Of a stretch of 64,000 nucleotides of DNA, positions 1 to 64,000 are shown one piece after another (the first letter of the stretch is position 1; every line of letters starts with the position of its first letter). A program made the translations under genes and the position numbers. The notes beneath the pieces are model-generated. The model was given only the letters and a program-made list of their open reading frames with translations, was not told the DNA's origin and did not search any database. This DNA is from Aestuariivirga litoralis (lineage in GTDB: Bacteria; Pseudomonadota; Alphaproteobacteria; Rhizobiales; Aestuariivirgaceae). The stretch lies in NCBI RefSeq assembly GCF_015714715.1, contig NZ_WAHS01000001.1, forward strand, positions 2,181,001 to 2,245,000, written 5' to 3'.

Positions 1-800
1 TGAACCGGCGCGACTTCCTCGACCGGCTGAAGGCGCTGGCGGGTGCTGCTGCGGTCACGCCGATCCTCGCCCAGCTGGAAAACAATTACGCCCATGCCGA
101 CACAGTGGCGGCGGATGATCCCAGGCTGGTCACAAAAGAAGTGCAGATTCTCCCCGACATTTATGGCCTTCTCGCCATGCCGAAAGATGCCAAGGGCAAG
201 TTAGGTGCGGTGATGGTGATCCACGAAAACCGTGGCCTCAACCCGCATATCCAGGACATTGTGCGGCGCGTGGCGCTGGAAGGCTTTGTGGTGTTCGGCA
301 CGGATTATCTTTCTCTGATCGGCCGCACGCCGCAGAATGAGGACAAGGCGCGCGAGATGATCGGCACGCTGAAGCCGGAAGATGTTCTGGCCATGTCGAT
401 GGATGTGCGGCTTGCGCTTTCTGAACATGAAGCATCGAATGGCAAGGTGGGGGCTGTTGGCTTCTGCTGGGGTGGCGGTGCGGTGAATGCGCTGGCGGTG
501 GCAGACCCTGATCTCAATGCTGGCGTTGCGTACTACGGCATGCAGGTGCCCGCTGCCGATGTGCCCAAGATCAAAGCGCCGTTGCTGTTGCAGAATGGTG
601 GACTCGATGAGCGGGTGAATGCTGGGATCAAGGATTTCGAAGCTGCGCTGAAGGCGGGCGGGAAGACGTATGAGCTGTACGTTTATGAGGGCGCCAACCA
701 CGCATTCAACAATGACACCAACCCGGCCAGGTATAACAAGGAAGCGGCGGACCTTGCGTGGGGTAGGACGATCGGGTGGTTCAAGAAGTATTTGGCGTAA
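1..800 (+). CDS. Dienelactone hydrolase family protein, Tat-exported (5' partial)
   Basis: This alpha/beta hydrolase of the dienelactone hydrolase (carboxymethylenebutenolidase) family is cut by the left edge; the readable frame starts at base 3. The visible N-terminus reads NRRDFL, followed by an Ala-rich hydrophobic stretch ending near AHA, which looks like a twin-arginine signal, so the enzyme probably acts in the periplasm. The catalytic elements are present: GFCWGGG with the nucleophilic Cys, an Asp in NGGLDERV and a His in EGANHAF. The physiological substrate cannot be told from sequence. Family members I know start roughly 20-25 residues further upstream, so the true start lies outside the window. 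A terminator-like hairpin follows at 858-886. Confidence 0.88.
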   Translation, partial: NRRDFLDRLKALAGAAAVTPILAQLENNYAHADTVAADDPRLVTKEVQILPDIYGLLAMPKDAKGKLGAVMVIHENRGLNPHIQDIVRRVALEGFVVFGTDYLSLIGRTPQNEDKAREMIGTLKPEDVLAMSMDVRLALSEHEASNGKVGAVGFCWGGGAVNALAVADPDLNAGVAYYGMQVPAADVPKIKAPLLLQNGGLDERVNAGIKDFEAALKAGGKTYELYVYEGANHAFNNDTNPARYNKEAADLAWGRTIGWFKKYLA

Positions 801-857
801 CTCACCCTTCCCCCAAGAGGGGGATTGTGGACAGGCGGTAAAGTTGACCTGAAGCAC

Positions 858-886
858 ACGCGTCTCTAAAGAGGCGCGTCTGTTTT
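858..886 (+). terminator. Hairpin with T-run between the hydrolase gene and lysS
   Basis: A 10-bp stem with one mismatch (arms 858-867 and 870-879) has a 2-base loop and is followed by CTGTTTT. It fits an intrinsic terminator for the upstream hydrolase gene. It lies only 13 bases before the lysS start, so it could instead act in the lysS leader. A second short hairpin, five C and five G around AAGA, sits at 810-823. Confidence 0.5.
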
Positions 887-898
887 AAAGGAACCGAA

Positions 899-2521
899 AT
901 GCCCGTCTCTCCTGCTCTCCGCGAAGCTGCGCTCGCCTCCAAGGCCTGGCCTTTTGAGGAAGCGCGCAAGATTTTAAAGCGCGTGGAGAAGTCGGGCCAG
1001 AAACAGGTGCTGTTCGAAACCGGCTATGGCCCTTCGGGCCTGCCGCATATCGGCACATTCGGCGAAGTGGCGCGCACCACCATGGTGCGCAAGGCGTTCT
1101 CGATGATGAGCGACCTGCCCACGCGCCTGCTGTGCTTCTCTGACGACATGGACGGGATGCGCAAGATCCCCGACAATGTGCCTGACAAGTCATTCCTTGA
1201 GCCGCATCTGCACAAGCCGCTGACCCGCGTGCCCAATCCGTTCGGCGGCGATTATGAAAGCTTCGGCCATCACAACAATGCGATGCTGCGGCGCTTTCTG
1301 GATACGTTCGGGTTTGACTATGAGTTCGCTTCGGCGAGTGAATATTACAAGTCCGGCCGCTTCGATGACATGCTGATCCATGTGCTGGAAAAGTATGACG
1401 CGATCATGGGCGTGATGCTGCCAACCTTGGGTGAAGAGCGCCAGGCCACATATTCGCCGGTGCTGCCGATCTCACCGATCAGTGGCCGTGTGCTTTACGT
1501 GCCGATGAAGAGTGTGGACCCGAAGGCCGGCACTGTGACCTTCACGGATGAAGATGGCAGCGATTGCACGCTGGATGTGCGCGGCGGCAAGGTGAAGCTG
1601 CAATGGAAGCCGGATTTCGGCATGCGCTGGGCGGCTTTGCATGTGGATTTCGAAATGTTTGGCAAGGACCATCAGACCAATGCACCGGTCTATGATGCGA
1701 TCTGCGAAATCCTCGGCGTGCCGGCACCTGAGCATTATGTCTATGAGCTGTTCCTCGACGAAAAGGGCCAGAAGATTTCCAAGTCGAAGGGTAACGGCCT
1801 GACGATCGACGAATGGCTGACCTATGCTGATCCGGATTCGCTGGCGCTTTACATGTATCAGAAGCCACGCGAGGCGAAGCGGTTGTTCTTTGACGTGATC
1901 CCGCGCGCGGTGGATGAGTATGAGGCGTTCCTGAACGCCTATCAGAAGCAGGAAGGCAAGATTGCCGACCAGTTGATGAACCCGGTCTGGCACATCCATG
2001 GCGGCAATCCGCCGAAGCCGGAAGGAGCTGGCCTGTCGTTCACGCTGCTGCTGAATTTGGCCACTGTGGCCAATACGGAAGACAAGGCCGTGATGTGGGC
2101 TTTCATCAAGCGCTACAAGCCGGAGCTTGATCCTGCGACGCACAAGCGCCTGGATTCACTGGTGGGCTACGCGATCCGTTACTATCAGGATTTCGTGAAG
2201 CCGGCGAAGCAGTACCGTGCTGCGACCGCTGATGAAGCCACCGCGCTGAAGGATCTGGCCGCTGCCGTCGCATCCTTGCCGGAAGGTTCAAGCGCAGAAG
2301 ACATTCAGCAGAAGGTCTATGACGTAGGCCGCCGTGAGCCTTACCTCACCACGCAAAAGGACGGCTCTGCCGGCGTGGCGCTCACCTGGTTCAACATGCT
2401 GTATCAGGTGTTGCTGGGCGAAGAAAAAGGGCCGCGCTTCGGTTCTTTCGCGGCGCTTTATGGTGTGGGCAATACGGTGAAGTTGATCCAGGATGCCCTC
2501 GCGGGTAAGCTTACAAAGTAA
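899..2521 (+). CDS. lysS: Lysine--tRNA ligase, class I
   Basis: This cytoplasmic enzyme charges tRNA-Lys with lysine. It is a class I (Rossmann fold, archaeal-type) LysRS rather than the class II enzyme of most bacteria: the HIGH-type motif PSGLPHIGT lies at residues 45-53 and KISKS at 292-296. The 540-residue length is normal for class I LysRS, which carries a C-terminal alpha-helix-cage anticodon-binding region. The start has an AAAGGAA ribosome site 5-6 bases upstream. Class I LysRS is a recognised trait of many alphaproteobacteria and spirochaetes. No class II lysS is seen in the window. Confidence 0.97.
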
Positions 2522-2522
2522 T

Positions 2523-2679
2523 CGCCCCTCTCCCGTCGCAGATGGGAGAGGGTGCCGACAGGCGGGTGAGGGGCTGGTTGCTACCAGCTCCCCGCTGTAA
2601 AAATCTCACTGTCGGCCACCAGGCCCTCATCCGCCCGTCGGGCACCTTCTCCCATGCATTCGCACGGGAGAAGGGCGAT
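2523..2679. repeat. Large imperfect inverted repeat between convergent genes
   Basis: The left arm (2523-2575) and right arm (2622-2679) are reverse complements over most of about 50 bases. Each arm contains its own nested hairpin (CTCTCCC...GGGAGAG on the left, TTCTCCC...GGGAGAA on the right). The wording resembles the short interspersed palindromic elements scattered between genes in rhizobial genomes. It separates lysS from the convergent epimerase gene and probably ends transcription from both sides. Shorter relatives of the motif occur near 802-823, 14284-14312 and 27622-27657. Confidence 0.75.
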
Positions 2680-3611
2680 TATTTTCGCGCCGCCAGCGCT
2701 GTCTTGGGAATGCCTACTTCGAACGGCGTGGCATTGCCCCAGAAGCGCTTGGCGAATTTGTCGGCATTCACTTCATAAGGCCGATCGAACAGGAAGCGCA
2801 TTTCGGTGATGGCGCGCAGCATGGGCACGAAGACACCAATGACCGGGATCAAGGCCAGCGGCAGCGCCTGGATGCGCAGCTTGGTGCCCAGTGCCTGCGC
2901 CGCGATGCCCAGCATCTGGCGCGGGGTTTTGACCGGGGCGCAGGGCACATGCCAGGCCTGCCCGAAATCTGCATCCGGCGCTTCCAGCAAAGTGACGGCA
3001 GCGCGCGCAATGTCCGGCACATAGGCAAAAGCATGCGGCAGGTCAGGCTTCATCACCAGTTGCGCGGGTTTGCCATCGCCAATGGCGTTGAACACATCAT
3101 TGCTGAAATGCGAGAGCGACACGCCGGGGCCGTAGAAATCCGGGGCGCGCAAGGCGGCGAATTTCACCGCACCAGCATCTGCAGCATCCTGCCACATGCG
3201 GGTGATCACCGAACGGGTGGAAGGCTTGGCGCCAAAGCTGGTCAGCGGCATGTCTTCGGTCAGTGGCTTATCCTGCGGGCCATACATGTAAAGATTGTCG
3301 ATGAACACCACGCGGGCACCGGTGGCTTCGGCGGCGGCCAGAATGTTGCCCATCGCCAGCGGCCAGGATTTCATCCACACTTTGCCGTCATAGGCAAAGC
3401 CGATCGAGATCACGACCTGATCCTTGCCCTTGAAGGCGCTCATCACCGAGGCGCGGTCCAGCACATCGCAGGGCGTGAAGGCCAGGCCATCGGACAGATC
3501 CTTGGGGCTGCGGCGCTGGGCGACGGTGACCTTGTAATCCCTGGCCTTCAGCTGTTCAGCAGTTTCAGCGCCTACCGGGCCGTAGCCCACAATCAGAATG
3601 TTCTTTTCCAT
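2679..3611 (-). CDS. NAD(P)-dependent epimerase/dehydratase family protein
   Basis: This is a 310-residue Rossmann-fold protein of the extended short-chain dehydrogenase / NAD-dependent epimerase family. The dinucleotide-binding glycine motif is GYGPVG at residues 9-14, and a conserved NLYMYGP segment lies where the family has its catalytic Tyr. I chose the ATG at 3611 because AGGAG sits 6 bases upstream; an in-frame start further up would run through the divergent LysR promoter. It is divergently paired with a LysR regulator, the usual arrangement for a regulator and its target. The substrate is unknown; many relatives are quinone- or sugar-nucleotide-related. Confidence 0.85.
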   Translation of the reverse strand: MEKNILIVGYGPVGAETAEQLKARDYKVTVAQRRSPKDLSDGLAFTPCDVLDRASVMSAFKGKDQVVISIGFAYDGKVWMKSWPLAMGNILAAAEATGARVVFIDNLYMYGPQDKPLTEDMPLTSFGAKPSTRSVITRMWQDAADAGAVKFAALRAPDFYGPGVSLSHFSNDVFNAIGDGKPAQLVMKPDLPHAFAYVPDIARAAVTLLEAPDADFGQAWHVPCAPVKTPRQMLGIAAQALGTKLRIQALPLALIPVIGVFVPMLRAITEMRFLFDRPYEVNADKFAKRFWGNATPFEVGIPKTALAARK

Positions 3612-3684
3612 GTCGTTCTCCTTTGATGAGATAAACATGGACCCATCTTGACCATACCTCAAATGCATAGATATTATCCGAACT

Positions 3685-4605
3685 ATGCGCCAAGTGAATT
3701 TGAACGGGATTGACCTGAACCTGCTGCCGCCGCTGGAAGCGCTGCTGAGGCTGCGCAATGTCAGCGAAGCAGCCAGCGCCACCGGCCTCAGCCAGCCGGC
3801 GATGAGCCGCACGCTGGCGCGCCTGCGCGATGTGCTGGATGATCCCTTGCTGGTGCGGGTCGGGCGGCAATATGCGCTTACCCCTAAGGCTTCCCTGCTG
3901 CAGCCGGAATTGCATCAGGCTTTGCAGCGTGTGTCGGGGTTGTTCGATTTTTCGGCCTTTGATCCGTTGCAGGAAAAGCGGCTGGTGCGGTTTGTGGGGG
4001 CGGATACGCATACGATCCAGTTCTTCCCGCCTTTGGTCAAGAAAATGAGCGCGGAAGCGCCGGGGATCGAGCTGTCGGTGGAACCCTATTCGCCCGGCTT
4101 GTTCCAGCGGATGAATGACGGTTCCCTCGATTTTGCTTTTGCTTTGGCCAATACCCCGCTGCCGCGCGGCCTGGCCAGCCAGCCCATGGGGCAAGACCGG
4201 CTCGCGCTCGTCATGCGGCGCGGGAATCCCGCTGCCGGATCACGCTGCACACTGAAGCAGTTTGCCAAGCTGGGTCATGTGGGGGTGCGGATTTTTGGTG
4301 ACGGGGTTTCGGAGATTGACCGTCAGCTGGCGGCGGCAGGCTTAAAACGCGAGATGAAATTGATGACGCCGCATTTCATGGCGGCGCTTGCCACTGTCAG
4401 CCAGACGGATCTGGTGACCACGATTTCACGGGCCTTTGCGGAGAAATTTGCGGCTTCACTGGATCTGGTTGTGATGGAGCCGCCGTTGACAGATATCGAA
4501 CTCAAACAAACGGTCGTCTATCCGCAATTGCGGAAGGACGACCGGTTTTTGGTGTGGATGGTTGCGGCCATGCAAGAGGTGGCCCGCAAAGTCTATCCCA
4601 GCTGA
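3685..4605 (+). CDS. LysR family transcriptional regulator
   Basis: This 306-residue protein has an N-terminal winged helix-turn-helix (about residues 8-65, including AASATGLSQPAMSRTLARLR) and a C-terminal periplasmic-binding-protein-like effector domain. It belongs to the NodD/SyrM-like branch that begins with a LNLL stretch. It is transcribed away from the epimerase gene across a 73-base gap, so it probably controls that gene. The start codon has no strong ribosome site. The stop lies 6 bases from the end of the convergent DUF1150 gene. Confidence 0.93.
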   Translation: MRQVNLNGIDLNLLPPLEALLRLRNVSEAASATGLSQPAMSRTLARLRDVLDDPLLVRVGRQYALTPKASLLQPELHQALQRVSGLFDFSAFDPLQEKRLVRFVGADTHTIQFFPPLVKKMSAEAPGIELSVEPYSPGLFQRMNDGSLDFAFALANTPLPRGLASQPMGQDRLALVMRRGNPAAGSRCTLKQFAKLGHVGVRIFGDGVSEIDRQLAAAGLKREMKLMTPHFMAALATVSQTDLVTTISRAFAEKFAASLDLVVMEPPLTDIELKQTVVYPQLRKDDRFLVWMVAAMQEVARKVYPS

Positions 4606-4611
4606 TGCGCC

Positions 4612-4866
4612 TTAGTTCACTATTGAGGGCATGAGCTCGTGCTCGAGCGCGCTGCCCACGGCATCCTCAATCGATTGCGAGATCGAAATCGGCGCGCCAT
4701 TGGCGTTGAAAAGGCCGAAAAGCTGCTCGCCGGGCGCGATCTTGATGGTCTGTCCCAGGAGGCGCGAAGCGTCCTCGGCATCCATCGGTTTCACATAGGC
4801 CATGAGGCCTGCGCCAATGGCCTGAAGCTGTTCGGGGCTGACTGTCGTGTGAGATTTGTTTTCCAT
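4612..4866 (-). CDS. DUF1150 family protein
   Basis: This 84-residue acidic cytoplasmic protein has the family's characteristic AIGAGLMAYVKPMDAEDA beginning and a C-terminal SALEHEL segment. DUF1150 proteins are small, alphaproteobacteria-restricted proteins without an assigned biochemical role; elsewhere they often sit beside small heat-shock protein genes, but no such gene is here. I used the ATG at 4866; a TTG three codons further upstream is in frame and cannot be excluded. No clear Shine-Dalgarno sequence is visible. Confidence 0.85.
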   Translation of the reverse strand: MENKSHTTVSPEQLQAIGAGLMAYVKPMDAEDASRLLGQTIKIAPGEQLFGLFNANGAPISISQSIEDAVGSALEHELMPSIVN

Positions 4867-5010
4867 GAATATCAAATGGGGAAGTCGGGCAAAAGTTCAA
4901 GGGGTGGGGGTTTTGCAACCCTCCTCCAACCCGCTTGCATATGACCCCGATTTGTCGTTCATTGATGCAAGGCTTGATCAGCCGGTCAAATTTTCAGGGA
5001 GAACCTCAAT

Positions 5011-6006
5011 ATGATCAAATCATTGCTTTCAGCGGCAGCACTTTCCACCGTTCTGGCCTCGGCGGCCTTCGCGGCGGATGCTGGCCCGGCCATCGTTTTC
5101 GACATCGGCGGCAAGTTCGACAAGTCGTTCAATGAATCGATGTTCAACGGCGCAGAAAAGTTCAAGACCGAAACCGGCACGGCTTATGGCGAATTCGAAA
5201 TCGCCAATGAAGCCCAGCGCGAACAGGCGATCCGCAATTTTGCCGAAAAGGGCAATTCGCCGATCATCGCCGCTGGCTTTGCCCAGGCCGAAGCGTTGAC
5301 CAAAGTGGCCAAGGAATATCCGGACCTGAAGTTCGCGATCATCGACATGGTTGTTGATCTGCCGAATGTGGAATCGATCGTATTCAAGGAACATGAAGGT
5401 TCCTACCTCGTCGGCGTTCTGGCTGCTGAAGCCTCAAAGACCGGCAAGGTCGGTTTCGTCGGCGGCATGGACATTCCGCTGATCAGCAAGTTCGGCTGCG
5501 GCTATGCCCAAGGCGTGAAGGCTGACAAGAAGGACGCAACCGTATTCCAGAACATGACCGGTGATACCGGTGCGGCCTGGAACGACCCGGTGAAGGGTGG
5601 CGAAATCACCAAGGGCCAGATGGCCAAGGGTGCTGACGTGGTGTTTGCTGCGGCAGGTGCCACCGGCATCGGCGTGCTGCAGGCTGCGGCTGACGGTGGT
5701 GCGCTCTCCATCGGCGTGGACGCCAACCAGAACTATCTGCATCCCGGCAAGGTCTTGACCTCGATGGTCAAGCATGTCGACGTTGCCGTCTATAACATCA
5801 TGAAAGAAGGCAATGCCGGCTTCAAGCCAGGCATCCAGGCGCTTGGCCTCAAAGAGGGCGGCGTGGACTATGCCATGGACGACAACAACAAGCCGCTGGT
5901 GACCGACGCCATGAAGGCCAAGGTGGAAGCCGCCAAGGCCGACATCATTGCCGGCAAGACCGAAGTTCATGACTTCACCGCCGACAACAAGTGCCCGGTT
6001 GAATAA
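5011..6006 (+). CDS. BMP-family nucleoside ABC transporter substrate-binding protein
   Basis: This 331-residue periplasmic protein belongs to the basic membrane protein / PnrA-like family, which binds purine and pyrimidine nucleosides for ABC import. The N-terminus is a signal peptide (MIKSLLSAAALSTVLASAAFA, cleaved before ADAG). Family hallmarks are DIGGKFDKSFNESMFNGAEK early on, GFVGGMDIPLI mid-protein and VFAAAGATGIGVLQAA. GGGAG-type pairing is provided by AGGGAGAAC just upstream of the ATG. It is the first gene of the nucleoside operon and is followed by its own hairpin, so it can be made in excess over the membrane components. Confidence 0.95.
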   Translation: MIKSLLSAAALSTVLASAAFAADAGPAIVFDIGGKFDKSFNESMFNGAEKFKTETGTAYGEFEIANEAQREQAIRNFAEKGNSPIIAAGFAQAEALTKVAKEYPDLKFAIIDMVVDLPNVESIVFKEHEGSYLVGVLAAEASKTGKVGFVGGMDIPLISKFGCGYAQGVKADKKDATVFQNMTGDTGAAWNDPVKGGEITKGQMAKGADVVFAAAGATGIGVLQAAADGGALSIGVDANQNYLHPGKVLTSMVKHVDVAVYNIMKEGNAGFKPGIQALGLKEGGVDYAMDDNNKPLVTDAMKAKVEAAKADIIAGKTEVHDFTADNKCPVE

Positions 6007-6016
6007 GCACTGAGAC

Positions 6017-6072
6017 GAAAAACGCCTCGCTCTGCGATGCCGCTTGACGCGGCACCTGAGTGAGGCGTTTTA
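6017..6072 (+). terminator. Stem-loop after the nucleoside-binding protein gene
   Basis: A long stem (AAAACGCCTC at 6018-6027 pairing with GAGGCGTTTT at 6062-6071) encloses an inner hairpin (TGCCGC...GCGGCA), and T-rich sequence follows. It is probably a partial terminator or 3'-end stabiliser that reduces readthrough into the ATPase gene 33 bases further on. Confidence 0.75.
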
Positions 6073-6105
6073 TTATCCTCTCAAGCTGGGGGCTGAGGAC
6101 TATTC

Positions 6106-7644
6106 ATGACATCCGCCATCGAAGGCACCTTACCTGCGATTGAACTGATCGGCATCGACAAGCGCTTTGGCGCGGTGCATGCCAACAAGGATGTTTCGCT
6201 GTCGATCGCGCAAGGCTCGATCCACGGCATTATCGGTGAAAATGGCGCGGGCAAATCCACCCTGATGTCGATCCTGTTCGGTTTCTACCAAGCCGACAAG
6301 GGCGAAATCAAAGTGCGCGGCGAGCCCGTCAAGATCAAGAATTCCACCAGCGCCATCGCCCATGGCATTGGCATGGTGCATCAGCATTTCATGCTGGTCG
6401 ATACATTCACTGTTCTGGAAAATGTAATCCTTGGTGCCGAAGGCGGCCGCCTGATCGGCCCGGCACTGGCCAAGGCCCGCACTGATCTCAAGCACCTCGC
6501 TGAAGAATATGAAATGGATGTCGATCCCGATGCGATTGTCGGCGAGCTTCCAGTGGGCCTGCAGCAGCGGGTGGAAATCCTCAAGGCGTTGTACAAGGGC
6601 GCCAATGTTCTGATCCTCGACGAACCCACCGGTGTGCTGACACCGGATGAAGCTGATCATCTGTTTCGCATCCTGGGCCAGCTGCGCGACCAGGGCAAAA
6701 CCGTGATCTTCATCACCCACAAGCTGCGCGAGATCATGGCGATCACCGATCATGTGTCGGTGATGCGGCGCGGTGAGGTGGTGGCCGATTTTGAAACCAA
6801 GAACACCAATGTCGGCGAGCTGGCGGAAGCGATGGTGGGCCGCAGCGTTTTGCTGCGCGTCGAGAAAACGCCATCCACCCCCGGCGAAGTGGTGCTGGAA
6901 TGCAAGAACGTGACCTGGCGCGACAAGAAGAATGTGGCGCGCGTGGACAATGTGTCGCTCACCGTGCGCAAGGGTGAGATTGTGGGCATTGCCGGCGTGT
7001 CGGGCAATGGCCAATCGGAATTGCTGGATGTGATCACCGGCATCGCCAAGGCCACAACCGGCCAGATCATTTTTGAAGGCGAAGACATTACGGCGCTCAA
7101 CGACCCGCGCATCCTGCGGGACCGTGGCATGGCGCATGTGCCGGAAGACCGGCACCACCGCGGACTGATCACGTCTTTCAGTGCGGCAGAGAGCGCCATT
7201 CTCGGTTGGCAGCACAATCCGGCTTTGGGAAAGGGGTTCCGCCTCGACCATCAGACTGTGATCAACCAGACGCGCAAGCAGATGGAAGAGTTCGATGTGC
7301 GCCCCGCTGATCCGATGCTGAAGAGTGCGAAATTCTCTGGCGGCAACCAGCAGAAAATCATTCTGGCCCGCGAGATCGGTTCCAACCCTGATCTGCTGAT
7401 CGTGGGCCAGCCCACGCGCGGTGTGGATATCGGCGCCATTGAATTCATTCACCGCCGCCTGATCCAATTGCGCGACCAGGGCAAGGCGATCCTGCTTGTC
7501 TCGGTGGAGCTGGACGAAATCCGCTCGCTGTCGGACCGCATTCTGGTGATGTTCGCCGGCCGCATCATGGGCGAGCGCGGACCTGATGTGGATGAGCGCG
7601 AATGCGGGCTTCTCATGGCTGGCGTCAGCCAGGAGGCGGCATGA
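6106..7644 (+). CDS. Nucleoside ABC transporter ATP-binding protein (two ABC domains)
   Basis: This 512-residue cytoplasmic protein powers the two permeases that follow. It has two fused ABC domains. The first has Walker A GENGAGKS at residues 44-51, Walker B LILDEPTGVLTP and a divergent signature LPVGLQQR. The second has signature FSGGNQQK and a Walker B reading LLIVGQPTRG, in which the catalytic Glu is replaced by Gln and the preceding Asp by Gly. Such asymmetric sites are usual for the BmpB/YufO class of importer ATPases. Its stop overlaps the next start by four bases. Confidence 0.95.
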   Translation: MTSAIEGTLPAIELIGIDKRFGAVHANKDVSLSIAQGSIHGIIGENGAGKSTLMSILFGFYQADKGEIKVRGEPVKIKNSTSAIAHGIGMVHQHFMLVDTFTVLENVILGAEGGRLIGPALAKARTDLKHLAEEYEMDVDPDAIVGELPVGLQQRVEILKALYKGANVLILDEPTGVLTPDEADHLFRILGQLRDQGKTVIFITHKLREIMAITDHVSVMRRGEVVADFETKNTNVGELAEAMVGRSVLLRVEKTPSTPGEVVLECKNVTWRDKKNVARVDNVSLTVRKGEIVGIAGVSGNGQSELLDVITGIAKATTGQIIFEGEDITALNDPRILRDRGMAHVPEDRHHRGLITSFSAAESAILGWQHNPALGKGFRLDHQTVINQTRKQMEEFDVRPADPMLKSAKFSGGNQQKIILAREIGSNPDLLIVGQPTRGVDIGAIEFIHRRLIQLRDQGKAILLVSVELDEIRSLSDRILVMFAGRIMGERGPDVDERECGLLMAGVSQEAA

Positions 7645-8759
7645 GCGCGCGCGGTGAACTTCCGACCTGGGTTGATATCGGCCTCATCCCGCTGCTGAAC
7701 CTCACGATTGCCTTCATCGTCGCTGGACTCGTCGTGGTGGTGATTGGGGAGAACCCGTTCCGCGCTTTGGTGATCATGCTCGACGGCGCCTTAGGCTCGC
7801 TCAAGGGCTGGTCCTATATGTTCTACTACGCCACCAATTTCATCTTCACGGGATTGTGCGTAGCGATTGCCTTTCATGCCGGGCTGTTCAATATCGGCGG
7901 TGAAGGCCAGGCCTATGTGGCGGGCCTTGGTGCAGCCACGCCCGGACTGGTGATCGGCGGCGCGCTGGCTTCGGTACTTCCGGGCACGGTTTCCACGCCC
8001 ATCACGCTGCTCATCTGCCTCGTTTGTAGCTTCCTGGTCGGTGGATTCTGGGGCTGGTTCCCGGGCTATCTGCAGGCCAAGCGCGGCAGCCATATTGTGA
8101 TCACCACCATCATGCTGAATTACATCACCTCCAGCCTGATGGTTTACATGATCAACATGGTGTTCCGCCCCGTCGGCAAGATGGCGGTGGAAAGCCGCGG
8201 CATCGATGATGCTTACATCATGAACTTCCGCGAAATGGCCCGCCTGATCGGGGTGAAAATTCCGGCAACACCGCTGGGGCCTGTGCTGTTCCTCGCGCTG
8301 TTTTCGGCTTGGGCCATTTGGTATCTGCTGTGGCGCACGCGGCTGGGTTATGAAATCCGCGCGGTGGGGGCCAATATGGAAGCTTCGCTCTATGCGGGCA
8401 TCAAGCCGGCCAAGATCATCATGATCACCATGGCGATTTCCGGCGGGCTCGCGGGCCTCATGGCCTTCCATGAAATCCTCGGCACACAGCACCGGCTGGT
8501 GCTGGAATATGTGCAAGGCGCAGGCTTTGTCGGAATCGGCGTGGCGCTGATGGGCCGCTCACATCCTGTGGGCATCGTGCTGGCCGCGCTTTTGTTCGGC
8601 CTGCTTTATCAGGGCGGCACTGAACTCTCTTTCGCCATCCCTACGATCTCGCGAGACATGGTGGTGGTGATCCAGGGCCTGGTCATTCTGTTCATGGGTG
8701 CGTTGGAGCAGACGTTCCGGCCCTATCTCAGTGCAATCTTCGCGAAGATGGAGGACTAA
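7641..8759 (+). CDS. Nucleoside ABC transporter permease
   Basis: This 372-residue inner-membrane protein belongs to the BPD_transp_2 family (YufP/BmpC type), with about eight to nine hydrophobic helices and the long central loop typical of the larger of the two permeases. The ATG at 7641 overlaps the ATPase stop (ATGA) and is preceded by CAGGAGGC, so I prefer it to an in-frame start inside the ATPase gene. It pairs with the next gene product to form the translocation channel. Confidence 0.94.
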   Translation: MSARGELPTWVDIGLIPLLNLTIAFIVAGLVVVVIGENPFRALVIMLDGALGSLKGWSYMFYYATNFIFTGLCVAIAFHAGLFNIGGEGQAYVAGLGAATPGLVIGGALASVLPGTVSTPITLLICLVCSFLVGGFWGWFPGYLQAKRGSHIVITTIMLNYITSSLMVYMINMVFRPVGKMAVESRGIDDAYIMNFREMARLIGVKIPATPLGPVLFLALFSAWAIWYLLWRTRLGYEIRAVGANMEASLYAGIKPAKIIMITMAISGGLAGLMAFHEILGTQHRLVLEYVQGAGFVGIGVALMGRSHPVGIVLAALLFGLLYQGGTELSFAIPTISRDMVVVIQGLVILFMGALEQTFRPYLSAIFAKMED

Positions 8760-9722
8760 ATGGATTTCTCCCTCGCGCCTGAAATTCTCTCTTCCACCAT
8801 CCGCATGTCAGTGCCGCTGATCCTCGCTTGCATGGCAGGCCTGTGGAGCGAACGTGCCGGTATCGTGGATATTGGCCTTGAAGGCAAGATGCTGGCGGCG
8901 GCGTTTCTTTCGGCATCGGTTGCAGCCTTCAGCGGCTCGGCCTGGATTGGTTTGCTGGCGGGCGTTGGCATTTCAGTCTTCTTCGCTCTCGTGCATGGCT
9001 ATGCCTCGATCAACCAGCGCGGCAATCAGGTGATCTCCGGCCTCGGCATCAATTTCATCGCTGCGGGCCTTGCAGTGGTGATTGGGCACAGCTGGTTCAA
9101 ACAGGGCGGGCGCACGCCGCAGCTGGAAGGCGCTGCGCGCTTTTCGCCGATCGATTTTCCGGGGCGAGATGCGCTGTTTGCGATGGACGGTATTGGCCGT
9201 TATGCGCGCATCCTGCTCGATCATACGATCCTCACTTATGTGGCACTCGCGGTGGTGCCACTCTCCGCCTGGGTCTTGGCCCGCACCCGCTTTGGCTTGC
9301 GCCTGCGCGCGGTAGGTGAAAATCCGCAAGCCGTCGATACGGCAGGTATCTCCGTGGCGCGTTTGCGTTATGAAGCGGTGGTCATTGCCGGCGTGCTGTG
9401 CGGCGTTGCCGGCGTCTATCTTTCGACAGCTTTGCAAACCAGTTTCGTGCGCGACATGACAGGCGGGCGTGGCTATCTCGCCCTCACCGCGTTGATCTTC
9501 GCCAATTGGCGCGCCTGGCCGGCTCTGTTTGCCTGCCTGCTGTTCGGCTTCCTGCAGGCCATCGCCAATTTCATGCAGGGCGCGCATTTCTTCGGCATTG
9601 ATATTCCGGTGCAGGTCTTCAACTCGCTGCCCTATGTGATGACGATTGTACTGCTGGCGGGCTTCATCGGCAAGTCCACGCCACCCAAGGCTTCCGGGAT
9701 TCCTTATACAAAGGACAGATGA
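8760..9722 (+). CDS. Nucleoside ABC transporter permease (second subunit)
   Basis: This 320-residue BPD_transp_2 permease (YufQ/BmpD type) contains the family segment AGLWSERAGIVDIGLEGKML near residues 22-41 and GENPQAVDTAGI about two thirds along. The start immediately follows the previous stop (TAAATG), so the two permeases are translationally coupled. It is followed directly by nucleoside-degrading enzymes, which supports nucleosides as the imported substrate. Confidence 0.94.
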   Translation: MDFSLAPEILSSTIRMSVPLILACMAGLWSERAGIVDIGLEGKMLAAAFLSASVAAFSGSAWIGLLAGVGISVFFALVHGYASINQRGNQVISGLGINFIAAGLAVVIGHSWFKQGGRTPQLEGAARFSPIDFPGRDALFAMDGIGRYARILLDHTILTYVALAVVPLSAWVLARTRFGLRLRAVGENPQAVDTAGISVARLRYEAVVIAGVLCGVAGVYLSTALQTSFVRDMTGGRGYLALTALIFANWRAWPALFACLLFGFLQAIANFMQGAHFFGIDIPVQVFNSLPYVMTIVLLAGFIGKSTPPKASGIPYTKDR

Positions 9723-10114
9723 TGCAAGACCTGATCGACGCCGCAAAGGCCGCCCGCGCATTCGCGCATGTGCCCTATTCGAAATTCTATGTCGGCGCCG
9801 CGATGCGCGATGAAAAAGGCCGCGTGCATGCGGGCGCCAATATCGAGAACGCCGCCTATCCTCAAGGCTGGTGCGCGGAATGCACAACGATCGGCCACCT
9901 GATCATGGCCGGTGGCACCAAGATCACTGAGGTCGCAGTGATGGGCAATGGCGATGCGCTGTGCACGCCGTGCGGCGGCTGCCGCCAGAAGATCCGCGAA
10001 TTTGCGAGCGATGACGTCAAGATTCATTGCTGCACGGAAGAAGGCAAACTGATCCGCACTTTCACATTGGGCGAGTTGCTGCCTTCGAGCTTCGGCCCGG
10101 AGAATCTGGCATGA
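9719..10114 (+). CDS. cdd: Cytidine deaminase
   Basis: This zinc enzyme hydrolyses cytidine and deoxycytidine to uridine and deoxyuridine. The 131-residue product is a normal homotetrameric-type cytidine deaminase, with the zinc/catalytic motifs WCAE (Cys ligand and proton-shuttling Glu) and PCGGCRQ (two Cys ligands), and NIENAAYPQG for substrate binding. Two consecutive ATG codons (9719 and 9722) overlap the upstream permease stop; either may be used. It acts on pyrimidine nucleosides brought in by the upstream transporter. Confidence 0.96.
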   Translation: MMQDLIDAAKAARAFAHVPYSKFYVGAAMRDEKGRVHAGANIENAAYPQGWCAECTTIGHLIMAGGTKITEVAVMGNGDALCTPCGGCRQKIREFASDDVKIHCCTEEGKLIRTFTLGELLPSSFGPENLA

Positions 10115-10896
10115 GCGATCTGAAATCCAAACTTGGTTCGCATCGGCCCAAGGTTGCCATCATCCTCGGCTCGGCCTTGGGGTCGGTGGTGGATGCGGTG
10201 CAGGACGCGACGGATATTCCGTACACTGATCTTTCTGGCTTTCCGGTGCCGAAGATTTCCGGCCATGCTGGCAAGGTGGTGCTGGGCAAGATCGGCGGCA
10301 AGGGCGTCGCCGTGCTGGCCGGGCGATCGCATGCTTATGAAGGTGGCAATGCTGCCGTGATGCGCCCGGCGTTGGAACAGCTGAAGGATGCCGGCATTGA
10401 GACGCTGATCCTCACCAATGCCGCAGGCTCGCTGAAAACTTCGATGAAGCCCGGCTCGCTGATGCTGATTACCGACCACATCAATTATTCCGGCATGAAT
10501 CCTTTGATCGGCCAGAATGGCGATGAGAATTTCGTGCCGATGACCAATGCTTATGACCCCGCTCTGCGCAAAGCCTTCCTCGCTGCGGCAAAGAAGGAAA
10601 AGATCGCGATCAAGCAAGGTGTCTATTGCTGGTATTCCGGGCCTTCGTTTGAAACGCCGGCGGAAATCCGCATGTTCCAGATCATCGGCGGCACGGCGGT
10701 TGGCATGTCGACAGCACCCGAAACCATCATCGCGCGCCGCCTCGGCCTGAAGGTCGCTGCGATTTCGACGATCACCAATCTGGCTGCAGGCATCAAGGGC
10801 GCATCGCCCAGTCACGAAGAAACCAAGCGCGAAGGCATGAAGGCCGCCGGCCATATGCAAAAGCTGCTCACACGCTTCTTCAAGGATCTGGAATAA
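10111..10896 (+). CDS. punA: Purine-nucleoside phosphorylase
   Basis: This 261-residue enzyme phosphorolyses purine (deoxy)nucleosides to base plus (deoxy)ribose-1-phosphate. Trimeric PNP family motifs are visible: ILGSALG near the N-terminus, the phosphate loop region GRSHAYEGG, LTNAAGSL, and GPSFETPAEIRMFQ followed by GMSTAPE. The ATG at 10111 overlaps the cdd stop (ATGA), which argues against the longer in-frame start inside cdd. Its sugar-phosphate product is the substrate of DeoB two genes downstream. Confidence 0.95.
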   Translation: MSDLKSKLGSHRPKVAIILGSALGSVVDAVQDATDIPYTDLSGFPVPKISGHAGKVVLGKIGGKGVAVLAGRSHAYEGGNAAVMRPALEQLKDAGIETLILTNAAGSLKTSMKPGSLMLITDHINYSGMNPLIGQNGDENFVPMTNAYDPALRKAFLAAAKKEKIAIKQGVYCWYSGPSFETPAEIRMFQIIGGTAVGMSTAPETIIARRLGLKVAAISTITNLAAGIKGASPSHEETKREGMKAAGHMQKLLTRFFKDLE

Positions 10897-12203
10897 TGCT
10901 GCCGCAGGAAGTCATCCGCGCCAAGCGCGATGGCCGCGCGCTTTCTTCAGCCCAGGTGAAGGAATTCATAGAAGGCCTGACCAGCGGGGCTGTCACTGAA
11001 GGCCAGGTTGCGGCTTTTGCAATGGCGGTGTTCTTCAAGGGCATGAGTGCCGATGAAGCGGTGGGCCTCACGCTGGCGATGCGCGACAGCGGCACAGTGC
11101 TGCAATGGGATTTGCCGGGGCCGGTGGTGGACAAGCATTCCTCCGGTGGCATCGGAGACAATATCTCGCTGATGCTTGCGCCGATGCTGTCGGCGTGCGG
11201 TTGCTATGTGCCGATGATTTCGGGACGCGGACTGGGCCATACGGGTGGCACGCTGGACAAGCTTGATTCGATCACCGGCTACAACACCACGCCCGACAAT
11301 GCTTTGTTCTCCTGGGTCACGCGCGAAGTAGGCTGCGCCATTATCGGGCAGACATCTGATCTGGCCCCCGCCGACAAGCGGCTTTACGGCATCCGCGATG
11401 TGACGGCCACGGTGGAAAGCGTGCCGCTGATTACCGCGTCGATCCTGTCGAAGAAACTGGCTGCCGGGTTGCAGCATCTGGTGATGGATGTGAAATGCGG
11501 CTCCGGCGCCTTCATGGCCAAGCGCGAGGATGCGCAGGCACTGGCAAAATCACTGGTTTCCGTGGCCAATGGTGCGGGACTGAAAACCACCGCCTTGATC
11601 ACCGACATGGATGAGCCGCTGGCCAAGGTGGCGGGCAATGCGCTGGAAGTGCTACACGCCGTGCGCTTCCTGAAGAATGAACTGACGGATTCGCGTGTGC
11701 ACGAAGTGACGGTGCGCCTCGGCATGGAAATTTTGCAAAGCACCGGACTTGCCACATCCGAAGACGAAGCGCGCAAGAGTCTGGAGGAAGCACTGGCTTC
11801 GGGCGAAGCGGCGGAAATCTTTGGTGAGATGGTGGCCGCACTTGGTGGGCCCACGGGTTTCATGGATGCGCCGGAGCAACATGTGCGCGCCGCCGCTTTC
11901 GTGAAGCCGGTATTCGCCGATGACAACGGCGCGGTGACCAGCATCGCCACGCGCGAGCTTGGCCTTGCCGTAATCGAACTCGGTGGTGGGCGCCGCCGCG
12001 CCGACGATGTGATCGATCACGCCGTGGGCCTCGATCATCTGCTCGGCAAAGGTTTCGCGGTGGATGGCAACACGCCGCTCGCCATGATTCACGCCAAGGA
12101 TGAGGCGGATTACGAAAAGGCCGCCGCCATCGTGAAGGCGGCTTATGTGATCGGCGATACGCCTACGGATTACTCCCCCATTCTGGAACGCATTGCGCCG
12201 TGA
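10896..12203 (+). CDS. deoA: Thymidine phosphorylase
   Basis: This 435-residue enzyme converts thymidine and deoxyuridine plus phosphate to the free base and deoxyribose-1-phosphate. It shows the pyrimidine nucleoside phosphorylase signature region GRGLGHTGGTLDKL and the phosphate-binding KHSSGGIGD segment. It has the three-part layout of the family: helical alpha domain, alpha/beta domain and a C-terminal PYNP domain with GGGRRRADD. Its ATG shares one base with the punA stop. It completes pyrimidine nucleoside cleavage for the operon. Confidence 0.97.
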   Translation: MLPQEVIRAKRDGRALSSAQVKEFIEGLTSGAVTEGQVAAFAMAVFFKGMSADEAVGLTLAMRDSGTVLQWDLPGPVVDKHSSGGIGDNISLMLAPMLSACGCYVPMISGRGLGHTGGTLDKLDSITGYNTTPDNALFSWVTREVGCAIIGQTSDLAPADKRLYGIRDVTATVESVPLITASILSKKLAAGLQHLVMDVKCGSGAFMAKREDAQALAKSLVSVANGAGLKTTALITDMDEPLAKVAGNALEVLHAVRFLKNELTDSRVHEVTVRLGMEILQSTGLATSEDEARKSLEEALASGEAAEIFGEMVAALGGPTGFMDAPEQHVRAAAFVKPVFADDNGAVTSIATRELGLAVIELGGGRRRADDVIDHAVGLDHLLGKGFAVDGNTPLAMIHAKDEADYEKAAAIVKAAYVIGDTPTDYSPILERIAP

Positions 12204-13369
12204 GCCGCGCGTTTCTGTTCATCATGGATGGTTTCGGCGTCGGCCATGCGCCGGATGCCAAGGCTTTCGGTGACGAAGGATCCGACACATTCGGGCATGT
12301 CTATGCGCAGGCCCGCCCAAGCATTCCCACGCTGGCTTCCCTCGGCCTGGGTGCTGCGGCTGAAACAACGGGTGGCACGAACGTTTTTCCGAATGCGAAA
12401 ATCATCGCGCGCCATGGTGCAGCTACCGAAGTGTCCAAAGGCAAGGATACGATCACCGGGCATTGGGAAATTGCCGGCGTGCCGTTGGCGAAGGATTGGG
12501 GTTATTTCCCCACCACCATTCCCGCCTTTCCGCAAGATTTCATGGATGCGCTCATCGCTCAGGCGAAGCTGCCGGGACTGCTGTGCCTTGGCCATGCTTC
12601 GGGCACGCAGGTGATCGAAGATTTCGGCGAGGAACATCTGCGCACCGGAAAGCCCATTGTCTATACGAGCGCCGACAGCGTGATCCAGATCGCTGCACAC
12701 GAAGCCCATTTCGGCCTGCAGCGGCTTTATGATGTCTGCGCCATCGCGCGCGAACTTTCCTATGCACTCAATATCGGCCGCGTCATCGCGCGGCCATTCC
12801 TGGGCGAAACAGCAAAGACCTTCGAGCGCACCGGCCACCGCAAGGATTATTCGGTGCTGCCGCCGCAGCCCACATTGCTTAATGTGCTTTCAACGGCAGG
12901 CCGTGATGTGTGCACCATTGGCAAGATTGGCGATATCTATGCCCATTCCGGCACGGGCCGTGAGATCAAGGTGTCCGGCATGGAAGCGCTTACGTCCACC
13001 ACGATGGCCGAAATGCCGAAGCTGGCGGATGGCGGGTTCCTGATGGTGAATTTCGTCAACTTCGACACTGACTTTGGCCATCGCCGCGATGTGCCGGGCT
13101 ATGCCAAATTGCTTGAAAGTTTCGACGCCTGGCTGGCTGGCGCGCTGAAACTTGTCGGCCCTGACGACCATCTGTTCATCACCGCCGATCACGGCAATGA
13201 CCCCAGCTTCAAGGGTACTGACCACACGCGCGAGCGCGTGCCGGTTCTGTGGTTCAATCCGAAGCAGCAGCCGGGCTCCATCGGGCTGCGCAATACGTTT
13301 GCCGATATTGGGCAGAGCATCGCGCAGGTTTTGGGCGTGGGGCCGCTGTCTTCCGGCACGGCGTTCTAA
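12200..13369 (+). CDS. deoB: Phosphopentomutase
   Basis: This 389-residue metalloenzyme of the alkaline-phosphatase superfamily interconverts (deoxy)ribose-1-phosphate and -5-phosphate. The metal-binding motifs MDGFGVGHAPDA at the N-terminus and TADHGNDP near the C-terminus are present. The GTG start at 12200 overlaps the deoA stop (GTGA). As last gene of the salvage operon it feeds pentose phosphates to central metabolism; no deoC aldolase is encoded here. Confidence 0.96.
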   Translation: MSRAFLFIMDGFGVGHAPDAKAFGDEGSDTFGHVYAQARPSIPTLASLGLGAAAETTGGTNVFPNAKIIARHGAATEVSKGKDTITGHWEIAGVPLAKDWGYFPTTIPAFPQDFMDALIAQAKLPGLLCLGHASGTQVIEDFGEEHLRTGKPIVYTSADSVIQIAAHEAHFGLQRLYDVCAIARELSYALNIGRVIARPFLGETAKTFERTGHRKDYSVLPPQPTLLNVLSTAGRDVCTIGKIGDIYAHSGTGREIKVSGMEALTSTTMAEMPKLADGGFLMVNFVNFDTDFGHRRDVPGYAKLLESFDAWLAGALKLVGPDDHLFITADHGNDPSFKGTDHTRERVPVLWFNPKQQPGSIGLRNTFADIGQSIAQVLGVGPLSSGTAF

Positions 13370-13411
13370 CGCCGCCATCATTCCGCCATGCGGCGCAGGC
13401 TGATTGTGATC

Positions 13412-13432
13412 CGGGGGCGTGAGTTGATGAGG
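13412..13432 (+). promoter_or_regulatory. Leader element shared with the next gene, copy 1
   Basis: The sequence CGGGGGCGTGA, five bases and GATGAGG end just before the ATG at 13440. The same arrangement recurs at 13871-13892 before the paralogous gene, 29 instead of 28 bases upstream of its ATG. The GATGAGG part probably serves as ribosome site; the G-rich part has no assigned role. It looks like part of the tandem duplication. Confidence 0.45.
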
Positions 13433-13439
13433 ACGCACC

Positions 13440-13811
13440 ATGTTCCTGAACACTGTGCTGCTTGCTGCCGCACTTGCCAATCCAGCCCCCGCTGATTTTG
13501 CTCAGGTGGGCGATTTGAGCGGGCGCTATAAAACCTTTGGCACCAATTTTGATGGATCGGTCTATCGCGGCGAAGTGCTGATCACCGAAGTTTCCAAGAC
13601 TAGCTGCAAGATCGCCTGGGTCACTGGCCGCACATCCGCTACGGGCATTTGCATGCGCGTCGAGAATGCCTTCAGCGCCACATATCAAATGAATGACGGC
13701 ACCTCGGGCCTCGTCATTTACCGCATCGCGGATAATGGCACCTTGGCTGGTGTGTGGACCGTTGCCGGTCGAGACGGCATGGGCACGGAAGTGCTCACCC
13801 CGGTGAAATAG
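13440..13811 (+). CDS. Small secreted protein of unknown function, tandem paralogue 1
   Basis: I do not recognise this 123-residue protein. It starts with a hydrophobic stretch (MFLNTVLLAAALANPAPA) that could be a short signal peptide. The mature part is predicted mostly beta from its alternating pattern and holds two Cys residues, in TSCKIAW and TGICMR, likely to form a disulfide in the periplasm. It closely resembles the next gene product over its whole length, sharing GTNFDGS, TGICMR, NAFSA, DG.SGL.IY and a GTEVLTP tail. Its signal region is less typical than that of the neighbour. Confidence 0.7.
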   Translation: MFLNTVLLAAALANPAPADFAQVGDLSGRYKTFGTNFDGSVYRGEVLITEVSKTSCKIAWVTGRTSATGICMRVENAFSATYQMNDGTSGLVIYRIADNGTLAGVWTVAGRDGMGTEVLTPVK

Positions 13812-13870
13812 CTCGGACTTTCCGCTTTTCAACTTGCCATCAGGCAGCGATGGCTCCTATTCATTTCACG

Positions 13871-13892
13871 CGGGGGCGTGAAACGATGAGGG
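13871..13892 (+). promoter_or_regulatory. Leader element shared with the previous gene, copy 2
   Basis: CGGGGGCGTGA, six bases and GATGAGG precede the ATG at 13900, repeating the element at 13412-13432. Conservation outside the coding sequence suggests a recent duplication or a shared translational signal. Confidence 0.45.
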
Positions 13893-13899
13893 TTCCATC

Positions 13900-14274
13900 A
13901 TGATTTTGAAGTCCGTTCTGGCAGCCGCTGTGCTGATCGCCGCGCCGTCTTTCGCTTTGGCCGCCGATGGCGATGTCGGTGGCAAATACAAGGTTGAAGG
14001 CACCAATTTCGACGGTTCGAAATATTCGGGCGATGCCGAAATCACCATCACCTCCGGCACCACCTGCAACATCGAATGGCATACGGGTGCGGATGCGAAT
14101 TCCACCGGCATATGCATGCGCAATGACAATGCCTTCTCCGCTGCTTACGTGATGAAGGATGGTTCGGTCGGCCTCATCATCTACAAGATGAATGATGACC
14201 GCTCGATGGACGGCATCTGGACGCTATCGGGCAAGAATGGCTCCGGCACCGAAGTGCTGACACCGGCGAACTGA
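13900..14274 (+). CDS. Small secreted protein of unknown function, tandem paralogue 2
   Basis: This 124-residue protein is the second copy of the tandem pair. It has a clear Sec signal peptide (MILKSVLAAAVLIAAPSFALA, cleaved before ADGD). The mature part shares with copy 1 the GTNFDGS, TGICMR, NAFSAAY and GTEVLTP blocks and the two Cys residues. No enzymatic motif is visible. The size and regular beta-like pattern suggest a small periplasmic binding or structural domain, but function is unknown. Confidence 0.78.
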   Translation: MILKSVLAAAVLIAAPSFALAADGDVGGKYKVEGTNFDGSKYSGDAEITITSGTTCNIEWHTGADANSTGICMRNDNAFSAAYVMKDGSVGLIIYKMNDDRSMDGIWTLSGKNGSGTEVLTPAN

Positions 14275-14283
14275 GTTTCGTAT

Positions 14284-14312
14284 TCACCCTTCTCCCTCTG
14301 GGAGAAGGGTGA
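14284..14312 (-). terminator. Inverted repeat between convergent genes
   Basis: CACCCTTCTCCC and GGGAGAAGGGTG form a 12-bp stem around a 4-5 base loop, between the second small secreted protein and the convergent choV gene. It probably terminates transcription from one or both sides and belongs to the same motif family as the repeat at 2523-2679. Confidence 0.6.
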
Positions 14313-14315
14313 TGT

Positions 14316-15506
14316 TCAGCTTTCCCGCTTCAATACTGCGCGCAGAACGTCCCTTACGCCGATGGCACCCGCGAAGGTGCTGTCGTCGTTGAACAGCGCC
14401 ACTGGGGCTGTCTCTGACATATGCATGGCTAGCATTACGGTTTTAAGGCTCGTGCCCGGTGTGGCCCAGAAGACCGGTTTGGACTTGGCAGAGAAGACTT
14501 TCTCGGCTTCGGTGCAAGGCACCCATTCCGCCAGTTCACCATCCCGTTCGACGACAGTGACCTTGTTATCCTTGTCGAGCTTGAAGCGGGTGGTCTTGCG
14601 GCGGTCGAGCCACATCCAGCCACTCTTCTCGGTTTCCAACTCATGGGTGGCGCGCATCACGTTCCACGCCGTCAGCACCGAGAGTGGATTCACATTGGCG
14701 ATGAAGTCACTCACATAGGCATTGGCCGGGCGCAGCACGATATCTTCAGGCCGGCCAGACTGCACGATGCGCCCGCCTTCCATGATCGTAATAGTGTTGC
14801 CGATCTTGAGGGCTTCCTCGAGATCGTGGCTGACGAAGATGATCGTCTTCTTCAGGGTTTTCTGCAGCTGCAGCAATTCATCCTGCAGCTTGGTGCGGAT
14901 CAGCGGATCAAGCGCCGAGAACGGCTCGTCCATCAGCAGGATCGGCGCCTCAGTGGCAAACGCCCGCGCCAGGCCCACACGCTGTTGCATGCCGCCGGAC
15001 AATTCATGGACGTATTTGCCCGACCATTGGTCAAGACCCACCAGCTTCAATTGCCGGTCCACCTTGGATCTGCGTTCAGCCTCCGGCATGCCGGCAAGTT
15101 CAAGACCGAAGCCCACATTCTCATGCACGGTGCGCCAGGGCAGAAGGCCGAATTGCTGGAACACCATGGCCACGTTCTTCTGGCGGATGCGGCGCAACGT
15201 GGGCTCATCGCAAGTGACCACGTCCACCATCTTGTTGCCGTCGAACACTTCAATGGCACCGCGCGTGACTTTGTTGAGGCCATTGACGCCGCGCAACAGG
15301 GTGGATTTGCCAGAGCCTGAAAGGCCCATCAGCACGCTGATCTCGCCTTCCTTCACTTCCAGCGAGGCGCCGGCACAACCCAGCACAGTGCCAGTCTTTT
15401 CAAGGATTTCCGCGCGGGTGGAACCGGCGTCGAGCATGGTTTGGGCCTGCGGCACATTGCGGCCGAACAGAATATCGACATTCTTGAAGATAACAGCCGT
15501 GCTCAT
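14316..15506 (-). CDS. choV: Choline ABC transporter ATP-binding protein
   Basis: This 396-residue ATPase belongs to the ProV/OpuAA group of quaternary-amine importers. The N-terminal ABC domain carries Walker A GLSGSGKST, signature LSGGMQQR, Walker B ILLMDEPFSALDP and the switch His in SHDLEEA. A C-terminal region of about 110 residues follows, in the position of the regulatory CBS domains of the family. With choW and choX it forms the high-affinity choline uptake system of rhizobia. Its start overlaps the choW stop by four bases. Confidence 0.94.
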   Translation of the reverse strand: MSTAVIFKNVDILFGRNVPQAQTMLDAGSTRAEILEKTGTVLGCAGASLEVKEGEISVLMGLSGSGKSTLLRGVNGLNKVTRGAIEVFDGNKMVDVVTCDEPTLRRIRQKNVAMVFQQFGLLPWRTVHENVGFGLELAGMPEAERRSKVDRQLKLVGLDQWSGKYVHELSGGMQQRVGLARAFATEAPILLMDEPFSALDPLIRTKLQDELLQLQKTLKKTIIFVSHDLEEALKIGNTITIMEGGRIVQSGRPEDIVLRPANAYVSDFIANVNPLSVLTAWNVMRATHELETEKSGWMWLDRRKTTRFKLDKDNKVTVVERDGELAEWVPCTEAEKVFSAKSKPVFWATPGTSLKTVMLAMHMSETAPVALFNDDSTFAGAIGVRDVLRAVLKRES

Positions 15507-16360
15507 TTCTTGGCTCCCACGCGAACGGCCAGGACACGGTCAAGGATAATAGCGAGGGCGACGATGGCCAAGCCAGCCTCGATGCCAAGCGGAATGTTGC
15601 GGTTATTCAAAGCACGGTTCACCGGATTGCCGAGCGAGGGCGCACCGATGAGCGTTGCGATGACGACCATCGACAACGAAAGCATGATGCACTGGGTCAG
15701 GCCCGCCATGATGGTGGGCAGTGCCGCGGGCAGTTCCACCTTCCATAGCAATTGCCGCTTGGTGGCGCCGAAGCTTTCGCCAGCCTCCAGAATGGATTTG
15801 GGAACCGATGTCAGGCCAAGATAGGTCATGCGTACTGGGGCGGGCATGGCGAAGATGATGGTGACGATAAGGGCCGGAGCAGCGCCTAGGCCGAACAGGA
15901 TCAGGATCGGAATGAGATAAACGAAGGTCGGCATCGTCTGCATCAGGTCCATGATCGGCTGCATGGTCTGCCAGACTCGCGGCTTGTGGGCGGCCCAGAT
16001 GCCGAGCGGCACGCCGAGCGCCATCGACAAGGCGGCGGCATAAAGCACCAACACCAAGGTCTGCACGGTTTCTTTCCACAGGCCCTGGTTGATGATGAAC
16101 AGCAGGCCCAAAAGAACCGCCAGCGTCAGCCATTTGCGGCGCTGCAGGAGATAGGCGCCAGCAGCAAGTGCGATGGCAAGCAGAACGGGAGGGCATTGCA
16201 GCAAGGTCCAGGTGGTGCCCTCGACCAGCCAGTTCAACGAAACTTTCAGGCCGGTGAACAGCCAGTCAAAGTAGGTCGTGATAAATTCGATGACCATCTT
16301 GCCCCATTGCCCCACGGGAATTTTCCATGATGCAATGAAAGTTGAAATTGGATCCCACAT
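15503..16360 (-). CDS. choW: Choline ABC transporter permease
   Basis: This 285-residue inner-membrane protein of the ProW type has six to seven predicted helices and the ATPase-contacting loop with ESFGATKRQLLWKVELPAALPTIMAG. The N-terminus carries the extra periplasmic/first helix segment usual for quaternary-amine permeases. It forms the choline channel with ChoV. It lies downstream of choX, separated by about 90 bases containing a strong stem-loop. Confidence 0.95.
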   Translation of the reverse strand: MWDPISTFIASWKIPVGQWGKMVIEFITTYFDWLFTGLKVSLNWLVEGTTWTLLQCPPVLLAIALAAGAYLLQRRKWLTLAVLLGLLFIINQGLWKETVQTLVLVLYAAALSMALGVPLGIWAAHKPRVWQTMQPIMDLMQTMPTFVYLIPILILFGLGAAPALIVTIIFAMPAPVRMTYLGLTSVPKSILEAGESFGATKRQLLWKVELPAALPTIMAGLTQCIMLSLSMVVIATLIGAPSLGNPVNRALNNRNIPLGIEAGLAIVALAIILDRVLAVRVGAKK

Positions 16361-16401
16361 GCCCCGTCCCTCTGTCCCCTGAGATGGCTTTATGAATTTA
16401 A

Positions 16402-16430
16402 TGCAGGGCGCGTACGTTTCGCGCCCTGCA
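16402..16430 (-). promoter_or_regulatory. Strong stem-loop between choX and choW
   Basis: TGCAGGGCGCG (16402-16412) and CGCGCCCTGCA (16420-16430) are perfect reverse complements around a 7-base loop. There is no pronounced T-run on the minus strand, so a 3'-end stabiliser or partial attenuator that favours choX expression is more likely than a full terminator. Confidence 0.65.
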
Positions 16431-16450
16431 TTTTAGTCTCTGCGAGTTGC

Positions 16451-17398
16451 TTACTTCAGCAGCTTGGCCACAGCGGCCTTGGCATCGCTGCCGTCAAACG
16501 CCGTCACGCCGTCGATCCAGGCATTGATCGAGTCCGGGTTGGCCTTGATCCATTCAGCGGCAACCACCTTCGGGTCTTTGCCGTCTTTCAGCACCGGGGC
16601 CATCATGTCGCCTTCCATTTTCAGGTTGAAGCGCAGGTTGGACACCAGCTTGCCGGCATTGGCACATTCGGTCAGGTAATTGGCGCGCACATTGGTATAG
16701 ACCTTGGCGGGGCCGAAGCCGTAATCCACCACGCCATCCAGATAGGCGATCTTCATTTCGCCCATGACCGGATGCGGCGTCCAGCCGAGGAACACGATCC
16801 ACTTGTTGTCCTTCATGGCCTTTTCAGCCTCGGTCAACATGCCGGCTTCCGAGCTTTCGACGAGCTCCCAGCCTGCGAGGTTGTTCTTGGCATCGCCAAT
16901 CATGGTCTGGATGATGCGGTTGCCGTCATTGCCGGATTCGATGCCGAAGAACTTGCCGCCGAACTTGTCCTTGTTGGCATTCAGATCGGCCACCGACTTC
17001 ACGCCGGCATCGGCCACATATTGCGGCACCACGATGCCGTAGCCTGCGCCTTCAAGATTTGGCGGCTGCAGCTGCTCTACCGACTTGTCGTCGAAATAGG
17101 GCTTCACGTCCGAGGTCATGGACGGCATCCAGTTGCCCAGGAACACGTCAATGTCCTTGTTCTTGAGCGATGCATAAGTGACCGGCACAGAAAGCGTCTT
17201 CACTTCGGACTGATAGCCCAAGGCATCAAACACGTTGGCGGCAATGCCGGTGATCACCTGAATGTCGGTCCAGCCCACATCGGCAAAGCGCACGGCCTTG
17301 CACGAGTCAGCATCCCCGGCCTGCGCCGTGGCGCTGAGGCCAAAGAGGCTCGTGGCGACAGCCAGAGCGCCGATCATTTTCGTGATGGTGGTTTTCAT
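16451..17398 (-). CDS. choX: Choline-binding periplasmic protein
   Basis: This 315-residue periplasmic binding protein has a signal peptide ending at AQAGDA. Aromatic residues at W43, W90, Y120 and W206 fall, within a residue, where I remember the choline-binding aromatic box of Sinorhizobium ChoX, so choline (or acetylcholine) is the probable ligand rather than glycine betaine. The start has GGGAGAG upstream. It is the promoter-proximal gene of choXWV; choline can serve as osmoprotectant precursor or nutrient, but no bet genes are in the window. Confidence 0.95.
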   Translation of the reverse strand: MKTTITKMIGALAVATSLFGLSATAQAGDADSCKAVRFADVGWTDIQVITGIAANVFDALGYQSEVKTLSVPVTYASLKNKDIDVFLGNWMPSMTSDVKPYFDDKSVEQLQPPNLEGAGYGIVVPQYVADAGVKSVADLNANKDKFGGKFFGIESGNDGNRIIQTMIGDAKNNLAGWELVESSEAGMLTEAEKAMKDNKWIVFLGWTPHPVMGEMKIAYLDGVVDYGFGPAKVYTNVRANYLTECANAGKLVSNLRFNLKMEGDMMAPVLKDGKDPKVVAAEWIKANPDSINAWIDGVTAFDGSDAKAAVAKLLK

Positions 17399-17560
17399 GT
17401 CTTACTCTCCCTGATGACAGATAAGGGATAAGACGCCTCGCCGCGAAAGCCGTCAAGGTGGGGAATAACAAATCTAAGTGAAAAATCGCCGTTCACCCGT
17501 TGGTTTGCGACACGCTTTCGGTTAGGGTGCGGCGCGAAAAGCAAAGGCGAGGACAGCAAG

Positions 17561-18550
17561 ATGAGTGCAGTGAAGTGGGGCGTGATTTCAACCGCAGATA
17601 TCGGCATGAAGAAGGTGCTTCCCGGCATGCTGAAAAGCAAGGACATCGAGATCGTTGCCATCGCCTCACGCAAGCTGAAAACGGCGCAGGCCGCAGCGGC
17701 CGAACTGGGCATTGCCAAGGCTTACGGCTCCTATGAGGAAATGCTGGCCGACCCGGAGATTGAAGCGGTTTACAACCCGTTGCCCAACCATTTGCATGTG
17801 CCGCTGACCTTGCTGGCTGCAAAATATGGCAAGCACGTTCTGTGCGAAAAGCCCATCGCCATCACCGCGAAGGAGGCCAAGAAGCTGAAAAAGGCGCCCA
17901 AGAAGGTGATGATCGCCGAGGCTTTCATGGTGCGCCATGCCCTGCAATGGATCGATGTCAAAAAGCGCGTTGATGCCGGAGAAATCGGCAGCGTGCGGGC
18001 CATCCAGGTGCTGTTCTCCTATTTCAATGCCGACCCCAAGAATGTGCGCAACATGGCGGGCATCGGCGGTGGTGGCCTGCTCGATATCGGCTGCTATCCG
18101 ATCACTGTGTCGCGCTTCATTTTTGATGGCGAGCCAGTGCGGGTGACCGGCACGATCGAGCGCGACCCCAAATTCAAGACCGACCGGTTGATGGGCGGCC
18201 TGGCTGATTTCGGCAAGGGCCGGCATTTGAGCTTCACCATTTCAACCCAGGCCGCGCCTTATCAGCGGGTGAACATTCTGGGCACCAAGGGCCGCATTGA
18301 AGTGGAAATCCCCTTCAACGCCCCGCCGGATAAGCCGAACCGGGTTTTCGTGCAGGGCATGGAAATGAATGAGGGCACCTGGCACTCTTATCCCGTATCC
18401 GACCAATACATGCTGCAGGCGGAAGCCTTCGGCCGCGCCATCCGTGCCAAGAAAAAGCCGGCTTGGGGTGTGGATGATGCCATCAAGAACATGAAAATCA
18501 TCGACGCCTTCTTCAAGTCCGAGAAGACCCGGAAGTGGGAGAAGGTCTAA
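17561..18550 (+). CDS. Gfo/Idh/MocA family oxidoreductase
   Basis: This 329-residue NAD(P)-dependent dehydrogenase has an N-terminal Rossmann domain (GVISTADIGMKKVLPGM) and the family EKP motif in LCEKPIAITAKEAKKL, where the Lys is catalytic. A C-terminal alpha/beta domain carries GGGGLLDIGCYPI. Family members oxidise sugars, inositols or dihydrodiols; the particular substrate cannot be named. It is transcribed divergently from choX across 162 bases and is followed by a small unrecognised gene. Confidence 0.92.
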   Translation: MSAVKWGVISTADIGMKKVLPGMLKSKDIEIVAIASRKLKTAQAAAAELGIAKAYGSYEEMLADPEIEAVYNPLPNHLHVPLTLLAAKYGKHVLCEKPIAITAKEAKKLKKAPKKVMIAEAFMVRHALQWIDVKKRVDAGEIGSVRAIQVLFSYFNADPKNVRNMAGIGGGGLLDIGCYPITVSRFIFDGEPVRVTGTIERDPKFKTDRLMGGLADFGKGRHLSFTISTQAAPYQRVNILGTKGRIEVEIPFNAPPDKPNRVFVQGMEMNEGTWHSYPVSDQYMLQAEAFGRAIRAKKKPAWGVDDAIKNMKIIDAFFKSEKTRKWEKV

Positions 18551-18621
18551 AGCCAGCCCCGCACCAGCACCAGGCGGCATAACCCAGATTTATCGGGTTT
18601 ATTCCGCAGATGGAGCGGTAG

Positions 18622-19128
18622 ATGAAGATTTGGCACATGGTGGATCTGGCTTACGCACTGATCAGCGGCGAACATGATCGCCTGATCAGCGGCAACAACC
18701 ATTTCTACGTGGCCCAGGTCGAGGTGGTCGGCCAGGCGCCGCAGGGCAGCGGCTATCACCTGCACAATCTGCGCGACCAGACGGCACGGCTCGCCGAACG
18801 CGTGCCACATATCGGCAAGCCTGTGATCGTAAAACTGGTCGCCAACAAGGTTTATTTCCGCGGCGTTGTCAGCACATCCAAGAAGAAGAAACCGGATTAC
18901 GGCAAGGTTGGCCTGCAGGTCACTGCGGCGGTCTTCGATGGGCCAAGCGAATTGGGCCGCACTGCAATTCTGCTGGAAGAGGCCCCTCCCATCAAAAGCA
19001 GCAAGGCCCGCGCACTGGCATCCGGCGCCATTGATGCCGAGCAGAACAATATGGACTATCTGGCCGCCGAGGATTTGCTGGAACGGATCTACGGCACCGA
19101 AGACTGGGACAAGTGGATGCACCCGTAA
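18622..19128 (+). CDS. Hypothetical protein
   Basis: I do not recognise this 168-residue protein. It has no signal peptide or membrane segment and is mixed in charge, with a KKKKPDYGK patch near the middle and an acidic C-terminus (ERIYGTEDWDKWMHP). The regular beta-like stretch (QVEVVGQAP, KPVIVKLVANKVYFRGVV, LQVTAAVFDG) suggests a small beta domain followed by helices. Codon use matches the neighbours, so it looks like a native gene. It stands between the oxidoreductase gene and the convergent ROK kinase gene, 72 bases after the former. Confidence 0.65.
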   Translation: MKIWHMVDLAYALISGEHDRLISGNNHFYVAQVEVVGQAPQGSGYHLHNLRDQTARLAERVPHIGKPVIVKLVANKVYFRGVVSTSKKKKPDYGKVGLQVTAAVFDGPSELGRTAILLEEAPPIKSSKARALASGAIDAEQNNMDYLAAEDLLERIYGTEDWDKWMHP

Positions 19129-19145
19129 GGGCGCGCTCTAATCCT

Positions 19146-20048
19146 CTAGCCCCACAGCCGCGCCGCACCGCGTACGCCGCTATTGCCGCCGTGTTGAGCG
19201 CGGACGACCTTGGCCTGGCCCTCGCCCGAGAACGTATAGCGCGCAATCAGCGGCGGAAGTTCTTCGACCAGTTCTGGCAGGCTGCTCATGCCGCCACCCA
19301 TGACGAAAACATCCGGATCGACCATATTAAGCAAATTGGCACAGATGCGGGCAAAGCGGATTTGCAGGCGCTTGAGGGCCGCAACCGCCGGTGGCTCGCC
19401 GGCGCGGGCCTTGGCGATGATCTCCGGGCCGGAAAGCTCCTGCCCCACCACGCGCTTGTAATCCTTGATCAAGCCGGTGCCCGAGACATACATTTCCGCA
19501 CAACCTGCCTTGCCGCAAAAGCACGGCACCGGTGGCCAGTCTGCTTCATCCATCCACGGCAGGCCGGTATGACCGAATTCAGCGGCCTCGGCATTGGCGC
19601 CGCGGATGATTTCACCATTGACCACCAAACCGCCCCCTAAGCCGGTGCCCAGCGTATAGAAGGCCACTGTCTTGAAACCCGCGCCCGCGCCATCCCTGGC
19701 CTCGGACAATGCAAAACAATTGGCGTCATTCTCGATCCTGATAACGCGGCCAATGACAGCTTCGAGATCGCGCTGCATCGGCTTGCCATTCGCGGGGGTG
19801 AAATTGGCATTGCGCCAGATACCGGTGCCGGGATGGGCGGATCCAGGTGCGCCGATGCCCACTGAGCCTTCACCGGCATCCCGCACGAGCGCTGCCACGG
19901 CATTGACCATGGCCTCATAGGTCCGGGGCGTGTCAGCGCGCTTTTCGAAGATGATCTGGTCTTTACTATCAAAAACGATGGCATCGATCTTGGTGCCACC
20001 GATATCGATGCCGATCCGCCTTTGCAGATCAGGTCCGGGCATAGGCAT
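19146..20048 (-). CDS. ROK family sugar kinase
   Basis: This roughly 300-residue cytoplasmic kinase phosphorylates a hexose or N-acetylhexosamine. The phosphate-binding IGIDIGGTK motif is N-terminal, and the ROK zinc site reads CFCGKAGCAEMYVSG (CxCGxxGCxE type). No DNA-binding domain precedes the kinase, so it is an enzyme rather than a NagC/XylR-type repressor. Starts at 20054, 20048 and 20042 are all in frame and overlap the end of the upstream cupin gene; none has a clear ribosome site. Fructokinase, glucokinase and N-acetylglucosamine kinase are all possible. Confidence 0.88.
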   Translation of the reverse strand: MPMPGPDLQRRIGIDIGGTKIDAIVFDSKDQIIFEKRADTPRTYEAMVNAVAALVRDAGEGSVGIGAPGSAHPGTGIWRNANFTPANGKPMQRDLEAVIGRVIRIENDANCFALSEARDGAGAGFKTVAFYTLGTGLGGGLVVNGEIIRGANAEAAEFGHTGLPWMDEADWPPVPCFCGKAGCAEMYVSGTGLIKDYKRVVGQELSGPEIIAKARAGEPPAVAALKRLQIRFARICANLLNMVDPDVFVMGGGMSSLPELVEELPPLIARYTFSGEGQAKVVRAQHGGNSGVRGAARLWG

Positions 20049-20376
20049 CGTCATAGCGTACGATATCGTCTTCGCCGAGATAGTCGCCGAACTGCACTTC
20101 AATGATGGTCACTTCACCCTTGTGCAGGTTTTCCAGCCGGTGCTTGGCATGGAGCGGGATATCCACCGAACCGCCCCGGCTCATCGCCACCACCTTGTCA
20201 TCCACCGTAATGGTTGCCGTGCCTTCGACCACCGTCCAGTGCTCCCAGCGGTGCTTGTGGCTTTGCAGGGAAAGCCGGCCGCCTTCCTTGACCACGATGC
20301 GCTTCACTTTGAAGCCGGGCTGTTCCTCGATCACATAAAAGGAGCCCCAGGGGCGGTTTTCACTATAGAGAGACAT
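20029..20376 (-). CDS. Cupin domain protein, mannose-6-phosphate isomerase type II-like
   Basis: This 115-residue single-domain cupin matches the C-terminal isomerase half of bifunctional mannose-1-phosphate guanylyltransferase/mannose-6-phosphate isomerase proteins (RPWGSFYVIEEQPGFKVKRIVVKEG start; metal-binding SLQSHKHRWEHWTVVEG). It probably isomerises mannose-6-phosphate or a related sugar phosphate. Its stop overlaps the downstream ROK kinase start, and a kinase/isomerase pair of this kind would channel a sugar into glycolysis. Stand-alone versions of this cupin are less well characterised. Confidence 0.85.
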   Translation of the reverse strand: MSLYSENRPWGSFYVIEEQPGFKVKRIVVKEGGRLSLQSHKHRWEHWTVVEGTATITVDDKVVAMSRGGSVDIPLHAKHRLENLHKGEVTIIEVQFGDYLGEDDIVRYDDAYART

Positions 20377-20413
20377 TCAAGTTTTGATCCTGTAAGAGAG
20401 CCGGAATCGGCGG

Positions 20414-20442
20414 TTGACGGCGTGAATTTGCGTCACTATAAG
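20414..20442 (+). promoter_or_regulatory. Sigma-70-type promoter of rpsT
   Basis: TTGACG at 20414-20419 and TATAAG at 20437-20442 are separated by exactly 17 bases. This is close to the housekeeping consensus and predicts a start near 20449, about 95 bases upstream of rpsT. The leader is long enough for autoregulation by S20, which is known in enterobacteria. Confidence 0.75.
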
Positions 20443-20543
20443 CCCGCCATTCAAGCGCTGTGAAGGGTTTCACGTTTTCGGAACCGACCCGGCCGAGATT
20501 TCAGACTAAACACAGCTTTTCAAAGGTTTCACCAGGAATACAC

Positions 20544-20810
20544 ATGGCCAATACGTCCTCCGCCAAAAAGGCAGCCCGCTCCGCCGTCCGCAAAGCCGTT
20601 ATCAACAAGAACCGCATCGGCAAGGTCCGCACTTCGGTGCGCAAGGTTGAAGAAGCCATCACCGGTGGCAAGAAGTCGGATGCAGAAGTGCTCCTCAAGG
20701 CAGCCACCACCGAAGTGATGCGCGGCGCCAACAAGGGCGTGATGCACAAGAACGCCGCTTCGCGCAAAGTCTCGCGCCTCACGCACCGCGTGCGTGCCAT
20801 GAAGGGTTAA
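20544..20810 (+). CDS. rpsT: 30S ribosomal protein S20
   Basis: This 88-residue basic protein binds 16S rRNA early in 30S assembly. The sequence [17 protein letters not shown] and the C-terminal [22 protein letters not shown] are typical of S20. I chose the ATG at 20544 because AGGA lies 6 bases upstream and the protein then starts with the conserved MANT/S; an in-frame start 84 bases earlier lies in the leader. The rpsT-dnaA order is characteristic of Hyphomicrobiales. Confidence 0.98.
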
Positions 20811-20864
20811 TCAGACAGGCCGCCTGACGCGGTTTTGCCTGAACTTTTCACGTCTAATCGAACC

Positions 20865-20900
20865 CAGGGCTGCAGAATTGCTTCTGCAGCCCTGTTTTTT
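20865..20900 (+). terminator. Intrinsic terminator of rpsT
   Basis: A perfect 12-bp GC-rich stem (20865-20876 with 20883-20894) and 6-base loop are followed directly by six T residues. This is a textbook Rho-independent terminator. Confidence 0.93.
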
Positions 20901-21419
20901 GTCCGAGGACGGACCTTTCGTATCCGCGATCTCCTTTTAAAAACAACAACATAATCCCAGTGGGAATAGTTGCCCGACTCGGCGTTAATAAAGCCTTAAC
21001 GATTTGGGCTGGCATTAACCCTACCCCGTTGCAGGATTGCCACGGTGCCAATTTCATCTGGTTGCAATAAAACGTTTCGTGTTCAGCACTTTAGCGCGAG
21101 GGTTGCATGTTCATGCTGCGGCCTGTGCAAAACTGGCTGATGTTCCGTGTACGGAAGATCACTGAATCCTGTTGCGGCAGGCTTGGCCTGTTGACTAGCG
21201 TTTTTTTGAAGAGAGGGTTTGGGCATGCCTCTCCAAGGCAACGATCATGCATCAAGCGTGACCGATAAGACGAGGATTTGAATAAGGCGGCATATTCAGG
21301 GGCGGGTCAGGGCAGACCTGCCGTAAGTTTGTAGGGCAACAGTTTTTCTTTTTTACAAGATGGCGAAGTACGGCGCTGGGTTTTACCCGGCGGGCGGCGG
21401 GTTATGGACTAAGGGCAAA
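20901..21419 (+). promoter_or_regulatory. Long region upstream of dnaA with CtrA-type box and GANTC sites
   Basis: I find no supported gene in this stretch. It holds a perfect TTAA-N7-TTAA CtrA-type motif at 20985-20999, a further TTAACC at 21015-21020, and CcrM methylation-type GANTC sites at 20976-20980 and 21164-21168. Its AT-rich start (20932-20955) could be unwinding DNA, but I see no cluster of TTATCCACA DnaA boxes on either strand, so I do not call it the replication origin. It presumably contains the cell-cycle-controlled dnaA promoter(s). Confidence 0.6.
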
Positions 21420-22874
21420 ATGAAGCAGGCGGCGGCAGTTACACAAGACGTTTCAAACTCTGGGGCGAACACCAAGGAGACCCTGAAAGAGGGTTGGGGG
21501 CGCGTAGCGGCGCGTCTCAAGGGTGAATTGGGTGATGATTTGTTCAACAGCTGGTTTGCCCGCATGGAAGCCGAGGACTTCGTGCGCGGCAATCTGACGG
21601 TATCAGTGCCAACACGATTCCTGAAAAGCTGGATCGAGAACCATTACGCCACCAAATTGCGTAAAGTCGCCGAGACTGAATTCAAAACCCTGCAAGCCAT
21701 TCTGGTGCGGGTGCGCCAGCAGGGCGAACAGATGCGCGCCGCAGCACCGGCTGATCAGGCCCGCATTGCAGCGCCTGAGCGCAGCACGGCAACCGCCGCT
21801 CATATCCAAGCCTTGCTGAATGCCGACCGCGAAACGGCTGACGAGAGCCAGACATTTGATAATTATGTGGTCGGCCAATCCAATCTTCTCGCCCATGCGG
21901 CGGTGATGCGCGTGGCACAGGCGGCCTCGGGGCAGACCTTGAGCTTCAACCCGCTTTATATTCATTCGGCAGCTGGCCTGGGCAAGACCCATTTGCTCAA
22001 TGCGCTGGCGCAGAAGATCCGCGCCCACCAGCCGGCCCGCAAAGTGCTGATGCTGACGGCAGAGCGCTTCATGTATGGCTTCATCCACGCCATCCGCAGC
22101 CGCGACACGCTGGCTTTCAAGGACCAGTTCCAGAATGTGGACGTGCTGCTGATCGACGATTTCCAGTTCCTGCAGGGCAAGGCCATGCAGCAGGAATTCT
22201 GCCACGCCTTCAATTCGCTGGTGGATTCGAAGCGCCAGGTGGTGATTGCCGCCGACGTGCCACCCACCCAGCTGGACACGATTGACCAGCGCATGCGTTC
22301 GCGCTTGCAGGGCGGTCTGGTTGTTGATATCGAAACGCCAGATCTGAAGCAGCGGCGCCACATTGTGGAGCTGCGCTACATGATCATGCTGAAGAACGAT
22401 CCGTCAGCTACCGTGTCGCCGGACATTCTGGACCTCGTGGCCGAGCGTATCACCGGCGGTGGCCGCGAACTGGAAGGGGCGCTGAACAAGCTCGTCGCCT
22501 ATCAGCAATTTAACAAGGCGCCCGTCACCCTTGATCTCGCCTCGATGGTGCTGCGCGATGCGGCAGGGGCCACCGAAACCGGCCGGGTGAAGATCGAAGA
22601 CATTCTCAAGGTGGTTTCGCGCCACTTCAATGTAGGCCGCAATGACCTCCTGTCGGCCAGACGCGCCCGCGAAGTGGTGATGCCGCGCCAGATCGGCATG
22701 TATCTGGCCAAAAAGCTCACGGCGCGCTCGCTGCCGGAGATCGGCCGCCGCTTTGGCGGGCGCGATCATTCCACTGTGCTACATGCGGTTCGCAAGATCG
22801 ACGAGCAGATGAAGAATGATGAGAAACTGGCACGCGAATTGGCGCTTCTAATTCGTCTCGTAGAGCAACAGTAA
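21420..22874 (+). CDS. dnaA: Chromosomal replication initiator protein DnaA
   Basis: DnaA opens the replication origin by ATP-dependent oligomerisation on DnaA boxes. Domain I lies near residues 25-95 (GWGRVAARLKGELGDDLFNSWF), domain III has Walker A SAAGLGKTHL and Walker B VLLIDDFQFLQGK, and domain IV carries the DNA-recognition signature GGRDHSTVLHAVRKI. I prefer the ATG at 21420 (484 residues) because TAAGG lies just upstream; the in-frame ATG at 21360 adds 20 low-complexity residues and lacks a ribosome site. dnaN follows after 56 bases. Confidence 0.96.
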   Translation: MKQAAAVTQDVSNSGANTKETLKEGWGRVAARLKGELGDDLFNSWFARMEAEDFVRGNLTVSVPTRFLKSWIENHYATKLRKVAETEFKTLQAILVRVRQQGEQMRAAAPADQARIAAPERSTATAAHIQALLNADRETADESQTFDNYVVGQSNLLAHAAVMRVAQAASGQTLSFNPLYIHSAAGLGKTHLLNALAQKIRAHQPARKVLMLTAERFMYGFIHAIRSRDTLAFKDQFQNVDVLLIDDFQFLQGKAMQQEFCHAFNSLVDSKRQVVIAADVPPTQLDTIDQRMRSRLQGGLVVDIETPDLKQRRHIVELRYMIMLKNDPSATVSPDILDLVAERITGGGRELEGALNKLVAYQQFNKAPVTLDLASMVLRDAAGATETGRVKIEDILKVVSRHFNVGRNDLLSARRAREVVMPRQIGMYLAKKLTARSLPEIGRRFGGRDHSTVLHAVRKIDEQMKNDEKLARELALLIRLVEQQ

Positions 22875-22881
22875 GCTTGAA

Positions 22882-22903
22882 ATTGGCGGGCATTCCCGCC
22901 AAT
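22882..22903 (+). promoter_or_regulatory. Stem-loop between dnaA and dnaN
   Basis: ATTGGCGGG and CCCGCCAAT form a perfect 9-bp stem with a CATT loop. No strong T-run follows, so it is more likely a processing or attenuation element than a full terminator. It sits 28 bases before the dnaN start. Confidence 0.6.
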
Positions 22904-22930
22904 GTCCCTTTCCCGAGGGATTAAATTTAC

Positions 22931-24039
22931 ATGCGCGTCACACTTGAAAAATCCGCCTTCCTGAAGGCACTGAACCATGTGCAAAGCGTGGTCGAACGGC
23001 GGAACACCATTCCGATCCTGTCCAACGTCATGGTTGAGGCCAAGGGCTCGGAAGTAAAACTGATGGCCACCGATCTGGACATCGCGATTGTCGAGTCTGT
23101 GGCTGCTGACGTAGCCCAGCAGGGTGCAGCCACCGTGCCCGCCCATATGCTCTATGACATCGTGCGCAAGCTGCCTGATGGGGCGCAGCTCGAGCTTAAT
23201 CAAACCGGCGACAAGGGCCGCATCTCGGTGATCTCTGGCCGCTCGCGCTTCGCGCTGCAGTCGCTGCCACCGGAGGATTTCCCTGATCTGTCGAGCGGTG
23301 AATTCGGTAACACATTCGCGTTGGGCGCCAGTGATCTGCGTTTCCTGATTGAGCGCACGCGCTTTGCCATCTCCACCGAAGAGACACGCTATTATCTGAA
23401 CGGCATCTATTTCCACGAAGTCGCCGCCGACAAGGTGCTGCGCGCCGTGGCCACCGATGGACACCGCTTGGCGCAAAGCCAGATGGATTTGCCCTCCGGC
23501 GCATCGGGCATGCCCGGCATCATCGTGCCGCGCAAGACAGTGCTGGAACTGGTGAAACTGCTGGAAGGCGAAGACGGCGAAGTGGAAATCGGCATTTCCT
23601 CCGCCAAGATCCGCTTTTCATTCGGCAAGCTGGTGCTGACCTCGAAGCTGATCGACGGAACCTTTCCTGATTACGAACGCGTCATCCCGCGCAACAACGA
23701 CAAGATCCTTGAAGCCGACACGCGCCAATTCGCCGAAGCGGTGGACCGCGTCTCGACGATTTCCTTCGAAAAGAGCCGCGCTGTAAAGCTCAGCTTGGCA
23801 GCTGGCAAACTGGGACTCGTCGTCAACAATCCGGATTCAGGTTCGGCCGAAGAAGAGATCGTGGTGAGTTACGAGCGTGACCCGATGGAGATTGGCTTCA
23901 ACTCGCGCTACCTCCTCGACGTGGCCGCACAGGTGAAGGCTGAAACCCTGCGTTTCGAATTCAACGACGCAGGCTCGCCCACCGTGATCCGCGACCCGAA
24001 GGACGCAAAGTCGCTTTATGTGCTGATGCCGATGCGGGT

Positions 24040-24043
<4 letters not shown>
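22931..24043 (+). CDS. dnaN: DNA polymerase III beta subunit (sliding clamp)
   Basis: This 370-residue protein dimerises into the ring that tethers DNA polymerase III to DNA. It has the normal three-domain length and the ending YVLMPMRV that forms part of the peptide-binding pocket of the clamp. Conserved stretches include TIPILSNV near residue 33 and ATDGHRLA near residue 179. A GAGGGA ribosome site precedes the ATG. recF overlaps its stop. Confidence 0.98.
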
Positions 24044-27611
<3,568 letters not shown>

Positions 27612-27621
27612 GGAAGCTTTT

Positions 27622-27657
27622 TCCCTCACCTTTCGGATTTTAAAGGGAAGGGTGAGG
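27622..27657 (+). terminator. Imperfect inverted repeat after gyrB
   Basis: CCTCACC and GGTGAGG flank an interrupted stem (with CCTTT/AAAGG inside). It probably ends gyrB transcription, but it lies only a few bases before the next gene and lacks a T-run. It resembles the repeat family noted at 2523-2679. Confidence 0.4.
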
Positions 27658-27663
27658 CACTAA

Positions 27664-28500
27664 ATGTCTCCCTTCATCTTCGCGCTCGTTCTTGTCGCGG
27701 CCTTCCTGCACGCATCCTGGAACGTCGTCGTCAAAATCTCCGCTGACCGCTTCCACGCCATGTATCTGCTGCAGGTGCTGATGGGCGTAATGGGGCTGGG
27801 GATGCTGATGGTCTTCCCGTTTCCACTGGCCGCCGCCTGGCCTTACGTCATTGCCTCCGGACTGCTGCACACCGGCTACAACGTGTTCCTCGCGCGCTCG
27901 TACAAGCATGGTGATCTCGGCCTGGTCTATCCAGTGGCGCGCGGCACGGCACCATTGCTCACGCTGATCGGCACGCAGATTTTTGCGCAGGATGTGATTT
28001 CATCGATTGCCAAGGCCGGCATCATCACTTTGATCATCGGTATCTGGCTCATCGCCTTGTCGGCTGATGTGTTCAAGGCACACCGCGCCACCTTCATCTA
28101 TGCGCTCATCACCTCGCTGTTTATCGGCTGCTATACGGTGGTGGATGGATTGGGCGGGCGCGTGGCGGGCGATGCATCGGGCTATACCGGCCTGCTGTTT
28201 GTACTCGACGGCGCGTTCATGTTGGTTGCCGGTTACTTCTATGGCGGCATGGATATTATCGCTGCCGTGCTGCCCAAATGGAAAGCCGGGCTGTTTGGCG
28301 GCATCATGTCGGGCCTGGCCTATTGGATCGTGATCTGGGCCATGGCTTCTGCACCGATTGCCGCCGTGGCGGCGTTGCGCGAAACCAGCATTCTCTTTGC
28401 GCTGGCCTTTTCGGCGCGGCTGCTGAAAGAGCCGATGAGCTGGCGGCGGGTTGCCGGCGTGTTCTGCGTGGTGGCCGGGGCAGTGGCTTTGCACGGCTGA
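27664..28500 (+). CDS. EamA/DMT family transporter
   Basis: This 278-residue inner-membrane protein has ten predicted helices in two EamA repeats, as in drug/metabolite transporters (RhtA/YdcZ-like). The first repeat begins AAFLHASWNVVVKISADRFHAMYLLQVL and the second ends in REPMSWRRVAGVFCVVAGAVAL-like sequence. Substrates of this family (amino acids, metabolites, drugs) cannot be predicted from sequence. It precedes an aldehyde dehydrogenase gene with a palindrome between them. Confidence 0.9.
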   Translation: MSPFIFALVLVAAFLHASWNVVVKISADRFHAMYLLQVLMGVMGLGMLMVFPFPLAAAWPYVIASGLLHTGYNVFLARSYKHGDLGLVYPVARGTAPLLTLIGTQIFAQDVISSIAKAGIITLIIGIWLIALSADVFKAHRATFIYALITSLFIGCYTVVDGLGGRVAGDASGYTGLLFVLDGAFMLVAGYFYGGMDIIAAVLPKWKAGLFGGIMSGLAYWIVIWAMASAPIAAVAALRETSILFALAFSARLLKEPMSWRRVAGVFCVVAGAVALHG

Positions 28501-28512
28501 ATGCAATCTGCT

Positions 28513-28527
28513 ATTTGTAATACAAAT
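28513..28527. promoter_or_regulatory. Palindromic operator-like site before the aldehyde dehydrogenase gene
   Basis: ATTTGTAATACAAAT is a perfect 7-bp inverted repeat around one central base. The core TTGTAATACAA fits the TNGTNNNACNA pattern of FadR-subfamily GntR operators. It lies 15 bases before the ATG at 28542. No GntR regulator is encoded in the window. Confidence 0.55.
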
Positions 28528-28541
28528 TGAGGGAGAGCCAA

Positions 28542-29981
28542 ATGGCCGCTAAACAGAATTTCATCTCAGGCAAATGGGTCGATGGCTCAGGCGTGACGCA
28601 GAACATCAATCCGTCGGACATTTCCGACGTGGTGGGCGACTATACCCAAGCCTCGAAGGACCAGACGCAGGAAGCCATCGCCGCTGCCAAGGCCGCCGCC
28701 CCCGCCTGGGGCCTGGCCACGCCGCAAGCCCGCGCTGATGCGCTGGATATGATCGGCACGGAAATCCTGGCCCGCAAGCAGGAGATCGGCACGCTGCTGT
28801 CGCGCGAGGAAGGCAAGACGCTGCCGAATGGCATTGGCGAAGTGACGCGTGCCGGGCAAATTTTCAAATTCTTCGCGCAGGAAGCCTTGCGCGTGGAAGG
28901 CACCTATCTCAACTCGTTGCGCCCGGGCATGGATGTGACCATCACGCGTGAACCGATGGGTGTGGTCGGTCTCATCACACCGTGGAATTTCCCTGCCGCC
29001 ATTCCGGCCTGGAAGATTGCACCCGCTCTGGCTTTCGGCAATGCCGTGGTGTTCAAGCCGGCGGATCTGGTGCCTGGCACCGCCTGGGCGCTGGCTGAGA
29101 TCATTTCGCGTTCTGGCATTCCGGCTGGCGTGTTCAACCTGGTGATGGGCCGCGGCTCGGTCGTCGGCCAGACGCTGCTGGATAGCCGCGATGTGAATGC
29201 GCTGTCGTTCACGGGCTCGGTGCAGACGGGTGCGAAAGTAGCCGCAGCCGTTTCCGCACGCGGCGGCAAGTTCCAGCTGGAAATGGGCGGCAAGAATCCG
29301 CTGATCGTTCTGGATGATGCCAATCTCGATGCCGCCGTGGCCGGTGCCGTCGATGGTGCCTTCTTCCAGCAGGGCCAGCGCTGCACGGCGTCTTCACGCC
29401 TGATCGTTCATGCCAAGATTCATGATGCCTTCGTGGAAAAGACCGTGGCTGCCATCAAGGCGCTGAAGGTGGATCACGCATTGAAGGAAGGCTCGCAGAT
29501 CGGCCCGGTGGTCGATGAAACCCAAATGAAGCAGGATGAAGATTACATCCGCATCGCGCGCGAAGAAGGCGCTGAACTCGCCTGGGGTGGTGAACGCCTC
29601 AACCGCGAGACCAAGGGCTTCTATTTGTCGCCTGCTCTGTTCACCAGGACCACCAACAATATGCGCATCAACCGCGAAGAAGTATTCGGCCCTGTTGCTT
29701 CCGTCATCAAGGTGGATAGCTATGATGAAGCGCTTTCCGTCGCCAATGACACCGAGTTCGGCCTGTCATCCGGCATCTATACCGGCTCGCTGAAAACGGC
29801 GAAGGATTTCCAGCGCAAGGCGCAAGCCGGCATGGTGATGGTCAACGCGCCCACAGCAGGCGTGGACTACCACGTACCGTTCGGCGGCCGCAAAGGCTCC
29901 AGCATCGGAGCGCGCGAACAAGGCCGCTATGCGGTGGAGTTCTACACGACTGTGAAGACGGCTTACGTCAACGCAGGCTAA
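28542..29981 (+). CDS. Aldehyde dehydrogenase family protein
   Basis: This 479-residue NAD(P)-dependent enzyme oxidises an aldehyde to its acid. The catalytic Cys is C281 in GQRCTASSR, the general base is E247 in LEMGGKNP, and the cofactor loop reads FTGSVQTG. Overall it most resembles alpha-ketoglutaric-semialdehyde (2,5-dioxovalerate) dehydrogenases of sugar-acid pathways, but this assignment is tentative. I chose the ATG at 28542 because GGGAG lies just upstream. Its stop overlaps the stop of the convergent transporter gene by three bases. Confidence 0.93.
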   Translation: MAAKQNFISGKWVDGSGVTQNINPSDISDVVGDYTQASKDQTQEAIAAAKAAAPAWGLATPQARADALDMIGTEILARKQEIGTLLSREEGKTLPNGIGEVTRAGQIFKFFAQEALRVEGTYLNSLRPGMDVTITREPMGVVGLITPWNFPAAIPAWKIAPALAFGNAVVFKPADLVPGTAWALAEIISRSGIPAGVFNLVMGRGSVVGQTLLDSRDVNALSFTGSVQTGAKVAAAVSARGGKFQLEMGGKNPLIVLDDANLDAAVAGAVDGAFFQQGQRCTASSRLIVHAKIHDAFVEKTVAAIKALKVDHALKEGSQIGPVVDETQMKQDEDYIRIAREEGAELAWGGERLNRETKGFYLSPALFTRTTNNMRINREEVFGPVASVIKVDSYDEALSVANDTEFGLSSGIYTGSLKTAKDFQRKAQAGMVMVNAPTAGVDYHVPFGGRKGSSIGAREQGRYAVEFYTTVKTAYVNAG

Positions 29982-30868
29982 TCGGACGCAAGGGTGACGG
30001 ATGCGGCTTCGCTCCCCGTCACCCGTTCGCGATGCCAGACATATATGCCGCTGGCGATGATGATCGCAGCACCCAGAAGTGAAATCTTGTCCGGCCAATC
30101 GCCGAACAGCACGACGCCAGAGACCACCATCCAGATCAGCTGCGTATAGGCAAAGGGTGCGAGCAAGGAGGCCGGGGCAAGTGCGAGGCCTCGCGTCATC
30201 ACCATGTGAGTGGCAAGGCCCGCCACGCCCATCAGCAGCGCCACCAGCCACAGCCAGTTCGGGCTTGGTGGCGTGAAGCCCTCTCCCAACACGGCAATGC
30301 CGGCCAGAACCGAACCCACGCCAAAGACCCACAGCAGGCCGGTCTCAGGCTGGGTGCTGGCCCCGGCCTTGCGGGTGTAGATTTGATAGAAAGCACCCAC
30401 CAGGGCATTACACAAGGAGGCCAGCATGGCGGGATGGAAGCTATCGGCACCGGGGCGGATCACGATCAGCATGCCGATAAAGCCCACACAGACAGCGGCC
30501 CAGCGACGTGGCCCCACATGTTCGCCCAGGATGAGGGGTGCCAACGCGCAGGAAATCAAAGGTGATGCAAAATTTATGCTGACCGTCAGCGCCAATGGAA
30601 GCTTCGACACGGCGTAGAAATTTAAAAACGTAGACGCCGTAAGCAACAGGCCACGAAACAGGTTGAGCCTGATATTGTTGCGTGCCGGCCATTCGCGCCG
30701 CGAGACAAACAACGCCGTCAGCAACATGAGTGCAATGATGTAGCGAATGAACACGGTGGTGGAAATTGACGCGCCGTGAAATTGCAAAAGCTTGGCTGGC
30801 ACATCAACCATGGTGCCGAGCAGGAAACTGGACGTGAACAGCAAAATGCCTTTGCTGGTCGGGTTCAC
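29978..30868 (-). CDS. EamA/DMT family transporter
   Basis: This 296-residue inner-membrane protein has ten predicted helices and the two-repeat EamA architecture (SFLLGTMVDVPAKLL in the first repeat; ASLLAPFAYTQLIWMVVSGVVLFGDWPD in the second). It belongs to the S-adenosylmethionine-transporter-like/RarD-type branch of DMT permeases, though the substrate is unknown. Its start overlaps the pncA stop (four bases), so it is probably cotranscribed with glk and pncA. Confidence 0.9.
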   Translation of the reverse strand: MNPTSKGILLFTSSFLLGTMVDVPAKLLQFHGASISTTVFIRYIIALMLLTALFVSRREWPARNNIRLNLFRGLLLTASTFLNFYAVSKLPLALTVSINFASPLISCALAPLILGEHVGPRRWAAVCVGFIGMLIVIRPGADSFHPAMLASLCNALVGAFYQIYTRKAGASTQPETGLLWVFGVGSVLAGIAVLGEGFTPPSPNWLWLVALLMGVAGLATHMVMTRGLALAPASLLAPFAYTQLIWMVVSGVVLFGDWPDKISLLGAAIIIASGIYVWHRERVTGSEAASVTLASD

Positions 30869-31464
30869 GTCAGCTTGATGCCACGTTCTGCAAAGCTTCT
30901 CTTGGTTTCGATGGCGGTGCCGTTCAGATCGATGGCGCGGGTGGCTGCCTCGATGACTTCGACTTCAAAGCCGCGGGCTTGCGCATCTTCAGCCGAATAG
31001 CGCACGCAATAATCAAAGGCCAGGCCCACGATGGTGATCTTGGTCAATTCGCGCGCGCGCAGATAGCCTTCAAGGCCGGTCGGCGTCTTGTGGTCATTTT
31101 CGTACATGGCGGAATAGGAATCGATCGCCTTGCGGAAGCCCTTGCGGATGATCATCTCGGCATGCGGCGCATCAAGATCCTTGTGGAACTCCGCACCACG
31201 GGTGCCGACGATGCAATGGTCAGGCCACAGGGTTTGCGGGCCATAGGACATTTCAATCTGCGAATAGACCGCATGGCCCGGATGCTGCGAGGCAAAGGAC
31301 GAGTGATCGGCAGGATGCCAATCCTGGGTCAGCACGACATGTTCGTGATTCTTGGCCATTTTATTGACCAGCGGAACGATTTCATTTCCGCCCTTCACTG
31401 CGAGATTACCACCGGGGCAAAAATCATTCTGGACGTCGACTATAAGTAAAAGACTTTTTTTCAT
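30865..31464 (-). CDS. pncA: Nicotinamidase/pyrazinamidase
   Basis: This 199-residue cysteine hydrolase deamidates nicotinamide to nicotinate in NAD salvage. The catalytic Asp is D10 in IVDVQNDF, the metal-binding cluster is DWHPADHSSF, a Lys sits in IIRKGF, and the nucleophilic Cys is in LAFDYCVRYSA. Length and motifs are standard for PncA. The start overlaps the glk stop by four bases. Confidence 0.96.
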   Translation of the reverse strand: MKKSLLLIVDVQNDFCPGGNLAVKGGNEIVPLVNKMAKNHEHVVLTQDWHPADHSSFASQHPGHAVYSQIEMSYGPQTLWPDHCIVGTRGAEFHKDLDAPHAEMIIRKGFRKAIDSYSAMYENDHKTPTGLEGYLRARELTKITIVGLAFDYCVRYSAEDAQARGFEVEVIEAATRAIDLNGTAIETKRSFAERGIKLT

Positions 31465-32405
31465 TTGGCATTCAAAGCAGCAGCGCAGCCCTTAAAGGCT
31501 GGGAATGGATCGGTGATAACATAAAGTGGGATGTGCCTCATCACTTCCGAGAGCCGGCCCTTTTGTTCAAATACGGCCCGGTATTTCGGCGCCTTCAATT
31601 GATCAGCCAGTGATGGAGCGATGCCACCTGCCAAATATACACCACCTCGGGCCTGCAATGCCATAGCTGCATCACCTGCCAGACGGGTGAGAAAAGTCAT
31701 AAAGTGGTCAAGCGTTTTCACTGCCGCCGAATCAGTTCTGGCAAGACCTGCCTTCATCACCGCTTCCGGCGTGTGAAGTTTGGGCGTGCCAGCGATCGCT
31801 GTATATAGCGCAAACAGGCCAGGGCCGGTCAGCACGTCTTCCACTTCGGAAAACTGATCCTTGCCCATGATCTTGTCTTTCAAAGCAAGCTCTTCCGCTG
31901 TCACAATCGGCAGCGTCACATGGCCCATTTCGCCTGGAACCGGCATCCAGCCACCGCCCGGCAGTGGGGCTAGACCCGCCATGCCAAGGCCCGTGCCCGG
32001 CCCCAGAACCACTTTCATCAACGGCTCGCTATGGGCCTCACCGCCCAGCTGGACGAGATCGGCAGCGGCGAGATGCGGCAAGCTCCACGCAAGGGCTTCA
32101 TAATCATTGAGCAAGCGGAAGCGCCGCGCATGAGCCGCCTTGCGCAGCGATTCTGCGGAGAAAGTCCAGGCGCGATTGGTCAGGGTGATGTGTTCGCGGT
32201 CCACAGGGGCCGCCACATCCACGGCAGCCGCCGCCAGTTCAGTGATGCCATGCTTGGTCACATAAGCCGAAATCGCAGCTTCCAGACCTTCGAAATTGTC
32301 GTTTTTCAGGACCTCGACATCGCGCACGTCCATGGAGCCCAACTCCAGCACGCCAAAGCGGGAATTCGTGCCTCCAATATCACCTACGAGTGCCACATTC
32401 GTCAT
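31461..32405 (-). CDS. glk: Glucokinase
   Basis: This 314-residue enzyme phosphorylates glucose to glucose-6-phosphate, which feeds the Entner-Doudoroff genes at 35-39 kb. It belongs to the Glk family (not ROK): GDIGGTNSRFGVLE at the N-terminus, GPGTGLGMAGL for phosphate binding and PVPGEMGHV mid-protein. I chose the ATG at 32405, where the conserved MTNVALVGDIGGTN begins. It is divergent from prfC. Confidence 0.94.
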   Translation of the reverse strand: MTNVALVGDIGGTNSRFGVLELGSMDVRDVEVLKNDNFEGLEAAISAYVTKHGITELAAAAVDVAAPVDREHITLTNRAWTFSAESLRKAAHARRFRLLNDYEALAWSLPHLAAADLVQLGGEAHSEPLMKVVLGPGTGLGMAGLAPLPGGGWMPVPGEMGHVTLPIVTAEELALKDKIMGKDQFSEVEDVLTGPGLFALYTAIAGTPKLHTPEAVMKAGLARTDSAAVKTLDHFMTFLTRLAGDAAMALQARGGVYLAGGIAPSLADQLKAPKYRAVFEQKGRLSEVMRHIPLYVITDPFPAFKGCAAALNAK

Positions 32406-32483
32406 GGGCCGGATTTGCCATAGGATTAGGCAGGGAGCAACCGGCACTTTACCATTTGGGGGCCTTTCGCTAAGCCCCGCACC

Positions 32484-34055
32484 ATGACTGACATTCCAAC
32501 CGAAGTGAAACGGCGGCGCACATTTGCTATCATTTCACATCCTGACGCCGGCAAAACCACACTGACCGAAAAGCTGCTGCTGTTCGGCGGTGCGATCCAG
32601 CTGGCCGGACAAGTGCGCGCCAAGGGTGACCGGCGGCGCACGCGCTCCGACTGGATGGCGATTGAACGCGCACGCGGCATTTCGGTGGTCACTTCGGTGA
32701 TGACGTTTGAATACAACAACGTCGTCTTCAACCTGCTCGACACGCCGGGCCATGAAGACTTCTCGGAAGATACTTACCGCACGCTCACCGCCGTCGATGC
32801 CGCCGTCATGGTGATCGACGCCGCCAAGGGCATTGAAGACCGCACGCGCAAGCTGTTTGAAATCTGCCGCCTGCGCGACATTCCCATTGTCACCTTCATC
32901 AACAAGTTTGACCGAGAGGCGCAGGAGCCGTTGGCTTTGCTGGATGAGATCGAAAAGGGCCTGGCGCTCACTGTCGTTCCGATGGTCTGGCCCATCGGCG
33001 TGGGCAAAACCTTTGCCGGCACCTATGATTTCACCCACAAGCGCATCCGCCGCATCGACCAGGACCCGGCCGGACAACCTGTGTCCGGTCCGGACGACAA
33101 GCTGATCGACGAGTTGCTGCCCAATGGCGCTTCGCATTTCCGCGAAGAGCTGGAATTGCAAGCGATGGCGGGACACGCTTTCGACAACCAGGCCTTCCTC
33201 GAAGGCCATCTTTCGCCGGTGTTCTTCGGCTCAGCGCTGAAAAATTTCGGCGTGCGTGATCTGCTCGATGCGCTGATCGCCTATGCGCCGCCGCCACGCG
33301 ACCAGAAGGCCCGCAGCCGCATGGTGAAGCCGGTGGAGCCCAAACTGTCGGGCGTGGTGTTCAAGATCCAGGCCAATATGGACCCGAACCACCGCGACCG
33401 TATTGCCTTCATGCGCGTGTGTTCCGGCAAGCTTACACGCGGCATGAAAGTGAAGATCGTGCGCACCGAAAAGCAGATCGCGCTGAACGCGCCGCAATTC
33501 TTCTTCGCGCAGGACAGATCACTGGCGGAGGAAGCTTTTGCGGGTGACGTGGTGGGCATTCCCAACCACGGCGTGCTGCGCATCGGCGATACGCTGACCG
33601 AAGGCGAAGATTTGGTGTTCACCGGCGTGCCGAGCTTTGCGCCGGAAATCCTGCGGCGCGTGAAGCTGGGTGACCCGATGAAGGCGAAGAAATTGAAATC
33701 CGCTCTTGAAGAACTGGCGGAAGAAGGTGTCGTTCAGCTGTTCACGCCCGTGGATGGCTCCGGCGCCATTGTGGGCGTGGTGGGTGCGCTTCAGCTGGAT
33801 GTTCTGGCCGACCGGCTGGAACATGAATATGGCGTGCCGGCTTCGTTTGAAACCACCCGCTTTGAAATCCTGCGCTGGATTTCCGGCACTGATGATAAAA
33901 CGCTGGATGGTTTTGTAGACAGCAACAAATCTTCCATCGCGCATGATCTTGACGGCGCACCTGTCTTCATGGCCTCATCGGCCTTCAATCTGAACTATGC
34001 TCTTGAACGTGCACCGGGCATCGCCGCCCAGACCATCAAGGAAGTTCACGCATGA
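32484..34055 (+). CDS. prfC: Peptide chain release factor 3
   Basis: RF3 is a translational GTPase that recycles RF1 and RF2 from the ribosome. The 523-residue product has G1 [15 protein letters not shown], a switch region with GDRRRTRSDWMAIERARGISV, G3 DTPGHEDFSEDTYR and G4 NKFD, followed by the domain II/III sequence typical of PrfC. The length matches the family. No strong ribosome site is visible. Its end overlaps the next gene. Confidence 0.97.
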   Translation: MTDIPTEVKRRRTFAIISHPDAGKTTLTEKLLLFGGAIQLAGQVRAKGDRRRTRSDWMAIERARGISVVTSVMTFEYNNVVFNLLDTPGHEDFSEDTYRTLTAVDAAVMVIDAAKGIEDRTRKLFEICRLRDIPIVTFINKFDREAQEPLALLDEIEKGLALTVVPMVWPIGVGKTFAGTYDFTHKRIRRIDQDPAGQPVSGPDDKLIDELLPNGASHFREELELQAMAGHAFDNQAFLEGHLSPVFFGSALKNFGVRDLLDALIAYAPPPRDQKARSRMVKPVEPKLSGVVFKIQANMDPNHRDRIAFMRVCSGKLTRGMKVKIVRTEKQIALNAPQFFFAQDRSLAEEAFAGDVVGIPNHGVLRIGDTLTEGEDLVFTGVPSFAPEILRRVKLGDPMKAKKLKSALEELAEEGVVQLFTPVDGSGAIVGVVGALQLDVLADRLEHEYGVPASFETTRFEILRWISGTDDKTLDGFVDSNKSSIAHDLDGAPVFMASSAFNLNYALERAPGIAAQTIKEVHA

Positions 34056-34783
34056 ACTTTACCACTGAGCTGCCCTGGGACTTCAATGTACTGCATCTGC
34101 TGGCACCGGTGCTGCTGTTTGCGGCCTGGTGGCTTTATGGGCCCATTCTCGATCTTCTGGGCAAGGGCACATTGAATGACCAGCTGCATGTGGTGCGGCT
34201 GAAATGGATGCTGGAGATGATCCGCTCCAACCGGCAGAACCGGGTGTTTGACGGGATTATGCTGGGGCAGATTTCCAGCGCCATGAGCTATTTCGGCTCG
34301 GCCACGTTGCTGGTGCTGGCGGGCTTTGTGGGCACGCTGGCTTCCATCAACCATGTGCATGCTTCGCTGACGCAGATGGCGTTTTTCCCGCCGATCAGTC
34401 TCGGGCTTTTTTCAGTCAATTTCGGCGCGCTAACGCTTATCATGGCGATCTGCTTTTTTGAATTCACCTACGGCCTGCGCAAGATGGCTTATGTGTTGGC
34501 GATGATCGGTGCGCTCGATGAAGCGCCAGCCAACACGCGCGGTGCAGAAGTGATGGTGGCGCAAACGGCCACGGTGCTCACCCAAGCAGTCAAAAGCATG
34601 AACAATGGCATCCGCGGTTATTATTTTGCGGTGGCTGGATTGTTCCTGTTTCTCGGTCCCATCGCATCAATTGTAGCTACGGTGGCTCTGAGCCTGGTTC
34701 TTTATTACAGGCAGGGGCTTTCGATTGAGGCGAAAGCGGTGGACCGTTATGTACGCGCGCTCAGGGAAGACCAGCGGGGCTAA
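34052..34783 (+). CDS. DUF599 domain-containing membrane protein
   Basis: This 243-residue protein has four to five predicted membrane helices (HLLAPVLLFAAWWLYGP, ATLLVLAGFVGTLASI, LGLFSVNFGALTLIMAICFFEF, GYYFAVAGLFLFLGPIASIVATVALSLVLYY). Its conserved RSNRQNRVFDGIMLGQISSA and RKMAYVLAMIGALDEAP segments match the DUF599 family as I know it. No function is established. The ATG overlaps the prfC stop (ATGA), but this coupling has no obvious functional meaning. Confidence 0.85.
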   Translation: MNFTTELPWDFNVLHLLAPVLLFAAWWLYGPILDLLGKGTLNDQLHVVRLKWMLEMIRSNRQNRVFDGIMLGQISSAMSYFGSATLLVLAGFVGTLASINHVHASLTQMAFFPPISLGLFSVNFGALTLIMAICFFEFTYGLRKMAYVLAMIGALDEAPANTRGAEVMVAQTATVLTQAVKSMNNGIRGYYFAVAGLFLFLGPIASIVATVALSLVLYYRQGLSIEAKAVDRYVRALREDQRG

Positions 34784-34791
34784 GCGTCCAA

Positions 34792-35439
34792 TTACTTCGA
34801 CACGCGCAACGCCGCTGCCTCGCGGGCCAGCTTTTCGATCTCGTCCCACTTGCCTTCATTGACCAGCGCCTTGGGTGCCATCCAGGAGCCGCCGATGGTG
34901 ATCACATTGGAGAGTTTCAGATAGCCTGGTGCCAGTGCCGGCGTGATGCTGCCTGTGGGGCAGAAGCGGATTTGTGGCAGCGGAGACGCAAGGCTGGCCA
35001 GATAGGGCGCGCCGCCAGAGGCTTCCGCGGGGAAGAATTTCTGCAGCGTATAACCATGCTCCAGCAGCACCATCGCTTCGGAGGCAGAAGCCGCTCCGGG
35101 CAGAAGCGAAATTTTCTGATCCTTCGCCGCCTTCAGCAATTTCGATGTGCACCCCGGCGAAACTGCAAAGACGCAACCGGCCTTTTCCGATGCTTTCAAC
35201 TGCTTGGCATCCAGCACAGTGCCCGAGCCGACAATGGCGCCTTCCACTTCAGCCACGATGGCCTTGATGCAATCCAGTGCGGCGGCGGTGCGCAAGGTAA
35301 TTTCCAGAACCGGCAGGCCACCTTTCACCAGCGCGCGGGCCAAAGGCACGGCCTGTTTCACGTCGTCAATCACCATGACGGGAACGATGGGCGCTTTTAG
35401 AAGCGCGGCTTCCAGGCCTTTTTGCGGATTCTTACTCAT
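34792..35439 (-). CDS. eda: KDPG/KHG aldolase
   Basis: This 215-residue class I aldolase cleaves 2-keto-3-deoxy-6-phosphogluconate to pyruvate and glyceraldehyde-3-phosphate, the last step of the Entner-Doudoroff pathway. The Schiff-base Lys lies in [12 protein letters not shown], with a catalytic Glu in PVLEITLRT and CPTGSITP for phosphate binding. It starts one base after the edd stop, so the two final pathway enzymes are made together. Confidence 0.96.
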
Positions 35440-35440
35440 C

Positions 35441-37264
35441 TCAACTCACTCCAAAAATGGTTGCGCCAGTATCAGCAGTCCCTACCAGTTTCCGGAAGGA
35501 CGCGAAGAGCTCGCGCCCCGTACCGTCTTCGTTGCCGCTCAAATCCTGCTCGGCCAAGGGCCGGTTCAGGAATTCACGGTGATCAACCAGAACCTTCAAG
35601 GTTCCCTTGTCACAATCAAGCCTGATAATGTCGCCGTCCTGCAGCCGGGCAATGGGGCCGCCATCGGCGGCTTCGGGCGTCACATGAATGGCGGCGGGTA
35701 CCTTGCCCGATGCGCCGGACATGCGGCCGTCGGTGATCAGCGCCACTTTGAAGCCCAGATCCTGCAGCACGGCCAGCGGCGGCGTCATCCGGTGCAGTTC
35801 CGGCATGCCATTGGCCTTGGGGCCCTGGAAGCGCACCACGCAAATCACGTCCTTGTGCAGCTCACCCTTTTTGAAAGCTTCGACCAGATCTTCCTGCGCA
35901 TGGAAAATCCGCGCCGGGGCTTCGATCACATGGCGGTCCGCCGGGATGGCGGAGGATTTGATGACCGCCCGGCCCAAAGTGCCATCCAGCACATTAAGGC
36001 CGCCGGTTTCCTGGAAGGCTTCCGACACGCCGCGCAACACGGATGTATCGCTCGACACTTTCGAAGATTCGCGCCAAGTTAACGCGCCATCAGCACTCAA
36101 GCCAGGCTCCTGCAGATAGCCAGAGAGGCCGGTGCCCATGATGGTTGTTACATCTTCATGCAAATAGCCTGATTCCAAAAGTTCGCGGATCAGGAAGCCC
36201 ATGCCGCCCGCCGCGTTGAAATGGTTCACATCGGCCTTGCCATTGGGATAGATGCGCGTCAGCAGCGGCACGGCGGCTGAAAGATCGGCAATGTCATCCC
36301 AGGTGAGATGGATGCCGGCGGCGGCGGCCATGGCGATCAGATGCATGGTGTGATTGGTGGAGCCGCCAGTGGCCAAAAGGCCGACCACGCCGTTTACCAC
36401 GGCCTTTTCGTCATAGATTTTCCCGATGGGCGTGTAGCGGTTGCCCAGCGATGAAATCGACAGCGCCTGCTTGGCGGACGCCTTGGTGATTTCGTCGCGA
36501 AGATCAGAGCCGGGATTGACGAAAGTGGTGCCCGGCAAATGCAGGCCCATGATCTCCATCAGCATCTGGTTGGAATTGGCGGTGCCATAGAATGTACATG
36601 TGCCGGGGCCGTGATAGGATTGGGCTTCGGCTTCCAGCAATTCGGCGCGCGAGACTTTGCCCTGCGCATAGAGCTGGCGCACTTTGCCCTTCTCGTCATT
36701 AGGCAAGCCTGACGTCATCGGGCCGGCGGGCACGAAGACGGATGGCAGATGGCCGAAGCTCAGCGCACCGATGATCAGCCCCGGCACGATCTTGTCGCAG
36801 ACACCCAGATAAACAGCGGCATCGAACATCTGGTGCGACAGGCCCACGGCAGTGGCCATGGCGATAACGTCACGCGAGAACAGCGAAAGCTCCATCCCCG
36901 TCTCGCCCTGGGTCACGCCGTCGCACATGGCGGGAACGCCACCCGCCACTTGTGCCGTGCCGCCCACATCACGCGCCGCCTGGCGGATCAGATCAGGGTA
37001 GCGCTCGAAAGGCTGGTGAGCGGAGAGCATGTCATTGAAGCTGGTGATGATCGCCAGATTGGGCCCGGTGCCGTTGCGCAGTTCTTCCTTGTCATGCATG
37101 CCGCAGGCGGCAAAGCCGTGCGCGAGATTGGCGCAACCCAGTGCCTTGCGCTTCGGTTTGTTGTCATGGGCGCGGGCAATCTTGTCGAGATAGCGGTTGC
37201 GCGATTTCTCGCTGCGATTAACGATCGCTTCGGTCACATTGGCAATTGATCTGTGTACTGACAT
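35441..37264 (-). CDS. edd: Phosphogluconate dehydratase
   Basis: This 607-residue [4Fe-4S] enzyme of the IlvD/Edd family dehydrates 6-phosphogluconate to KDPG. Cluster-ligand and signature regions are visible: [39 protein letters not shown], and [21 protein letters not shown] chose the ATG at 37264 because AGGTG lies six bases upstream; a GTG three codons earlier is less likely. It sits between pgl and eda in the operon. Confidence 0.97.
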
Positions 37265-37301
37265 TTTATTCACCTGGGTGAGGATGCGGAGCGCACCTCA
37301 A

Positions 37302-37958
37302 TTAAGGGCACCAATAAATTTCAATCGGATGGCTGGAGCGCAGCACGGCGCGGATGGGCATGTCTTTCACATCACCAGCGCCCAATGCCTTTTCCAGTGT
37401 GGCCTGTTTGTCTGCCCCCTGAACGTGAAGCTTGAGAAATTTCGCGGCCAGCAAACGCGGCAGCGAGAATGTGATGCGCGGCTCCCCGGAGCCTGGCGCT
37501 GAAATCTCCACCAGATCGGGTGCCGATACAGACAAAGCCAGATCCAGCGTGTCACCACCGGGGAAGAACGAAGCCGTGTGGCCATCATTGCCCATGCCCA
37601 GGATCACCACATCAAATGCAGGGATGCTGGCGGCATCAGGGTTCTGATACAGAGGGACGAAAGTGGCCGCTGCGGCGACATTCTGCATCAGCGAAGCCTT
37701 GACCAGCCGCGCATTGGAACGGTCGGAGGTTTCATCCACCTGCCGCTCATCCACCAGCGTGACAATAACCTTGGACCAATCCACTGCCGCATCCCGCGAC
37801 AGCGTGTCGAAAAATTGCTTCGGTGTGGTGCCGCCGGAAACGGCCAGCACGGCGCGGCCGGTTTTCACGTTGGCGTCTTGAAGATGCTGCCCCACATCGG
37901 TGGCCAGGGCAGAAGCCAGCTTTGCCGGATTATCAAAATCATGGCGCGTGAGCGTCAT
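37302..37958 (-). CDS. pgl: 6-phosphogluconolactonase
   Basis: This 218-residue enzyme of the NagB-like Pgl family hydrolyses 6-phosphogluconolactone. It has the conserved AVSGGTTPKQFFDTLS, VTLVDERQVDETSDRSN and LGMGNDGHTASFFPG segments, of which the last holds the catalytic region. The ATG overlaps the zwf stop by four bases, so Zwf and Pgl are translationally coupled. edd starts 37 bases downstream. Confidence 0.96.
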   Translation of the reverse strand: MTLTRHDFDNPAKLASALATDVGQHLQDANVKTGRAVLAVSGGTTPKQFFDTLSRDAAVDWSKVIVTLVDERQVDETSDRSNARLVKASLMQNVAAAATFVPLYQNPDAASIPAFDVVILGMGNDGHTASFFPGGDTLDLALSVSAPDLVEISAPGSGEPRITFSLPRLLAAKFLKLHVQGADKQATLEKALGAGDVKDMPIRAVLRSSHPIEIYWCP

Positions 37959-39436
37959 GCGCCGGGCGCCTCATACCAGGTGCGGCCGTCGCGCTCGATG
38001 AGCGAGATAGCAGGCGTGGGGCCCCAGCTGCCGGATTGATAGGGCTTGGGCAAGTCAGTCGATTCCTTCCAGGAATCCAGGATGGGATCGATGAATTTCC
38101 ATGCGGCCGCCACTTCGTCGCGGCGCATGAACAGCGTCTGGTTGCCGCGTACCACATCCATCAGCAGGCGCTCATAGGCTTCCGGCTGGCGCGAAGTGAA
38201 GGCTTCGGCGAAATTCATGTCCAGCGGCACATGCTTCAGACGCAGGCCACCCGGGCCCGGCTCCTTGACCGAGAGCCAGAGCTTCACACCCTCATCGGGC
38301 TGCAGGCGAATGACGAGGCGGTTGGGCTGCATCGGCCCTGCCGTGCGCGAAAAAATATCATGCGGCACCGGCTTGAATTCCACGGTGATTTCAGAGACGC
38401 GTTGCGCGAGGCGTTTGCCGGTGCGCAGATAGAAGGGCACATTGGCCCAGCGCCAGTTGCTGATCTCGGCCTTCACCGCCACAAAGGTTTCGGTTTTTGA
38501 ATCCGGGTTGCCGAGTTCATCAAGATAGCTTTGCTGACTGCTGTGCCCATTGGTGCCGGCGCGGTATTGGCCACGCACCACATGGGTTTCCAACGTGGCT
38601 TGGGTAAGCGGCTTCAGCGATTTCAGCACTTTCAGTTTTTCATCGCGTACCGGATCTGCCTCCATTGAAGAAGGCGGCTCCATCGCCACGAGGCAGAGCA
38701 ATTGCAGGATATGGTTCTGCACCATGTCGCGCAGCGCACCTGATGTATCGTAGTATCCGGCGCGGCCTTCCACGCCCAGCGTTTCGGCCACGGTGATCTG
38801 CACATGGTCGATGTGGCTGTTGTTCCACAAGGGCTCGAACAGCGCATTGGCAAAACGCAGCGCCATCAGGTTCTGCACGGTTTCTTTGCCGAGGTAGTGA
38901 TCGATACGATAGATCGACGGTTCCGGGAACACCGCGCCAATGGCGTCGTTCAACGCTTCCGCACCTGCACCATTCTTGCCCAGCGGCTTTTCCACCACCA
39001 CGCGCGATTGCGCCGTGACAAGCTTGTGCTGGCCCAGGCGTTCGCAAATCGGGCCGAACAGATCAGGCCCCACAGCGAGATAGAACACGCGCACGCGCTC
39101 TTCATGGCCGGCCAGCGTCTTTTCGAGTTTCAGCCAGCCCTCATCCTTGGTGCCTTCGGCGGCAACATAAGAGAGCCGGTCGAGAAAGCGCTTCACGTTT
39201 TCCGGGGTGCGCAATTCCTTCTCGACGAATTTTTCCAGCGCGGCCAAGGCAAAGGTGCGGAAGGCATCGTCGCTCATCTCGCGGCGCGAGGTGCCGATGA
39301 TGCGCGAATCCGCCGGCAGCTGGCCCTGCTCGTCACGGTGGAACAGAGCCGGGATCAGCTTTCTCTGCGACAGGTCGCCAGTGGCGCCAAAGACAACCAG
39401 ATCAAAAGCATCGACGGGAATTATGCGGGCAATCAC
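37955..39436 (-). CDS. zwf: Glucose-6-phosphate 1-dehydrogenase
   Basis: This 493-residue enzyme oxidises glucose-6-phosphate with NAD(P)+ and is the entry to the Entner-Doudoroff and pentose phosphate routes. The cofactor motif GATGDLSQRK lies at residues 17-26, and the active-site motif RIDHYLGKE is present. The GTG start at 39436 has GGAG upstream. It is the first gene of zwf-pgl-edd-eda and is divergent from a sugar kinase gene, with a long palindrome between the two. Confidence 0.97.
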   Translation of the reverse strand: MIARIIPVDAFDLVVFGATGDLSQRKLIPALFHRDEQGQLPADSRIIGTSRREMSDDAFRTFALAALEKFVEKELRTPENVKRFLDRLSYVAAEGTKDEGWLKLEKTLAGHEERVRVFYLAVGPDLFGPICERLGQHKLVTAQSRVVVEKPLGKNGAGAEALNDAIGAVFPEPSIYRIDHYLGKETVQNLMALRFANALFEPLWNNSHIDHVQITVAETLGVEGRAGYYDTSGALRDMVQNHILQLLCLVAMEPPSSMEADPVRDEKLKVLKSLKPLTQATLETHVVRGQYRAGTNGHSSQQSYLDELGNPDSKTETFVAVKAEISNWRWANVPFYLRTGKRLAQRVSEITVEFKPVPHDIFSRTAGPMQPNRLVIRLQPDEGVKLWLSVKEPGPGGLRLKHVPLDMNFAEAFTSRQPEAYERLLMDVVRGNQTLFMRRDEVAAAWKFIDPILDSWKESTDLPKPYQSGSWGPTPAISLIERDGRTWYEAPGA

Positions 39437-39450
39437 ATTGCGCTCCGTGA

Positions 39451-39467
39451 AAAAGAGGGGCTCTTTT
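39451..39467 (-). promoter_or_regulatory. Short hairpin in the zwf leader
   Basis: AAAAGAG and CTCTTTT pair around GGG just upstream of the zwf ribosome site. It may affect zwf translation; there is no further evidence of function. Confidence 0.3.
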
Positions 39468-39530
39468 GGAAAAAAGAGGTACGCTCATCAAAATTCAATT
39501 GTCGGACGAATACACCGGTATTATGACCGT

Positions 39531-39561
39531 TGCAATAAATCACGTGAGGCGATTTATTGCA
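39531..39561. promoter_or_regulatory. Perfect 11-bp inverted repeat between zwf and the sugar kinase gene
   Basis: TGCAATAAATC (39531-39541) and GATTTATTGCA (39551-39561) are perfect reverse complements with a 9-base spacer. They lie 95 bases from the zwf start and 35 bases from the kinase start. The position in a divergent promoter region makes a repressor site for both directions likely. The half-site does not match the HexR motif I know (TGTARTN5ACTACA), so the regulator is unknown. Confidence 0.6.
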
Positions 39562-39595
39562 GGTGCCTCATGCGTTTGGCTGGGGGGAGAATATC

Positions 39596-40519
39596 ATGAT
39601 TCTGTGTTGCGGCGAGGCGCTGGTCGATTTGGTGCAGCGTGATGAAGAAGGCGGCAATGTCTTCCGCGCCTATAATGGCGGCGGCATCTATAACACCGCG
39701 ATCGCCTTGGGTCGGCTGGGCGAGCAAGTGGGCCTGTTCGGCGGCATGAGCAAGGACGTATTCGGGGAATCCCTGCGCGCCCAACTGCGTGCCGCGCATG
39801 TGAGCGAAAAATTCCTGCGCATCAAGGACCGGCATACAACCTTGGCCATCGTGAAAGTGAATGCCGAAGGCAACGCCCACTACTTCTTCATCGATGATGC
39901 CTCCGCCGGGCGCTGGATCGAAAAGAAAGACATGCCGAAGCTCGCCTCCACCATCAAGGCACTGATGGTAGGTGGCATTCACATGGCGTCAGAACCTGCT
40001 GGCTCTACATACGAGGCCTTCGCGAAAAAGGCCGCGAAGAACCACGTGATCGCGATGGATCCCAATGTGCGCCCACCGCATATCAAGGACCGCAAGAAGT
40101 TTCTGGCGCGCCTGAGCCGGATGATCGCAATCTCCGACATTCTCAAAATCTCTGATGACGACGTCAAATGGGTGACCGGCTCCAGCGATCTCACCAAGGC
40201 GGCAAAGAGCTTCCTGAAGAAGGGCGCCAAGATCGTCGCCATTACCCGCGGTGGAGCAGGCTGCCATCTGTTCACCACGCGCTTTAGCTTTGATGCCGCC
40301 GCTCCTGCTGTGAAAGTGGCTGATACCGTGGGTGCGGGTGATACATTCAATGCCGGCCTGTTGCATGCGCTGAACACGCAAGGCTTGTTTGCCAAGAAGG
40401 CCATCGCCGAGATCAGCGAAGAACAGCTTAAGACAGCCGCTAACTACGCCATGCGCGCCGCTGCTGTCACCGTTTCCCGCCCCGGCGCTGACCCGCCTTG
40501 GGCGCATGAGATGCAATGA
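39596..40519 (+). CDS. PfkB family sugar kinase, probably fructokinase
   Basis: This 307-residue ribokinase-superfamily enzyme has the start CCGEALVDLVQRD, the substrate lid region YNGGGIYNTAIALGRLG and the anion-hole/catalytic-base motif DTVGAGDTFNAG near the C-terminus. Its position next to zwf-pgl-edd-eda suggests it supplies fructose-6-phosphate to the pathway. 2-Keto-3-deoxygluconate kinase is an alternative. I chose the ATG at 39596 because GGGGGGAGA lies six bases upstream. Its stop overlaps the hrpB start. Confidence 0.9.
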   Translation: MILCCGEALVDLVQRDEEGGNVFRAYNGGGIYNTAIALGRLGEQVGLFGGMSKDVFGESLRAQLRAAHVSEKFLRIKDRHTTLAIVKVNAEGNAHYFFIDDASAGRWIEKKDMPKLASTIKALMVGGIHMASEPAGSTYEAFAKKAAKNHVIAMDPNVRPPHIKDRKKFLARLSRMIAISDILKISDDDVKWVTGSSDLTKAAKSFLKKGAKIVAITRGGAGCHLFTTRFSFDAAAPAVKVADTVGAGDTFNAGLLHALNTQGLFAKKAIAEISEEQLKTAANYAMRAAAVTVSRPGADPPWAHEMQ

Positions 40520-42957
40520 ACTTTCCGGTTGATGACATCATCCCGGATTTGAAGGCCGCGCTGAACTCGCGGCCTTCAGCCATTCTGGTCGCTGAACCCG
40601 GCGCGGGCAAGACCACGCGGGTGCCATTGGCACTGATGGATGAGCCATGGGTGCAGGGCCGCAGGATCGTGATGCTGGAGCCACGCCGTCTCGCCGCGCG
40701 CGCTGCCGCCACGCGGATGGCTCAAACATTGGGCGAGGAAGTTGGCGGGCGCGTGGGCTATTCCGTGCGCATGGAGCGCAAAGTCTCCAAGGCCACGCAA
40801 ATCGAAGTGGTCACCGAAGGCCTGCTCACGCGGCGCCTGCAGGCCGATGCGGAACTGTCAAATACGGCACTGGTGATTTTCGATGAATTCCATGAGCGCA
40901 GCCTGGATGGTGATCTGGCGCTGGCGCTCTGCCTTGATGTGCAGCGCAGCCTGCGGCCTGATCTGAAAATCCTCGTCATGTCGGCCACGCTCGATGTTGA
41001 AACCTTGCGGGTTCAGCTCGGTGATGCGCCAGAGATCAATGCTAAGGGCCGGATGTTCCCGGTGGAGACACGCTATCTCGACAAGGCCACGCGGCAGACG
41101 ATTGTGGCTGACGCGACAAAAGCCACTTTGCGCGCCGCGCGCGATGCGAAGGGTTCGATCCTACTGTTCCTGCCCGGCGAAGGTGAAATCCGCCGCGTGG
41201 CCACTGAGTTGGAAAAGGCTGTGCTGCCCAACACCCACATCCGTCCACTCTATGGCGCCATGCCGCTCGCCGATCAGGATGCCGCGATCAAACCCTCGCC
41301 CTCCGGCACGCGCAAGATCGTGCTCGCCACTACCATTGCTGAAACCTCACTCACCATTGATGGCATCGAAGCCGTGGTCGATACGGGCCTGAAACGCTCA
41401 CCACGTTTTGATCCTGCATCGGGCATGACCGGGCTGGAAACCATTCGCGTCAGCCAGGCCTCCGCCGAACAGCGCAAGGGCCGCGCCGGCCGCCTTGGCC
41501 CCGGCATCTGTTACCGGCTGTGGCCGGAAGAAGAAATGCGCGCGCTGAAGGAGCACGACGATCCGGAAATCCGCATTGCCGACCTCTCCGGGCTGGTGCT
41601 CGAACTCGCCGCCTGGGGCGTCTCCGCACGTGATGGTCTGCCCTGGATCGAGCTGCCGCCTGCCGGTGCCTTTGCACAGGCACAAGAATTGTTGCGTGAA
41701 CTGGCGGCGCTGGATCACGACAACCGCATCACTGCGCATGGCAAGGACATGGCGCGCCTGCCGCTGCATCCACGCCTTAGCCATATGGTGATCGCCGGGA
41801 AAAAGCTGGGCGCAGGCGCCAAGGCTGCGGAAATGGCAGCGCTGCTGTCCGAACGCGATGGACTGCCGCGTGATGCGCCGCTGGATGCCGAGCAACGGCT
41901 GCTGTTCGTGCGCGGGCCCGCGCGCGATCGGATGCGCCAGAGCATGAAGCAGATCATGTCGCTGGCCTCGTTGAATGATGACAAAGCTGATGTGGGAGCA
42001 GGCGTGCTGCTGGCATTGGCCTATCCTGACCGCATCGCCCAGCGCCGTGGCGGACATGGACGTTTCCGCATGGCATCAGGTGCGGGCGCGCAAGTGGCCG
42101 ATCATGATGCGCTGGCCAAGAAGGATTTCATCGCCATTGCGCTGCTGGATGGCGGCGGCGCAGATGCGCGCGTGCAAATGGCCTGCGAGATTAGCGAGGC
42201 CGAGATCGAGAAACATTTCGGCGATCTGATCGAGACCAAGGCCAATGTGTTCTGGGATACGAAAGCCAATGCCGTTTCCGCCGCGCAAGTGAAGAAGCTG
42301 GGCGCGCTCGTGCTGCAGGAAAAGCCGATCAGTGACGTGCCGCCAGAACAGATCGCGAGTGCCATGCTGCAAGGCATTGCCCAGATGGGCCCCAATGCTT
42401 TGCCGTGGAGCGATGCGGCGCAGATGTTCCGTGCACGGATCAATTTTTTGAAACGGATGATGCCGGAAGCGGGCTTTCCGGATTTTTCGGATGAGGCTTT
42501 GAAAGCCAGTCTCGAAGAATGGTTGCTGCCCTATCTCAGCGGCATGAGCCGCAAAAGCCATCTGGAGCGGCTGGACATGCTGGCAATCCTGCGCAGCATG
42601 GTGCCGCATGAATTACTGTTGCGCGTCGAGAAGCTCGCCCCCACGCGCATGGAAGTGCCAGGCGGCGGGCATTACCAGATTGATTATACGGTTGAAGGTG
42701 ATCCCACACTGCGCGTGCGTCTGCAGGAAATGTTCGGCATGCAATCAGCGCCACAAATTGCCGATGGGCGCGCAAAATTGAAAATCGAATTGCTCTCACC
42801 CGCCGGGCGTCCCGTCGCTGTCACGCAATCGTTGGAGACCTTCTGGGTCAATGCCTATGCCGATGTGAGGAAGGATTTGCGCGGGCGATACCCGAAGCAT
42901 TTCTGGCCTGAAGATCCACTCACGGCACAAGCAGTTGCGCCGCGCAGGCTGAGATAA
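40516..42957 (+). CDS. hrpB: ATP-dependent helicase HrpB
   Basis: This 813-residue DExH-box helicase of the HrpA/HrpB group has motif I AEPGAGKTTRVP, motif II DEFHERS, motif III MSATLD and motif VI QRKGRAGRLGPG, followed by the HA2-like and HrpB C-terminal domains. The RNA substrate and role of HrpB in bacteria are not well established. It overlaps the sugar kinase stop by four bases (ATGA), although no functional link is apparent. A bidirectional terminator follows. Confidence 0.95.
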   Translation: MNFPVDDIIPDLKAALNSRPSAILVAEPGAGKTTRVPLALMDEPWVQGRRIVMLEPRRLAARAAATRMAQTLGEEVGGRVGYSVRMERKVSKATQIEVVTEGLLTRRLQADAELSNTALVIFDEFHERSLDGDLALALCLDVQRSLRPDLKILVMSATLDVETLRVQLGDAPEINAKGRMFPVETRYLDKATRQTIVADATKATLRAARDAKGSILLFLPGEGEIRRVATELEKAVLPNTHIRPLYGAMPLADQDAAIKPSPSGTRKIVLATTIAETSLTIDGIEAVVDTGLKRSPRFDPASGMTGLETIRVSQASAEQRKGRAGRLGPGICYRLWPEEEMRALKEHDDPEIRIADLSGLVLELAAWGVSARDGLPWIELPPAGAFAQAQELLRELAALDHDNRITAHGKDMARLPLHPRLSHMVIAGKKLGAGAKAAEMAALLSERDGLPRDAPLDAEQRLLFVRGPARDRMRQSMKQIMSLASLNDDKADVGAGVLLALAYPDRIAQRRGGHGRFRMASGAGAQVADHDALAKKDFIAIALLDGGGADARVQMACEISEAEIEKHFGDLIETKANVFWDTKANAVSAAQVKKLGALVLQEKPISDVPPEQIASAMLQGIAQMGPNALPWSDAAQMFRARINFLKRMMPEAGFPDFSDEALKASLEEWLLPYLSGMSRKSHLERLDMLAILRSMVPHELLLRVEKLAPTRMEVPGGGHYQIDYTVEGDPTLRVRLQEMFGMQSAPQIADGRAKLKIELLSPAGRPVAVTQSLETFWVNAYADVRKDLRGRYPKHFWPEDPLTAQAVAPRRLR

Positions 42958-42986
42958 AAAAGAGGCGGGAAAATCCCGCCTCTTTT
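42957..42986. terminator. Bidirectional terminator after hrpB
   Basis: AAAAGAGGCGGGA and TCCCGCCTCTTTT form a perfect 13-bp stem with a 3-4 base loop, with A-rich and T-rich flanks. It can terminate both hrpB and the convergent small exported protein gene. Confidence 0.9.
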
Positions 42987-42996
42987 CAGAACATGC

Positions 42997-43245
42997 TTAC
43001 CAGCACTTCTTGACCCACACGCGGTGATGATGCTTCCACACCTTCACCATGCGGCAATGGTCCATATGCATGCGATTGCGATACATGCGGTTGTTGTTGT
43101 TCATGCGGTTGCCATTGGTGCCAACACCAACATGCACGCCGTTATTGCCCACACCGACATTGAGTTGGGCGGCACTGGCCTGCGTTGAAACAAGGCCAAG
43201 GCCCAGCACGCCCGCAGTGACTGCGGCGATCAAAAACTTATTCAT
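42997..43245 (-). CDS. Small exported His/Asn/Met-rich protein
   Basis: I do not recognise this 82-residue protein. A clear signal peptide (MNKFLIAAVTAGVLGLGLVSTQASA) is followed by a Gly/Asn/Val-rich stretch (LNVGVGNNGVHVGVGTNGN), then an Asn/Arg/Met-rich segment and a His-rich, basic C-terminus (MHMDHCRMVKVWKHHHRVW). Two Cys residues near the end could form a disulfide, and the His/Met residues could bind metal, but this is speculation. It is a single-gene unit. An ATTATCCTCC sequence on the plus strand gives it a GGAGG ribosome site. Confidence 0.72.
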   Translation of the reverse strand: MNKFLIAAVTAGVLGLGLVSTQASAAQLNVGVGNNGVHVGVGTNGNRMNNNNRMYRNRMHMDHCRMVKVWKHHHRVWVKKCW

Positions 43246-43508
43246 ATTATCCTCCAGGATGGTGACCCGCGGGACCGCGGATCATTGCGGCGATTAGTTT
43301 GCCTGCACCTCAACAATCGCGGCGCTGTTAAGTTCCCCGTGCCGAATGACAAAATACTGATCGATATTTATTCCTATCGGATTACAGGCCTGTCCGCACC
43401 GTAACCTGAAAGGAGGGATGGATTGCGGCGCATCATGCCGGGCTTTGGCCTTTGTCTTCCACTTCCGCGCTCATCACGCGGCGAAGAAGGGTGGAGCCGT
43501 GTCTTCGC
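43246..43508. other. Intergenic region without a supported gene
   Basis: This region separates the small exported protein gene and sdaA, both read on the minus strand. It holds a palindromic GC stretch (CCGCGGGACCGCGG near 43266-43279), which could be part of a hairpin, and must contain the promoter of the small gene on the minus strand. I see no tRNA, riboswitch or convincing coding sequence. Confidence 0.4.
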
Positions 43509-44876
43509 TCAGCATTCCACCACATTGACGGCAAGGCCGCCTTGCGAGGTTTCCTTGTAGCGGTCGCTCATGTCCACGCCGGTCTGGCGCATGGTTTCCA
43601 CACAGCTGTCCAGCGGCACGATATGCGTGCCATCGCCACGCAAAGCCAACGAGGCCGCAGCCACCGCCTTCACAGCGCCGAAGGCGTTGCGCTCGATGCA
43701 GGGCACTTGCACCAGGCCGCCGACCGGATCGCAGGTCATGCCGAGATGATGTTCCAGTGCAATCTCAGCCGCGTTTTCGATCTGCGCATTGGTGCCGCCG
43801 AGTGCCGCACAGAGTCCCGCCGCTGCCATGGCCGATGCCGAACCTACTTCGCCCTGGCAGCCGACTTCGGCACCGGAGATCGAAGCATTGTGCTTGATGA
43901 TACCGCCAATCGCTGCCGCGGTGAGCAGGAATGTGTGGATGCCTTGCCTGTCGGCACCGGCGCAATGATCGAGATAATAGCGGATCACCGCAGGCACCAC
44001 GCCGGCCGCACCATTGGTGGGGGCGGTGACGATCTTGCCGCCGGCAGCATTCTCCTCATTCACCGCCATGGCGTAGACCGAAAGATAATCCATCACCTGA
44101 TGCGGCTGCACGGCGTTAGAGCCCTGCTCGGCTTTCAGTTTTTCAAACACATCCGCCGCGCGGCGTTTCACTTTCAAGCCGCCGGGCAATTGCCCCTGCA
44201 GCTTGAGGCCACGATTGATGCAGGCCTGCATCACACCCCACACCTTGTCGAGCGTGGCATCCAGTGCGGCATCACTGCCGTTGGTGGTTTCATTCACCCG
44301 CTTCATCGCGGCAATCGAAAGACCGGAAGCCTCGCCCATTTCAAGCATCGCAGCCGCATTGGCGAAGGGGTAGCGCACGGCCATGGTGGCGGGCTTGTCC
44401 TTCAGCGATTCAAGGCGTTCCTTCTCGGTTTGCACAAAGCCGCCGCCGATGGAGAAATAAGTTTCCTGCGTAACGATCTCGCCCTGCCCATCCCACAGCC
44501 GCATGATCATGCCATTGGCATGGGCTTTCAGCGCCGGGCCGAAATCGAAGATCACGTCCTTGGCCGCATCAAAGGGAATGCTGCGCGTGCCCAGATTGAT
44601 GCTGGTCGCACCGGCGATGATCTTTTCCACATCATCCGGATTCAAAGTATCCGGTGTCTGGCCAGCGAGACCCAGCACCACCGCCTTGTCGGAGCTGTGG
44701 CCCTTGCCGGTGAAAGCCAACGAACCATAGAGCGTAGTGGTCAACCTTGTGGCATGGGCCTGTTCATCAGCGCTCAAGCCCTGCACGAAGCGGCGCGCCG
44801 CCACCATCGGCCCCATCGTGTGGGACGAGGACGGGCCAATGCCGATTTTGAAGATTTCGAAGACGGAAAGGAACAT
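43509..44876 (-). CDS. sdaA: L-serine ammonia-lyase (single-chain)
   Basis: This 455-residue iron-sulfur enzyme deaminates L-serine to pyruvate and ammonia. The beta domain starts with [21 protein letters not shown], which includes the serine-binding SSSHT. The catalytic alpha domain has [29 protein letters not shown] and [18 protein letters not shown], with Cys ligands for the [4Fe-4S] cluster. Length and fused domain order are those of E. coli SdaA. The gene is divergent from an EamA transporter gene. Confidence 0.96.
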
Positions 44877-44978
44877 CGCCCAAGCATAGATAGCACAAAG
44901 CGCTGGACTTGTCGTTTCCGGCCCGGTGGAGAGCTGAATCCGTCACCTTTCGCCTTTGCGCCTGCTAAACAGCCAGGC

Positions 44979-45836
44979 ATGGCTTTGTTACTCGGACTTT
45001 TCGCTGCCCTGTGCTGGGGCGTGCATGATCTTGCGGTGCGCTTCCTGGCGCCGCGCATGGGCGGGTTCCGCCTGGGGCTGCGCACCGAGTTGGGCGGCTT
45101 CATAATTCTGTTGCCTTTGGTTCTGGCCGTGCGCAATGGCACCATGCATGACTGGCTTTTGGTCGCGGTATTGGGCGTGGTTTATGGCCTTGCGATTGCC
45201 GGCCTATTCAAATCGTTTGCGATGGCGCCACTGTCAGTCGTCGGGCCGTTTTCTTCGGGCTATCCTGCTCTGGTGGTGATCTGGGGCATGTTCTTCGGCC
45301 TGTCGCCCAGCCTGCTGCAATATTTCGGCATGGCCACCATCCTGATCGGGTCTGCCGTTGTGGCGCGCTACAGCCACGATGGCAGCGGCATTCACACCGT
45401 GATCAAAGGCCATGTCTGGGAACTGGCCTTCTGGATCGTGCTCTCTGATATCTGTTTTGCGATTGCCATTGTGCTGGGGCAGAAACTGGCGCTCACCTTT
45501 GGCGACGCCACCACCGCCGGCCTGCTGCGCGTGCCGGCGATGTTAATCCTCGGCAGCTTTGCGTTGCGCGAGCCAGCATCAACCATCAAGATGACATGGA
45601 AAATCGCTCTGGCCTGTGTGATCTTGGGTGGCCTCGACGTTGCGGCCCTCACCGGCGTCAACGCCATGGGCACGTTGCCCTACAAGGAATTCGGCGCCAT
45701 GGGCATTGCCGCCTACGGCGCCATTGCAGCGCTGCTGGGGATGATCTGGCTCAAGGAAAAAGTATCCCTCGGCCAATGGGCCGGCATTGCGCTCACTATC
45801 GCTGGTGTTGCCGCTCTAGGTGTACAGTTCGAATAG
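44979..45836 (+). CDS. EamA/DMT family transporter
   Basis: This 285-residue inner-membrane protein has ten predicted helices in two EamA repeats (LLLGLFAALCWGVHDLAVRF at the N-terminus; AAYGAIAALLGMIWLKEKVSLGQW in the second). I chose the ATG at 44979, where the hydrophobic protein begins and where GCCAGGC lies upstream. The reading frame stays open far upstream, antisense to sdaA, but that part has no transporter-like character. Substrate unknown. Confidence 0.88.
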   Translation: MALLLGLFAALCWGVHDLAVRFLAPRMGGFRLGLRTELGGFIILLPLVLAVRNGTMHDWLLVAVLGVVYGLAIAGLFKSFAMAPLSVVGPFSSGYPALVVIWGMFFGLSPSLLQYFGMATILIGSAVVARYSHDGSGIHTVIKGHVWELAFWIVLSDICFAIAIVLGQKLALTFGDATTAGLLRVPAMLILGSFALREPASTIKMTWKIALACVILGGLDVAALTGVNAMGTLPYKEFGAMGIAAYGAIAALLGMIWLKEKVSLGQWAGIALTIAGVAALGVQFE

Positions 45837-45839
45837 GCT

Positions 45840-48788
45840 TTAGTGTGCCTCGTCCCAATTATTTGCAGCACGGGCATCAACCTGTAGCGGGACGGTGAGC
45901 TTCACCGCAGGCTCGGGTGCGCCGACCATCACCTTCTGCACCAATGCGCAAGTGGCACTTGCTTCCGCATCCGGCGCTTCGAAGATCAATTCGTCATGTA
46001 CTTGAAGAAGCATGCGGGCCTTGAGACCCGCCTCGCTCAGCGCCGGGATCATCCGCACCATGGCACGGCGAATGATGTCAGCCGCTGAACCCTGGATGGG
46101 CGCATTGATCGAAGCGCGTTCAAGGAAAGCTTTCTCCGACGGGTTCGGCGAGTGGATGCGCGGGAAATGCATGCGGCGGCCAAAGATGGTTTCGACATAG
46201 CCATTGGCGCGCGCTGCCGCCTTGGTCGCATCCATGTAATCGCGGATGCCGGGAAAACGCTTGAAGTAAGTGCGGATATATTCGCCCGCTTCCTCACGGC
46301 TGATCGACAGCTGGTTCGACAGGCCGAAGGCCGAGATGCCATAGATAATCCCAAAATTGATCGCCTTGGCACGGCGGCGCACGGATGATTCCATGCCCTC
46401 AATCGGCACGTTGAACATTTCACTCGCCGTCATCGCGTGAATGTCGAGGCCATCTTCGAAGGCCTTCTTCAGTTGTGGAATGTCAGCGATATGAGCCAGC
46501 ACGCGGAGTTCGATCTGCGAATAGTCGGCGCTGATCAGCTTGTGGCCTTCAGTCGCCACAAAGGCCGTACGGATGCGGCGGCCATCTTCCGTGCGCACCG
46601 GAATGTTCTGCAGGTTGGGATCAGTCGATGACAAGCGGCCCGTCGACGTCGAGGCCATGGCGTAGGACGTATGCACGCGCAGGGTTTTCGGATTGATATA
46701 TTCCGGCAGCGCTTCGGTATAGGTGGAGCGCAGCTTGGCCACCTGCCGCCATTCGAGAATCTTCCGTGCCATTTCCACGCCTTCATTGGCAAGATCATCC
46801 AGCGTGGACGCATCGGTGCTCCAAGCCCCCGTCGCCGTCTTTTTACCGCCGGGCAGGCCCATCTCGCCGAACAGAATGTCGCCAAGCTGTTTGGGAGAGC
46901 CAATATTGAAAGGGTGGCCTGCGAGTTTATGGATTTCTTCTTCCATCACCTGCTGCTTGCCGGCAAATTCACCAGAGAGTTTCGCCAGCACGGCGCGGTC
47001 CACACTGATGCCGGCATTTTCCATTTCAAGAAGCACCGGCACCAGAGGCCGTTCCAGCGTTTCATACACGCTGACCTTTTTCATCATCAGCAGCTTGTGC
47101 TTGAACAGCAGCCACAGGCGCAAGGTAATGTCGGCATCTTCGGCGGCGTAAGCGGTGGCGCGGTCAATCGGCACACGATCGAAACTCACGGCGGATTTGC
47201 CGCTGCCCGCCACTTCCTTGAAGGCGATGGGCTTGTGGCCCAGATGGCGCTCGGAAAGCTCATCCATGCCGTGGCCCACATCGCCGGATTCGGTGACGTA
47301 AGACAGGAGCATCGTGTCATCGATGGGCGCCACGCTGATGCCCAGCTGCTTCAGGGCCAGCATATCGTATTTCAGGTTCTGGCCGATTTTCAGAATATGC
47401 GGCGCTTCGAACAGCGGCTTTAACCTGGCGAAGGCCTCCTCGCGCTTGATTTGGCCGGGCAGCAGTGCATCACCAGTGAAAAGATCGCCGCCACCGGTGC
47501 GATGGCCCAGCGGAATGTAGCAAGCCTTGCCGGGCACAACGCTCAGCGAAACGCCCACGATATTGGCCTGCATGGCATCCAGTGAATCGGTTTCGGTATC
47601 AATGCAGACATAGGGCTGGTTGAAAGCCGCAGCGATCCACTTGTCCAAGGCCTCAATCGTGGTCACCGTCTCGTAGCCCGCATGATTAACCGGAATGGCA
47701 CGTAAATTGGCGGCGATGTCTTCCTGGCCCGCAGAGGTATGCACATCGCGCGCGGCACTGAACATATCCAGCATCAGGGATTTGGGTTGTTCTGTAACCT
47801 CAATCACGCCACCTTCCGGCGGCCAGAATTCGAACGGCACGGTGACGGGTTCGATGGCAGACATGTCTGCCTCAAGTGCCGTTGCAATGGTCTTGGTGAG
47901 GGTGGTGATCTCCATCGCCTTCAGAAAACCGACAAGTTCGGACGCGCGCGGCTGTTCAACGGCGAAAGACTCCACCGGTGCCGTGATTGGTACGTTCTGA
48001 TCGAGCGTGACCAAACGCTTCGAGATGCGCGCCTGTTCAGCAAAATTGATCAGGTTCTCGCGGCGCTTGTTCTGCTTGATCTCCGGCGCCTTCTCCAGCA
48101 GCGTCTCCAGGTTGCCATAGGTGTTGATGAGTTCAGCTCCGGTCTTGAGGCCAATGCCGGGAACACCAGGCACATTATCCACGCTGTCGCCAGCGAGCGA
48201 CTGCACGTCGATCACCTTGTCTGGCGTCACGCCGAATTTCTCCAGCACTTCGGCTTCGCCGATCACCTTGTCCTTGCCGGGGTCGTAAAGCTCGATTCCA
48301 GGCCCGATGAGCTGCATCAAATCCTTGTCGGAAGAAATGATGCGCACCGTGGCGCCGGCTGCCGCCGCCTGCTTGGCGTAAGTGGCGATCAGATCGTCGG
48401 CCTCATAGCCGTCCATCTCGATGGACGGCAAGTTGAAGGCGCGCGTAGCATGGCGGATCAGGCCGAATTGCGGGCGCATCTCCGCCGGCGGGTCTGGCCG
48501 ATGTGCCTTGTATTCGGGGTAAAAGTCATTGCGGAAGGACTTGGCTGAAGCATCGAAGATGACGGCAAGATGCGTAGGCTTCGGGCCGGTCTTGATCTTG
48601 AGCAGGCTCCAAACCATGTTGCAGTAAAGCCGCACTGCGCCCACCGGCAGGCCATCGGAGCGCTTGTTGTATTTCGGATCCTGGTTGGTGGACTGGAAAT
48701 AGGCGCGGAAAATATAGCCCGATCCGTCGATCAGGTAGAGATGGTCGCCGGACTTCAGACTGGAGGGAGCATGCAGGTTTTCAGACAT
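45840..48788 (-). CDS. polA: DNA polymerase I
   Basis: This 982-residue enzyme fills gaps and removes RNA primers. It has the N-terminal 5' nuclease (DGSGYIFRAYF, SSDKDLMQL, GVPGIG), a 3'-5' exonuclease domain with intact-looking CIDTETDSLD, and the family A polymerase domain with ADYSQIELRVLAHI, RRRAKAINFGIIYG and QVHDELIFEAPD (motifs A, B and C). The length is typical for rhizobia. It is convergent with the EamA gene, with a gap of only 3 bases. Confidence 0.98.
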   Translation of the reverse strand: MSENLHAPSSLKSGDHLYLIDGSGYIFRAYFQSTNQDPKYNKRSDGLPVGAVRLYCNMVWSLLKIKTGPKPTHLAVIFDASAKSFRNDFYPEYKAHRPDPPAEMRPQFGLIRHATRAFNLPSIEMDGYEADDLIATYAKQAAAAGATVRIISSDKDLMQLIGPGIELYDPGKDKVIGEAEVLEKFGVTPDKVIDVQSLAGDSVDNVPGVPGIGLKTGAELINTYGNLETLLEKAPEIKQNKRRENLINFAEQARISKRLVTLDQNVPITAPVESFAVEQPRASELVGFLKAMEITTLTKTIATALEADMSAIEPVTVPFEFWPPEGGVIEVTEQPKSLMLDMFSAARDVHTSAGQEDIAANLRAIPVNHAGYETVTTIEALDKWIAAAFNQPYVCIDTETDSLDAMQANIVGVSLSVVPGKACYIPLGHRTGGGDLFTGDALLPGQIKREEAFARLKPLFEAPHILKIGQNLKYDMLALKQLGISVAPIDDTMLLSYVTESGDVGHGMDELSERHLGHKPIAFKEVAGSGKSAVSFDRVPIDRATAYAAEDADITLRLWLLFKHKLLMMKKVSVYETLERPLVPVLLEMENAGISVDRAVLAKLSGEFAGKQQVMEEEIHKLAGHPFNIGSPKQLGDILFGEMGLPGGKKTATGAWSTDASTLDDLANEGVEMARKILEWRQVAKLRSTYTEALPEYINPKTLRVHTSYAMASTSTGRLSSTDPNLQNIPVRTEDGRRIRTAFVATEGHKLISADYSQIELRVLAHIADIPQLKKAFEDGLDIHAMTASEMFNVPIEGMESSVRRRAKAINFGIIYGISAFGLSNQLSISREEAGEYIRTYFKRFPGIRDYMDATKAAARANGYVETIFGRRMHFPRIHSPNPSEKAFLERASINAPIQGSAADIIRRAMVRMIPALSEAGLKARMLLQVHDELIFEAPDAEASATCALVQKVMVGAPEPAVKLTVPLQVDARAANNWDEAH

Positions 48789-48831
48789 GCCCCTTTATGG
48801 CATTCCGGGCGGCATTTCGCCAGTTACCGGT

Positions 48832-48860
48832 TTGCGCATGCTGACAGCTTCCGCTATAGC
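48832..48860 (+). promoter_or_regulatory. Promoter of tRNA-Arg
   Basis: TTGCGC at 48832-48837 and TATAGC at 48855-48860 are 17 bases apart, ending 10 bases before the tRNA. This is a good match to a housekeeping promoter. Confidence 0.6.
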
Positions 48861-48870
48861 CAGACGCGAA

Positions 48871-48948
48871 GCACCCGTAGCTCAGCTGGATCAGAGCGCT
48901 GCCCTCCGAAGGCAGAGGTCAGGGGTTCGAATCCCTTCGGGTGCGCCA
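48871..48948 (+). tRNA. tRNA-Arg (anticodon CCG)
   Basis: The complete cloverleaf is visible: acceptor stem GCACCCG/CGGGTGC, D arm GCTC-GAGC, anticodon stem CTGCC/GGCAG with loop CTCCGAA (anticodon CCG at 48906-48908, reading CGG), T loop TTCGAAT and an encoded CCA end. It lies between the divergently read polA gene and the end of the sugar ABC operon. Confidence 0.96.
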
Positions 48949-48991
48949 TATCATTTGCGAATGAAAAATTCCATCGCATCGGGCTCGGAAC

Positions 48992-50008
48992 TTACTCGAC
49001 CCGGGTGGGCGCCGCGCCTGATCCTGCCGCCTTGGCAGGTGCCTGAGTGGGACGGCTAAAGAAGACCCGCACATGTTCCATCAGGTTCGGCACCAGGACA
49101 GAGCATATGAGCAATACGCCGATGACTGCCGTTTGGCGGTGCCCGTCAATATTCATCAGCGACATGCCGTTGCGCAGGTTGAGCACAATCAGGATAGAAA
49201 GCACGACGCCCAGCATGGAGCCCCTGCCGCCAAAAATGCTGACGCCACCGAGAAGTACCATGGTGATGATGTCGAGTTCGAAGCCATAGGCGGCATCGCC
49301 GCGTACTGAAGAAAGGCGTGCGGCATAGAGCAAGCCCGCCGCTGCGGCAATGACACCAGACATGACGTAAATTGCGGTCTTCACCCGCGCGGTGCGCACG
49401 CCGGAATAACGCGCCATTTCGGCATTGTTGCCGATGACGAAAACCTTGCGGCCAAAAGAGGTGAAGTGCAGCACATAGCCAAGGATGACCAACAGCACGA
49501 TGAACAGCACGATTGAGAATGGCAGTGGGCCCACCAAAGGATCACGCGCCAGGCCGTTGAACCAATCTGGAAAGCCATTGATGCCGCGATCTTCCAGCAG
49601 CACGCGGGCAAAGCCGCGGAAGCCGATCAGCATGGCAAGCGTTGCAACCAGCGAAGGAATGCCGACATAGGTGATCCAGAACGCATTGAAGGCGCCAGCG
49701 GCGGCACCCACCGCGAGACAGATGGCAATCGCCATGACCGGATTCCAGCCACCTGAAATCAGACTGCCGAAGACGCAAGCCGCAAGCCCCATCACCGAAG
49801 CCACGGAAAGATCAATCTCGGCGCTGATGATCACGTAAGTCATGATCAGGGCAACAATTGCTTTCTCGATCGACAGCGTGAACAGGTTGATCTGGTTCTG
49901 CACGGTAAGGAATTCAGGAACGATCAGCGCATTGGCGGCCATCGTCGCGATCAGGATGACGAGCAGCAAGCCTTCCCAGGTTTTGAAGAAGCCCTTCATC
50001 TCAAACAT
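48992..50008 (-). CDS. Sugar ABC transporter permease, RhaQ-like
   Basis: This 338-residue inner-membrane protein of the BPD_transp_2 (ribose/rhamnose) family has eight to ten helices and the conserved motifs [16 protein letters not shown] and [17 protein letters not shown]. It is the second permease of a DeoR-binding protein-ATPase-permease-permease operon whose order equals rhaRSTPQ of Rhizobium. It overlaps the first permease gene by eight bases. The rhaU and rhaK genes that normally follow are absent; the tRNA-Arg gene lies next. Confidence 0.88.
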
Positions 50009-51005
50009 CCTTCTTGGCGCGCAGCCGGGTGAACGACCGCGTCATGAACGTATCTGCCGCCACCGCAAGGATGATCAGCATGCCGAGCAGCGCGTCGCGC
50101 CAGAACTCGCTGATCACCTGCCAGCGCAGCAGGCTGTTTTCCAGCGTATCAACCAGTACGGTGCCGAGCACCACGCCCAGCATCGAGCCCGAGCCGCCGA
50201 AAATGTTCACACCACCGACCACGATTTCACTGACTGATTTGAACTCAAAACCAAGCCCTGCGCCCACGGTGATATTGCCGAAGCGCACCAGGAACATGAA
50301 ACCGCCCAGGCCCGCCATGGCACCGGAGAGCACAAAGGCCCAGAACACCACCCGCTTGCTGTCAATGCCGGACATGATCGCCGCATCGGGATTGGAACCC
50401 ACAGCATAGAGTTTGCGCGCTGAACGCAAACGGGAAAGCGCGATGCCAAAAACAAGTGCTGCCGCCAAGGCCAATGCAACCGTCATGCGCAGATCGAAGC
50501 TGCCAACAGTGAAAAGGCTCAGCTGAGGAAAATCAGCGACCCATTTGGGCATGCTGTCGGTGGTGATAGTGCGTGAGTCTGAGTATTCAATCAGCAAGGC
50601 GCGGAAGATCGCCAGCGTGCCCAGTGTGACGATGATCGAAGGTACGCGGCCGTAAGACACCAGCGTTCCATTGATCGCGCCAAAGCAACCGCCGAGGACC
50701 AGGAAGGCCACGATAGTGAGAACCGGGCCCAGATCATAATGGCCCAGCATGTCACCCATGAAGAAGGCGAGGAATCCCACCAGAGAGCCGACCGAAAGAT
50801 CCACGTTACGCGTGATCACCACCAGCGCCTGTCCGATGGCGACGGGCAGGAACAAGGCCGCACTGGTCGCGATGCGGTTCAGCATGCGCGGGCTCAGGTA
50901 GTTATCGATCTGAGTCGCGAAGAACAAAATCAGCAGGACCAGCACAATGGCCAGCGCGATCAGGCGCAAATTCTGCGGATGCACTTTTTGAAGAAGAGAC
51001 ATCAT
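50001..51005 (-). CDS. Sugar ABC transporter permease, RhaP-like
   Basis: This 334-residue BPD_transp_2 permease contains [20 protein letters not shown] and [19 protein letters not shown], the paired ATPase-contact and signature segments of sugar permeases. Two consecutive ATG codons (51005, 51002) are possible starts; the first overlaps the ATPase stop by four bases. With the next gene product it forms the channel of the importer. Confidence 0.88.
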
Positions 51006-52513
51006 GATGCCAAAGCCGCCTTTTCATGCTTGGCCGTGGCAATGGCCATGATTTTTTCAGGATTTGCATCGGCGATATCGAAGATTGACTTCTGCAGGCC
51101 TTCACGCATCACCACAACCCGGTCTGCCAGTGTCAGGACCTCGGGCAAATCGGATGAGATCACGATGATGGCCACGCCCTGCGATGCCAGTTCGCGGATG
51201 ATGTTATGCACTTCCGTCTTGGCGCCCACATCGATGCCGCGGGTGGGTTCGTCAAAAATCAGGATGCGCGGTTTGGTCTCCAGCCATTTGGCCAGCATGA
51301 CTTTCTGTTGGTTTCCGCCAGAGAGCTTGCCCACTTCGATGATCACATTTGGTGAACGGATGGAGAGCTGCTTTCTGTAGCTTTCCGCCATGACGAATTC
51401 AGATTTGCGGTCGATAAAGCCGAGCCGGCGTGTGAATTTGCCCAGCGAAGCCAACGACGCGTTGATGAAAATCGGCATCAGCATGGCAAGGCCCAGTTTG
51501 CGCCGGTCTTCCGACACATAGGCGATGCCCTGATCCATGCTGTCTTGCGGTGTTTTGATATTCACCACCTTGCCATCTATTTCGATGGTGCCACGATGCG
51601 CCGGTTCAACGCCGAAGATCGCGAGGCCAATGTCAGTGCGACGCGAACCGATCAAACCGGCAAAGCACAGGACTTCGCCCTTGTGCAGGTCAAAGGAAAT
51701 GTCGCGGAACACGCCGTCGCGACCAAGACCCTTCACCGAGAGGATTTTCTCGCCCACTTTATTGGCGGCCTTCTTCACGGCGAAATCGTCTACCGCGCGG
51801 CCCACCATGTCACGCACCATTCCGGCTTGGGTGACTTCAGCGACAGGCTTGGTGGAAATGCGCTTGCCGTCGCGCATCACCGTAACGCGGTCAGCGACGA
51901 CGAAAATTTCCTCAAGGCGGTGGCTGATATAGATCACGGCCACGCCGCGTTCTTTCAACGCCTTGGCAATGGCGTGCAGGCGGTCCACTTCATGGGCAGA
52001 CAGCGAGGCTGTGGGCTCGTCCATGATCAGGACTTTGACATTGAGTGAGAGCGCGCGGGCAATCTCTACGGTCTGCTGCTCGGCGAGCGTGAGGCCGGAG
52101 GCCGCACGTTTCACTTCCAGCGAAACGCCCAGGCGCTTGATGATTTCTTCGGCTTCAGAATATAGCTTGCTCCAGTTCATCACAGGCGACAGGGCGCTGT
52201 GGCTGATGAAGATGTTTTCCGCCACGTCGAGATCGGGGAACACCATGGGTTCCTGGAAAATGGCAGCCACACCAACAGACTGCGCGTCCTTGGTGGTGTT
52301 GAGCGTAACAGGCTTTCCTTCCGCGAAAAGCTCGCCTGAATCCGGCTGGTACACGCCGGTCATGATCTTGATGAGCGTTGATTTACCAGCACCATTTTCG
52401 CCGACAATGGCGTGCACTTCGCCTGGGAAAATTTCCAGCGAGACGTCAGACAGTGCTGCCGTCATTCCAAAGGACTTGGAAATGTGGCTCAGCTCAAACA
52501 GAGGAGTGGTCAT
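51002..52513 (-). CDS. Sugar ABC transporter ATP-binding protein, RhaT-like
   Basis: This 503-residue ATPase has two ABC domains: Walker A GENGAGKSTL, signature LTLAEQQTVE and Walker B VLIMDEPTASL in the first, and signature LSGGNQQKVM with Walker B ILIFDEPTRGIDVGA in the second. The second domain's Walker A region is degenerate, as in RbsA/RhaT-type ATPases. I chose the ATG at 52513, where MTTPLFELSHISKSF begins; the open frame continues upstream into the attenuator region without homologous sequence. Confidence 0.92.
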   Translation of the reverse strand: MTTPLFELSHISKSFGMTAALSDVSLEIFPGEVHAIVGENGAGKSTLIKIMTGVYQPDSGELFAEGKPVTLNTTKDAQSVGVAAIFQEPMVFPDLDVAENIFISHSALSPVMNWSKLYSEAEEIIKRLGVSLEVKRAASGLTLAEQQTVEIARALSLNVKVLIMDEPTASLSAHEVDRLHAIAKALKERGVAVIYISHRLEEIFVVADRVTVMRDGKRISTKPVAEVTQAGMVRDMVGRAVDDFAVKKAANKVGEKILSVKGLGRDGVFRDISFDLHKGEVLCFAGLIGSRRTDIGLAIFGVEPAHRGTIEIDGKVVNIKTPQDSMDQGIAYVSEDRRKLGLAMLMPIFINASLASLGKFTRRLGFIDRKSEFVMAESYRKQLSIRSPNVIIEVGKLSGGNQQKVMLAKWLETKPRILIFDEPTRGIDVGAKTEVHNIIRELASQGVAIIVISSDLPEVLTLADRVVVMREGLQKSIFDIADANPEKIMAIATAKHEKAALAS

Positions 52514-52542
52514 GGGAAACTCTGGGAAATCCGCGGCAATCT

Positions 52543-52578
52543 GCAAAAAGAGGCCGTCACCCGCGAGGGATGACGGCC
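52543..52578 (-). terminator. Stem-loop with T-run after the sugar-binding protein gene
   Basis: On the minus strand GGCCGTCA (complement of 52571-52578) pairs with TGACGGCC (complement of 52552-52559), extended by CCC/GGG, and TCTTTTT follows. It lies between the binding protein and ATPase genes, so it probably works as a partial terminator that keeps the binding protein more abundant. Confidence 0.75.
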
Positions 52579-52595
52579 AAACTGTCAGTTGAGGA

Positions 52596-53642
52596 TCAGG
52601 GCTTGTCCACGTTGTCTTTGTTATAGACGGTGAACGGTCCCATGAGGATGCGCTTGGCACCCTTGCGGCCTGGATCTTCCTCGATCTTGAAGGTGCCCAT
52701 GCGGCCAGCCTTGAACTCTTCGCCCACGTCACCCTTGATGGCGCCGGTGGCCAGAGCATAGGCCGTCTGATAGGTCAGGTAGCCGAGGTCGACGAAGGAC
52801 CACAGAGCGAATTCCGGAGCGCAGCCTGCCTTGGTGTAGGTCACCATGTCAGACGGCAGGCCGAGGCCCGACACCTTGGTCTTGTCGCAGAGCTTTTCGT
52901 CGGTCATCGCCTTGGCTGCAGCCACGATGCCAACCGTGGTCGGCGACATGATGAGCTTCAGGTCCTTGTGCTTGTCAACGAGAGCCAGAGCGGCATTGTA
53001 GGACTTTTCCGACTGGTCATCGCCATACACAACGTCAACCAGCTTGATGCCCTTGTACTTGTCGCCCTTCAGGGTTTCCTTCATGGCGGCAATCCAGGCG
53101 TTCTGGTTTGCTGCGTCCGGGGTGGCCGAGAGAACGGCAAATTCACCGCTGCCGCCCATCGTGTCGAGGGCCATATCGGCCATCACGACGCCGATGGAAC
53201 CGAAGTCCACCTGAGCGACGAATACCGATTCACCCTTGCCCGAAGGAATGGGCGAGTCCCAGGTGACAACCTTGGTGCCAGCCTTCTGGGCTGCTTCTGC
53301 AGCCGGAGCAACCTGATCACCAGCGTTGTTCGACAGCATGATCACAGCCTGCTTCTGCGTGGTGGCGTTGGTGATCATTTCGATCTGGCCAGCCACGGAG
53401 TCAGTCGGAGGCGGTGCTTCATAGGTCAGCTTGCCGGTGTTACCCAGTTCCTTGGCGGCTTCTTCAGCGCCCTGATGGGCTTGATCGAACACAATGTTGC
53501 CCGAGAATTTGGGCAGGAACACCGTGTTGATGGCGGCACCCGGCTTGGCCATCATGGCGTCGGCATAGGCCACGCCGGCCATCATGGCCGAAGCGAGAGC
53601 GGCAACGACGCCGGCCTTAACGATAGTCTTCACATTCAGCAT
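52596..53642 (-). CDS. Sugar ABC transporter substrate-binding protein, RhaS-like
   Basis: This 348-residue periplasmic protein of the Peripla_BP_4 (ribose/rhamnose) type has a signal peptide ending at GVAYA. It resembles RhaS of Rhizobium at [39 protein letters not shown] and [13 protein letters not shown] chose the ATG at 53642 because AGGAGG sits 6-7 bases upstream. Rhamnose is only one possibility: without rhamnose catabolic genes nearby, the ligand could be another sugar, cyclitol or sugar derivative. Confidence 0.92.
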
Positions 53643-53683
53643 TTGGTTTCCTCCTGTTTTGCTGTTGTCGTCCTCTCCGCCGC

Positions 53684-54496
53684 TCAAGCGACGGAGAATT
53701 TTTTTGTCGCTGTAGAATTCATATCCTCTTGAGCGATAATCACTTCGACACCTTGGTCACGAATATGCTTCAGAAGCTCTGCGGGTGCGCCTTCATCGGT
53801 GATCAGCGTGTGAACGCGCGAGAATTTGCAGACCACCATGCTGCCGCGCGGCTCAAATTTCGAAGAGTCCGCAACCACGATCAGCTTGTCGGCGCGCGAC
53901 AGCAATTTGGTTTCCGACCGGGTGACCAGAGGATCACCTTCAATCACGCCCATGCTGGTGATCGACGAGCAGCTCATGAACATCTTGGATGCGGTGAATT
54001 GCTGGATGGCATCTTCGTCGAAGGGCGAAAGGATAATGCCCTGCTCGCGGTACACTTCGCCGCCGGCCAAGATGATCCGATTGTTGCTGGTGGCAATCAG
54101 CTCCTGAGCGATGGGAAATGAATTGGTGAGGATCTGCAGCTGCTTCTGGCGCAGGAATTCCGCCATGTACCACATGGTGGAACCGGCATTCAGGATGATG
54201 GACTCGCCATCATTGCAAAGTTGGGCGGCAGCCGCGGCCACAGCGCGCTTCTTTGCCACGTTCAAACCCTGGCTCACGCCGAAAGCGCGCGTAGCGAGAT
54301 GCGGCTGCTCCGGCATTTCGCGCATTTCAATGCCGCCATGAATGCGGTTGATCTGGCCCATCTCCATCAGCTTGGTGAGATCGCGGCGGATGGTGGCAGA
54401 GGAAGCGCCAGTGGCATTGACCAGATCACGCACGCGGATCACGCCGCGCTGGCGGACTTGCGCCAAGATCAATTGCCATCTTTCCCGTTCATGCAT
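53684..54496 (-). CDS. DeoR family transcriptional regulator, RhaR-like
   Basis: This 270-residue repressor-type protein has an N-terminal DeoR helix-turn-helix ([22 protein letters not shown]) and a C-terminal sugar-phosphate-sensing DeoRC domain with [14 protein letters not shown] and [11 protein letters not shown]. It is promoter-proximal in the importer operon and divergent from the desaturase operon. The 241 bases between them hold duplicated inverted repeats, good candidates for its operators. A sugar phosphate is the likely inducer. Confidence 0.93.
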
Positions 54497-54550
54497 GGGC
54501 GGGATAAACTGTTATTTCAGATGATGAGTCAATGCACTTTCGCTCATATT

Positions 54551-54575
54551 GCATCGCAAATCGTCATTGCGCTGC
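54551..54575. promoter_or_regulatory. Operator-like inverted repeat, copy 1
   Basis: GCATCGCAAA, six bases and TTGCGCTGC form an imperfect inverted repeat. The same arms occur at 54644-54670 with eight bases between them. The site lies 55 bases upstream of the DeoR gene start and is a candidate operator for that regulator. Confidence 0.6.
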
Positions 54576-54600
54576 AAAACAAGTTTCAAAAATACAGAAT

Positions 54601-54628
54601 TTGATCGAGTTAGATCGAAATCGATCAA
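54601..54628. promoter_or_regulatory. Central inverted repeat in the DeoR/desaturase divergent region
   Basis: TTGATCGA (54601-54608) and TCGATCAA (54621-54628) are perfect 8-bp reverse complements around a 12-base spacer. The element lies near midway between the two flanking repeats of the other type, so a second regulator may bind here. Confidence 0.5.
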
Positions 54629-54643
54629 GCATATGATCATGTC

Positions 54644-54670
54644 GCATCGCAAACGCTCTTTTTGCGCTGC
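54644..54670. promoter_or_regulatory. Operator-like inverted repeat, copy 2
   Basis: GCATCGCAAA, eight bases and TTGCGCTGC repeat the arms of the site at 54551-54575, 93 bases away in the same orientation. It lies 68 bases before the hydroxylase gene start, on the other side of the divergent promoter region. Confidence 0.6.
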
Positions 54671-54737
54671 GAAATGACGGTTTACAATTGAACCTGATCG
54701 GATTTGCTGCGTATTTTGCAAACCCGGAGGATCACCT

Positions 54738-55763
54738 ATGCAGACCAAGTTCGACGGCAAGCGTGACAAGCGCGGAGATTGGACGCCACCCGAAGTGATC
54801 GGGTATGCGCCGATTTTTGATGGACCCTTCAGGCCGCTTGCCATCCTGAAATGGGTGTTTGGCTATCCCGGCTTTTTCCTGCCGTTTAACGTGATCTATA
54901 TGGCGGTGCCGATCATCACGTGGGCTTATTTCACTCCGGCGCTGGAAAGCATGGTGACATTCCAGTTCGGCTGGATCGCTTATATTTTCATCCGCAATCT
55001 CATTCTGACTTTGGTTGTCGTAGGGGCCTGGCATCTGTGGCTTTATGTGAAGCAGTCACAAGGCACTGACTGGAAGCACACTTCAAAGTGGCTGTCGCGC
55101 GATAATCCGATCTTCCTGTTCCGCAACCAGTTGTTCGACAATCTGTTCTGGACCATCTGCAGCGCCATTCCGATCTGGACGGCTTATGAAGTGCTGACGA
55201 TGTGGCTCTACGCCAATCATCTCATTCCGTTCGTGTCCTTCACTGAACATCCGATTTATTTCTGCGTGCTGATGTGCCTGGTGCCGCTGATCCGCGACCT
55301 GCATTTCTATACGATCCACCGCATCAGCCATTGGGGACCGCTCTATCGCTGGGTACATTACTTGCACCACAACAATGTGAATGTGGGGCCGTTCTCCGGG
55401 CTGGCCATGCATCCGGTCGAGCACCTACTGTATTTCTCAGGCGTGATCGTCCACTGGATCATTCCGTCGCATCCGATCCATGCGATCTTCCACTTGCAGC
55501 ATGCCGGCATTACGCCGGCACAGAGCCATTCAGGTTTTGAGCGCGTGGTGATTGTCGACGGCGTGGGCGTGAAGACCGGCGATTTCTTCCACTATCTCCA
55601 TCACAAATACTTCGAGTGCAATTACGGCGCTGACGGAGTGTTCCCGATGGATAAGTGGTTCGGCACTTTCCACGACGGCACCAAGGCTTCGAAAGAACGC
55701 ATGGACGAGCGCTTCCTGTCTCGCGCCGCGCAGAAGGCCGCCGCCGAGGGCAACCAGCCGTGA
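54738..55763 (+). CDS. Sterol desaturase/fatty acid hydroxylase family membrane protein
   Basis: This 341-residue integral membrane oxygenase belongs to the histidine-box di-iron superfamily. Ligand clusters are HFYTIHRISH (H189, H194, H198), HYLHH (H207, H210, H211), HPVEH (H225, H229) and HYLHH (H285, H288, H289), with hydrophobic helices near residues 45-65, 75-105, 135-160 and 170-187. It would hydroxylate or O-demethylate a substrate using O2 and electrons from the Rieske ferredoxin three genes downstream. GGAGG is present upstream of the ATG. Whether it acts on a lipid or on the imported small molecule is open. Confidence 0.88.
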   Translation: MQTKFDGKRDKRGDWTPPEVIGYAPIFDGPFRPLAILKWVFGYPGFFLPFNVIYMAVPIITWAYFTPALESMVTFQFGWIAYIFIRNLILTLVVVGAWHLWLYVKQSQGTDWKHTSKWLSRDNPIFLFRNQLFDNLFWTICSAIPIWTAYEVLTMWLYANHLIPFVSFTEHPIYFCVLMCLVPLIRDLHFYTIHRISHWGPLYRWVHYLHHNNVNVGPFSGLAMHPVEHLLYFSGVIVHWIIPSHPIHAIFHLQHAGITPAQSHSGFERVVIVDGVGVKTGDFFHYLHHKYFECNYGADGVFPMDKWFGTFHDGTKASKERMDERFLSRAAQKAAAEGNQP

Positions 55764-56734
55764 AATATCGCACCTTCGGGCGCACCGGATGGAAGATCAG
55801 CGAAATCGGTTTCGGTGCCTGGCAGATCGGCGGCGACTGGGGCAAGGTGGATGATGACGCCTCGATCGACACACTGCATTATGCGTTTGGGAAAGGCATC
55901 AACTTTGTCGATACGGCAGAGCTTTACGGCAATGGCCATAGCGAAGAGGTTGTTGGCCGCGCGCTGAAAGCGTGGCGCGGTGACAAGATTTACGTCGCTA
56001 CAAAAGTGCGTCCTATCCAATGGCCGAATCCGGATGATGATGCGCCACAGATGCGCGGGCGCTTTCCGGTCTGGTATATACGCGACAATGTGGAGAAGTC
56101 GCTGAAACGGCTGGGCGTGGAGCGCATTGATCTTTTTCAGCTCCACAGCTTTACGCCCGATGCGGTTTTGAATCTCGATTGGCTGGAAACGCTCTCGGCA
56201 CTGCGCCGCGAGGGCAAGATTGATCATATTGGCATCTCGCTACGCGACTTCCGCCCGGATGAGGGGATTGATGCAGCGCGCTTCGGGCTGATCGATTCCG
56301 TGCAGGTTGTCTTCAACATGTTCGAGCAGCGCCCAGCACAACGCCTGTTTCCCGCCGGTGAGAAAACTGGCACTGCTTTCATCGCGCGCGTGCCGCTGGA
56401 TTCCGGTTCGCTTGTCGGGCACTGGACGAGGGATTCTTATGCGGGCTTTGAGCCCGGCTCGCAGCCGCATCAGATGTTCCGCGGTGAACGCTTTGCTAAA
56501 ACCTTGAAACGGGTCGAGGCATTGAAGGCTTTGTGCAAACCCCACTACGACACGCTGGCCGAAGCCGCGATGCGCTATGTGTTAAGTGCGCCGCAGCTTT
56601 CAACACTAATACCGGGCATGAAGAACCGCGCGGAGGTTGATATGAATATCGTCTATAGCGATGGCGATGTATTTCCGGAGTCTTTGAAGGCGGCGCTCGC
56701 AGGCCACAGCTGGATCAGGAACTACTATCAGTGA
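55760..56734 (+). CDS. Aldo/keto reductase
   Basis: This 324-residue NAD(P)H-dependent (beta/alpha)8-barrel oxidoreductase has the tetrad context intact: Asp and Tyr in NFVDTAELYGNGHSE, Lys in YVATKV and His in FQLHSF. The N-terminal YRTFGRTGWKISEIGFGAWQIGGDWG is like aldose-dehydrogenase and glyceraldehyde-phosphate-reductase relatives. I chose the GTG at 55760, which overlaps the hydroxylase stop (GTGA); an upstream in-frame ATG lies inside the hydroxylase gene. It probably oxidises a sugar or reduces a ketone in the pathway. Confidence 0.9.
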   Translation: MKYRTFGRTGWKISEIGFGAWQIGGDWGKVDDDASIDTLHYAFGKGINFVDTAELYGNGHSEEVVGRALKAWRGDKIYVATKVRPIQWPNPDDDAPQMRGRFPVWYIRDNVEKSLKRLGVERIDLFQLHSFTPDAVLNLDWLETLSALRREGKIDHIGISLRDFRPDEGIDAARFGLIDSVQVVFNMFEQRPAQRLFPAGEKTGTAFIARVPLDSGSLVGHWTRDSYAGFEPGSQPHQMFRGERFAKTLKRVEALKALCKPHYDTLAEAAMRYVLSAPQLSTLIPGMKNRAEVDMNIVYSDGDVFPESLKAALAGHSWIRNYYQ

Positions 56735-57471
56735 CAAATTACGCCGATGTGCAATTTGAATATCTGCTGCCGTGGCAATTGCGCGAACGGGTTGCTTCAC
56801 GCCCGGTGGCTTATATTCCGCTGGGCACTTATGAATGGCATGGCGAGCATTTGCCGGTGGGGTTGGATTCGCTCACCTCGCACGGCCTGTGCCTGCGTGC
56901 TGCGATGGTGGATGGTGGCATAGCCTTTCCGCCGCATTACTACGGCACAGGTGGCGGGCATGGCGCTTATCCTTGGACCATTATCAAAGACAATCCAGAT
57001 GAAATCGAAAGCCAGTTGCACTTCACGCTGCAGCGGATGGAAACATTTGGCTTCAAGCTGGCCGTGTTGTTCTCGGGCCACTTTGCCGACACGCAGCTGG
57101 ACATGATCGACCGCGTTGCCAGTCGCTGGAACAGCAAGGACGGCGCGCTGAAAGTTTTCGCTACGGCGGTGAACCGCATCGAAGGGCTGGCCATCGGGCC
57201 CGATCATGCTGCACTGTTTGAGACGACATTGCTGGTGGCGATGCATCCGGAACTGGTGCATCTGGAAAACCTGGCGGACACACCATTGCCTGTGGATGAG
57301 AATCCCTTCGGCACGCAACGTCACGACACAGCGCATCCGCTCTACGGCATTTTCGGGCCAGACCCGCGCAAGTTCAACCCCGCGCAAGCCAAACCGCTGC
57401 TTGATGCGAGCGTGGCCTGGCTGGTAAGCCAAGTGCGAAAACATATTCCCACGAAAGACCAAAACACATGA
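56731..57471 (+). CDS. Creatininase family amidohydrolase
   Basis: This 246-residue metal-dependent hydrolase has the family start IPLGTYEWHGEHLPVGLD, where E35, H37 and D46 are expected metal ligands, the SGHFADTQ segment in the place of NGHGGN, and HAALFETTLLVAMHPELV with the last Glu ligand. The family includes creatininase, formamide hydrolases and, as I recall, a hydrolase that opens diketo-inositol rings. No creatine pathway genes are nearby, so a sugar or cyclitol lactone/diketone hydrolase fits better. The GTG start overlaps the aldo/keto reductase stop. Confidence 0.88.
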   Translation: MTNYADVQFEYLLPWQLRERVASRPVAYIPLGTYEWHGEHLPVGLDSLTSHGLCLRAAMVDGGIAFPPHYYGTGGGHGAYPWTIIKDNPDEIESQLHFTLQRMETFGFKLAVLFSGHFADTQLDMIDRVASRWNSKDGALKVFATAVNRIEGLAIGPDHAALFETTLLVAMHPELVHLENLADTPLPVDENPFGTQRHDTAHPLYGIFGPDPRKFNPAQAKPLLDASVAWLVSQVRKHIPTKDQNT

Positions 57472-57785
57472 GCACCAACTGGATTGAAGCATGCGCCGCC
57501 GAGGCGATCCCGCTGGAAGACGTGATCCGCTTTGATCACGCCGGCAAGACCTATGCGATCTACCGCTCGCCTGAAGACAAGTATTTCGCCACCGACGGGC
57601 TGTGCACGCACGAGAAAATTCATCTGGCTGATGGCTTGGTGATGGACCATCAGATCGAATGCCCCAAGCATAATGGTGTGTTCGATTATACGACGGGTGC
57701 GGCCAAGGGCGCGCCGGTCTGCATCAATCTCAAAACCTATCCGGTCAAGGTTGAGAGCGGCAAAGTCTTTATCAGCGTGGCTTAA
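57468..57785 (+). CDS. Rieske [2Fe-2S] ferredoxin, MocE-like
   Basis: This 105-residue soluble ferredoxin has the full Rieske cluster motif: C46-T-H48 in CTHEKIHL and C65-x-x-H68 in CPKHNGVF. It resembles MocE, which delivers electrons to a membrane oxygenase during rhizopine O-demethylation in rhizobia. Here the partner is probably the histidine-box hydroxylase in the same operon. No ferredoxin reductase (MocF) is in the window, so electrons must come from an enzyme encoded elsewhere. The ATG overlaps the creatininase stop. Confidence 0.92.
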
Positions 57786-58402
57786 GCGGCTTCGGCCTTC
57801 AAGCCGCCCTGGCGTTCGATGAAGGCCACGATATCATCCACGCCCTTGAGGCGCAGCAGATCAGTGAACACAAACGGACGGTGGCCGCGCTGTGCCTTGG
57901 CATCGCGGTCCATCACGTCCAGATCAGCCATGACATGCGGCGCCAGATCGGCCTTGTTGATGATCAGCAGATCAGAGCGCGTGATAGCAGGCCCACCCTT
58001 GCGCGGGATTTTCTCGCCTTGGCAGACCGAGATCACATAGAGCGTAATGTCGGCCAGCTCCGGTGAGAAAGTGGCAGAGAGATTATCGCCGCCCGATTCG
58101 ATGAAAATGATGTCGAGATCGGGAATGCGCTTCACCATTTCATCAATGGCGGCCAAATTGATCGACGCATCTTCGCGGATGGCCGTGTGTGGGCAGCCGC
58201 CGGTTTCCACGCCCATGATGCGGTTCTCCGGTAGCGCCTGCAACCGGTTCAGGATCAGCGCATCTTCCTTGGTGTAAATGTCATTGGTGATGGCGGCGAC
58301 GGAATACCGGCTACGCATCGCCTTGCAAAGTTTTTCCGTCAGCGTGGTCTTGCCGGAACCGACCGGGCCGCCGATGCCGATGCGCAGGGGACCGTGTTTC
58401 AT
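57782..58402 (-). CDS. ureG: Urease accessory GTPase UreG
   Basis: UreG is the SIMIBI-class GTPase that drives nickel delivery to urease. The 206-residue product has the P-loop [11 protein letters not shown] near the N-terminus, the metal-binding GCPHTAI (Cys-Pro-His) motif and the NKADLAPHV base-recognition motif. It is the last gene of the urease operon; its start overlaps the ureF stop and its stop overlaps that of the convergent Rieske gene. Confidence 0.97.
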
Positions 58403-59058
58403 GTGCGGAAAATCCTTGGTTCGAGTGTCTCGTGTTTCATGGCGGCGATATCAGCACCGATGCAAGCGCCGCCAATGTCATCCAGTGCGGCACTTTGCGC
58501 GCGCGTAGCGGTTTCAGCAATGAGCGGGGCAAGATCACGCAGCACTTCAAGTCCGCGCGTCTGGCCCAACGGGATGAGGCGCACGGCGACGGAGACTTGC
58601 GCAGCGCAGAATCCTTGCAGGAACGCGATCAGAGCTTGCGTTTGATCAATGCCAGCTTTTGCGCAGGCACGGCCGGCGGCCACGCTATAGGCCATTTCAC
58701 CTTCGGGCTTGCCGGTGTTCAGCCACACATCCGCAGCGATGCCGAAGTTGCGGCCCAGATGGGTGGATTCATTGTAGCGCTCGGCGGAGCTTGAAAGTGC
58801 CAAGGCGAGTTCATTGAGCTCGGCAACATCATCCTGCCAGCAGCGCGCGAACAGCACGGCATCATTCCAGCCAGACCCTTGCGTGATCAGATCACTGAGC
58901 CACGAATTCACATCTTCGGCCGTCTTCAAACGTTCATCGGCGATGGCCTGTTCCATGCCGTGGCTGTAGGCGAAAGCGCCGATGGGAAATGTTGGCGACA
59001 TCCAGTTCAGCAGCAACAGAAGCTGGGATGTTTCAGTGGGCATGGGCATAGGCGCCAT
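58399..59058 (-). CDS. ureF: Urease accessory protein UreF
   Basis: UreF bridges UreD and UreG in the nickel-insertion complex. The 219-residue, mostly helical protein has the family start [26 protein letters not shown]. Possible ATG starts at 59058, 59049 and 59043 all overlap the ureE end by 11-26 bases, and none has a clear ribosome site, so the precise N-terminus is uncertain. Its stop overlaps the ureG start by four bases. Confidence 0.94.
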
Positions 59059-59476
59059 TTTCGGGTGAGAATTTCTCGCGCACTGGCTTCACCATTGCGC
59101 CCTGGCCTTCCAGCATTTTGGCGATCACATGATCAAGGCGGATCAAGATCCTATGCCGTTCAATCTGCGCTTCGAGATGCCTGTTGCCAATATGCCAGGC
59201 CAGCTTGGCCAGATGCGTTTGGTTGGCACCGCGCACCTCCAGCAGGTCTTCTTCCTGCGCAGCAATCTGCACGAGACGACCATCATCGAGAACGAAGCAA
59301 TCGCCATCTTCCAGCTTGGCCGTCTTCTCAAAATCGACCAGCAGCTCGGTGCCGTCTTCCAGCACCAAAAGCTTACGGCGCAGATGGCGCTCCTGCGCTT
59401 CCAGATTGATGCTGGTGAAAGGCTTTTCCAGCACAAAATTGGCGCGAGCAAAGCGCGTGGTACGCAGCGTCGTCAT
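59033..59476 (-). CDS. ureE: Urease accessory protein UreE
   Basis: UreE is the nickel metallochaperone of urease assembly. The 147-residue product has the N-terminal peptide-binding domain and the C-terminal metal-binding domain with LAWHIGNRH, in which the His residue binds nickel at the dimer interface. The tail AYAHAH is a short relic of the long His-rich tail seen in some species, so nickel storage capacity is probably low. The ATG overlaps the ureC stop. Confidence 0.95.
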   Translation of the reverse strand: MTTLRTTRFARANFVLEKPFTSINLEAQERHLRRKLLVLEDGTELLVDFEKTAKLEDGDCFVLDDGRLVQIAAQEEDLLEVRGANQTHLAKLAWHIGNRHLEAQIERHRILIRLDHVIAKMLEGQGAMVKPVREKFSPENGAYAHAH

Positions 59477-61179
59477 CAGAACAGGAAATATCTCTGTGCC
59501 ATGGGAAGAGATGTGGCCGGTTCACAGGTCAACAGCTCACCATCGGCGCGCACTTCATAGGTTTCGGGATCGACTTCGATTTTTGGTGTGGCGTTGTTCA
59601 GCACCATGTCTTTCTTGGTGATGCCGCCGCGGGTATTTTTCACTGCTACCATTCTCTTTTCGGTGCCGAGTTTCTGTTGCAACCCATCGGCCAGTGCAGC
59701 TTGCGATACAAAGACGATGGACGATGATGTACGCAGCTTGCCGAAGCTGGCAAACATCGGGCGATAGTGCACCGGCTGCGGTGTGGGAATCGAAGCATTG
59801 GGGTCGCCCATAGGTGCCGCTGCAATGGAGCCGCCGAGCAGAACCATTTCCGGTTTCACGCCGAAAAAGGCCGGGTTCCACACAACAAGATCAGCGCGCT
59901 TGCCAACCGCGATGGAGCCCACTTCGTGGCCGAGGCCATGCGCCACCGCCGGATTAATCGTGTATTTCGCGATGTAGCGGCGGGCGCGGAAATTGTCGTT
60001 GCCTTTATCTTCGGCCAGTGCGCCACGCTGCTGGCGCATTTTATGCGCCGTTTGCCAGCAGCGCATGATCACTTCGCCCACGCGGCCCATGGCCTGGCTG
60101 TCGGACGAGAACATCGAGAAGACGCCCATGTCATGCAGGATGTCTTCGGCGGCAATCGTTTCTTTACGAATACGGCTTTCGGCAAACGCAATATCTTCTG
60201 CGATGCGCGGGCTGAGATGGTGGCAGACCATCAGCATGTCCAAATGCTCGGCCACAGTGTTGATCGTGTAGGGGCGCGTCGGATTTGTGGAAGACGGCAG
60301 CACGTTCGGAAGTGACGCCACTTTGATGATGTCCGGCGCGTGGCCGCCGCCTGCGCCTTCGGTGTGGAAGGTGTGGATGGTGCGGCCTTTGAAGGCGGCG
60401 ACCGAGGCTTCAACGAAGCCGGACTCGTTCAAAGTATCTGTATGGATGGCCACTTGCACGTCATGCGCGTCTGCCACGGCGAGGCAATTATCGATGGCGG
60501 CGGGCGTGGTGCCCCAGTCTTCATGCAGTTTGAGGCCGCACGCGCCAGCCAGAATCATTTCTTCCAGTGGCGCTGGCAGAGACGCATTGCCCTTGCCCAT
60601 GATGCCCAGATTCATTGGGAAGGCATCGAAGGATTCGATCATGCGCTGGGCATGCCAAGCGCCGGTACAGGTGGTGGCCAGTGTGCCATGCGCAGGACCC
60701 GTGCCGCCGCCCAGCATGGTGGTGACGCCGGAATAGAGCGCCTCTTCCAATTGTTGGGGCGCGATGAAATGGATATGGCTGTCGATGCCGCCCGCCGTTA
60801 TGATCTTGCCTTCACCGGCGATGATCTCGGTGGAGGGGCCGATGATGATGGTCACGGCGTTCTGCGTGTCGGGGTTGCCGGCCTTGCCGATGGCGGCGAT
60901 GCGGCCATCCTTCAGGCCGATATCGGCCTTGTATATGCCGGTGTGATCGAGGATCAGCGCGTTGGTGATGACAGTGTCCATCGCACCTTCAGCACGTGTG
61001 GCCTGGCTTTGCCCCATGCCGTCACGGATGACTTTGCCGCCACCGAATTTCACTTCCTCGCCCAGCAAAGTGAAATCCTTTTCCACTTCGATGATCAGAT
61101 CGGTATCAGCAAGACGCACCTTGTCGCCCACGGTGGGGCCATACATCTGCGCATAGGTTTGACGGGAAATGCGCGCCAT
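59476..61179 (-). CDS. ureC: Urease alpha subunit
   Basis: This 567-residue catalytic subunit hydrolyses urea at a dinuclear nickel site. All expected residues are visible: H135 and H137 in DSHIHF, carbamylated K217 in [10 protein letters not shown]246 in AIHTD, H272 in [13 protein letters not shown], and the flap His in MVCHHLSP. The length is that of separate-subunit bacterial ureases. ureB ends directly before the ATG. The operon order is ureDABCEFG. Confidence 0.98.
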
Positions 61180-61485
61180 TTAGAGTGCCCCCATGATTTT
61201 CTGCTGGAAGCCATAAACCTTGCGCGCGCCACCCAGTGGCACAAGCATCACTTCGCGCTTCTGGCCCGGCTCGAAACGCACGGCGGTTCCGGCGGCGATG
61301 TCGAGGCGCATGCCGCGGGCTTTTTCGCGGTCGAAGCTCAGGCCTTCGTTGGTTTCATAAAAGTGATAGTGACTGCCGACTTGCACTGGGCGGTCGCCGG
61401 TGTTGGCAACTTCGATGGTCACGGTCTTGGCACCCACATTGAGTTCAATGTCGCCGGGTTTGGTGATGATTTCGCCTGGGATCAT
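61180..61485 (-). CDS. ureB: Urease beta subunit
   Basis: This 101-residue structural subunit of urease begins with the typical [16 protein letters not shown] and contains [20 protein letters not shown] chose the ATG at 61485; an in-frame extension upstream would run into ureA. Its stop is immediately before the ureC start, so translation is coupled. Confidence 0.96.
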
Positions 61486-61492
61486 TTCGGCC

Positions 61493-61795
61493 TCAACGGA
61501 TCGGATGATGAACGGTGACCAGCTTGGTGCCGTCCGGGAAAGTGGCTTCGACCTGCACATCGTGGATCATCTCGGCGATGCCATCCATGCAATCGGATTT
61601 CTTGACCACATAGGCGGCCTTTTCCATCAGGTCGGCCACCGATTTTCCGTCACGTGCGCCTTCAACCACAAATTCTGTGATGAGGGCGATCGCTTCCGGG
61701 TGATTGAGTTTCACGCCACGCTCTTTGCGGCTGCGCGCCACGATGGCGGCCATGGCCACCAGCAGCTTGTCTTTTTCGCGTGGTGTAAGTTGCAT
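61493..61795 (-). CDS. ureA: Urease gamma subunit
   Basis: This 100-residue structural subunit begins [20 protein letters not shown] and ends with the conserved [14 protein letters not shown]. Separate gamma and beta subunits are typical for proteobacterial urease. It lies between ureD and ureB, with 7 bases to ureB. Confidence 0.97.
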
Positions 61796-61804
61796 CCCCG
61801 TTCC

Positions 61805-62602
61805 TCAAAATGCCCAAATATGTGGCACTGGCTTGCCGCCCGACAGAGCAGCAACCGCCCGCGCCAGCCGCTTTTTCAATGAATAGCCATCTTCATCCAC
61901 CAGCCTAGCAACTCCCTTGCCATTCCAGCAGGAAAAGCCATCTTTTTCAGCGAGCAGCGGGTGCAGCGATTTGGCCCGCTGTTCCACATCGGGGGCGATG
62001 CAAATCAGGGTTGCCATGGCCTGTGCCGAGCCGAGGGACGCGGCCCCGCGCGGGAGGTGGGGACCAAGCTTCAGGCGTTCGGCGTGCATTAGTTTGCCGG
62101 CGCGCTTCACATCCCAGCTGTCCTGCAAGTGGCATACATTGAGAATTTCGCCCATGGCAGCGCGGCCGAAGATGATGCTTTCGAGGCCGATGAAACTGGC
62201 CCCATCCTCCAGCTCGACATTGATGCGCCTGGAGAGGGACGAGCCTTCATAGAGGATGGTTTCCTGCGGCAGCCAAGAGAGGCTGGCGCCTGCGGCGACC
62301 TTCAGGCGGTTGGTGACCTGCGCTGCGGGGCCGAGGCTGCGATAGACGCGCTCTGCCGCCTGGCTGGTGAGTGCGAGGCTAGCACCCTCTTCCACGTCAA
62401 TTTCCACCTGCTGCTTGTCGCCACCGGCAAGGCCGCCGCTGGTGTTGATCAGGATCGCTTGCTGCGCGCCCTTGGGCAGGCGCAGTTTGGTGGAACCGGC
62501 TTCGCGAAAATGGACGACACCTTGCGGGCCGAAAGTCAGCCGCACTTCGCCCACGCTGCGCTGGGCGTGGAAAGTATCAGACGGGCTTTCGAGTGGTTTC
62601 AT
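61805..62602 (-). CDS. ureD: Urease accessory protein UreD
   Basis: UreD binds apo-urease and guides nickel delivery with UreF and UreG. The 265-residue protein has the family features QRSVGEVRLTFGPQGVVHFREAGSTKLRLPKG and NTSGGLAGGDKQQVEI near the N-terminus. It is the first gene of the urease operon, 36 bases downstream of a co-directional Crp/Fnr regulator gene. Its ribosome site is weak. Confidence 0.95.
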   Translation of the reverse strand: MKPLESPSDTFHAQRSVGEVRLTFGPQGVVHFREAGSTKLRLPKGAQQAILINTSGGLAGGDKQQVEIDVEEGASLALTSQAAERVYRSLGPAAQVTNRLKVAAGASLSWLPQETILYEGSSLSRRINVELEDGASFIGLESIIFGRAAMGEILNVCHLQDSWDVKRAGKLMHAERLKLGPHLPRGAASLGSAQAMATLICIAPDVEQRAKSLHPLLAEKDGFSCWNGKGVARLVDEDGYSLKKRLARAVAALSGGKPVPHIWAF

Positions 62603-62638
62603 ACGGGCACGCTATCGCGGGGCCTACAGCACGGCAAG

Positions 62639-63367
62639 CTATTCGATGGCTGGATAAATGCCGCCCAGCACGCGTGAGAAATGGCTGACAACGTTTTCAT
62701 TGCAGTTGCAGGAGCGCTGCTGCAGGGCCTCCTTGTTGGTCACGGTAACAAAGCCGCGCGCTGTTTTGAGAATGCCATCGCTGACGAATTTGCGCAGCAC
62801 GCGGGTGGTGTAGCTGCGGCCCACGCCCAGCATGGAGGCCAAATCATCATGGCTGAGATGCACTTCCATCTGGCCGGTGCGGCTGGTCTCATCCAAAATC
62901 CATTTGGCGGCGCGCTGCTCGATATTATGGATGGCGTTGCAGGCGCTGGCCTGGAACATTTGTGCCATCAGGCAATCGGCATAACGCTCGAACATCCGGC
63001 GGAAGGTCAGGGATTGATCCTTGGCGGCCTGCACCCTGTTCATTTCTACACTCAGGAACGGGCCGCCGAATTTCACTGCAATCAGACAGTAAGCGGGCAG
63101 GCCACCGGCGCTGACAATGCCGCCTACGCCACCTTCGCGCCCCACCAAAACAGTCTGCACGTTATGGCCATCAATATTGGCGACCGCATAGGACACCAGA
63201 CTGGCACCCACTGGAAAATGCACCCGCGTCACATCATCGCCGGGGCGGTAAAGCACATCGCCATCAGCGCGCGTTTCACGCAACAGATGCGGCTTGATCA
63301 AATTGAAATCGCCATCGCGCAGTGCTGACAGCAGCACATTGTCCGGTCGCAGGCTTGCTATATTCAT
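62639..63367 (-). CDS. Crp/Fnr family transcriptional regulator
   Basis: This 242-residue regulator has an N-terminal cyclic-nucleotide-binding-like beta-roll and a C-terminal Crp-type helix-turn-helix (LSHDDLASMLGVGRSYTTRVLRKF). The N-terminal Cys cluster of FNR is absent, so oxygen sensing by an Fe-S cluster is unlikely. A CNC pair near residue 220 (SCNCNENV) is unusual. It lies directly upstream of the urease operon on the same strand and may be cotranscribed with it. An 18-bp palindrome sits in its promoter. Confidence 0.92.
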   Translation of the reverse strand: MNIASLRPDNVLLSALRDGDFNLIKPHLLRETRADGDVLYRPGDDVTRVHFPVGASLVSYAVANIDGHNVQTVLVGREGGVGGIVSAGGLPAYCLIAVKFGGPFLSVEMNRVQAAKDQSLTFRRMFERYADCLMAQMFQASACNAIHNIEQRAAKWILDETSRTGQMEVHLSHDDLASMLGVGRSYTTRVLRKFVSDGILKTARGFVTVTNKEALQQRSCNCNENVVSHFSRVLGGIYPAIE

Positions 63368-63412
63368 GTCCTCTTCCCCGGCTCTCTCCTAGCACAAAAA
63401 TTCTGCCAGATT

Positions 63413-63430
63413 ATGTTCACTAGTGAACAT
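63413..63430. promoter_or_regulatory. Perfect 18-bp palindrome in a divergent promoter
   Basis: ATGTTCACTAGTGAACAT is a perfect palindrome, centred 46-47 bases from each flanking start codon (63367 minus, 63477 plus). It is a strong candidate operator, perhaps for the neighbouring Crp/Fnr regulator itself, although it does not match the TGTGA-N6-TCACA Crp consensus. Confidence 0.7.
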
Positions 63431-63476
63431 ACCATTCCCTGTTTTTCAATAGATTGACGGCTTGAGGGGGAAATGG

Positions 63477-63680
63477 ATGACGCAATCTAACAAAGACATC
63501 CAATTGCGGTTGGAGCTGATCGCCAAAAACGAGGCACGCATCGCCGAGCTTGTCGCGGCACTCTGGAAGCTTGAAATCGTCGATACCGAAAGCCTGCGGC
63601 AGGAAGAATATGCTTTGCGCAAGCAGAACGCCGTTTACCGGCGCGAGATCGTCGACCTCACGGGCAAAAAGGACGTTTAG
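63477..63680 (+). CDS. Small hypothetical protein, coiled-coil-like
   Basis: I do not recognise this 67-residue protein. It is highly charged and predicted almost entirely helical (IQLRLELIAKNEARIAELVAALWKLE, then EEYALRKQNAVYRREIVDL), suggesting a short coiled coil. There is no signal peptide. I chose the ATG at 63477 because GAGGGGG lies upstream at suitable distance. It is divergent from the Crp/Fnr gene and ends five bases before the 3' end of the convergent tRNA-Cys. Confidence 0.6.
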   Translation: MTQSNKDIQLRLELIAKNEARIAELVAALWKLEIVDTESLRQEEYALRKQNAVYRREIVDLTGKKDV

Positions 63681-63685
63681 GGAAT

Positions 63686-63757
63686 TGGAGGCCCCGCCTG
63701 GACTCGAACCAAGATATGCGAGTTTGCACCCCGCCGCGTAACTTCCGCCACGGGGCC
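63686..63757 (-). tRNA. tRNA-Cys (anticodon GCA), shortened D loop
   Basis: The acceptor stem GGCCCCG/CGGGGCC, anticodon stem GCGGG/CTCGC with loop GTGCAAA (anticodon GCA at 63725-63727), T arm CTTGG-TTCGAGT-CCAGG, discriminator U and encoded CCA are all present. U73 and GCA identify tRNA-Cys. The D arm reads GCG-GAAGTTA-CGC and lacks the GG pair normally found at positions 18-19, so the gene is two bases shorter than usual. Confidence 0.88.
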
Positions 63758-63851
63758 TCTGACTGGAAATATACCACGGCTGGCTGCTTGCGGCCTTAAC
63801 AGATTCGTTGCATGGGGTTAAACCCGGCAACAGAGTCAGCAATTCCTTAAC

Positions 63852-64000
63852 ATGGCGGCACAATCAAATCTGCGCGGCATCATCTATATGCTGATCAGCG
63901 GCGCAACCTTCGTGATCAATGACAGCTTCATGAAGCTGACGATGCAGGATCTGCCGCCCTACCAGACGCTGGTGATGCGCGGCAGCTTCGGGCTGATCTT
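63852..64000 (+). CDS. EamA/DMT family transporter (3' partial)
   Basis: The first 49 residues of a DMT-type permease are visible (LRGIIYMLISGATFVINDSF..., then LPPYQTLVMRGSFGLI), which matches the first helix and the start of the second helix in EamA proteins such as RarD/YdcZ-like transporters. The gene runs off the right edge. No clear ribosome site is seen. Confidence 0.8.
   Translation, partial: MAAQSNLRGIIYMLISGATFVINDSFMKLTMQDLPPYQTLVMRGSFGLI

Follow-up and report, generated by a model that had tools for sequence, protein, structure and literature searches.

Our analysis suggests that two divergent operons in the window (the whole stretch of 64 000 nucleotides that was analysed) constitute one DeoR regulon, whose importer would take up a rhamnose-like methyl sugar and whose hydroxylase, HYD, would O-demethylate it. 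We put this forward with a confidence close to, though short of, even. In the proposed mechanism, the DeoR protein encoded between the operons would control both as one catabolic regulon, and S-T-P-Q would import a rhamnose-like 6-deoxy sugar, most likely in O-methylated form. The ferredoxin FER and a reductase encoded elsewhere in the genome would feed electrons to HYD, a predicted membrane di-iron oxygenase, which would hydroxylate the methoxy group; the product would then break down, releasing formaldehyde and leaving the demethylated sugar. For the latter, two fates are conceivable: entry into the rhamnose pathway, whose genes for RhaI, an FGGY kinase and RhaD lie elsewhere in the genome, or oxidation and hydrolysis by AKR and CRT.

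Open reading frames and family profiles place DeoR-S-T-P-Q on the minus strand and HYD-AKR-CRT-FER on the plus strand. The minus-strand operon begins with the DeoR-family gene (53684..54496; PF08220, 52.4 bits; PF00455, 150.4 bits), followed by the genes for the sugar-binding protein S (52596..53642; ATG start after AGGAGG), the two-domain sugar ABC ATPase T (51002..52513; two PF00005 stretches, ATG start) and the sugar ABC permeases P (50001..51005; PF02653, 114.5 bits) and Q (48992..50008; PF02653, 122.8 bits). An earlier description made from the letters of the DNA (the sequence-only reading) had a DeoR gene heading a binding protein-ATPase-two-permease operon in the order of rhaRSTPQ, and both the order and the families were borne out. 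The hydroxylase, aldo/keto reductase, creatininase-family hydrolase and Rieske ferredoxin that it had named are matched by PF04116 for HYD (54738..55763), PF00248 for AKR (55760..56734; 201.2 bits, GTG start), PF02633 for CRT (56731..57471; GTG start) and TIGR02377 for FER (57468..57785). The four-base overlaps that it had reported between these genes are also real, each of the three junctions sharing exactly 4 bp (GTGA, GTGA and ATGA). The four enzyme genes did not prove to be conserved neighbours in Hyphomicrobiales: the four-gene run was found in this genome alone, and close relatives of AKR and CRT occurred in four and three, respectively, of the 397 genomes of the order, counted from the best five or six candidates at most per genome, so that weak copies may be missed.

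The intergenic region common to both operons contains an inverted repeat in two copies. O1 (54544..54583) is imperfect, with a half-site kept at locus L083 of the closest relative, and O2 (54637..54677) has 17-nt arms that are 88% complementary and separated by a 7-nt gap. The core pattern of the repeat matched two sites in the whole 3.33-Mb genome, both of them between these operons, and the reversed control matched none. The same repeat is present in the HYD promoter of L083. From this arrangement we presume that DeoR controls both operons, with O1 and O2 as its predicted operators. Operators common with the genome's own rhamnose regulator were ruled out, as the rhaD-deoR region at the rhamnose locus bears different repeats. 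DeoR itself scored below the UlaR cut-off (NF010034; 205.9 versus 244). GATCGA boxes at 54598-54628 are an unexplained feature of the same region.

Linkage between HYD and the importer was found in two relatives. L083 carries HYD-DeoR-S-T-P-Q as one co-directional run that faces the only RhaD gene over the cut-off in that genome, and in L104 HYD lies directly upstream of S-T-P-Q in the same direction. At L128, HYD follows RhaI after 115 bp on the same strand; this link is weaker because the rest of its HYD clade is without labelled rhamnose genes. L077, in the same-genus genome G247, was set aside as a HYD-rhamnose link because HYD is accompanied there by a LacI and a binding protein of its own and other members of its clade stand with other importers. 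These findings support, at the level of gene arrangement, that the importer and the hydroxylase belong together. The single pathway claimed by the sequence-only reading thus stood in part: the repeat, the runs in L083 and L104 and the position of the four other HYD copies of this genome speak for it, but HYD adjoined the importer at none of the ten other loci of the S importer clade examined in the order. The latter count also rules out that this importer clade is dedicated to HYD. Two of the ten genomes (G360 and G015) have HYD elsewhere.

The same count would be expected if the importer were the plain L-rhamnose importer of the genome, moved away from rhaI and rhaD, and the HYD operon served another substrate. 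No other protein of the genome is RhaS-like (297.9 bits for S; 52.7 for the next), so S could serve plain rhamnose. The genes for RhaI, RhaD, an FGGY kinase and a DeoR regulator cluster at C1:~1819-1825 kb without intervening importer genes, unlike in G247, which has DeoR-S-T-P at its rhamnose locus. We nevertheless regard this explanation as rather unlikely, given the operator-like repeat common to both operons, with its counterpart in L083, and the co-directional arrangement of HYD and importer in L083 and L104. Moreover, S shares 39% identity with the true RhaS of G247, which belongs to another clade, and G100 and G261 of the same order each carry both types of binding protein.

S reached 297.8 bits on the RhaS profile (TIGR02637; cut-off, 342.25), on which the RhaS proteins of G247 and L128 reach 492 and 450, and 'RhaSTPQ-like' is therefore the correct label for this importer, 'RhaSTPQ' not. 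In the tree, S groups in a sister clade of RhaS (13 rows, support 100), and among solved structures it is closest in sequence to rhamnose-binding proteins. The operon resembles RhaRSTPQ of rhizobia in having a DeoR regulator gene at its head and an identical order of the importer genes (binding protein, ATPase, two permeases); it differs in the clade of S, in the divergent oxygenase operon, in operator repeats unlike those of the own rhamnose locus and in having no rhaU or kinase gene behind it. That rhaU, rhaK and other rhamnose catabolic genes are missing here, as previously stated, was confirmed by eye for the open reading frames between 46.5 and 61 kb. RhaI was not found in the genomes of L083 and L104 (both MAGs of unstated completeness), nor was RhaD over the cut-off in that of L104, which indicates that a route after RhaI is not general.

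A cyclitol, such as a methyl-inositol or a rhizopine-like compound, could be the substrate in place of a deoxy sugar. At other HYD clusters, the binding protein comes closest to the rhizopine model (NF052284; 171 bits for L040 of this genome and 148 bits for L066 of G247; cut-off, 420), and the AKR-CRT pair occurs within IolG/IolE-type clusters of G247 and G308. S of the window, however, scored 19.6 on that model against 297.8 on RhaS, a RhaM-like mutarotase gene is found at eight of the ten other loci of the S clade, and RhaD lies opposite the L083 operon. We therefore judge a cyclitol quite improbable for this importer. Of the substrate classes that had been considered before, a rhamnose-like deoxy sugar is the better match for this locus, and the cyclitol type for the paralogous loci.

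PF04116 is the sole Pfam match of HYD (64 bits; cut-off, 31). Eight histidines (H194, H198, H207, H210, H211, H285, H288 and H289) are invariant in two alignments of 26 and 23 sequences, and the histidine-box pattern was matched by 23/23 members. The structure model is good (mean pLDDT, 82.5) and rich in long helices. Its best Foldseek match in the PDB had an E value of 3.1, and the HYD profile found no PDB sequence at E 0.001. The helices and the naming of PF04116 after fatty-acid hydroxylases are what would be expected if HYD modified membrane lipids or hopanoids and its position by the importer were incidental, and no labelled neighbour was seen for 53 of 122 distinct HYD copies. This seems highly improbable to us, as all five paralogs of this genome, HYD of the window included, are near sugar importer genes, 57 of the 122 copies have an importer, ferredoxin, reductase, PanB-like or IolE-type neighbour within 8 kb, and HYD and importer run co-directionally in L083 and L104.

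The ferredoxin and its surroundings bear on the predicted reaction. FER passes the cut-off of the MocE family (TIGR02377; 175.5 versus 136.15 bits). Of 41 genomes with HYD, 29 also encode a MocE ferredoxin, and the ferredoxin lies within 10 kb of 20 out of 69 HYD copies. No ferredoxin reductase gene was found in the HYD-AKR-CRT-FER/importer cluster of the window; a search of the remaining genome located one at C2:~540.4-541.7 kb, in another HYD/FER cluster, where PurU is encoded near HYD as well. In Phyllobacterium (L119), HYD, ferredoxin, reductase, PurU and FolD are encoded together on one strand, an arrangement that fits a release of formaldehyde. PurU or FolD was found near 5/122 HYD copies, two of which share one PurU gene and two of which are weak. 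The O2-dependent demethylation suggested by the sequence-only reading thus gains indirect backing from the MocE ferredoxin linkage and from PurU/FolD neighbours in two well-scored cases.

HYD-family relatives occur in Alphaproteobacteria and in other phyla. We tentatively propose, with a confidence somewhat below even, that HYD represents a widespread, as yet unassigned class of PF04116 membrane di-iron enzymes that, instead of acting on lipids, remove O-methyl groups from sugars and cyclitols after import. Such enzymes would act via a MocE ferredoxin and pass the carbon to folate through PurU, FolD and perhaps a PanB-like transferase; the window would hold the O-methyl-rhamnose branch, linked to a sister clade of the rhamnose importer and governed by a DeoR operator of its own, with AKR and CRT adding oxidation and hydrolysis. 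If so, many genes of Alphaproteobacteria and other phyla would need re-annotation, and one defined reaction would become accessible to growth tests, ligand-binding assays and measurement of released formaldehyde.

AKR and CRT may also be read without demethylation: HYD would hydroxylate the deoxy sugar at a carbon atom or carry out another oxidation, and both enzymes would finish a non-phosphorylating route by lactone or diketone hydrolysis. AKR tracks HYD, with 5/5 close copies within about 6 kb of one, and other S-clade loci contain genes for a dehydratase, dehydrogenases and sometimes a 2,4-didehydro-3-deoxy-rhamnonate hydrolase-like protein. CRT retains the E-x-H...D...H...E pattern of metal-ligand residues, passes the superfamily cut-off (PF02633; 98.1 versus 31.3 bits) and matches creatininase by Foldseek, on a weak model (mean pLDDT, 67.5). 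It shares this fold and residue pattern with creatininase and IolN, the 3-dehydro-scyllo-inosose hydrolase, but is far from the cut-off of either family (TIGR04448, 55 versus 235; NF041098, 28.4 versus 245). Against such a route, to which we assign a small probability, the presence of PurU and FolD genes next to HYD in L119, and of PurU on C2 of this genome, suggests that a one-carbon unit is set free, and HYD is linked to MocE ferredoxin.

MocD belongs to PF00487 and demethylates, and the Moc system is a precedent for oxidative methyl removal. The MocDEF genes of Sinorhizobium and Rhizobium resemble the HYD system in a membrane oxygenase, a MocE-family ferredoxin and an FAD reductase beside a sugar-type importer. 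HYD differs from the labelled MocD-like proteins (PF00487, FA_desaturase) in having no match to that family, the window lacks a reductase, MocA, MocB and MocC alongside, and S falls outside the rhizopine-binding proteins. Rhizopine-inducible mocDEF genes have been described (PMC10107442). The other precedent found is the P450 of marine Flavobacteriia, which is reported to demethylate oxidatively 6-O-methyl-D-galactose to the sugar and formaldehyde with redox partners, an auxiliary dehydrogenase being required for growth (PMC10033563). Our proposal shares these elements, but has a membrane di-iron enzyme in place of the P450, another sugar, and AKR in place of a zinc alcohol dehydrogenase.

No paper on this gene set was found among the titles and abstract openings searched, which came mainly from openly available literature. 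A root-exudate-induced member of the sterol desaturase/fatty acid hydroxylase superfamily is reported, without a function, from a symbiotic plasmid (PMC5789663). Methylated rhamnose is present in arabinogalactan-proteins of mosses and ferns (PMC7612518). Methyl sugars occur in other polysaccharides as well.

The sequence-only reading had placed nine genes in two divergent operons, and we confirmed their positions, their 4-bp overlaps and the divergence in this window (C1:2181001-2245000 of a 3.33 Mb genome in four contigs); the family names were backed by Pfam and NCBIfam profiles. One operon consists of four overlapping genes encoding a PF04116 membrane di-iron hydroxylase (HYD, 54738-55763), an aldo/keto reductase (AKR, 55760-56734), a creatininase-family metallohydrolase (CRT, 56731-57471) and a MocE-family Rieske ferredoxin (FER, 57468-57785), with exactly 4 bp of overlap at each joint. 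The other, 241 bp away, is headed by a DeoR gene (53684-54496), followed by the RhaS-like binding protein (S), ATPase (T) and two permeases (P and Q) of an importer. FER scored above the MocE-family cut-off (175.5 vs 136.15), and S was near, but below, the RhaS cut-off (297.8 vs 342.25). A tRNA-Arg (ccg) gene lies at 48871-48948, directly past Q, the last permease gene.

The DeoR-HYD intergenic region contains two copies of an operator-like inverted repeat, O1 (54544-54583) and O2 (54637-54677), both with the half-site TCATATTGCATCGCAA. The core pattern GCATYGCAAN{5,11}TTGCGMTGC had two exact sites genome-wide, both in this region; the reversed pattern, used as a control, had none in the whole genome, and 100 shuffles of the window gave a mean of 0.00. 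Because the pattern was built from the window sites and from the related locus L083 (JAIBJH010000097.1, a Hyphomicrobiales MAG), these counts express rarity and not independent discovery. In L083, the same repeat occurs in the 102 bp preceding HYD (18-nt arms, 94% complementary, 7-nt gap), and none of 200,000 base shuffles of these 102 bp contained the core pattern; we regard this repeat as the independent, cross-species part of the evidence for a putative operator. Among 232 loci, the core pattern had seven matches, namely L083 and six overlapping stretches of the window's own region, and there was no match in the related locus L104 or in the ten other loci of the importer clade. DeoR would bind at the predicted sites O1 and O2, and the divergent operons very probably form one regulon. 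Closely spaced GATCGA boxes lie between O1 and O2 (54598-54628); no match of these boxes to the genome's own rhamnose operator was established.

L083 was the best HYD relative among the 80 relatives' loci kept. HYD, DeoR, S, T, P and Q form a single co-directional run there, with HYD ending at 3228 and the DeoR ATG at 3221 (identity to the window: HYD 68%, DeoR 69%, S 76%, P 66%, Q 70%). Divergent to this run, at the contig end, is a RhaD gene (TIGR02632, 960 bits vs cut-off 568), the only one above the cut-off in that genome (next-best 121 bits). L104, from an Alphaproteobacteria MAG, has HYD directly upstream of S-T-P-Q and co-directional with them (HYD 50%, S 67%, P 59%, Q 64%). In L128, from a Granulosicoccaceae MAG, HYD (49% identity) shares the strand of RhaI and starts 115 bp past it; RhaD precedes the two, and a true RhaS importer lies opposite. 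The HYD tree (FastTree, 120 rows, many weak forks) paired the window with L083 (support 99) and placed L104 and L128 in other clades, so the recruitment of HYD-type genes to rhamnose-type loci may have happened repeatedly.

Relatives of S (E<=1e-40) occurred in 118 of 397 genomes of the order. Identity was 64-72% in 10 other genomes and, among the matches listed, at most 44% in the rest; with the window, L083 and L104, the close group formed a single 13-row clade (support 100, long branch). We examined the neighbours at all ten other loci of this clade in the order and found HYD, FER, CRT and a window-type DeoR at none of them and an AKR-like gene (26%) at one. The adjacency of HYD and importer, which had been read as a single pathway, recurred in the co-directional runs of L083 and L104 but at 0/10 of the other importer-clade loci. 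Gene content shows HYD to be an add-on to this type of importer, without a constant partnership. RhaM-like mutarotase, GntR, Gfo/Idh, TIM-barrel, ADC-like and SDR genes were present at eight of the ten loci, an enolase-superfamily gene and a 2-hydroxyacid dehydrogenase at seven, and a FAH-type hydrolase at three. The RhaM-like protein scored 71.5 on TIGR02625, below the cut-off of 99.6, and passed PF05336 (86 vs 23). These neighbours argue for a rhamnose-like pyranose as the predicted substrate. The solved sequences closest to S carry rhamnose-binding names (5bq3, 211 bits; 4kvf, 187 bits). The conserved operon round the RhaS sister clade (L221-L227 and L229), with RhaM-like mutarotase, enolase-superfamily, ADC-like, SDR, Gfo/Idh, TIM-barrel and GntR genes, apparently encodes an unassigned sugar pathway.

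Rhamnose catabolic genes had been described as missing, which held beside the importer but not genome-wide: RhaI (814 bits vs cut-off 647), RhaD (1035), DeoR and FGGY kinase genes lie together at C1:~1819-1825 kb. No importer genes were found among them, while in the corresponding locus of G247, a genome of the same genus, S, T and P follow DeoR. The arrangement can be read in two directions: the regulon can feed the rhamnose route encoded elsewhere in the genome, yet S may also be no more than the genome's own rhamnose importer, an alternative we consider unlikely. RhaI was not found in the L083 and L104 genomes (MAGs, completeness not stated), and the latter had no RhaD above the cut-off, just a fragment of 300 bits close to the end of a contig; these absences count against a simple rhamnose route.

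The histidine boxes of HYD were invariant in two alignments. The genome has five HYD copies, spread over four importer loci, and each has labelled sugar importer genes at a distance of up to about 5 kb. In two HYD clusters the rhizopine model was the nearest one for the binding proteins, which scored 171 (own L040) and 148 (L066 of G247), far below its cut-off of 420. Of 397 genomes, 41 had HYD (E<=1e-20), 61 had FER (E<=1e-25) and 29 had both (Fisher p 6e-18, uncorrected for phylogeny), and FER lay within 10 kb of 20/69 HYD copies. Neighbouring genes were then labelled by similarity across 38 neighbourhoods, 80 loci of HYD relatives and the window (128 HYD copies, 122 distinct). In this non-random sample of nearest relatives, with many short contigs, a binding protein or permease lay within 8 kb of 40/122 copies, FER of 30, a reductase of 27 and a PanB-like (ketopantoate hydroxymethyltransferase-like) gene of 21 (e.g. 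L038, L040, L066, L072, L119); 57 had an importer, FER, reductase, PanB-like or IolE-type gene, and 53, in varied contexts, had none of the labelled genes. The PanB-like protein, whose L119 copy scores under the PanB cut-offs, could carry the carbon of formaldehyde either to folate or away from it.

Close AKR relatives (E<=1e-60) numbered five copies in 4/397 genomes, each no farther than about 6 kb from HYD; L098 has a further relative (67%). Close CRT relatives (E<=1e-25) were found in three of the 397 genomes, all of this genus and all adjoining AKR, and in G247 and G308 the AKR-CRT pair lies inside HYD clusters that also contain IolG- and IolE-like genes. That AKR tracks HYD across substrate types suggests that it carries out an auxiliary step on what HYD uses or makes. 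CRT matched the creatininase fold (a weak predicted model), scored under the cut-offs for both creatininase and IolN, and shares with its close relatives E35, H37, D46, H117 and E164, which we take to be metal ligands.

In L119 (Phyllobacterium sp. KW56), genes for PanB-like protein, HYD, MocE-like ferredoxin (130.9, just below the cut-off of 136.15), AndAa/HcaD-like reductase (under its cut-offs), PurU (327 vs 286) and FolD (479 vs 396) occupy 5.8 kb of one strand (9076-14833). FolD and PurU convert formaldehyde-derived folate carbon to formate, and the cluster resembles a complete module of demethylation and one-carbon metabolism. The ferredoxin reductase sought elsewhere in the genome was located on contig C2, where an AndAa/HcaD-like reductase gene lies near HYD with FER and PurU (331). 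Labelled PurU or FolD lay within 8 kb of 5/122 HYD copies (two sharing the own C2 PurU, L119, L103 with a 27% match, and L062 with FolD alone), a sharp but narrow hint of demethylation. O-demethylation by MocDEF was reportedly described by Bahar in 1998. MocDEF (PMC10107442, PMC5789663) is the nearest described system. In another system, 6-O-methyl-galactose is demethylated oxidatively by a P450, and growth needs an alcohol dehydrogenase that does not handle formaldehyde (PMC10033563), a possible parallel to AKR. The HYD substrate is probably what the importer brings in, and we lean towards O-demethylation as the reaction; the whole chain, in which one regulon covers import of a rhamnose-like methyl sugar, demethylation and the onward route, we propose only tentatively.

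Three HYD paralogs lie within about 18 kb at C2:~527-546 kb (L038, L039), beside two importers and PanB-like, IolG-like, ferredoxin, reductase and PurU genes. L173 (C1:~11.8-18 kb), L178 (G264) and L179 (G308) combine a PF00487-type gene, labelled MocD-like by similarity, with FER, a PanB-like gene, LacI and a sugar importer; these clusters parallel the HYD clusters with a different oxygenase family.
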